A DNA stretch of 33,801 nt from Acidobacteriota bacterium (GTDB lineage Bacteria; Acidobacteriota; Vicinamibacteria; Vicinamibacterales; UBA8438), in contig PAUN01000064.1 in assembly GCA_002712885.1 (NCBI GenBank), positions 55,452-89,252 of the forward strand. Direction: 5' to 3'. The translations under genes were made by a program, and so were the position numbers. Shown in pieces: positions 1 to 33,801 of this stretch (its first letter is position 1; each line of letters opens with the position of its first letter). The notes under the pieces were generated by a model. That model saw nothing but the letters and a program-made list of their open reading frames with translations, was not told the DNA's origin and did not search any database.

Positions 1-1986
1 CCGACCGCCGCGCAGGAGGGGACGGCGAATGGGGAGTGGCGCTCTTACGCCGGGGACGTGTGGGGCACGAAGTATTCGCCACTCGACCAGATCACGCCCG
101 ACAATTTCGATCAGCTTGAAGTGACCTGGCGGTGGCGCACCGCCGATTCGCATCTGCCATACGAGAGCGACCAGAGCCTGTCGCTGGCGCCGGCCGAGAC
201 GGTGTTCGCACGGCTTGACGAGGCCGACCCGGCCCGGTGGGTGACGCGGCCCAGCATCGGGCGCCTCTCCGCCACGCCGCTGATGGTGGCCGGCGTCCTG
301 TATCTCGCGACCCCGCTGTATCAGGCAGCAGCCATCGATGCCCGGACCGGTGAGACCCTGTGGGTCCACAATCCGCGTGTCTACGAAGAAGGGAGCCCGC
401 CCCTGCCGGCTCCCTGGAACCATCGAGGGGTAGCCTACTGGGAGCGTAACGACGAAGCGCGGATTGTCTGGGGAACCGGCGACGGTTTCCTCACGGCAGT
501 CGACGCCAAGACCGGTCTTCTGGCGACCGGTTTCGGAGACAGAGGACGGGTCAGTCTGGAGGACGGGCTCCCGCGCGCGCGTCAGCACGCCAGCGGCTTG
601 CCCCCGCCGTCCCGGTCGCCACCGCTCGTCGTCGGTGACCGTGTCATCGTCGGCTCATCAGTTCATGACTACGTCGCGACCAGAGAGAACCCGCCCGGGT
701 TCGCGCGGGTCTACGACATGCGCACGGGTCGACACGAGTGGGACTTCCACGCCGTGCCACAGAGCGGCGACGCGTTTGGCGCCGATACCTGGCTGAACGA
801 GTCGTGGCGCTACTCGGGCAACACCAACATTTGGGGCAACATCACCGCTGACCCAGAGCTGGGCTACGTCTATCTGGCCACCAGCACGCCGACCTCGGAC
901 TTCTATGGCGGACACCGGCTCGGTGACAACCTCTTCGCCGAGAGCATCATCTGCGTCGACATCGAAACAGGCCAGCGGGTCTGGCACTACCAGTTCGTCC
1001 ACCACGGTGTCTGGGACTATGACAATCCGACCGGACCCAATCTGCTCGACGTGACGATCGCCGGTCGACGGGTGAAGGCGGTCGCGCAGGCGACCAAGCA
1101 GGGGTTTGTCTACATGTTCGACCGCGTGACCGGTGAGCCGGTCTGGCCGATCGAGGAACGACCGGTCTCGACCGACACCGATCTTGCCGGTGAGCTGCTG
1201 GCGCAAACGCAGCCGTTCCCGACCCGGCCGGCCCCGTTCGAATATCAGGGCACGTCCATCGACGACTTGATCGATTTCACTCCGGAAATCCGGCAGATGG
1301 CGGTCCACGCCGTGGCCGGGTTCCGCCTTGGCCCGCTGTATACGCCGCTGTCGTTGCGGGGCACCATCTTTCGCCCCAGCGCCGGAGGCGGTGCGAGTTG
1401 GGGTGGGGCAGCCGTCGACCCAGAGACCGGCCTGCTGTATGTGCCGTCACGCAACGTGCACACGGTCATGCGGTTTCGTGAGCCGGTGTCCGAAGATGCG
1501 GCGACGCTGCGTTATTTGCTCAGCCAGGGCGGGGCCGAGTTCCTGGCAGGGGGGAACGAGATTCGGCAGCCACAGATGCCGGAGGGACTCCCACTCTGGA
1601 AGCCCCCGTATTCGCGGATGACCGCCATTGATATGAACACCGGTGATCATGCGTGGATGACTCCGACTGGCGACGGCGACCGGATTCGGAACCATCCGCG
1701 GTTGCGCGATCTGGATCTCCCGGCGCTGGGGGGCGACGCCGGGCGGAACGGGCCCGTCGTGACCAGCACCCTGGTCATCTACCCCCTCACCGCCGGTGGC
1801 ACCGACGGCGGACCGCGTCTGGCCGCCTACGACAAGGCCACCGGCGAACCACGCGGGTCCGTCGATCTACCGGGGGGCGCGATCGGGACGCCGATGACCT
1901 ATGTGTTGGACGGCCGTCAATACATTTCCCTGACCGTGGGCGGGGAGGTGCCGGCACTGATCGCGCTGACGCTGGCCACTTCGTAG
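1..1986 (+). CDS. PQQ-dependent (quinoprotein) dehydrogenase, beta-propeller; 5' end truncated by window edge
   Basis: Reading frame is open from base 1 (PTAAQEGTANGEWRSYAGDVWGTKYSPLDQITPDNF...), typical PQQ-propeller N-terminus 'YAGDxxGTKYSPLDQI'; repeated 'DxxTGxxxW' blades; 'HHGVWDYDNP' motif; stop at 1984-1986. Confidence 0.9.
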   Translation, partial: PTAAQEGTANGEWRSYAGDVWGTKYSPLDQITPDNFDQLEVTWRWRTADSHLPYESDQSLSLAPAETVFARLDEADPARWVTRPSIGRLSATPLMVAGVLYLATPLYQAAAIDARTGETLWVHNPRVYEEGSPPLPAPWNHRGVAYWERNDEARIVWGTGDGFLTAVDAKTGLLATGFGDRGRVSLEDGLPRARQHASGLPPPSRSPPLVVGDRVIVGSSVHDYVATRENPPGFARVYDMRTGRHEWDFHAVPQSGDAFGADTWLNESWRYSGNTNIWGNITADPELGYVYLATSTPTSDFYGGHRLGDNLFAESIICVDIETGQRVWHYQFVHHGVWDYDNPTGPNLLDVTIAGRRVKAVAQATKQGFVYMFDRVTGEPVWPIEERPVSTDTDLAGELLAQTQPFPTRPAPFEYQGTSIDDLIDFTPEIRQMAVHAVAGFRLGPLYTPLSLRGTIFRPSAGGGASWGGAAVDPETGLLYVPSRNVHTVMRFREPVSEDAATLRYLLSQGGAEFLAGGNEIRQPQMPEGLPLWKPPYSRMTAIDMNTGDHAWMTPTGDGDRIRNHPRLRDLDLPALGGDAGRNGPVVTSTLVIYPLTAGGTDGGPRLAAYDKATGEPRGSVDLPGGAIGTPMTYVLDGRQYISLTVGGEVPALIALTLATS

Positions 1987-2042
1987 CCGCGGGTCTTCAG
2001 ACCCGCCGGAGCACCGTCACCGCGCGGACCTGCGCGACGCTA
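1984..2042. repeat. Degenerate REP-like palindromic element (one intact hairpin GCGGGTCT-TC-AGACCCGC at 1989-2006)
   Basis: Perfect 8-bp stem with TC loop, same architecture as the first hairpin of the element at 29391-29442; second half (cgcggacctgcgcgacgctaa) looks like an eroded second hairpin. Confidence 0.45.
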
Positions 2043-2129
2043 AGAGAAGAGGATAGTGGTTTGGTTGCAGCCAGAGGCGTGACAGCCGTGTGAGAATGGT
2101 CGCCGGATGAGACCGCGTCACCGCGCGGC

Positions 2130-2150
2130 ACGGCCGCGTTCCGCGGCCGT
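2130..2150 (+). promoter_or_regulatory. GC-rich hairpin (ACGGCCGCG-TTC-CGCGGCCGT) just upstream of the cyclophilin ribosome-binding site
   Basis: Perfect 9-bp inverted repeat with 3-nt loop; GGAGG at 2155-2159; ATG at 2172. Confidence 0.4.
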
Positions 2151-2171
2151 CGACGGAGGTCAGAAACAATC

Positions 2172-2696
2172 ATGTCCAGCGATAGTCAGGCTTCGAACGA
2201 ACTCGTCGCCGTGTTCGACACGGTCAAAGGGGAAATCCGCGTCGCGCTCTTTCCGACGGAGGCGCCGATGACGGTGGCCAACTTCGTCAACCTGGCGATA
2301 CGTGGCTACTACAACGGCCTGAAGTTTCATCGGGTCCTCGCCAACTTCATGGTGCAGGGCGGCGACCCCACCGGGACCGGCATGGGTGGCCCCGGGTACA
2401 ACTTCGGGGATGAGTTCAGCCCCATCCGACGACACGACTCGGCCGGTGTGCTCTCGATGGCCAACGCCGGACCCGGAACCAACGGGAGCCAATTCTTCAT
2501 CACGCATGGTCCGACCCCTCATCTGGACGGCAAGCACTCGGTGTTCGGGCAGGTGTCGTCTGGGCAGGACATCGTGAATGCGATCGCGCAGAACGATGTG
2601 ATGACGACGGTCACGATCGAAGGCGACGCGTCCGCTCTGCTCGAGGCACAGAAGTCACAGGTCGATGGGTGGAACGGGGTGTTGGATAGCCAGTAA
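2172..2696 (+). CDS. Peptidylprolyl isomerase, cyclophilin type
   Basis: Cyclophilin motifs '[38 protein letters not shown]', '[37 protein letters not shown]'; GGAGG Shine-Dalgarno upstream. Confidence 0.96.
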
Positions 2697-2702
2697 GGGC
2701 CG

Positions 2703-2753
2703 GAGGGCAATCGAGTTGCCCTCTCTGGGCGTGTTGCCACGTCCAGAGAGGGC
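2703..2753. terminator. Bidirectional terminator-like hairpin between convergent genes, with an overlapping alternative hairpin
   Basis: GCCCTCTCTGGGCGT-gttgcc-ACGTCCAGAGAGGGC (2718-2753), 15-bp stem with one G/T pair; alternative GAGGGCAA (2703-2710)/TTGCCCTC (2716-2723). Lies between convergent stops at 2696 and 2771. Confidence 0.65.
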
Positions 2754-2770
2754 GTTGCCTGCACGGGTCC

Positions 2771-3751
2771 TTAGCGCTCGTCCATGCGTGCGCCACCCAG
2801 GATCCCCGTCATCGAATGGTTGCCCTCGTGGCAGGCATATTCGAACAGAGTGAGATCGTTGAGACGCATCGGAATCTCGGCCGTCCAGGGCGTGGTCCAG
2901 GTCGCGGGGTCGTTAACGGTGAACGAATAGAGCAGCGTACTGTCGTCGGCGCGGGTAAACCGTTCGACCAATGTCATGTTCGCGCTGGTCCCGCGCCATC
3001 CCCGCTGAGCGCTGAAGTTGGTGGTTTCCACCACCAATGTGTCGCCGTCCCAGTGTCCCCGTGAATCGCCGGACCACTGGCGGATGTCGCCCGGCAGTGG
3101 GGGCCGCCGGTCCAGCGGGACCACCCGGGCGGTATGCACCATTTCAGTCACGAGCACGACGTGGTCCTGGGTTTGAAACAGCTGGAGGTTCTGGTTGTAG
3201 CCGCCCGGGGTGATCGGCGGTCCGGCGTTGAAGCCGAGGATGCACCGATCGTAGGCGCTCCGGTCGACCCATGAATCGGCGGGGTGTGCCTCACGATGCA
3301 CTCGGCGCTCGTCGGCGACCTGCTGCCCCTCCGTCGTGAGATCCGGAATACGGCCGTCGGCTGGATCGACGACCAGTGACGTGCGTCGAGTACCAACGGT
3401 GCGGGTGCCCCGGTCGAGCCAAAAATTATTATAGAACCCGGGGGCTCCTTCCTCGCCTCGGTCCACGCTTGCGGTGACCTCGGTCCGTTGAGCGGCCCGG
3501 ATCGCGAGATCGGCGTTCCGCGAGATCACCTCCTGCTCCAGGTTGGCCGCCTCTTCCGCGCTCAAGAATTCCTGGTCTGACAAACTCCGGGGACGCTCCA
3601 GCGGGGTAATGGTGCGGAAATCCCAGATACCCTGCAGATCTGGCTGTCCCCAAGACGTCCGCGGAATGGTTTGGGCCCCCACGGAGCCGGCTGCGATCGA
3701 CAACAGGGTAACGACGCTCACTAACAACGACGTGAGAATTCGATGACGCAT
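2771..3751 (-). CDS. Secreted 'PDLQGIW...CHEGN' family protein of unknown function (copy 1)
   Basis: Signal peptide from MRHRILTSLLVSVVTLLSIAAGSVGAQ (ATG complement 3749-3751, preceded by GAGGAG); 'GQPDLQGIWDFRTITPLERPRSLSDQEFLSAEEA'; C-terminal 'FEYACHEGNHSMTGILGGARMDE'. The ORF-track start at 3922 adds a 57-aa non-signal extension that is probably not translated. Confidence 0.85.
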   Translation of the reverse strand: MRHRILTSLLVSVVTLLSIAAGSVGAQTIPRTSWGQPDLQGIWDFRTITPLERPRSLSDQEFLSAEEAANLEQEVISRNADLAIRAAQRTEVTASVDRGEEGAPGFYNNFWLDRGTRTVGTRRTSLVVDPADGRIPDLTTEGQQVADERRVHREAHPADSWVDRSAYDRCILGFNAGPPITPGGYNQNLQLFQTQDHVVLVTEMVHTARVVPLDRRPPLPGDIRQWSGDSRGHWDGDTLVVETTNFSAQRGWRGTSANMTLVERFTRADDSTLLYSFTVNDPATWTTPWTAEIPMRLNDLTLFEYACHEGNHSMTGILGGARMDER

Positions 3752-3903
3752 CGGGATCTCCTCGTGTGTTCTAGGTGCGTTTTCCAAGCATCGTAACAGT
3801 CTGGGGTGAAAGAGGCTATGACAGATATGATTGCCTTGCCCAGCGGTGTTGCGAAGGGTGGGGAACCCGAGGGGCACGCCGACATTTGACTGAGGAGACA
3901 ACC

Positions 3904-4890
3904 ATGGCGACGATTCGCGCATTCGGTGCGACCCTGCTTTGTTCCGGTCTGCTGGCCGCGTGCGATGCGTCGTCGTTCACGCAGCCGGAGACCCGGGAAC
4001 CGACTTCGATCGAGCAATTCGATCAATGGATGGACGAACTGTCGAACTGGGGGAGGTGGGGACCGGACGACCAGTTGGGCGCGGCGAACCTGATGACGGA
4101 GGCCAAGCGCCGGGAGGCGGCCGCCCTGGTGCAAACCGGGACCACGGTGTCGTTGGCACACGACCTAATCACCGAGGCGGGCGCGGACGCGGCAGAGCCG
4201 TATGTGCTGCAGATGACGGTCAACGCGGAGGCCCAGAATTCGGGCGACCGCGTCGACGTCTACTTTCACGGCGTCACGTTCTCGCATCTGGACGGGCTGT
4301 GCCACGTGTTCTACAAGGACAAGATTTACAACGGGCACGACTTCCAGGACGTGGTGACCGAGGACGGCTGCAACCAGCTCGACACACTCGCCATGAAGGA
4401 CGGGCTGGTGACCCGAGGCGTCCTGGTCGACATGCCTCGCTTGAAAGGTGTGCCGTACTTGGAGCCTGGTACCAAGCTCTATCAAGAGGATATCGAGGCC
4501 TGGGAGGAGTACGCCGGCGTGACACTGGGAGCCGGAGATGCGCTACTTCTGCGGGTTGGTCGCTGGGAGCACCGGGCCGAGCACGGACCGACCCGCGAGA
4601 TGGCCGGGTGGGACGCCTCGGTCATTCCGTGGCTGGCTGAGCGTGATATCTCGCTCCTCGGTGCCGATTCGGTCCACGAGGCCCCGGGCAGTGTGCCGGG
4701 TCTCCGTGTCAACCCTATTCACCGCTTCGCCATCGTGTCGCGCGGGATGAACCTACTTGACAACCTCGACCTCGACGCTGCGGCTGAAACCGCGGCGGGC
4801 CTGAATCGTTGGGAGTTCATGCTGGTTGTCGCGCCGCTCCGCGTGCCAGGCGGTACGGGGTCACCGGTCAACCCGATCGCGATTTTTTGA
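3904..4890 (+). CDS. Cyclase family (kynurenine formamidase-like) lipoprotein
   Basis: MATIRAFGATLLCSGLLAACDASS lipobox-type signal; cyclase/formamidase metal motif 'HGVTFSHLDGLCH'; C-terminal 'FMLVVAPLRVPGGTGSPVNPIAIF' typical of the family; GAGGAG upstream of ATG 3904. Confidence 0.88.
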   Translation: MATIRAFGATLLCSGLLAACDASSFTQPETREPTSIEQFDQWMDELSNWGRWGPDDQLGAANLMTEAKRREAAALVQTGTTVSLAHDLITEAGADAAEPYVLQMTVNAEAQNSGDRVDVYFHGVTFSHLDGLCHVFYKDKIYNGHDFQDVVTEDGCNQLDTLAMKDGLVTRGVLVDMPRLKGVPYLEPGTKLYQEDIEAWEEYAGVTLGAGDALLLRVGRWEHRAEHGPTREMAGWDASVIPWLAERDISLLGADSVHEAPGSVPGLRVNPIHRFAIVSRGMNLLDNLDLDAAAETAAGLNRWEFMLVVAPLRVPGGTGSPVNPIAIF

Positions 4891-5143
4891 CGAAAGGCCT
4901 CATCGAGACCTTGATATTCGCATGGGTCGATTGCCGACGGGTCGGTCGTGCTGTTTTCTGGCTGCGGCCGTCCTGCCGACGGCGACGCCGGCGCGTGGTC
5001 AGACCGGGGTTTACGCCACGCCGGCGAGCAGATACCATTGAGTCCCAGCGGAGCGAATGCAGCGCCACGTTCACTGCGGGCTGCGAGCCGAGGCCGATGT
5101 CGCCTCGAGCGAGGAAGGGACGACTCTCGGGAGAGTGACGCCA

Positions 5144-7558
5144 ATGACGGCCAGACGGATCGTGGCGGGGGTCGGAATCACCCTGCTTGTCGGCGTCTCG
5201 GGTCTGCTTAGCCACGCCCAGACGCCACCGTCGAGCGGCGCGACCCAACGTGCCCTCCTCGACCAGTATTGTGTCGCCTGCCACAACGATAGCACCCGAC
5301 AGGCTGGGCTGACCCTCCAGACCATCGATGCCGGGCACGTGGGCCAGGTCGCCGACGAGGTCGAGGCGTGGGAAAAGGTGGCGCGCAAGTTGCGGGCCCG
5401 TGCGATGCCGCCTCCTGGGCGGCCACGGCCAGACGATGCGGCCTACGAGGCGGTGGCTTTATCGCTCGAAGCCGCGCTCGACGCGGCGTCCGCCGCCGCA
5501 CCGAATCCAGGCCAGCCCCCGATTCATCGGCTGAACCGGGTCGAGTATCGCAACGCGATTCGCGATCTGCTGGCGCTGGAGCTTGATGAGCGTGAATTGC
5601 TGCCCCCGGACGAGTCCGGCTACGGTTTCGACAACATCGCCGACATACTCGCCGTGTCGCCGGTGCTGCTCGACCGCTACATGGTGGCGGCCGAGAAGAT
5701 CAGTCAACTGGCGCTGGGTGATCCATCGATACGTCCGGCGGTCGAGATACACACTGTCCCCTACACGCTCTGGCAGGACGGTCGGATGAGCGAGCAGCTG
5801 CCGTTCGGGTCTCGAGGCGGTCTGGCCGTGCGACACCACTTCCCGCTGGACGGCGAGTATGTCATCAAGCTGACCCTGCAGCGAGCCTACGGGAACCATA
5901 TTCGTGGACTCGGCGAGGCGAACGACATTGAGCTCCGGCTGGACCGACAGCGCATCCAGCAGTTTACGGTGGGCGGAGACGGTGAGCGTGCACCTTGGGA
6001 TGCCGTGTCGAGACCGACATTCTACGAACAGACGGCCGACGAGGGGCTAGAAATACGCCTTGAGGTGAACGCGGGCACCCGAGTCATCAGTGCGGCATTT
6101 CTTGACAGAGGAGCGGTGGTCGAAGGGGTGCTCGAACCGCGTCCCGCCGTCTCCAGCCTAGCGTATGCGCGCGACCGCAACGCCGCCATGGCCCTCGAGA
6201 GCATCACCATCAGCGGGCCGTTCAACGCGCGTACGCCGGACAAGACACCAAGCCGTGACCGAGTCTTCGTGTGCTATCCGGCGGCGGCGGCGCCAGAGGC
6301 GGACGTCGAGGCGTGCGCCGGGGAGATTCTTTCCAGCCTTGCCCGCCGAGCGTTCCGGCGACCGGTTGCTCAGACCGACGTCGAGCCGCTGCTGTCGCTG
6401 TTTCGCGAGGGACGCGATGAGGGCGGTTTCGAGACTGGCATCCAGTTCGCGCTGCGCGGGGTGTTGATCGACCCCGAGTTCCTGTTCAGGGTAGAGCGCG
6501 ACCCGGCTGGTGTAGCGCCTGGTGCGGCGTTCGCGCTCAGCGACGTGGAACTGGCCTCGCGGCTGTCGTTCTTTTTGTGGAGCACCATCCCGGACGACGA
6601 GTTGCTCGAGGTGGCTGAGCGTGGCGACCTCAGAGACCGGACCACGTTGGAGGCGCAGGTGTCGCGTATGTTGGCCGACCCACGGTCGGACGCGCTCATC
6701 GAGAACTTCTTCGGGCAGTGGCTTCTGTTACGCAATATGAGCGCGGCGTCGCCCGACCCGGATGCCTTCCTCGACTTCGACGAGAACCTCCGCGAAGCGA
6801 TGGCGCGGGAGACGGCGCTCTTCGTCGAGAGTCAGATCCGAGACGACCGTGGCGCGTTGGATCTGTTGCGCGCAGACTACACCTATCTGAACGAGCGGCT
6901 CGCCCGCCACTACGGCATTCCCCATGTGTATGGGAATCACTTCCGCCGGGTGCCGGTGGATGGTGCTCGCGGGGGCTTGCTGGGGCAGGGGAGCATTCTG
7001 ACCGTGACGTCCTACCCCAATCGGACGTCTCCGACAAAACGTGGGCTCTGGGTGCTCGAGAATCTGCTGGGGTCGCCGCCACCGCCACCGCCGCCGGACG
7101 TCCCTGGGTTGCCCGACGCGGACCATGGCGATACCGGGCGCTCGCTGTCGATGCGTGAGCGGATGGAAGTGCACCGCACCAGTCCGGTCTGTGCGAGTTG
7201 TCACGTATTGATGGACCCGCTTGGCTTTTCGCTTGAGAACTTCGACGGCATCGGGGCCTGGCGAACTGACGAGGACGGCGCGCCGATCGACGCTTGGAGC
7301 GCGCTGCCCGACGGTACGAGTTTCGAAGGGCCGTCCGGTCTGCGGGATTTGTTGCTCGACCAGGGGGAGCGCTTCGCCGAGACGGTCACCGAGAAGCTCC
7401 TGACGTATGCGCTCGGCCGAGGCGTGGAGTACTACGATGGACCGGCCGTTCGCGCTATCACCGCGGGTGCGGCTGTGAACGAGTACCGTTGGTCGTCGCT
7501 CATTGTCGGCATCATTGAAAGCACGCCGTTTCAGATGAGGAGATCGCGCGAGCCATGA
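5144..7558 (+). CDS. DUF1587/DUF1592/DUF1588/DUF1595/DUF1585 multidomain secreted cytochrome c-like protein (module A)
   Basis: Signal peptide MTARRIVAGVGITLLVGVSGLLSHAQ; heme motif CVACH (5270-5284); 'HRLNRVEYRNAIRDLLALE'; 'SRLSFFLWSTIPDDELL'; 'PPPPPPPDVPGLPD'; second heme motif CASCH (7190-7204) 'CASCHVLMDPLGFSLENFD'. Confidence 0.92.
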   Translation: MTARRIVAGVGITLLVGVSGLLSHAQTPPSSGATQRALLDQYCVACHNDSTRQAGLTLQTIDAGHVGQVADEVEAWEKVARKLRARAMPPPGRPRPDDAAYEAVALSLEAALDAASAAAPNPGQPPIHRLNRVEYRNAIRDLLALELDERELLPPDESGYGFDNIADILAVSPVLLDRYMVAAEKISQLALGDPSIRPAVEIHTVPYTLWQDGRMSEQLPFGSRGGLAVRHHFPLDGEYVIKLTLQRAYGNHIRGLGEANDIELRLDRQRIQQFTVGGDGERAPWDAVSRPTFYEQTADEGLEIRLEVNAGTRVISAAFLDRGAVVEGVLEPRPAVSSLAYARDRNAAMALESITISGPFNARTPDKTPSRDRVFVCYPAAAAPEADVEACAGEILSSLARRAFRRPVAQTDVEPLLSLFREGRDEGGFETGIQFALRGVLIDPEFLFRVERDPAGVAPGAAFALSDVELASRLSFFLWSTIPDDELLEVAERGDLRDRTTLEAQVSRMLADPRSDALIENFFGQWLLLRNMSAASPDPDAFLDFDENLREAMARETALFVESQIRDDRGALDLLRADYTYLNERLARHYGIPHVYGNHFRRVPVDGARGGLLGQGSILTVTSYPNRTSPTKRGLWVLENLLGSPPPPPPPDVPGLPDADHGDTGRSLSMRERMEVHRTSPVCASCHVLMDPLGFSLENFDGIGAWRTDEDGAPIDAWSALPDGTSFEGPSGLRDLLLDQGERFAETVTEKLLTYALGRGVEYYDGPAVRAITAGAAVNEYRWSSLIVGIIESTPFQMRRSREP

Positions 7559-8907
7559 TTGTCACCAGAAAATACCTCCCGCGTCGGACGTTCCTCCGGG
7601 GTCTCGGTGTCACGCTGGCCCTCCCGATGCTGGACAGCATGGTGCCGGCGTTTGGCGGCGCGCAGATCCGTGCGGCCGAAGCGGTGCGCCGTCTCGGGGT
7701 CGTCTACGTGCCGAACGGCATGTTTATGCCGAACTGGACCCCCGAGGTCGAGGGTGGCCCACTCGAGATCACGCAGACGCTCCAGCCGCTGGCGCGGTTC
7801 AAGGACCGGATGCTGATGGTCAGCGGGCTTTGCAGCGAGGAGGGCATCGCGCGTCCCGGCGAGGGCGCCGGCGACCATGCCCGGGCGGCCGGCGCATTCC
7901 TGACCGGCGTCCATCCGAAGAAGACCGAGGGCCACGATATCAGGGCCGGCGTCTCGATGGACCAGATCGCCGCCCGGGTGCTGGGACAGGAGACTCAGCT
8001 CGCCTCGCTCGAGCTCTCGCTCGAATCGGCGGAACGGGCCGGGTCGTGTGATCCGGGCTATAGCTGCGCCTATGCCAACACGCTGTGCTGGAGCAGTGCC
8101 ACCACCCCGTTGCCGATGGCGAGCGACCCGCGCGCGGTGTTTGAACGGTTGTTCGGCACCACCGGCACCAACGACCCGGCCGCCTGGCTACAGGCGCGAC
8201 AGCACGATCGCAGTCTGCTCGATATGGTCACGGCGAAAGTGGCTCGGTTGAGCGGCGAGCTCGGTCCTCGCGATCGGGTCAAGCTGAACGAGTATCTCGA
8301 AGCGGTGCGCGACGTCGAGCGGCGTATCCAGATGGCCGAGCGGCAGACCACGCGCGAGCTCCCGGCGATGGATCAACCGGTCGGTGTGCCCGATAAGTTC
8401 GAGGAACACGCCAAGCTCATGTTCGATCTCCAAGTGCTGGCCTATCAGGCCGACCTGACTCGGGTTATCACCTTCATGATGGGGCATGAGACCAGCAACC
8501 GGGCCTATCCCGAGATCGGGGTGCCGGATGCGCACCACGCCTTGTCGCACCACGGGGGCGACAAGATACTGATCGAGCGGCTCAAGAAAGTAGACAGCCA
8601 CCTGACCGCGATGTTCGCGCACTACGTGGATCGGTTGGCGTCGACGCCTGACGGCAACGGCACGTTGCTCGATTCCGTGATGGTTCTCTATGGCAGCGGC
8701 CTGAGCGATGGCAATCGGCATGACCACCACGATCTGCCGGCATTGCTCGTCGGTGGCGGTGCCGGCCAGTTGTCCGGCGGGCGCCACATGCGGGTGGCCA
8801 AAGACACACCCAACACGAACCTATTCCTCGCCATGCTCGACAAGCTCGGTGTTGCGGTCGAGACCATGGGCGACAGCAACGGCCGGCTCGACACGCTGTC
8901 GGTCTGA
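7555..8907 (+). CDS. DUF1552 domain-containing protein with Tat signal (module A)
   Basis: Twin-arginine leader 'LPRRTFLRGLGVTLALPMLDSMVPAF'; 'RLGVVYVPNGMFMPNWTP'; overlaps the upstream DUF1592 gene by ATGA; highly similar to ORF 20562-21920. Confidence 0.93.
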   Translation: MIVTRKYLPRRTFLRGLGVTLALPMLDSMVPAFGGAQIRAAEAVRRLGVVYVPNGMFMPNWTPEVEGGPLEITQTLQPLARFKDRMLMVSGLCSEEGIARPGEGAGDHARAAGAFLTGVHPKKTEGHDIRAGVSMDQIAARVLGQETQLASLELSLESAERAGSCDPGYSCAYANTLCWSSATTPLPMASDPRAVFERLFGTTGTNDPAAWLQARQHDRSLLDMVTAKVARLSGELGPRDRVKLNEYLEAVRDVERRIQMAERQTTRELPAMDQPVGVPDKFEEHAKLMFDLQVLAYQADLTRVITFMMGHETSNRAYPEIGVPDAHHALSHHGGDKILIERLKKVDSHLTAMFAHYVDRLASTPDGNGTLLDSVMVLYGSGLSDGNRHDHHDLPALLVGGGAGQLSGGRHMRVAKDTPNTNLFLAMLDKLGVAVETMGDSNGRLDTLSV

Positions 8908-8914
8908 CCACGCG

Positions 8915-10477
8915 ATGGCACTCGACATGAGCGCGTCTATCCCGGTCCAGACGGGCCCCAGCGTCGGTCGATTGGCGACCGTGGCCCCGACGACTTGGAC
9001 CGGGCCTGCTTGTGCCGCGCGGCCCTTCACGCCCGCCGGCATGACCGCCGCTGCTACCGTTCTCCTGACTCTGACCATCGGTGCGTCGTCGGTTCAGGCG
9101 GCGGAGGACCATCCGCTGGTGGACGCCGTGGAACGACAGGACGGTCGCGCGGTGCGGGCTCTGCTGTCGCAGTCCGTCGACGTGAACGCGCCGCAGCCAG
9201 ACGGCGCCACGGCATTGCACTGGGCCGCCCACTGGAACGACGTCGAGACGGCCGCGCTGCTGATCGACGCGGGCGCCGAGGTCAACGCGGAGAACGAGCT
9301 GGGGGCCACGCCGTTGTCGCTGGCGGCGCTCAATGCCAGTGCTGAGATGGGGGCCGCGCTGCTGCGGGCCGGGGCCGACGCGAACACGTCGAAACCCAGT
9401 GGTGAGTCCGTACTGATGACCGCGGCCAGGACGGGCAGCGCCGATCTTGTCCGCGCATTGCTCGCGGCCGGCGCCGACCTCCAGACGACGGGACACTTTC
9501 TGCGGCAGACACCGTTGATGTGGTCAGCCTCGGAGGGGCATGCCCGTATCGCGCACCTGCTGCTAGAGGCCGGCGCGCCGGTCGACGTGCGGTCGCAGCA
9601 TGGCACGACCGCATTGCTGCTGGCTGCGCGCGCTGGTGACGTGGAGACCGCAAGGGCGTTGCTGGATGCCGGGGCGGACGTGAATGCGGCCGAGCCCTTG
9701 TTGCCCTTTGATGCCCGTATCGACGTCGAAGAGGCGCAGACGTCCGGTCGCAGTCCGCTGCTTATCGCCGCCGCCAGTCAGGTGGCCACCAGTGGCTGGG
9801 AGTATGGGCTCGAGGTGAAACCGAGCACGCACGAGACGCTCGCGATGTTCCTGCTGGCGCGGGGCGCCGACCCGAACGTGCCGGACAGTATCGGGAGGAC
9901 CGCGCTGCATGCGGCGGTCGAGACGGGCAAGGTTGGACTGGTCAAGGCGCTGCTGGCGGCTAGCGCCGATCCCAACGCCAGGTTGATCGAGGCGCCGTTC
10001 GTGTTGAAGGGCGACTTTGTGTCGTACGGGCGCTTTGTTGGCGCCACGCCGCTGTGGCTGGCGGCGGCGGCCCGGGTCCCTCAGGTCGAGATCCTGCGAG
10101 CGCTCGTAGACGCGGGCGGGGACCCGGAGTTGACCGCCGATGACGGCACCACGCCACTGATGGCGGCGGTCGGCATGGTGCAGAACGAAGCGCGTCAGGC
10201 CGACGAGAGTGAGGCCTTAGTGCTGGTGAGGTTGCTCGTCGAGCGAGACATCAACCTCGACGCCGTCGACCGACGCGGTCGAACCGCCGTTCACGGCGCG
10301 GCCCGTTTAGCCAGGAATGACTTGATTGCATTGCTGGCCGAGAATGGGGCGCAAGTGGGCATCGCCGACACCCGCGGGCAGACGCCCCTCGATGTCGGCA
10401 CCGTCTCCAGACCCCTGCATCCCGACACGGCTGCGTTGCTGCGACGTCTCGGTGGCGAGACCCCGGTTCGCCGCTAG
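8915..10477 (+). CDS. Secreted ankyrin-repeat protein (module A)
   Basis: Multiple ANK repeats ('DGATALHWAAHWNDVETAALLIDAGAEVNAENELGATPLSLAALN'); signal-like segment from MTAAATVLLTLTIGASSVQA (alternative start 9041); starts 8 nt after the DUF1552 stop. The ORF-track start at 8708 overlaps DUF1552 and is unlikely. Confidence 0.88.
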   Translation: MALDMSASIPVQTGPSVGRLATVAPTTWTGPACAARPFTPAGMTAAATVLLTLTIGASSVQAAEDHPLVDAVERQDGRAVRALLSQSVDVNAPQPDGATALHWAAHWNDVETAALLIDAGAEVNAENELGATPLSLAALNASAEMGAALLRAGADANTSKPSGESVLMTAARTGSADLVRALLAAGADLQTTGHFLRQTPLMWSASEGHARIAHLLLEAGAPVDVRSQHGTTALLLAARAGDVETARALLDAGADVNAAEPLLPFDARIDVEEAQTSGRSPLLIAAASQVATSGWEYGLEVKPSTHETLAMFLLARGADPNVPDSIGRTALHAAVETGKVGLVKALLAASADPNARLIEAPFVLKGDFVSYGRFVGATPLWLAAAARVPQVEILRALVDAGGDPELTADDGTTPLMAAVGMVQNEARQADESEALVLVRLLVERDINLDAVDRRGRTAVHGAARLARNDLIALLAENGAQVGIADTRGQTPLDVGTVSRPLHPDTAALLRRLGGETPVRR

Positions 10478-10606
10478 GTTTCCCGACGAGGCGCCCGTCT
10501 GGCGGCGTTGCTGCATCGGTCACAGCCCACCTGGCTGCTCCCTCCTTGCGCCGGACCAGAGAGACGCCTCGTCAGCCCCCCCTCGGACCGTTGCTTGCCG
10601 GTCGCG

Positions 10607-12406
10607 TCACTCAGGGAGCGCGAACACGAACAAGTTATTGCCGGTACTTGGCTGTAGTTCTGGGGTCATCCGTAAGTTGATGCCGGCTCCGGTGCCGGTG
10701 GCCACTGCGACATATTGACGACCGTTGACCGCGAACGACACGGGGTAGCCGGCCACGGGTGACCCGAGGTTGATTTCCCAGAGGATGTCACCGGTCTCCT
10801 GGTCGAAGGCCCGGAATCGTCCGTTGGCGTCGCCACCAAACAGGAGGCCACCGCCGGTGGCCACCAATGACATCGTCGCCGCCCGCTGTTCATAGAGCCA
10901 GGTCGTCGTACCAGTTTCTACTGAGATGGCGTGCACGGTGCCCAGCGCCTCGGTGCCCGGCGCCAGTTGGTGCCGCGCGGCCAAGGCGTAGATCGCCAGC
11001 GGGCGTTGTCCACCCGCCGTCAGTGCCAGCTCCCGCTCGCCGCGGACGTTCTGGGTCGAGAGCATCCGGGCGCAGGTATTGCGAAGGGGAAAATACATCG
11101 TATTCGTCAGTGGGCTGTAGGCGCCGGCCTCCCAGTCCTTACCGCCGGCCCAGGTCGGACAGGCGAGCACTTCCTGACCCAGCCCAGTGAACACCACCTC
11201 CGCGTTCTCTGTCACCGTGCCCGTCGCGCCGTCGATGTTCGTGATGACATTCTGTGGCACGGTCGGAGTGGCCCAGAGAAACTCGCCCGTCTCGCGGTCC
11301 AGGGTATAGACAATGCCAGTCTTGCCCGGGATCCCGGTCACGACCTTGCGGACCTCACCCGCGCGCAGGTTCGGGTTGATCCAACTCACAGCGCTGGCAT
11401 CCGGGGCGACCGCGGTGTCGACCAGCATCCGCTCGAACGGGTGGTCCAGGTCCCAATGGTCGTTCAGGTGCTGGTAGTACCACGTGATGTCGCCGGTGTC
11501 GACGTCCAGGGCGAGCGTCGAGTTGTGATACAGGTGCGTGTTCTCGATCCCACCAAGTAAGAACTTGGGCGCCGGTGAGGTGACCGACGTGCCCTGATAG
11601 ATCAGACGGAGCTCAGGGTCGTAGCTGGGTGGCATCCAGGTGCCGACGTGTATCCGTTGCTCGAACGGGACCCCGCCCCAGGTCTCGTCGCCCGGTTCTC
11701 CGGGGGCCGGCACAGTGCGCCGTCGCCACACTTCTTCACCCGTGCGGGCGTCGTGGGCCACGATGACACACGACTCGGGTCCTCCCGCGGGCCGGCAGCT
11801 TCGTCCAGAGATCATCTTGCCGTCGGCGATGATCGGACCGGAGCTGTGGCCGGCTGGCGTGACCCTGTAGTCGAAAATCTGGGTCTCCCACGCCACCTCG
11901 CCGGTGGTGGCGTCGAGCGCGAACGCATAGTTGTCGTCGCTGGTATTGACAATGAAATGGTCGTAGATGGCAATGTTTCGGTTGTTCCGAGCGTTACCAC
12001 CCACGTAGTCGTAGACGTCGTCCGGCAGGTCACGGAGATACTCCCACTTCAGGTCTCCCGTCACCGCGTCGATCGCCTGGATGGCATCGCTCGAGTTCGG
12101 CATGTACAACACGCCGTCGTAGGCCAGCGGCGTGCCCTCCATGCTGCCGGTGCGCAGCGCCCGCGTCCACGCCATGCGTAGTGTGCCCACATTTGCCCGT
12201 GTGATCTGGTCCAGCGGGCTGTACCCCCACCCGTCCAGCGTTCTGCGCCACATCAGCCAATCGTTGGGCGACGGGTCCGCCAGCATGGCGTCCGTCACGG
12301 GCCTGAAATCGTCGGTCGATTGGGCGTGAACCGTCAGCGGGTCGGACTGGAGGACGGCGAGACACAGAGCCACGATCGGCAGTGACGCAAGGCGGTATGC
12401 ACACAT
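10607..12406 (-). CDS. PQQ-dependent alcohol dehydrogenase-like protein
   Basis: Signal peptide MCAYRLASLPIVALCLAVLQSDPLTVHAQ; 'DWLMWRRTLDGWGYSPLDQITRANVGTLRMAWTRAL'; 'DVDTGDITWYYQHLNDHWDLDHPFERMLVD'; propeller blades 'DxxTGxxLW'. Confidence 0.92.
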   Translation of the reverse strand: MCAYRLASLPIVALCLAVLQSDPLTVHAQSTDDFRPVTDAMLADPSPNDWLMWRRTLDGWGYSPLDQITRANVGTLRMAWTRALRTGSMEGTPLAYDGVLYMPNSSDAIQAIDAVTGDLKWEYLRDLPDDVYDYVGGNARNNRNIAIYDHFIVNTSDDNYAFALDATTGEVAWETQIFDYRVTPAGHSSGPIIADGKMISGRSCRPAGGPESCVIVAHDARTGEEVWRRRTVPAPGEPGDETWGGVPFEQRIHVGTWMPPSYDPELRLIYQGTSVTSPAPKFLLGGIENTHLYHNSTLALDVDTGDITWYYQHLNDHWDLDHPFERMLVDTAVAPDASAVSWINPNLRAGEVRKVVTGIPGKTGIVYTLDRETGEFLWATPTVPQNVITNIDGATGTVTENAEVVFTGLGQEVLACPTWAGGKDWEAGAYSPLTNTMYFPLRNTCARMLSTQNVRGERELALTAGGQRPLAIYALAARHQLAPGTEALGTVHAISVETGTTTWLYEQRAATMSLVATGGGLLFGGDANGRFRAFDQETGDILWEINLGSPVAGYPVSFAVNGRQYVAVATGTGAGINLRMTPELQPSTGNNLFVFALPE

Positions 12407-12470
12407 TTCAAGACCTCATGGGAGAGACCGGGGACCTGGCCCCAGGCTGCCGCTGTCAGGTGCTAGCCGA

Positions 12471-13328
12471 TCATCGGGGTAGCATCGGCGTCCACTCGTT
12501 TGCGCGACGTTCGGCTTCCGCGATTTGGCGCGCGTTCAGTCGCTGGGCGACGCCTTCTCGATCGATCAGCAGGAACTCGCGGTCCTCGCCGCCGGCGTAT
12601 CGCGTGGCCAGGTCCAACCACATGTAGGCCGACACATCGTCCTGAGCCACACCACGGCCGGCCGCATACATCCCCCCAACCTCGGTCATCGCCGCGACGT
12701 CACCAAGATCAGCAGCCCACAGGAACCATCGAAACGCCTGTTCGAGCGTTTTGGGGACTCCGGTGCCGTCACGGTATTTGAGCGCGAGGCTGATGGCGGC
12801 CGGGAGGTGGCCCTGTTCGGCGGACAGCCTAAACCAGTGGATGGACTCGGCGTGATCGACCGGTAGGTCACGGTCCGTTCGAAACGGCTCCGGCGCACCC
12901 TGGTAGATGTGTCCGAGATGGTTCTGCGCCAGGGCGTTCCCCTGCTCGGCCGCCATCCGAAACCACCGCTCAGCTTCGACTGGGTCCTGCGGAACGCCTT
13001 CCCCGACAAGGTAGAAGACCCCGAGAGACAGTTGGGCCGCCTCATGCCCCTGTGCTGCGGCCAGACGCAGCCATCGGGTCGCCTCAACCGTGTTTCGCGT
13101 GAGCGGACCATCGGCATCGGCATACATGCCGGCGAGTGCGAACTGCGCCGTCGCGTCTCCCTGCGCCGCCCGGGCTTCAAGCGTTGATTGTGCGGTCACA
13201 TTCCCCTGGTCGGCCTGGACGCGTAGCTGTTCGGCCGTCTGCTGCGCCGGAACCGGCGGTCCGGTCAACAGCACGCCGACGCTGACCAGCACGGCGGCGA
13301 CGGCTCGGCGGGTGGCGTGTGCGCTCAT
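12471..13328 (-). CDS. Secreted SEL1-like repeat protein
   Basis: Signal peptide; repeated 'AxxWxRxAAxQGxxxAQxxLGxxYxxGxGVPQD' units. Confidence 0.92.
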   Translation of the reverse strand: MSAHATRRAVAAVLVSVGVLLTGPPVPAQQTAEQLRVQADQGNVTAQSTLEARAAQGDATAQFALAGMYADADGPLTRNTVEATRWLRLAAAQGHEAAQLSLGVFYLVGEGVPQDPVEAERWFRMAAEQGNALAQNHLGHIYQGAPEPFRTDRDLPVDHAESIHWFRLSAEQGHLPAAISLALKYRDGTGVPKTLEQAFRWFLWAADLGDVAAMTEVGGMYAAGRGVAQDDVSAYMWLDLATRYAGGEDREFLLIDREGVAQRLNARQIAEAERRANEWTPMLPR

Positions 13329-13385
13329 TCGCCCCGATCATACCCGCGAGACCGGTTGGTGACGCGTGGCTTCGTCGCGAGTCGG

Positions 13386-13391
13386 TATACT
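13386..13391 (+). promoter_or_regulatory. Candidate -10 element TATACT upstream of the MBL-fold gene
   Basis: TATACT in a divergent intergenic region, followed by AGGAGG Shine-Dalgarno five nt before ATG 13426; no clear -35. Confidence 0.35.
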
Positions 13392-13425
13392 GCTCACGCG
13401 GTCACCCGGATGACAGGAGGCACAG

Positions 13426-14349
13426 ATGAAGCGCGTGGTTTGTCTTGGGACACTGACTCTCGCGGGCGTGTTCGCGATGGCGTCCGCCAATGAAGCACGT
13501 CAGGCGCGGGCATCGCTCTTTCTGCAAGAAGTGGCGGACAACCTGTACATGCTGGGCAACGACCCGTCCGGAGAGGGGATGAGGGGGGGCGGGAACACCG
13601 CCATCTTCGTCGGCTCGGCCGGAGTGACCCTGGTTGACACGAAGATTCTCGGTTATGGGCAGGACATCCTCGCCCAGGTGGGAGAACTCACCGACAAGCC
13701 GATTGTGCGGATCATCAACACCCATACCCACTACGACCACAGCGGCGGCAACGTGGAGTTCGCCGACACGGTCGACTTCGTGGTGCATGCGAACACGCTG
13801 ACTCAGATGTCCCGTGCGACCTGTGCACCGGTCACCAACTGCGACGCGTTCAAGGGTGAGAACGCGAAATATCTCCCGAAAACGAGCTACGCCGACCGGA
13901 CGTCGCTGGGGAGTGGCGCGGATCAGATTGATCTCTACTACTTTGGCCGAGGGCACACCGACGGTGACACGTTTGTCGTGTTTCGCGAGGCCCGCACGGT
14001 GCACACGGGCGACATGTTTGCCCGCAAGGGGCTGCCGTTTCTAGATGTTCCGAACGGCAACGGGAGCGCGCTCGAGTTCGGCGAGACGTTGAAGAAGGCG
14101 GTTGCTGGTATTCCGAATGTGGACACCGTCATCCCCGGCCACAACGACTTGCCACTCGTCTGGAATGACCTCGTCAACTACAGCGGGTTCTACAACGACA
14201 TCGTGGAGAAGGCCCAGGCGGGACAGGCCGCGGGTCGTTCCGTCGACCAGTTCGTGGGTTCGTACACGGTACCCAGCCAATACAGTGACTTTGCGGCGGA
14301 ACCGGGCCGGCTGCAGGCGACCGCGCAGTACATCTTCGACGGACAGTAA
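13426..14349 (+). CDS. MBL-fold metallo-hydrolase, secreted
   Basis: Signal peptide MKRVVCLGTLTLAGVFAMASA; canonical HxHxDH 'INTHTHYDHSGG', 'GRGHTDGDTFVVF', 'VIPGHND'; strong AGGAGG RBS. Confidence 0.92.
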   Translation: MKRVVCLGTLTLAGVFAMASANEARQARASLFLQEVADNLYMLGNDPSGEGMRGGGNTAIFVGSAGVTLVDTKILGYGQDILAQVGELTDKPIVRIINTHTHYDHSGGNVEFADTVDFVVHANTLTQMSRATCAPVTNCDAFKGENAKYLPKTSYADRTSLGSGADQIDLYYFGRGHTDGDTFVVFREARTVHTGDMFARKGLPFLDVPNGNGSALEFGETLKKAVAGIPNVDTVIPGHNDLPLVWNDLVNYSGFYNDIVEKAQAGQAAGRSVDQFVGSYTVPSQYSDFAAEPGRLQATAQYIFDGQ

Positions 14350-14353
14350 GCAG

Positions 14354-15271
14354 GTGACCGCGGTGTCTAGAGTGGAGACCGACGACGCGGCCGAGTCGCT
14401 CGCCAAAGAGCTACAGAACTTCCAGGAGATCGCCCATCAGCTCCTCCCGGAGCCCGGTGACGTGCCGAAGTTACGGGGCGTCGACGTGTGGGGCGGCACG
14501 CGTCCGCTCACCGGCGCCGTGGGCGGCGATCACATCATCTACGTCGACTTCAAACAGCGTTACGACCTGGACGCCCGGATCGTGCGAGCGGAAGCCAAGG
14601 GGCAGACGAGGGTGGTGGACGGGTTGAGACGGTGTCAGCGCCGGGCCGGTATCGCGGTGCTCGATGTGTCGGGGCATCAGATGACCGACGCGTTGCTCGC
14701 GGCGATGATGCATCAGGCGTTCTTGCTCGGAGCGCTGTACGAACTGGATCGCTACGGACAGATCACTACGCGGTTGTTCGAGAACCTGAACACGCGGCTC
14801 TATCGTTCATCCGGGGCGCACAAGTTCGTCGCGCTGCTCTACGGGGAAGTGTCGGAGGACGGGACGTTTCGATTCCTGGCCGCCGGTCAGCCGTTCCCAC
14901 GTGTGTTCTCCTATCGCGAGAACCGGTTCGTGACGGTCGAGGCCGACCGTCGACTGTCGGCGCCGCCGATCGGCATCCAGCCGTCACTGAACGTCATTGA
15001 CCGCGCCACCAATGAGAGCCCGTTCGGGTTCAAGGAACAATACGAAGTGAACGAGTGGGCGCTGCTCGGCACCGGCGACATCCTGCTGCTGTATACGGAC
15101 GGTCTGTCCGAGCACGGTGACGACCGATACTTCCCGGATCATGTCGAAGCCCTCGTCCGCGATGTGAAAGACCGCACGGCGCGGGAGATCTACGACGCCA
15201 TTCAGTCAGACCTGCTCGTGTTTAGTCCGCCCGCCGACGACATCACTCTCGTGGTGGTGAAGCGCCGCTGA
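14354..15271 (+). CDS. PP2C/SpoIIE-type serine phosphatase domain protein
   Basis: 'LTGAVGGDHIIYVDF', 'AGIAVLDVSGHQMTDALLAAMMHQAF', 'FRFLAAGQPFPRVFSY', 'LLGTGDILLLYTDGLSEH', 'PADDITLVVVKRR'. GTG start at 14354, 5 nt after the MBL stop; the ORF-track start at 14102 overlaps the MBL gene out of frame. Confidence 0.88.
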   Translation: MTAVSRVETDDAAESLAKELQNFQEIAHQLLPEPGDVPKLRGVDVWGGTRPLTGAVGGDHIIYVDFKQRYDLDARIVRAEAKGQTRVVDGLRRCQRRAGIAVLDVSGHQMTDALLAAMMHQAFLLGALYELDRYGQITTRLFENLNTRLYRSSGAHKFVALLYGEVSEDGTFRFLAAGQPFPRVFSYRENRFVTVEADRRLSAPPIGIQPSLNVIDRATNESPFGFKEQYEVNEWALLGTGDILLLYTDGLSEHGDDRYFPDHVEALVRDVKDRTAREIYDAIQSDLLVFSPPADDITLVVVKRR

Positions 15272-15426
15272 CGTGGGACACGACCCGGGCGTTAAGGTCG
15301 AGATCGGCGCAATTACGGCGGAGTTGGGGATGTCGGTCGTAGGGAGCGGGACTGGGAAGCTGCTATGTTGTTCGCAGGTCTGACTCCGCCAATCCCTTCT
15401 CGTTTATCTTCTTGTCTGAAACAGTG

Positions 15427-16488
15427 ATGAGCATGCAGATAAAAGCCGTTCGTTGTCATCGTTACTCGGGCCTCGATGCAGATGGAAAACCGGTTCCGAT
15501 CCCGGGGCCGCTTCGGGAGGTACTCGCGCTGGATGAGATTCCAGCGCCAGTGTGTGCAGACGGACAGGTTCTGGTCCGCACCCACTATGCCGGCGTGCAA
15601 TACCCCGACGCGCTGCAGGCGCAGGGCCTCTACCAGCACAAGCCGAGCCTGCCCTACGTGCCCGGTATGGACGTGGCTGGCGTCGTCGAGCAGACGGGTG
15701 CCGGTATCGACCATGTGGCCGTCGGAGACCGTGTCATCGCTCAGATGAACATCGGCGGGTTGGCCGAATCCGTTGCCGTGCCGGCGTCGTGCGTGTGGAA
15801 GGCGCCTGACGGTGTCGATCTCGCGAAGTGCGCGAACCTTGGGCGGAATTTTTTCCCGGCCTACCACTCACTCAAAGTACTCGGCGACGTGCAGGCCGAT
15901 GATCTGGTGCTCGTCGATGGCGCGTCCGGTGGGGTTGGCATGGCGGCGGTCGAACTGGCCAAGGCCATGGGGGCCACGGTCATTGCGGGAGTCAGCATTG
16001 CGGAGAAGCAAGAGTTTCCCCTGGCGGCCGGGGCCGACCGTGTGCTGTGTTACGGGCGCGAGCGAGAGAGCTATCGAGCATTCAAGAAGCAGGCGCGGGC
16101 CGCGGCCGCCGAACTGGGTCACCCGGAGGGTGTTGATGTCGCCATCGACATGGTACAGGGGGGCCTGTTTGAGGCGCTCGTATCCTCCATCCGTCCGCTT
16201 GGCAAGATCTGCCTCGTCGGTTTCACGGCCGGACAGCAGCCGATCCGTCCGGGACTACTACTCATCAAGCAAGCGGTGGTGATCGGCAGCATCTGGGCTG
16301 GATGGGCGGAGGCCAACCCGGACGGTCACCAGCGCAATGTGACCGAGATTCTCGATTTCCTGGCGAATGGGGCCATTCAGCCGCGAGCCGATCGCATTGT
16401 CCCGGTCGGCCGGTTCATCGATGCATTCGAACTCTTCGAGCGGAACCAAGGTCGCGGCAACACGGTGGTCTCCTTCATGAAGGAGTAG
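15427..16488 (+). CDS. NADPH:quinone oxidoreductase-like MDR (zinc-independent) family protein
   Basis: 'VLVRTHYAGVQYPDALQAQGLYQHKPSLPYVPGMDVAGVVEQTGAGI', 'DDLVLVDGASGGVGMAAVELAKAMGATVIAG'. Confidence 0.93.
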   Translation: MSMQIKAVRCHRYSGLDADGKPVPIPGPLREVLALDEIPAPVCADGQVLVRTHYAGVQYPDALQAQGLYQHKPSLPYVPGMDVAGVVEQTGAGIDHVAVGDRVIAQMNIGGLAESVAVPASCVWKAPDGVDLAKCANLGRNFFPAYHSLKVLGDVQADDLVLVDGASGGVGMAAVELAKAMGATVIAGVSIAEKQEFPLAAGADRVLCYGRERESYRAFKKQARAAAAELGHPEGVDVAIDMVQGGLFEALVSSIRPLGKICLVGFTAGQQPIRPGLLLIKQAVVIGSIWAGWAEANPDGHQRNVTEILDFLANGAIQPRADRIVPVGRFIDAFELFERNQGRGNTVVSFMKE

Positions 16489-16669
16489 TGCGCGGGCGGT
16501 CTTGTCGGGGTGATGCCGCGCGACCACGCCATCCGCCGTCGTGGTTGGCGTTGAACCGGCGGCCGCGGCGCGTTAAGCTAGGGGCCTATTCTCAGTGTGT
16601 GTCAGGGTTCGCCGTGCGTCGGGGGGCGGTGACCGGTCCGTTGCGAAAGGGCGATTTCGAGGGATCGTG

Positions 16670-18160
16670 ATGCGTGACAACCGCGAAATAGCGTTCGGAT
16701 GTGGGCTACTCCTGCTGGCGATGGCCACCGGGGTCTCGGCGGCGCAGTCGGAGAACGCGCTGGTTGCGGCCGCCAAGGCCCAAGATCATGCTGCGGTCAC
16801 GGCTCTGGTCGCCGGGCATGAGAACGTAAATGTGTCACAGCCGGATGGTGCGACGGCGCTGCACTGGGCGAGCTACTGGGATGCGCTGGACACCGCGCTG
16901 GTGCTGCTCGACGCGGGGGCCGAGGCGAATGCGGTGAACGACTATGGCGTTACACCGCTGGCGCTGGCGTGCGATAACGGGTCGGCGGCGATGGTCACAC
17001 GTCTCTTGCAGGGAGGCGCGGATCCCAATGTCGTCCGGTCGACGGGGGAGACCCCCGTCATGACCTGCGCGAGGACCGGGAACCTGGCGGCGGTTGACGC
17101 GCTGTTGACCTACGGTGCCGAGCTAAGCGGCACCGACACCTTGTACGGCCAGACCGCCTTGATGTGGGCGGCAGGGGAAGGACATGCCGAGGTCGCGCGT
17201 CTCCTCGTGACGCGTGGCGCCGACGTGCAGGCTCGAACGAGTGGTGGGTATACGGCGCTGCTGATCGCGGCGCGGGAAGATGAGCGCGATCTGGCCGGGC
17301 TATTGCTCGACGCCGGGGCCGACGTGAACGCATCCGCGCCGGACGGCACCACGGCGCTGCTGGTGGCGACCGTGCGCGGCCACGCGGATCTAGCGATTCT
17401 GCTGCTCGAGCGAGGCGCGAATCCCAACTCCGCCGAGACGGGCTACACCGCGCTGCACTGGGCGGCTGGGTCCTGGCATACGGAACTGACCGGGTTACGA
17501 GGTATCGAGACCGGTCGCGACGATGAGTGGCGGTCCATGAATGAGGTCCGCGTCGGCAAAGTTCGGCTGGTGGAGGCGTTACTGGCGCATGGTGCTGATC
17601 CGCAGGCACGTCTTGTCAGTCCTCCGCCGCAGTTCGGGTTTGCCAGCGGGCGATTTCGCGTGAGTCTCATCGGCGCGACGCCGTTCTTATTGGCGGCGAT
17701 GGATGGGAATCTGGATGTGATGCGAGCATTGGCCGCGGCCGGCGCCGATCCTGCGATCGGGACGGAAGAGCAGACGACGCCGGTGATGGTGGCGGCCGGG
17801 CTCGGGCAGGTGCCGGCCGAAACGCGGGTCCAGGAGCGAGATTCTCTAGCCGCGGTTCGACTGGCGCTGGAACTAGGGGCTGACGTCAACGACGTGAATC
17901 AGATTGGACGCACGGCGCTGCATGGCGCCGCGCACATTCGATCGGATGCCATCGTTCAGTTGCTCGTCGAGCACGGCGCACGGATCAACGCCGCCGATGT
18001 GCGAGGGATCACACCGCTGATGATCGCGGAGGGTGGAGGACACATTCTGCTCCCTGGCCTTGGCGGAGGCACCACGGCGGATTTGCTCCGGGCCCTGGGC
18101 GGCAACGAAACGGCGCCGCCGAACTCTACGGAACTCTACAGCCAGGGAGCCATCAGATAA
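16670..18160 (+). CDS. Secreted ankyrin-repeat protein (module B)
   Basis: MRDNREIAFGCGLLLLAMATGVSAAQ signal; many ANK repeats; same inter-repeat organisation as 8915-10477. Stop TAA is 2 nt before the next GTG. Confidence 0.9.
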   Translation: MRDNREIAFGCGLLLLAMATGVSAAQSENALVAAAKAQDHAAVTALVAGHENVNVSQPDGATALHWASYWDALDTALVLLDAGAEANAVNDYGVTPLALACDNGSAAMVTRLLQGGADPNVVRSTGETPVMTCARTGNLAAVDALLTYGAELSGTDTLYGQTALMWAAGEGHAEVARLLVTRGADVQARTSGGYTALLIAAREDERDLAGLLLDAGADVNASAPDGTTALLVATVRGHADLAILLLERGANPNSAETGYTALHWAAGSWHTELTGLRGIETGRDDEWRSMNEVRVGKVRLVEALLAHGADPQARLVSPPPQFGFASGRFRVSLIGATPFLLAAMDGNLDVMRALAAAGADPAIGTEEQTTPVMVAAGLGQVPAETRVQERDSLAAVRLALELGADVNDVNQIGRTALHGAAHIRSDAIVQLLVEHGARINAADVRGITPLMIAEGGGHILLPGLGGGTTADLLRALGGNETAPPNSTELYSQGAIR

Positions 18161-18162
18161 CC

Positions 18163-20565
18163 GTGGATTCCTTCACCCCGGCGCAGGCGACGGGACGGGG
18201 GGCGATCGCGATGCGGTGTCTCGCGGTCGGCGTGGCCCTGTCGATCATGCCCACCGTCGCCAGCGCCAAGCAGGCGCCAACCGACGCCGCCATCTTTCGA
18301 ACCGTGCTCGATCGCTACTGCGTGGCCTGTCACAACGAGCGTCTCCTGCGGGGCGCGCTATCCCTCGACGACCTGCGGTCCGACCAGGTTGGGGACCATG
18401 CGGAGGTGTGGGAAAAGGTCCTGCAGAAGCTCCGGACGCAATCGATGCCGCCTCCGGGCCGGCCACGTCCAGGGGAGACGGAGTACGGGCGGCTGTCGGC
18501 CTGGCTGGAAGCCGAGCTCGATTTGGCGGCCGCCGCCACGCCAAATCCTGGACGACCGACTATTCATCGGCTCAATCGACTGGAGTACACGAACGCCATT
18601 CGCGACCTGCTCGGTCTCGAGATCGACGGCGAGGCCCTGTTGCCCGGTGACGACCTCGCCTACGGATTTGACAACAACGCCGACATGCTGACGGTGGCGC
18701 CCGGGCTGCTGGAACGTTACATGTCGGCGGCACGCAAGATTGCCCGTCTGGCGGTGGAAGACCCCTCAGTTGAACCGGACATCGCACGACACGCCATGTC
18801 CACGCTCGACGTGCAGGATGACCGCATGAGTGAAGACCTGCCCTTCGGGTCGAGGGGCGGGATCGCGATTCGCCATCACTTTCCCCTCGACGCGGAGTAT
18901 GTCGTCAGCCTGAGCCTGGCGGGCAACACACGAGAGCCGCAGGAAATCGACGTCCGGCTCGATGGGGCCAGGCTGGCGCTGTTACCGGTTGGGCGCTGGC
19001 CGGCCGAGAGCGGACGTGAGGTTGCGCCGAGGGAGGCAGACGGCACTCTGAGTGTCAGGTTCCCGGCGACGGCCGGTACACACGTGGTCGGGGTCTCGTT
19101 CGTCAAGCGAACGTCGGTCGTCGAAGGCGTCGCTCCGGCCCGGTTACCGGTGTGGACGTTCGGCACTGGTCGTGGATTCGTCGAGCGGATGGCGCTCGAC
19201 AGTGTGGACATCGGAGGGCCGTACTCACCAGACACCATCGGTGGCGGGGCGGGGGGAGCGGAGGACATCGACCCACGGCCGCGTGTGTTCAGCTGTCGAC
19301 CGACGAGTTCGGCGGACGAAGGTCCTTGCGCTGACGAGATTCTTGGGACGTTGGCGCGACGCGCGTATCGGCGGCCGGTCTCGGACGACGATGTTCGGCT
19401 GTTGCGCGAGTTTTTTGCCGTGGGCCGACGTGGCGGGAGCTTCGAGGCCGGCATCCAGCGTGCGCTCGAGATGATGTTGGTCGACCCGGAGTTCTTGTTC
19501 CGTCTCGAGCGCGATCCGGCGGGGACAGCGCCGTCCACGGCCTATCGCCTCAGCGACGTCGAGCTGGCCTCACGACTGTCGTTCTTTCTCTGGAGCAGTA
19601 TCCCGGATGACGAACTGCTGGCGGTGGCCGAAGCGGGGCGTCTCGGGCAGCCTGACGTGCTGGAGGCGCAGGTACGCCGCATGCTCGCCGACGAACGGTC
19701 GACAGTGCTGATGTCGAGTTTTGGGGGACAATGGCTGCATCTGCGCCGGATGCGCACCGTGACGCCGGAGGTCAACGCCTTTCCCGGTTTCGACGACAAC
19801 CTGCGCGACGCGCTGGTGCGTGAGACGGAGTTGTTTCTTGAGGATCAGTTTCGTGACGACCGCAGCGTGGTCGATCTGCTCACCGCCGACTACACGTTCG
19901 TCAACGAGCGACTGGCACGACACTACGGCATCGAGGGTGTCTACGGAAGCCGATTCCGACGGGTGACCTGGACCGACGAGAAGCGCCGGGGACTGTTGGG
20001 GCACGGGAGCATTCTGACCGTCACCTCCTTGGCGACCCGCACGTCTCCCGTTGTCAGAGGCAAGTGGGTGTTGGAGAACATTCTCGGGACCCCGCCGCCG
20101 CCCCCCCCTCCCGACGTGCCGGAGTTGCCAGACCGCGTCGAGAACGGGGTGGTGCAGTCGATGCGGACCCGAATGGAGGCGCATCGCGCGAATCCGGTCT
20201 GCGCGAGCTGTCATTCCCGAATGGACCCACTGGGGTTCGCGCTCGAGCATTTCGACGCGGTCGGGAAGTGGCGGGACACGGAGGCCGAGACCCCGATCGA
20301 TGCGTCGGGCGTGTTGCCAGACGGGATCGCCTTCGACGGGCTCCCGGCCCTGCGCGGAGTGTTGTTCGAGCGACGTGGCGAATTCGTGGAGACGGTCGCC
20401 GACAAGCTGCTGACGTACGCGTTGGGCCGTGGTATCGAGTATTTCGATCGACCGGCGATCCGTGCGATTGTGCGCGAAGCGGAGCGTGACGACTACCGCT
20501 GGTCGTCGCTCATTCTCGCCCTGGTTCGAAGCCAGCCGTTCCAGATGAGGAGATCCGACTCATGA
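18163..20565 (+). CDS. DUF1587/DUF1592/DUF1588/DUF1595/DUF1585 multidomain secreted cytochrome c-like protein (module B)
   Basis: CVACH (18319-18333) and CASCH (20200-20214) heme motifs; 'HRLNRLEYTNAIRDLLGLE'; 'SRLSFFLWSSIPDDELL'; 'PPPPPPPDVPELPD'; alternative ATG start at 18211 (MRCLAVGVALSIMPTVASA). Confidence 0.92.
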   Translation: MDSFTPAQATGRGAIAMRCLAVGVALSIMPTVASAKQAPTDAAIFRTVLDRYCVACHNERLLRGALSLDDLRSDQVGDHAEVWEKVLQKLRTQSMPPPGRPRPGETEYGRLSAWLEAELDLAAAATPNPGRPTIHRLNRLEYTNAIRDLLGLEIDGEALLPGDDLAYGFDNNADMLTVAPGLLERYMSAARKIARLAVEDPSVEPDIARHAMSTLDVQDDRMSEDLPFGSRGGIAIRHHFPLDAEYVVSLSLAGNTREPQEIDVRLDGARLALLPVGRWPAESGREVAPREADGTLSVRFPATAGTHVVGVSFVKRTSVVEGVAPARLPVWTFGTGRGFVERMALDSVDIGGPYSPDTIGGGAGGAEDIDPRPRVFSCRPTSSADEGPCADEILGTLARRAYRRPVSDDDVRLLREFFAVGRRGGSFEAGIQRALEMMLVDPEFLFRLERDPAGTAPSTAYRLSDVELASRLSFFLWSSIPDDELLAVAEAGRLGQPDVLEAQVRRMLADERSTVLMSSFGGQWLHLRRMRTVTPEVNAFPGFDDNLRDALVRETELFLEDQFRDDRSVVDLLTADYTFVNERLARHYGIEGVYGSRFRRVTWTDEKRRGLLGHGSILTVTSLATRTSPVVRGKWVLENILGTPPPPPPPDVPELPDRVENGVVQSMRTRMEAHRANPVCASCHSRMDPLGFALEHFDAVGKWRDTEAETPIDASGVLPDGIAFDGLPALRGVLFERRGEFVETVADKLLTYALGRGIEYFDRPAIRAIVREAERDDYRWSSLILALVRSQPFQMRRSDS

Positions 20566-21920
20566 TCATCACCAAGAAGGCGCTACCCCGGCGCACAGTC
20601 CTGCGTGGTCTCGGGACCGCAATGGCGTTGCCGTTGCTGGACAGTATGGTGCCCGCATTCACGGCTCTGGCTCAGACCGAGGCACGACCGAAGCCTCGAC
20701 TTGGCGTCGTGTATGTGCCACATGGGGCGGTCATGAACAACTGGACCCCCGCGACCCAAGGCACCGGGTTCGAGTTCACCACAATACTCCAGCCCTTATC
20801 CGCGCATCGTGAGCACCTCACTGTGCTGTCCGGACTCGACCACGCGCCAGGGGCGCAGATGCCCGGCGACCCGGCCGGTGGGCACGGTCGCATTACGGGC
20901 GCGTTCTTGACGGGCGTCCACGCCAAACCGACCGAGGGCGCCGACTTCGAGGCGGGCCGGTCGATGGATCAGATTGCGGCCGCGACGTTGGGCCAGCACA
21001 CCCAGCTGGGGTCGCTCGAAGTGGGTATCGGATTGCCGGACTTCGCCGGCGCCTGCGACGCAGGATTCAGTTGCGCGTATATCAGCACGCTCAGTTGGAG
21101 CACACCCACCACGCCGCTCCCTATGGAGAGCAGCCCCCGCGCGGTCTTCGAACGGTTGTTCGGCGACGGCACCAGCACGGACCCGGCGGCTCGACAGGAG
21201 CGGATGACAAAGGACCGGAGCATCCTCGATGCCGTGACCGAGAAGTTGTCACGGCTGCAGGACGGCCTCGGCGCGTCGGACCGGGCCAAACTGACGGACT
21301 ATCTGACGGCGGTCCGCGACATCGAGCGTCGCATCGCACGAGCCGAAGCGGAGGTGGACCGCGAGTTGCCGCTGGTCGACCGGCCGGCCGCCGGGACGCC
21401 AACGTCGTTCGAAGAGCACGTCAAGGTGTTGTTCGATCTGCAAGTCTTGGCCTATCAGACCGACCTGACGCGGGTCATCTCGTTCCTAATGACGCCGGAG
21501 CTCACGGCCCAGACTTACCCGCAGATCGGCGTGCCAGACCCGCACCATGCGTTGTCACATCACGAGAACAATCCAGAGAGCCTGGCGAAGTTGACCAAGC
21601 TCGGCGGGTACCACACCGGGTTGTTTGCCTACTATCTCGACAAGCTGCGCGCCACCCCGGACGGTGACGGCTCGCTCCTGGACCAGGTGATGGTCCTGTA
21701 CGGGAGCGGGATGAGTAACAGCAACCTCCACAATATTCAAGACCTGCCGCTTCTCCTGGCCGGCGGCGGCGCGGGTCAGCTTCGTGCCGGACACCACGTC
21801 CGATACGCGGAGGGCACGCCGCTGACGAATTTATATCTGTCACTGCTGGACAAGCTGGATGTTCCGGTCGAGCGCTTCGGCGACAGCACGGGCCGCCTGC
21901 AGCAGCTAAGCGATCTCTAG
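20562..21920 (+). CDS. DUF1552 domain-containing protein with Tat signal (module B)
   Basis: 'LPRRTVLRGLGTAMALPLLDSMVPAF' leader; ATGA overlap with upstream gene; long conserved blocks shared with 7555-8907. Confidence 0.93.
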   Translation: MIITKKALPRRTVLRGLGTAMALPLLDSMVPAFTALAQTEARPKPRLGVVYVPHGAVMNNWTPATQGTGFEFTTILQPLSAHREHLTVLSGLDHAPGAQMPGDPAGGHGRITGAFLTGVHAKPTEGADFEAGRSMDQIAAATLGQHTQLGSLEVGIGLPDFAGACDAGFSCAYISTLSWSTPTTPLPMESSPRAVFERLFGDGTSTDPAARQERMTKDRSILDAVTEKLSRLQDGLGASDRAKLTDYLTAVRDIERRIARAEAEVDRELPLVDRPAAGTPTSFEEHVKVLFDLQVLAYQTDLTRVISFLMTPELTAQTYPQIGVPDPHHALSHHENNPESLAKLTKLGGYHTGLFAYYLDKLRATPDGDGSLLDQVMVLYGSGMSNSNLHNIQDLPLLLAGGGAGQLRAGHHVRYAEGTPLTNLYLSLLDKLDVPVERFGDSTGRLQQLSDL

Positions 21921-22382
21921 CCTGTGAGGTCGCAGTCGCCGGTCGAGGAGCTACGAGCCGTCACCGTCCCACGAGATTGTTTCGACCAGCGACATTAACA
22001 GAAACCAGCCGAGGTCTGCGCCCCGCCGAACGAAGATCGATCCCGCCACTGTCAAGGTCGTGCTCGGGATGACGCTTCACTACAACGTCAAGTATCTTCT
22101 CGCGGCGGTCCAATTTCTTCGGCACCGCCCTATTTTTCGCTGTACCGCGATGCCAAAGTCCAGCGGGTGTGCCAGTTGTACGTCCAGCCGCCGCGGGGAA
22201 CGACCGTCCTCTGCGTGGACGACGACGGGTCGGCCCTCGCACATCCTGTCGGCGAAAGGCCCGCGCCAGAAATCGGTCAGACGTGGTCGCCGGGTGCCGG
22301 TGGTCGCAGGACGGGCTCGATAGCCGACCGTCCAACCGGTTCGCGTACCCGCCAGACCCTTCTTGAGGCTATAGTAGGCGGC

Positions 22383-23291
22383 ATGCTCAGTAGACGATCG
22401 CTTCTCCTAACCCCCGTGGCGGCGACGCTGGCCCGCGCGGTCAATGCCCAGTCCGCGGCGTCCGGAAAAATGCTGCTGGCGATGCACCAGAACACTACGA
22501 GAGCCGCCGGTTTTCGCGCTTCGATGGAAGGGTGGGCGAGGGCCGGGATCCAATATGTGGAACTCGGTGCCCCACAACTCTCCGCGTTCTTGGAGACCGA
22601 GACGGTGCCGACAGCCCGACGTCTCCTCGGGGATCTCGGTCTGACGCCGGTATCCGCCGCGGTCGTACTGCCGGACATCTGGCTCCCTGGACCAGCCCGG
22701 GCCGATTCACTGGAGGCCTGGAGGCGGGGCTGCGAACAGATGGCGGAGATGGGCCTCCAGAAGGTCTACTCGCCCTCGATCACCAACCGGCCTCTCACGG
22801 CCGACGACTTCGCGGCCACGCCGGACGCTATCTTCGAGGCCGGGGAGATCGCCAAGGCCTTCGACTTGACCGCCATGATCGAGTTCATCCGCACGTCGAC
22901 GCACCTGGCCACGCTGACGTCAGCGCTTCAGATGATTCGCGCCGCCGGCCACCCGAATGTGCGCCCGATGCTCGACTTCTTCCACTTCTGGTCCGGGCTC
23001 AGCAAGTTCGAAGATCTCGACCTGCTGGACCGCGGCGAGCTCGCGCACGCGCACTTTCAAGACGTGCTCGACACCCCTCGGGAACTGATCAACAACGACT
23101 CGCGACTGATTCCCGGCGACGGCATAGCCCCCGTCGTGCGCATTCTCCAGAAGCTGGCCGAGAAGGAGTACGACGGCGCCCTGTCCGTCGAGCTGTTCCG
23201 GTCAGAATGGGTGCGAGGCGACCCGTTCGCGGTAGCCTCAGAAATACGCCCGAAGTGCGAAGCCGTCATGCGGCAGGCCCAGGTCCTGTAG
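22383..23291 (+). CDS. Sugar phosphate isomerase/epimerase-like TIM-barrel protein, exported
   Basis: MLSRRSLLLTPVAATLARAVNAQ Tat-like leader; 'LTPVSAAVVLPDIWLPG', 'VRPMLDFFHFWSGLSKFEDLDLLDRGELAHAHFQDVLDTPRELINNDSRLIPGDGIAPVVRILQKLAEKEYDGALSVELF'. The ORF-track start at 22167 is probably too early. Confidence 0.88.
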   Translation: MLSRRSLLLTPVAATLARAVNAQSAASGKMLLAMHQNTTRAAGFRASMEGWARAGIQYVELGAPQLSAFLETETVPTARRLLGDLGLTPVSAAVVLPDIWLPGPARADSLEAWRRGCEQMAEMGLQKVYSPSITNRPLTADDFAATPDAIFEAGEIAKAFDLTAMIEFIRTSTHLATLTSALQMIRAAGHPNVRPMLDFFHFWSGLSKFEDLDLLDRGELAHAHFQDVLDTPRELINNDSRLIPGDGIAPVVRILQKLAEKEYDGALSVELFRSEWVRGDPFAVASEIRPKCEAVMRQAQVL

Positions 23292-23311
23292 GCACCCACG
23301 GCAATCGCGTG

Positions 23312-25525
23312 ATGACCCGTTCCTCGGCCATGTCGTTGGTCAGATACCTGACACTTCTGCTCATTTGCGTCTCGGCCCCGGTGGTCTCGGCCGATGAGGA
23401 CTTTGCTCGGTTCGTGAACCCGTTCGTGGGCACGGCCGGACACGGCCACACGTTTCCTGGCGCCACCGTGCCGTTCGGGATGGTCCAACTCTCCCCAGAC
23501 ACACGAACGCACGGCTGGGATGCCGCCTCCGGGTATCACGACTCCGATCGCGACATCATCGGATTCAGCCACACTCATCTCAGCGGAACCGGGGGCAATG
23601 ACTACGGCGATATCCTGTTGATGCCGACTGTCGATGACAGGCATCTCAATCCCGGCACGCGTGGACTACCCGACAGCGGCTATCGCTCCAGGTTCCTGAA
23701 GACTGAAGAAGCGGCGTCGCCTGGCTACTACCGCGTACGGTTGCAGGACTACGACGTGCTGGCCGAACTCACGGCCACCACGCGAGTCGGCGTGCACCGA
23801 TATACGTTTCCGGAGACGGGGGAGGCCCGCATCGTGCTGGATCTGCGGCATCGCCGTGGTGAGGCGTGGAGCCACGGGTCGCTCGACGTGGTGAGTTCCA
23901 CAGAAGTGCAAGGATATCGCGTCAGCCGCGGATGGGCGCAGGATCAGCCGGTCTTTTTCTACGCGGAATTCTCACAGCCGTTTACCTACGAGTTGATCGA
24001 TCTCGCGCGGCGCTCGCGCCAGAAGATGGCGGGGAATGACCTGCGCGGGTTGTTCTACTTCGGCCAGCGTCGTCAGGGGCGTCAGATACTCGTCAAGGTG
24101 GGGATTTCTGCCGTGAGTGTAGAGGCGGCGCGACACAATCTGCTGGCGGAGGTAGACCACTGGGACTTTGATCGGGTGCATCGCGAGGCCAGACAGAGCT
24201 GGAATGCGGAGCTGAACAAGATCGCGGTGGAGATGGGGGAGGGCGATGGTGACGACAACCGACGGATGACGGTGTTCTATACCGCTCTGTATCACACCAT
24301 GATCGCGCCCAACACATTCATGGATGTGGACCGGGGGTATCGAGGCATTGACGGTCGGAGGCATGTGGCTGAGAATTTCACCAACTACACCGTCTTCTCG
24401 CTCTGGGATACGTTTCGCGCGCTACACCCGCTGCTCACGATCACGCACCGCGAACTGACGGCCGATCTGGTCGAGACGTTGTTGAATCATTACCGCCACG
24501 GCGGGTCGTTACCCATGTGGGAGCTGTGGGGCAACTACACCGAGACCATGATCGGATATCCGGCCGCACCCGTCATTGTCGATGCCATTCTGAAGGGTAT
24601 CGAGGTAGACACGGCGACGGCATACGCCGCGGTGCGGCACAGCGCCATGCAGGACCATCGAGGGCTCGAAGCCTACAAGCGCCTCGGCTACGTGCCGTCC
24701 GATACCGATCCGGAGTCCGTGTCAAAGACCCTCGAGTATGCCTACGGTGATTGGGTCATCGCGCAGCTCGCGGCACATCTCGGCAAGCAGGTGGACTATC
24801 AGGACTTCTCGAAACGTGCCGAGTTCTATCGTAACGTCTTTGACCGCGAGACCGGGTTCATGCGTCCTCGAGAGACTACGGGTCGTTGGATGCCCGACTT
24901 CGACCCACTGAACAGCGCGCACCGCACGAACGGCTACACGGAGGGCAACGCGTGGCAGTACTCCTGGTTCGTGCCGCACGATGTGCCCGGTCTTGTCCAT
25001 CTGTTTGGCGGGCCCGACGCATTCGAACAGAAGTTGGACCGCTTGTTTACGCTCGACTCGGACGTCGCGGGCGCGCGCTCTGTGGATATTTCCGGCATGA
25101 TCGGGCAGTACGCACACGGGAACGAGCCATCGCACCACATCGCCTATCTCTACAACTACATCGGCAAGCCGCACAAGACGCAGGACCGGGTGCGGCAGAT
25201 CATGGACACTCTGTATGGTCTGGGCGCCGACGGCCTCAGCGGGAACGACGACTGTGGGCAGTTGTCGGCGTGGTTCGTGCTGAGTAGTCTGGGGCTGTAT
25301 CAACTGGCGCCAGGTGACGCGCAGTTCACGCTCGGGAGTCCGCTGGTGCGTGAGGCGGTCATTCAGCTCGAGAACGGCGGGACCTTCGTCATCCGGACCG
25401 ACGGCGACGTCGCGCGCGAGCATCGTGTGGCGCGGGTTCGATTGAACGGTCGCCAGGTGGATGGCCTCTCGATCGCCTACGCCGATCTGATGGCCGGCGG
25501 GGAACTGGTATTCGAATTGGAGTAG
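23312..25525 (+). CDS. GH92 family glycoside hydrolase (alpha-mannosidase-like), secreted
   Basis: 'FVNPFVGTAGHGHTFPGATVPFGMVQLSPDT', 'GFSHTHLSGTGGNDYGDILLMP', 'FSLWDTFRALHPLLTI', 'EGNAWQYSWFVPHDVPGL', 'GLSGNDDCGQLSAWFVLSSLGLYQLAPGDAQFTLGSP'. The ORF-track start at 22532 overlaps the upstream gene out of frame. Confidence 0.95.
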   Translation: MTRSSAMSLVRYLTLLLICVSAPVVSADEDFARFVNPFVGTAGHGHTFPGATVPFGMVQLSPDTRTHGWDAASGYHDSDRDIIGFSHTHLSGTGGNDYGDILLMPTVDDRHLNPGTRGLPDSGYRSRFLKTEEAASPGYYRVRLQDYDVLAELTATTRVGVHRYTFPETGEARIVLDLRHRRGEAWSHGSLDVVSSTEVQGYRVSRGWAQDQPVFFYAEFSQPFTYELIDLARRSRQKMAGNDLRGLFYFGQRRQGRQILVKVGISAVSVEAARHNLLAEVDHWDFDRVHREARQSWNAELNKIAVEMGEGDGDDNRRMTVFYTALYHTMIAPNTFMDVDRGYRGIDGRRHVAENFTNYTVFSLWDTFRALHPLLTITHRELTADLVETLLNHYRHGGSLPMWELWGNYTETMIGYPAAPVIVDAILKGIEVDTATAYAAVRHSAMQDHRGLEAYKRLGYVPSDTDPESVSKTLEYAYGDWVIAQLAAHLGKQVDYQDFSKRAEFYRNVFDRETGFMRPRETTGRWMPDFDPLNSAHRTNGYTEGNAWQYSWFVPHDVPGLVHLFGGPDAFEQKLDRLFTLDSDVAGARSVDISGMIGQYAHGNEPSHHIAYLYNYIGKPHKTQDRVRQIMDTLYGLGADGLSGNDDCGQLSAWFVLSSLGLYQLAPGDAQFTLGSPLVREAVIQLENGGTFVIRTDGDVAREHRVARVRLNGRQVDGLSIAYADLMAGGELVFELE

Positions 25526-25548
25526 TAACGAAAGAGAGTGGATGTGCC

Positions 25549-26406
25549 ATGAAGCTGCATCTGAGGTATCTAGCCGCTCTTTGCGGTCTCGTGCTGGTGA
25601 CCGCCGTGCCGTTGGCCGCCCAGAATCCCGCCTGGACACGTCCGTTCCCCGGGCACCGTGTGATCGGCAACCTGTATGCGGTCGGGACCTACGACCTGGC
25701 AGTCTTTCTGATCACGTCGGACGACGGGCATATTCTGATCAACACGGGGCTGGACGATTCCACTCCGCTCATTCGCGACAACATCGAGTCGCTCGGATTC
25801 CGTCTGGAAGATGTGGAGATCCTGCTCCAAATGCAGTCTCACTGGGACCACACCGCCGCGCTGGCTGAGATCAAGGAGATCACCGGGGCGGAGATGTGGG
25901 CGACGGAGGCTGATGCCCCGGTACTGGAGGACGGCGGATTCAGTGACCCGCACTTCGGCGGCCGGGAGTCGTTCACGCCGGTGTCGGTCGACAAGCTCAT
26001 CAGGGAGGGAGACCTGGTCGAGCTGGGTGACATTCGGTTGACGGTGATGGAGACCCCAGGGCACACCGCGGGCAGTTCGAGCTACACCATGGTGGTGCGA
26101 GAAGGTGGTCGTGACTACAACGTGGCCATCGCGAATATGGGTACCATCAACCCGGGGAAGCAGCTCGTTGCCGACCCCACCTATCTCGGCGTCTCAGACG
26201 ATTTCGCGGCGACGTTTCGCAAGCAGAAAGCGATGGATGTCGACGTCTGGGTTTCGGCCCACGGTTCCCAGTACGGATTGCACGACAAGTATGAGGCGGG
26301 GCAGGGATACAGCCCGGCGACTTTCGTCGACCCCGACGGATTTCTTGCCGCAGTAGAGCGTCTCGAACAAGCCTACCTGGACCAGCTCAGGGATGAACGG
26401 CGTTGA
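25549..26406 (+). CDS. MBL-fold hydrolase resembling subclass B3 metallo-beta-lactamases with Q-x-H-x-D-H motif
   Basis: MKLHLRYLAALCGLVLVTAVPLAAQ signal; 'LLQMQSHWDHTAALAEIKEITGAEMWATEADAPVLEDGG', 'METPGHTAGSSSY', 'VAIANMGTINPGKQL', 'SAHGSQYGLHDKY'. Confidence 0.88.
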   Translation: MKLHLRYLAALCGLVLVTAVPLAAQNPAWTRPFPGHRVIGNLYAVGTYDLAVFLITSDDGHILINTGLDDSTPLIRDNIESLGFRLEDVEILLQMQSHWDHTAALAEIKEITGAEMWATEADAPVLEDGGFSDPHFGGRESFTPVSVDKLIREGDLVELGDIRLTVMETPGHTAGSSSYTMVVREGGRDYNVAIANMGTINPGKQLVADPTYLGVSDDFAATFRKQKAMDVDVWVSAHGSQYGLHDKYEAGQGYSPATFVDPDGFLAAVERLEQAYLDQLRDERR

Positions 26407-26764
26407 CACGATGGTTCGGAGGGGCCGGCTGTCGGAGCCGTCATCGTGACGGTCCCCATGGACCAGATGCGCGGCTCCATGTGCAAATTTGTGACAGACG
26501 GGTCTCACCATGGACGTTCGTGTCCTGCCCGGGGCCTCACTGGATGTCACTAACTGAAGTCCAGCGTGTTAGTTAGCCGGTTCCGACCTCAGGGCTGTCC
26601 TCGGCACGATGGTTGCGTCGATGGTGGTCGTGGCTACGACCTGTGCGTGCTGCGGCCGGCGTGACCAGCACTAGCGCATTCGTTCCATTGGTGGGAGCTG
26701 GTCTCGGTGCCGGCACGTCAACTACGCGTGCCACGGGCTGCTACCGTCGCTGTCGGCCGTGTAG

Positions 26765-27316
26765 ACGAAGCCGTCAGACGAACCGGATCACGACTCGGGC
26801 GCCGCCAACGACGCGGCCCGTCGACGACCGCTGTTCGCGTTCGTTCGGCCTGGTCGCCTCGCGCCCGGACCGACCGGTTCGCGTCCCGACCCGAGACGTC
26901 CGGAGGAGCCGTTTCGGTCCGACCAGACGCCAGACGGTCACTGGTTGGCCGGGGTCGAGGCGGCGTTCAAGGTGGATACGACCGCTGAGGCGGGGACAAC
27001 ACCGTCAGCCCCTATCGCGGCGCAGGCGGGCGGGGGTGGTCGGGGGTCGGCCGGGGAGGGGTCACTCGACCTGGATACGTGGTTCGAACGCGTGGAAGGC
27101 ATGTTCCCACCAGCCGTCGAGCGCGCGTCGATGGCAGACCGCGAGGGCCACTCCGTCGGGGGCCCACGCGCCGACGACCACTGGCTGGCTGGTGTCGAGT
27201 CAACGTATGACGCAGGGCTCATCGCCGATGAGCGACCGACACCTCACAACAGGAGCGCACCGCCGTTATACTGCGTTCATCCGCACGCGTGGTCGCGCAC
27301 GGTAGTCAGGAGAGTG
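26765..27316 (+). other. Open stretch in frame with the downstream gene; possible unrecognised or decayed coding sequence with a W-x3-VE motif three times
   Basis: No stop from 26765 into the 27317 gene; motifs DGHWLAGVEAAF, DTWFERVEGMF and DDHWLAGVESTY have Trp codons at 26942, 27080 and 27182. Confidence 0.35.
27267..27272 (+). promoter_or_regulatory. Candidate -10 element TATACT upstream of the 27317 gene
   Basis: gtTATACTgcg 45 nt before ATG 27317; no convincing -35. Confidence 0.3.
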
Positions 27317-28384
27317 ATGATGAACGGGCTCTGTCTCGGAATGGTGGTGCGGATGACCCGTGTGGAGGCGGTCGTCCTGGGCATTCTCGCGGCCGTGCTC
27401 CTGGCGCCGGCATTGGCCACGGGTCAGACCGGGGCCGGGCAGAGCGCGGCTCGTACGCCGTGGGGCCACCCGGACCTCCAAGGCATCTGGAACAACTTCA
27501 CCATCACCCCGCTTGAACGTCCGGCCAACCTCGGCGACCGGGAGTTCCTGAGTCCAGAGGAAGCGGCGGCGCTCGAGCAACAGGCGGTCGCCGGAGTCGC
27601 GCGCCAGAATGCCCCGAGTGAAGTGCGAACCGAGCCGCTGCCGGTGGGCGGCAACGTGGGGGCCTACAACAGTTTCTGGACCGAACAGGGTACGCGGGTG
27701 GTGCCGACAAGGCGCACGTCGCTGATCATGGACCCACCGACCGGACGACTGCCCGACCTGACCGATGAGGCGATCGCCCTTCGCACCTCCACCGAATACC
27801 GCAGACTGTCCGATGTGAAGGATGGGCGGGCCCCGGCCAACGGTCCTGAGGAAATGGGCCTGAGTGAGCGGTGTCTCTGGTACCGGGGGATCCCGTCGTT
27901 TCCCACCGGCTACAACAACAACTATCAGTTCTTTCAGAATCCTGACTTCGTTGTGATCCTTCAGGAGCACATCCACGATCTGCGGGTCATCCCCCTGGAC
28001 GGTCGTACGCATCTGGCCCCTCATGTTCGCCAGTGGGCCGGGAGCTCGCGTGGACACTGGGAGGGCGAGACGCTGGTGGTGGAAACCACCAACCTGCGGA
28101 GTCCGTTCATCAGGCGCTGGAACCGTCCGGAGCACTCGCTGTCGCGGGGTGAACTCAGTGATGCCGTGCAGGTGATGGAGCGCTTCACCCGCGTCGATGC
28201 CGAGACCCTCGACTACGAATTCACCGTGACCGACCTGAAGACCTGGACCAGTCCCTGGAGCGGGTCGCTGCCGATGGTGCGCACGGATGGCCCCATCTAC
28301 GAGTTCGCCTGTCACGAAGGCAACTACGGGATGGCGAACATGCTGACCGGGTCTCGCGCGGATGACCTGGCGGCCGGCCGGTAG
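27317..28384 (+). CDS. Secreted 'PDLQGIW...CHEGN' family protein of unknown function (copy 2)
   Basis: Signal peptide (MTRVEAVVLGILAAVLLAPALATGQ within the N-terminus); 'GHPDLQGIWNNFTITPLERPANLGDREFLSPEEAAALEQQ'; 'YEFACHEGNYGMANMLTGSRADD'. Alternative start 27353. Confidence 0.85.
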   Translation: MMNGLCLGMVVRMTRVEAVVLGILAAVLLAPALATGQTGAGQSAARTPWGHPDLQGIWNNFTITPLERPANLGDREFLSPEEAAALEQQAVAGVARQNAPSEVRTEPLPVGGNVGAYNSFWTEQGTRVVPTRRTSLIMDPPTGRLPDLTDEAIALRTSTEYRRLSDVKDGRAPANGPEEMGLSERCLWYRGIPSFPTGYNNNYQFFQNPDFVVILQEHIHDLRVIPLDGRTHLAPHVRQWAGSSRGHWEGETLVVETTNLRSPFIRRWNRPEHSLSRGELSDAVQVMERFTRVDAETLDYEFTVTDLKTWTSPWSGSLPMVRTDGPIYEFACHEGNYGMANMLTGSRADDLAAGR

Positions 28385-28394
28385 CGGCGCGGTC

Positions 28395-29342
28395 TCAGGC
28401 CTCGCCCCGGGCGATTCGTTCGCCGGCCAGGAGAGACTCGTAGACAAACGTGTTGATCGACGTGTCAACGCGCTTTTCGCGTCCCAGACGGACAATCGCA
28501 CCGATCTGTGCCTCCAACTCAGACGGTCGACGCTCCATGATGTCCCGTTGCATCGAGGCGGTGCCGCCGGCCGGCACCTGGGCGAGGAACCGCATGGTCC
28601 TCTCGACAATGTCCGGTGCGAGCGTGACCCCATGAGAGGTGGCCACCGCGGCCACTTCCCTCATCGCCTGCGTGAGCAGCCGGCGCGTCTCGGGCGTGCC
28701 GCAGAGCACGTCCAGGGTCACGCGGGTGAGGCCGCCAAGCCCGCCCCACGGTGCGATCAGCAAGAACTTCTCCCAGAGCGCGGCCTGGATGTCGTCCGCA
28801 ACCTCTACCGCCACCCCTGCCTCCGTCAAGAGATCGCGCACCAGGCCCACACGGTCACTGGTCGATCCGTCCAGCTCGCCCACGATGACCGTGGGTTCGA
28901 TTCCGGTGTGGGTGATACGCCCCGGGCTCGTCACCGAGGCGGCGATTCGGCACAGGCCGCCGATGACCGGCTCCGACCCGAGCGCCGCCATCAGATGTGA
29001 TGGGGCTTCGACGCCGTTTTGTAGGGGCACCACCACGGTGTGGGTACCGAGCATCGGCTTGAGGGACGGCGCTACGGCTGACACCGTGCCCGCCTTGACC
29101 GCCACCAGCACGACGTCGACTACTCCGACCGATGAGGCATCGTCGGTCGCCGTCGCCGGGTTGACCACGAAGTCGCCCTTGACACTGACAACCTGCAGTC
29201 CGTGACGTTGTATCGCGTCGAGATGGGCTCCACGCGCGATAAAGGTGACGTTCTGACCAGCCTGGGCGAGTCGTCCCCCGAAGTAGCCACCCACCGCGCC
29301 GGCCCCGAACACCGCGACCCGCGCGGTACGGCCTCCCAACAT
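28395..29342 (-). CDS. panE: 2-dehydropantoate 2-reductase (ketopantoate reductase family)
   Basis: 'VAVFGAGAVGGYFGGRLAQAGQNVTFIARGAHLDAIQRHGLQV', 'VVPLQNGVEAPSHLMAALG', 'ALWEKFLLIAPWGGLGGLTR'. Confidence 0.92.
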   Translation of the reverse strand: MLGGRTARVAVFGAGAVGGYFGGRLAQAGQNVTFIARGAHLDAIQRHGLQVVSVKGDFVVNPATATDDASSVGVVDVVLVAVKAGTVSAVAPSLKPMLGTHTVVVPLQNGVEAPSHLMAALGSEPVIGGLCRIAASVTSPGRITHTGIEPTVIVGELDGSTSDRVGLVRDLLTEAGVAVEVADDIQAALWEKFLLIAPWGGLGGLTRVTLDVLCGTPETRRLLTQAMREVAAVATSHGVTLAPDIVERTMRFLAQVPAGGTASMQRDIMERRPSELEAQIGAIVRLGREKRVDTSINTFVYESLLAGERIARGEA

Positions 29343-29390
29343 GCCAAGATTCTACTCGCGCCAGGAACCTGTGTAGCTTGTGGTGTCCAG

Positions 29391-29442
29391 TGTGGCGCAC
29401 GGCTTCAGCCGTGCGATCGCAGGCCTGAAGGCCTGCGCCACA
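29391..29442. repeat. 52-bp nested palindromic (REP-like) element with two hairpins
   Basis: Outer arms TGTGGCGCA/TGCGCCACA flank two perfect 8-bp hairpins GCACGGCT-TC-AGCCGTGC (29397-29414) and GCAGGCCT-GA-AGGCCTGC (29419-29436) around central GATC. Confidence 0.8.
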
Positions 29443-29456
29443 GGGCCTCACTCCGA

Positions 29457-29969
29457 CTAGGCGGCGAGCTTGGCGGCTAGGTACTTCAGGATGTCGCGGA
29501 CGGAGATGATGCCGGTGACCGTGCCGGCATCGTCGACGATCGGCAGATGTCGATAGCCCCCGACGTCCATACGCTGCAACGCGAAGGCGACCTTGGCGTC
29601 GACCGGGAGCGTCTCGGGAGCGGCCGTCATGAAGTCGGCAATGGGACGATCGCCCTGTGAGGCCGCGTCCGTACCCAGTTTCACCAACGCGTCACGCTCA
29701 CTGAAGACCCCGACCGGCTTGCCCGCGTCGGCCACGATCATGCATCCGATACGACGGTCGACCAGCATGCGCAGGACGTCGCGCACCGGCGTGTCAGGCG
29801 ATACGTGCACCGGCGCCTTCGGGTTCAGTACCCCGACGCGGTCCATGAGGAGGCTCCGCTCGACCGCAGTCGACGGCTCCGGGAGCGAGGCGTCGTTCAA
29901 CGGCTGACCGCAGGCGGCGCAGTCAATGACGCCATCGAGGTTGTCGCCGCCGCACGATGGACAGGTCAT
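29457..29969 (-). CDS. Zinc-ribbon plus tandem CBS domain protein
   Basis: N-terminal 'CPSCGGDNLDGVIDCAACG' zinc ribbon; two CBS units 'VHVSPDTPVRDVLRMLVDRRIGCMIVADAGKPVGVFSERDAL' and 'AAPETLPVDAKVAFALQRMDVGGYRHLPIVDDAGTVTGIISVRDIL'. Start overlaps the korB stop by 4 nt. Confidence 0.92.
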   Translation of the reverse strand: MTCPSCGGDNLDGVIDCAACGQPLNDASLPEPSTAVERSLLMDRVGVLNPKAPVHVSPDTPVRDVLRMLVDRRIGCMIVADAGKPVGVFSERDALVKLGTDAASQGDRPIADFMTAAPETLPVDAKVAFALQRMDVGGYRHLPIVDDAGTVTGIISVRDILKYLAAKLAA

Positions 29970-30985
29970 GACACCGTCCAGGTTTCTCCCGAGTTGATGA
30001 GCTTGCTCAAGTCACCGTCGCCACGCTCTTCCCGCGCGGCGTCGACCTGGGCGTTCAGTTGCTCATCGTAGCGTGGCGCATCCACCGCGCGGAAGATCCC
30101 GATCGGTTCGGGAAAACCGTTTTCGTGCCGAAATCGACTCAGGAGATACGCGAGGCTGGGTTCGGGCGCGTGCGCGTCGTGTATCAGCAGGTCGGCCTCG
30201 GTGATACCGTCGCCAAGCTCCACTACTTCAGGTTCCAATCCCTTCAGGCGGATCCCCTTCTGACCGTTCGCACCAAAGATCAGTGGTTGCCCGTGGACCA
30301 GTTCGATGGTGTTCTCTGCCCTGGTCTGACGGCCGGTGGCGTAGTCGAACGCCCCGTCGTTGAACACGTTGCAGTTCTGATACACCTCAACGAACGACGT
30401 GCCGCGGTGCTCGGCCGCCTGACGCAACACCCCTTCGAGGTGCTTGATGTGCGTGTCAATTGAACGGGCGACGAACGAGCCCTCACAACCGATGGCCAGC
30501 GACAAGGGGTGCAGCGGATTGTCGATGGCGCCCAGCGGTGACGTTTTGGTCTTCTTGCCCAGCGGAGACGTTGGGGAGTACTGACCCTTGGTCAACCCGT
30601 AGATGCGGTTGTTGAAGAGGATGATATTGATGTCCAGATTGCGACGGATGGCGTGCATCAGATGGTTCCCACCGATGCTCAAGCCATCGCCGTCGCCGGT
30701 GACGACCCAGACCATGAGGTCGGGACGGGCTACCTTCAACCCGGTGGCGAACGCCGGGGCGCGGCCGTGAATGCTGTGAATGCCATACGTGTTCATGTAG
30801 TACGGAAATCGGCTCGAACAGCCGATGCCGGAGATGAAGACAATCTTCTCGCGCGGCACCCCCAGCGAGGGGAGCATCTTCTTCATCTGCGCCAGAATGG
30901 AATAGTCGCCACAGCCGGGGCACCATCGCACGTCTTGATCGCTGGCGAAATCGGTGGCCTTCAATACGGGAAGTTCGGTCCTCAT
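29966..30985 (-). CDS. korB: 2-oxoacid:ferredoxin oxidoreductase subunit beta
   Basis: 'VRWCPGCGDYSILAQMKKMLPSLGVPREKIVFISGIGCSSRFPYYMNTYGIHSIHGRAPAFATGLKVARPDLMVWVVTGDGDGLSIGGNHLMHAIRRNLDINIILFNNRIYGLTKGQYSPTSPLGKKTKTSP' (TPP-binding GDG...NN). Confidence 0.96.
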   Translation of the reverse strand: MRTELPVLKATDFASDQDVRWCPGCGDYSILAQMKKMLPSLGVPREKIVFISGIGCSSRFPYYMNTYGIHSIHGRAPAFATGLKVARPDLMVWVVTGDGDGLSIGGNHLMHAIRRNLDINIILFNNRIYGLTKGQYSPTSPLGKKTKTSPLGAIDNPLHPLSLAIGCEGSFVARSIDTHIKHLEGVLRQAAEHRGTSFVEVYQNCNVFNDGAFDYATGRQTRAENTIELVHGQPLIFGANGQKGIRLKGLEPEVVELGDGITEADLLIHDAHAPEPSLAYLLSRFRHENGFPEPIGIFRAVDAPRYDEQLNAQVDAAREERGDGDLSKLINSGETWTVS

Positions 30986-31007
30986 CGAATGTCTTCTCTC
31001 GGTTACG

Positions 31008-32876
31008 CTACGCTACGAGCTCTCTGATCGCGAACGCGATCTCTGACACGGTGAACGGTTTGCCCTGGACCTTGTTGAGCCCGACGAGCTCGCGCACATA
31101 GCGTGCCTGCACCAACGTGCGTAACTGGCCCATGTTCAACTCCGGCACCAGCACCTGGTCGTAGGCCTTGAGCAGGTCGCCCAGGTTCTTTGGGAACGGA
31201 TTCAGATAGCGCAGATGCGCGTGCGCTACCGACAGGCCCTCGGCCTGACAGCGCCGGACCGCGGTGACACACGTGCCGTAGGTCCCCCCCCAACTGAGCA
31301 CCAGCAACTTGCCCTTTTCCGGCCCGTTCACCGTTTGCAGTGGAATGTCGTCGGCAATCTGCGCCACTCGTGCGGCTCGCACATTCGTCATGTGCTGGTG
31401 GTTGTCCGGGTCGTAGCTGACGTTCCCGGTCACGTCTTCCTTTTCCAGCCCACCGACGCGATGCATCAGCCCTTCTGTCCCGGGCAGGGCCCACGGTCGG
31501 GCCAGGCGTTCATCACGCTTGTAGGCCAGAAACGGCTCGCCGTCGGTGGAGGGCCCCGGATGCTCGACGACGATCGGGGCCAGCGCGTCAACGTTGGGCA
31601 GCAACCAGGGTTCGGACCCGTTGGCGATGTATCCGTCCGACAGCAGGATGACCGGCGTCATGAATCGGGTCGCAATCCGCCACGCTTCCAGAGCGACGTC
31701 GAAGCAGTCGCTCGGGCTCCGGGTCGCGATCACCGGAATCGGCGACTCGCCGTTTCGGCCGAACATCGCCTGCAGCAGGTCTGATTGTTCCGTCTTGGTG
31801 GGCAATCCCGTGCTCGGACCCCCGCGCTGGATATTGATGATGATCATGGGCAGTTCGAGAATCATGCCCAAGCCCATCGCCTCGCCCTTGAGCGCGATCC
31901 CGGGGCCACTCGAGCCGGTGACCGCCATCGCGCCGGCAAACGCGGCGCCGATGGTCGAACACATCGCCGCGATTTCGTCCTCCGCCTGCACCGTGCGGAC
32001 TCCGAAGTGTTTGAGCGAGCTGAGCTCCTCCAGGATAGAACTGGCGGGCGTGATGGGATACGCCCCGCAAAACAGTTCCTTCCCGCTGAGTCGGGCGGCC
32101 GCGACGAGTCCCCAGGACAGCGCTTGGTTCCCCATGATGTTGCGGTAGGTGCCGGGCGGCAGTTGGGCCGGCTCGACCTGGTAGCTGTGTAGGAACGCTT
32201 CGGTGGTCTCGCCGTAGTACCAGCCGGCGCGCAGCGACCGTTCGTTCGCCGCTTTGACCGCCGGCTTGTTGCCGAACTTGGCGTCCACGAACCGCAGGGT
32301 CGCGTTCAAGTCTCGGCCAAACAACCAGTAGATCAGTCCGAGTGCGAAGAAGTTCTTGCACCGATCCTGGAGCTTGGAGCTGAGACCCTCGATGTCTTTG
32401 ACCGCCTCGCGGTTCAGCGTATCCAGCCGTACCTCGATCAGGCGATAGTCGGCGACGGTACCGTCTTCGAGTGGATTGGTCTCGAGCCGGGCCAGCTTGA
32501 GATCCTTCGGCTTGAACGCCTCGGAGTTGACGATCAGGATCCCGCCCTTCTCGAGGTCACCGATGTTGGTGACCAGGGCGGCCGGGTTCATGGCCACCAG
32601 CGCGTTCAGGGTGTCGCCCGGGGTGAAAATGTCGGTCGACGCGAATTGCACCTGAAACCCGCTGACGCCGGCCAGGGTGCCGCGTGGGGCGCGTATCTCC
32701 GCGGGGAAGTCCGGGAAGGTCGCCACGTCGTTTCCGTGCAGGGCTGAGGTATTGGTGAACTGTCCGCCCACGATCTGCATCCCATCGCCTGAGTCGCCGG
32801 CCAGACGGACCGTGGCGCCTTCGAGAACGATGGTTTCCTTGCTGGACGTAAGGGGGGCTTCGGTTGGTACTGCCAT
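31008..32876 (-). CDS. korA: 2-oxoacid:ferredoxin oxidoreductase subunit alpha (fused gamma-alpha)
   Basis: Gamma domain 'VRLAGDSGDGMQIVGGQFTNTSALHGNDVATFPDFPAEIRAPRGTLAGVSGFQVQF' fused to alpha domain 'GNQALSWGLVAAARLSGKELFCGAYPITPASSILEELSSLKHFGVRTVQAEDEIAAMCSTIGAAFAGAMAVTGSSGPGIALKGEAMGL'. Start at MAVPTEAPLTS (complement 32874-32876); the track start at 33128 overlaps the CBS gene. Confidence 0.95.
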   Translation of the reverse strand: MAVPTEAPLTSSKETIVLEGATVRLAGDSGDGMQIVGGQFTNTSALHGNDVATFPDFPAEIRAPRGTLAGVSGFQVQFASTDIFTPGDTLNALVAMNPAALVTNIGDLEKGGILIVNSEAFKPKDLKLARLETNPLEDGTVADYRLIEVRLDTLNREAVKDIEGLSSKLQDRCKNFFALGLIYWLFGRDLNATLRFVDAKFGNKPAVKAANERSLRAGWYYGETTEAFLHSYQVEPAQLPPGTYRNIMGNQALSWGLVAAARLSGKELFCGAYPITPASSILEELSSLKHFGVRTVQAEDEIAAMCSTIGAAFAGAMAVTGSSGPGIALKGEAMGLGMILELPMIIINIQRGGPSTGLPTKTEQSDLLQAMFGRNGESPIPVIATRSPSDCFDVALEAWRIATRFMTPVILLSDGYIANGSEPWLLPNVDALAPIVVEHPGPSTDGEPFLAYKRDERLARPWALPGTEGLMHRVGGLEKEDVTGNVSYDPDNHQHMTNVRAARVAQIADDIPLQTVNGPEKGKLLVLSWGGTYGTCVTAVRRCQAEGLSVAHAHLRYLNPFPKNLGDLLKAYDQVLVPELNMGQLRTLVQARYVRELVGLNKVQGKPFTVSEIAFAIRELVA

Positions 32877-32913
32877 GTGTGACTTGCGCCTTGCGTTGAG
32901 CAGCGTCGACGGT

Positions 32914-33378
32914 CTACGCGCCTTCGCGTGTGCCCGTCGCGTGGTGAGGAGTCGGTGGGAGGTTGTAGACGGTGGCCGGAAAATGGTCGACGAGGAAATG
33001 CAGAATGCTGTTGGCTTTGAGGAAGCCGGTCGGTCGCCCGTCCGAGTCGATGATCGGCAAGCGGCGATACCCACCCGTGGACATCTTCGCGATGGCGGTG
33101 GCGACGGTGTCATCCTCCGACAGCGCAACCGGATTCGCGGTCATCACCTGCTCGATGGCAACGTCGAGATCGGCGCCGTCGGCCAAGAGCGCCAGAGCGT
33201 CCCGTTCGGTGAAAATGCCCACCAACACGCCAGCCCGACAGATGAGCACCGCACCGCGCCCCTGGTCGTTCATACGCCGAAACGCCTCACGCACCGCCAC
33301 GTGCGGTTCGAGATTGATCGGGTGCCTGGAATAAAGGGGGGCGGCCCTGTCGGTGTCGAGATTAAAGAGAAAACCCAT
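32914..33378 (-). CDS. CBS-pair domain protein
   Basis: 'INLEPHVAVREAFRRMNDQGRGAVLICRAGVLVGIFTERDALALLADG', 'VMTANPVALSEDDTVATAIAKMSTGGYRRLPIIDSDGRPTGFLKANSILHFLVDHFP'. Start MGFLFNLDTDRAAP at complement 33376-33378. Confidence 0.9.
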   Translation of the reverse strand: MGFLFNLDTDRAAPLYSRHPINLEPHVAVREAFRRMNDQGRGAVLICRAGVLVGIFTERDALALLADGADLDVAIEQVMTANPVALSEDDTVATAIAKMSTGGYRRLPIIDSDGRPTGFLKANSILHFLVDHFPATVYNLPPTPHHATGTREGA

Positions 33379-33400
33379 CGCTGTAGATCCCGCACGATAC

Positions 33401-33460
33401 CCAGCCGGGTTCCCATGACTGGTCTGGGGCGGACCCGGCTGGACCATATCCGGCCCCAGA
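33401..33460 (-). promoter_or_regulatory. Interleaved inverted repeats (pseudoknot topology) in the putative 5' leader of the CBS-korA-korB-CBS operon
   Basis: CCAGCCGGGT (33401-33410)/ACCCGGCTGG (33433-33442) interleaved with TCTGGGGC (33423-33430)/GCCCCAGA (33453-33460). Confidence 0.5.
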
Positions 33461-33514
33461 TCCCTCGAACGTTACCACTCCTGAATGGGCGGAACAAGGG
33501 CCAGGTAGCGCGTC

Positions 33515-33544
33515 CTTATAGCGTACATCGGCACCTGGGCCCAA
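33515..33544 (-). promoter_or_regulatory. Candidate sigma70-like promoter for the kor operon (TTGGGC-N18-TATAAG on the minus strand)
   Basis: Complement of gcccaa (33539-33544) and cttata (33515-33520), 18-bp spacing. Confidence 0.4.
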
Positions 33545-33595
33545 CGCTTAGCATCCGATCAGCTTCCGCGGAGGCCTTGCCGATCCGGCGAACGG

Positions 33596-33601
33596 TATAA
33601 T
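33596..33601 (+). promoter_or_regulatory. Consensus -10 TATAAT upstream of the right-edge gene
   Basis: acggTATAATcggg, 29 nt before ATG 33631. Confidence 0.4.
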
Positions 33602-33630
33602 CGGGCGTCGAACGGAAGGGATGTCTCCAA

Positions 33631-33801
33631 ATGATTCGAGTGGATGTGACCGTGCTGGTCGCGAGTGTGTGTCTTGCGTTGGTGGCTCCGGTTGCCGCTC
33701 AAACGGACACGGCCTGGCTCAAGACGCCGCACGGTGACCCTGACATCCAGGGTCTGTTTACGTTCAGAACGCTCACGCCATTGCAGCGTCCGGTCATTGA
33801 C
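33631..33801 (+). CDS. Secreted 'PDLQGIW' family protein (copy 3), 3' end truncated by window
   Basis: Translated by eye: MIRVDVTVLVASVCLALVAPVAAQTDTAWLKTPHGDPDIQGLFTFRTLTPLQRPVID; matches the N-termini of 2771-3751 and 27317-28384. Not in the supplied ORF track because it has no stop. Confidence 0.8.
   Translation, partial: MIRVDVTVLVASVCLALVAPVAAQTDTAWLKTPHGDPDIQGLFTFRTLTPLQRPVID

Follow-up and report, generated by a model that had tools for sequence, protein, structure and literature searches.

We show that modules A and B, two gene clusters of a Vicinamibacterales draft genome (3.83 Mb), are 2 of about 23 triads that, as judged from their sequences, form an exported, co-inherited and co-diverging three-gene unit with putative di-haem (DUF1592-type), Tat-dependent (DUF1552) and ankyrin-repeat (ANK) components. 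The ANK is the regular third member of this unit, keeping its place within orthologous groups and having multiplied with the DUF1592/DUF1552 pair to 20-40 versions per genome. These results suggest that the triads are cell-envelope complexes, probably sugar-processing, and not chance neighbours or host-manipulating proteins. Both modules lie in the window, the whole stretch of DNA that was analysed (33,801 nucleotides, contig C71:55452-89252), and comprise the following genes:

5057..7558, plus strand: DUF1592-type di-haem protein of module A (Pfam; CVACH and CASCH)
7555..8907, plus strand: DUF1552 protein of module A (Pfam, E 2.3e-95)
9041..10477, plus strand: ANK with signal peptide, module A (Pfam Ank_2, E 5.9e-57 for the full ORF)
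16670..18160, plus strand: ANK of module B, 496 aa, Sec signal peptide (Pfam Ank_2, E 5.6e-61)
18163..20565, plus strand: DUF1592-type protein of module B (Pfam DUF1592/1588/1585/1587/1595 and PSCyt1)
20562..21920, plus strand: DUF1552 (HXXSHH) protein of module B (Pfam, E 7.8e-95; Tat signal RRTVLRG; predicted alkaline-phosphatase/sulfatase fold)

The initial annotation had described module B as the three families of module A in permuted order on the same strand, and the Pfam matches and coordinates agree with this: module A (5057-10477) runs DUF1592, DUF1552, ANK, and module B runs ANK, DUF1592, DUF1552, with the ANK stop correctly placed at 18160 and the next GTG at 18163. The DUF1592 and DUF1552 genes overlap by 4 nucleotides (ATGA) in both modules. 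The ANK reading frame of module B is open from a GTG at 16595, the start at 16670 gives a clean Sec signal peptide, and the protein has 9 repeats in register; that of module A is open from 8708, with a likely start at 9041, where the N-terminus is homologous in the alignment. The further description of B as a second copy of A stands for the gene families but not as a local event, and we rejected a tandem duplication because the closest relatives of each module are orthologues in other genera. By its ANK, the closest named relative of module B is a Vicinamibacterales MAG (86% identity), and the ANK gene comes first in all of the module's closest relatives (L064-L069). Immediately downstream of module B is a GH92 glycosidase gene (22532-25525), and the minus strand carries two genes for a 2-oxoacid:ferredoxin oxidoreductase close to the end of the window (29966-33128).

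The association of the three genes extends over the whole genome. All 102 Ank_2 matches fall within 23 ORFs, of which 22 adjoin a canonical DUF1592/DUF1552 pair (for one, truncated at the end of its contig, the distance is 3.2 kb). By our estimate, some 8% of the genome is no more than 5 kb from a pair, and random placement would bring only about 2 ANKs near pairs. The ANK is last in 13 triads, divergent in 4, first in 4 (including the cut one) and convergent in 1. The DUF1588/DUF1552 pairs number 25, comprising 23 canonical and 2 divergent ones. The divergent pairs, which have no ANK, lie on C14 (1-9000) and C40 (243-9242); these stretches are 99.7% identical over 9 kb, which makes the two pairs probably one locus on contigs that are probably duplicates or strain variants in the draft. 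One ANK without a pair is found at the end of C44 and one canonical pair without an ANK at the start of C5. Since these ends (L119, L120) are 98.4% identical over 1963 bases and then differ, the single ANK and the single pair may belong to one locus whose strain variants separate the ANK from its pair.

Similar linkage was seen in other genomes of the family, where each of the 13 searched (13/13) contained 21-45 strong ANK matches. Three near-complete genomes, each from a different related genus, have 92 full-length family ANKs, 84 of which are located within 7 kb of a DUF1552 gene, and 83 of their 101 DUF1552 genes have an ANK. One-to-one matching in four genomes paired 103 of 113 ANKs; on the basis of these ANK counts we rejected chance adjacency. 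Relatives of the ANK in named genomes were also mostly in triads (21/25). In a sample of 60 genomes across the phylum, DUF1552 was present in 9, and the 7 full-length family ANKs found outside our own genome all adjoin DUF1552, whereas nine DUF1552 genes (in G009, G014, G024 and G050) have no full-length ANK. ANKs are therefore nearly always paired while pairs often stand without an ANK, indicating a stronger dependence of the ANK family on the pair than of the pair on the ANK, and the many DUF1592/DUF1552 pairs elsewhere that lack an ANK indicate that it is dispensable for the role of the core pair. Among 39 genomes of Verrucomicrobiota, DUF1552 was found in the query genome only, on one short contig that is probably misbinned.

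Comparison of sequence distances revealed that the three genes diverge together. For 21 paralogous triads of our genome, which are about 50% identical, the Mantel correlations were 0.795 for DUF1592-DUF1552, 0.776 for DUF1592-ANK and 0.613 for DUF1552-ANK (p = 1e-4 for each), and the nearest neighbour was common to both proteins in 9/21, 13/21 and 9/21 cases, respectively, compared to about 1 expected. With 101 triads from four genera the values were 0.846, 0.784 and 0.703 (permutation maximum 0.23-0.25), and with within-genome paralogues only (1281 pairs) they were 0.80, 0.75 and 0.63, in the same order. Ankyrin partners unrelated to each other beside a co-diverging DUF pair, the pattern named beforehand as contrary to a role of the ANK, were thus not seen, and the near one-to-one pairing together with co-divergence with both DUF partners supports the original proposal that the ankyrin protein has a functional part in the set and is no chance neighbour. 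Arrangement is conserved as well: 95 of 101 triads share it with their closest relative, and for 94 of those 95 the ANK ranks within the 5 nearest. In the 6 of 101 cases with an arrangement unlike the closest relative's, the ANK match is poor, and the DUF1552 matches are weaker there too. With equal column numbers, the partial correlation of ANK with DUF1592 given DUF1552 was 0.46 and that of ANK with DUF1552 given DUF1592 was 0.22. As judged from these alignments, co-divergence of the ANK with DUF1592 beyond that with DUF1552 appears only modest, and because DUF1592 and DUF1552 spread their variability differently, the closer tracking of DUF1592 is suggestive only. Linked genes can also co-diverge by shared inheritance without contact, so that congruence proves durable linkage and not binding.

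The DUF1592 protein carries PSD3, PSD5, PSD4, PSCyt3 and PSD2 in this order above the Pfam cut-offs in both modules, and its full order in module B is PSCyt1 haem (CVACH), PSD3, a CBM-like beta-sandwich, PSD5, PSD4, PSCyt3 haem (CASCH) and PSD2. CxxCH motifs occur in PSCyt1 and PSCyt3 of modules A and B and of nearly all homologues; 82 of 86 homologues have two and the other four have one. These motifs show two haem-c attachment sites, one near each end, in a putatively exported protein. A sequence search of the PDB returned a borderline match to cytochrome c555 (E 0.076) and nothing else. An AlphaFold2 model of the module B protein (pTM 0.85) matched CBM35/CBM36/CBM6-like sugar-binding domains in Foldseek (best E 8e-4, probability about 1.00), although the PDB matches were weak, with one E below 1e-3, and covered part of the protein. 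From alignment lengths and predicted secondary structure we placed this match on a beta-sandwich at about residues 186-340, so that the model predicts a CBM-like domain between the haem sites. This segment is the least conserved part of the protein (36% identity vs 46-58% elsewhere). When variability-matched columns were compared, it correlated with the ANK at 0.56 (other DUF1592 segments 0.30-0.41) and with DUF1552 at 0.58 (other segments 0.32-0.45).

The DUF1552 protein has a full-length match to PF07586 with the HXXSHH motif, in which H329, S332 and H333 are invariant, as are H108, D136, Q137, C165, C171, D374 and H390 elsewhere in the protein. A Tat signal was found in 34 of 35 homologues. 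The AlphaFold2 model of the module B protein (pTM 0.82) gave carrageenan sulfatases, other S1 sulfatases and LtaS as top Foldseek matches (probability 1.00, E down to 2e-6, TM-score 0.3-0.46, about 10% identity), while a sequence search of the PDB gave no significant match for this protein. An alkaline-phosphatase/sulfatase-superfamily fold with an atypical active site is thus predicted. Although S1 sulfatases and LtaS share this predicted fold, the conserved residues of DUF1552 differ from theirs, and the C/S-x-P-x-R formylglycine nucleophile motif (CxPxR) is not conserved in the DUF1552 alignment. For this reason we did not file the protein as a sulfatase, and given also the TM-score of only 0.3-0.46, its catalysis is uncertain.

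A signal peptide was recognised heuristically in 33 of 34 ANK homologues. Three ANKs have an extra C-terminal CxxCH (cytochrome-c-like) segment (C8, L093:3214-5610; L076:7929-9872; and L146), a fusion that is a direct link between the ANK and haem chemistry. To locate the residues that distinguish triads, within-group and between-group identity were compared per position for the nine repeats of the module B ANK in a 33-residue register. Positions 1, 2, 3, 5, 13 and 14 are conserved within groups and different between them (difference 0.41-0.47), compared to a difference of 0.22-0.24 at the outer-helix positions 18, 21 and 25. Positions 2, 3, 5, 13 and 14 (and 33) are those randomised in designed ankyrin binders; in a rank test against other variable positions they gave p = 0.001 without position 33 and p = 0.007 with it (rounded values). 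Read from the alignment, the triad-distinguishing residues thus concentrate on the canonical ankyrin binding surface. Since the CBM-like segment is the most variable and the ANK binding positions differ most between groups, it is the recognition surfaces, not the frameworks, that diversify in parallel. The earlier suggestion that the copies act on different substrates gains only indirect support from this, the predicted CBM-like domain and the binding face of the ANK being the parts that diversify. Among PADLOC anti-phage systems, only ankyrin repeats were matched, in the ANK, and there were no matches for DUF1592 or DUF1552; we therefore dropped the triad as a candidate defence system.

The surroundings of the triads are rich in quinoprotein dehydrogenases. 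Among the 80 genes that flank triads, PF01011 matches 7 and PQQ_2 matches 10, and the 7/80 amount to an approximately 4-fold enrichment over the 1.8 or so expected, an estimate that assumes about 3400 genes. The 3.8 Mb genome has about 77 PF01011 (PQQ-type quinoprotein dehydrogenase) genes, which is a strikingly periplasmic oxidative metabolism. Two such PQQ-type genes lie in the window, at 58-1986 and 10607-12406 on the minus strand.

We tentatively favour, at somewhat below an even chance, a reading in which every triad forms its own redox/hydrolase assembly in the periplasm or on the cell surface, devoted to a single substrate class and with its cognate ANK serving as adaptor. The finger-and-inner-helix face of the ANK solenoid would bind a triad-specific partner and thereby assemble or stabilise the complex; the likeliest partner would be the DUF1592 protein, or else a product that the two enzymes hold between them. 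The CBM-like module of DUF1592 would set the substrate, DUF1552 might remove or rearrange a substituent (a sulfate or phosphate ester, for instance), and the two haems could pass electrons to or from either the substrate or a quinoprotein dehydrogenase encoded nearby. The paralogues would then make up a repertoire whose members handle different glycans, whether sulfated or decorated in another way, or similar substrates; the predicted CBM-like fold is the only basis on which we infer the substrate. That these are new modular envelope complexes, with an ankyrin adaptor setting the DUF1592-DUF1552 pairing or the substrate specificity and a parallel repertoire of 20-40 members per genome, is possible but doubtful.

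The main rival, unlikely but deserving of weight, holds that the ANK assists the haem enzyme in the periplasm as a chaperone or protector, in the manner of AnkB with KatB, and is not a specificity adaptor within a glycan-processing complex. AnkB, an ankyrin-like protein of the periplasm, is reported to be required for a haem enzyme, catalase, to reach full activity (works referenced in PMC10294975). The ANK resembles AnkB in carrying a signal peptide and in being encoded near a haem protein: it is exported and always near the di-haem protein, and its closer tracking of DUF1592 than of DUF1552 would fit such a helper. However, a general helper would not call for 23-40 versions per genome that co-diverge and have binding-face residues specific to their group, and DUF1592 manages elsewhere without an ANK. 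In AnkB-KatB and AnkB-CatB, moreover, the haem enzyme is a catalase and not a DUF1592 protein, with no known sulfatase-fold partner. We know of no paralogue repertoire for either.

The triad could instead serve envelope stress or metal/haem handling and not substrate breakdown, which we judge quite improbable. Such a role would be compatible with a substrate and catalytic residues that are only inferred and with the PSCyt/PSD families having no assigned function (PMC5615132), but the CBM-like fold, the sulfatase-like fold and the neighbouring quinoprotein dehydrogenases point to carbohydrate-type substrates, and Cbp2D, the studied protein bearing DUF1587, acts in cellulose use.

Neutral paralogue expansion, in which the three genes were amplified as a block by duplication and transposition, and linkage and congruence merely reflect block copying, is highly unlikely. 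Block duplication alone does predict co-divergence, and the triads are numerous and dispersed; neutral copies, however, would decay or separate, whereas old paralogues (about 50% identity) still retain the ANK in all four orientations, mostly intact, the arrangement is stable across genera in most orthologous groups, and variation is concentrated on binding-type surfaces. Selection is argued by this retention in about 90% of cases, and the triad as a selected unit is well supported.

The class Luteitaleia is, in our reading, the Vicinamibacteria to which this genome belongs. Ankyrin proteins make up 0.55% of coding genes in sponge-associated Acidobacteriota of Luteitaleia (PMC8163846). That the ANKs are eukaryotic-like effectors for host (sponge) interaction, with the DUF genes as neighbours by genomic accident or regional co-regulation, is very improbable indeed, for although that richness in ankyrin proteins has been read as host interaction (PMC8163846) and some relatives come from MAG sets taken as sponge-derived from isolate names only, nearly every family ANK has a DUF pair with which it co-diverges, all four orientations being represented, some carry the fused CxxCH haem site, relatives also occur in MAGs with names suggesting seawater (FRAM_RAS), and matches of the ANK to NCBIfam models of described effector families were all far below the cut-offs, which indicates generic ankyrin similarity only.

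Returning to the adaptor reading, the systems nearest to the triads differ in composition. PSCyt3 genes of Planctomycetes and Verrucomicrobia are present in many copies per genome, usually beside one family of unknown genes, and PSCyt genes sometimes carry CBMs (PMC5615132). Their PSCyt3/PSD (DUF1592) and DUF1552 pairs are the same kind of pair, exported and with a function likewise unassigned, but the literature found describes no ankyrin partner for them, whereas a co-diverging exported ANK is here the third gene, in 20-40 versions. The nearest studied protein is Cbp2D of Cellvibrio japonicus, which combines a DUF1587 domain with a c-type cytochrome domain and a CBM; it plays an important part when this bacterium grows on insoluble cellulose (PMC8981238; PMC12542752). 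Cbp2D and Cbp2E have no reported DUF1552 or ankyrin partner, and their haem domain (X183), CBM2 and architecture differ from the triads. Our search of freely accessible literature found no paper naming any two of ankyrin, DUF1592 and DUF1552 together. The proposal of an undescribed system thus survives in part: the regular ankyrin partner and the repertoire are new here, with no description found, while the DUF1592/DUF1552 core pair was already known (PMC5615132).

DUF1592 and DUF1552 are abundant and uncharacterised, and a regular third protein with a known type of binding surface offers a handle for purification and testing. The ankyrin content of sponge-associated Luteitaleia has been counted as evidence of host interaction (PMC8163846), and nearly all full-length ANKs of this type in this Acidobacteriota family belong to cytochrome modules, which affects how symbiont genomes are read. 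If the adaptor reading is true, ankyrins and their matched partners form natural libraries in these genomes, and a single bacterium carries a library of matched adaptor-enzyme sets.

Some loci depart from the common pattern. Family ANKs without a DUF pair were found at L204-L210, with a PQQ dehydrogenase (L207, L209), a TonB-dependent receptor (L208) or a dicarboxylate symporter (L210) as neighbours. Genome G010 of the phylum sample (2.4 Mb) has 46 partial ankyrin-profile matches and no DUF1552, a different and unrelated ankyrin expansion. Triads resembling those of Acidobacteriota also occur on contigs of unrelated MAGs, namely a Verrucomicrobiales MAG (L075) and an Acidimicrobiia MAG (L085), by misbinning or transfer.
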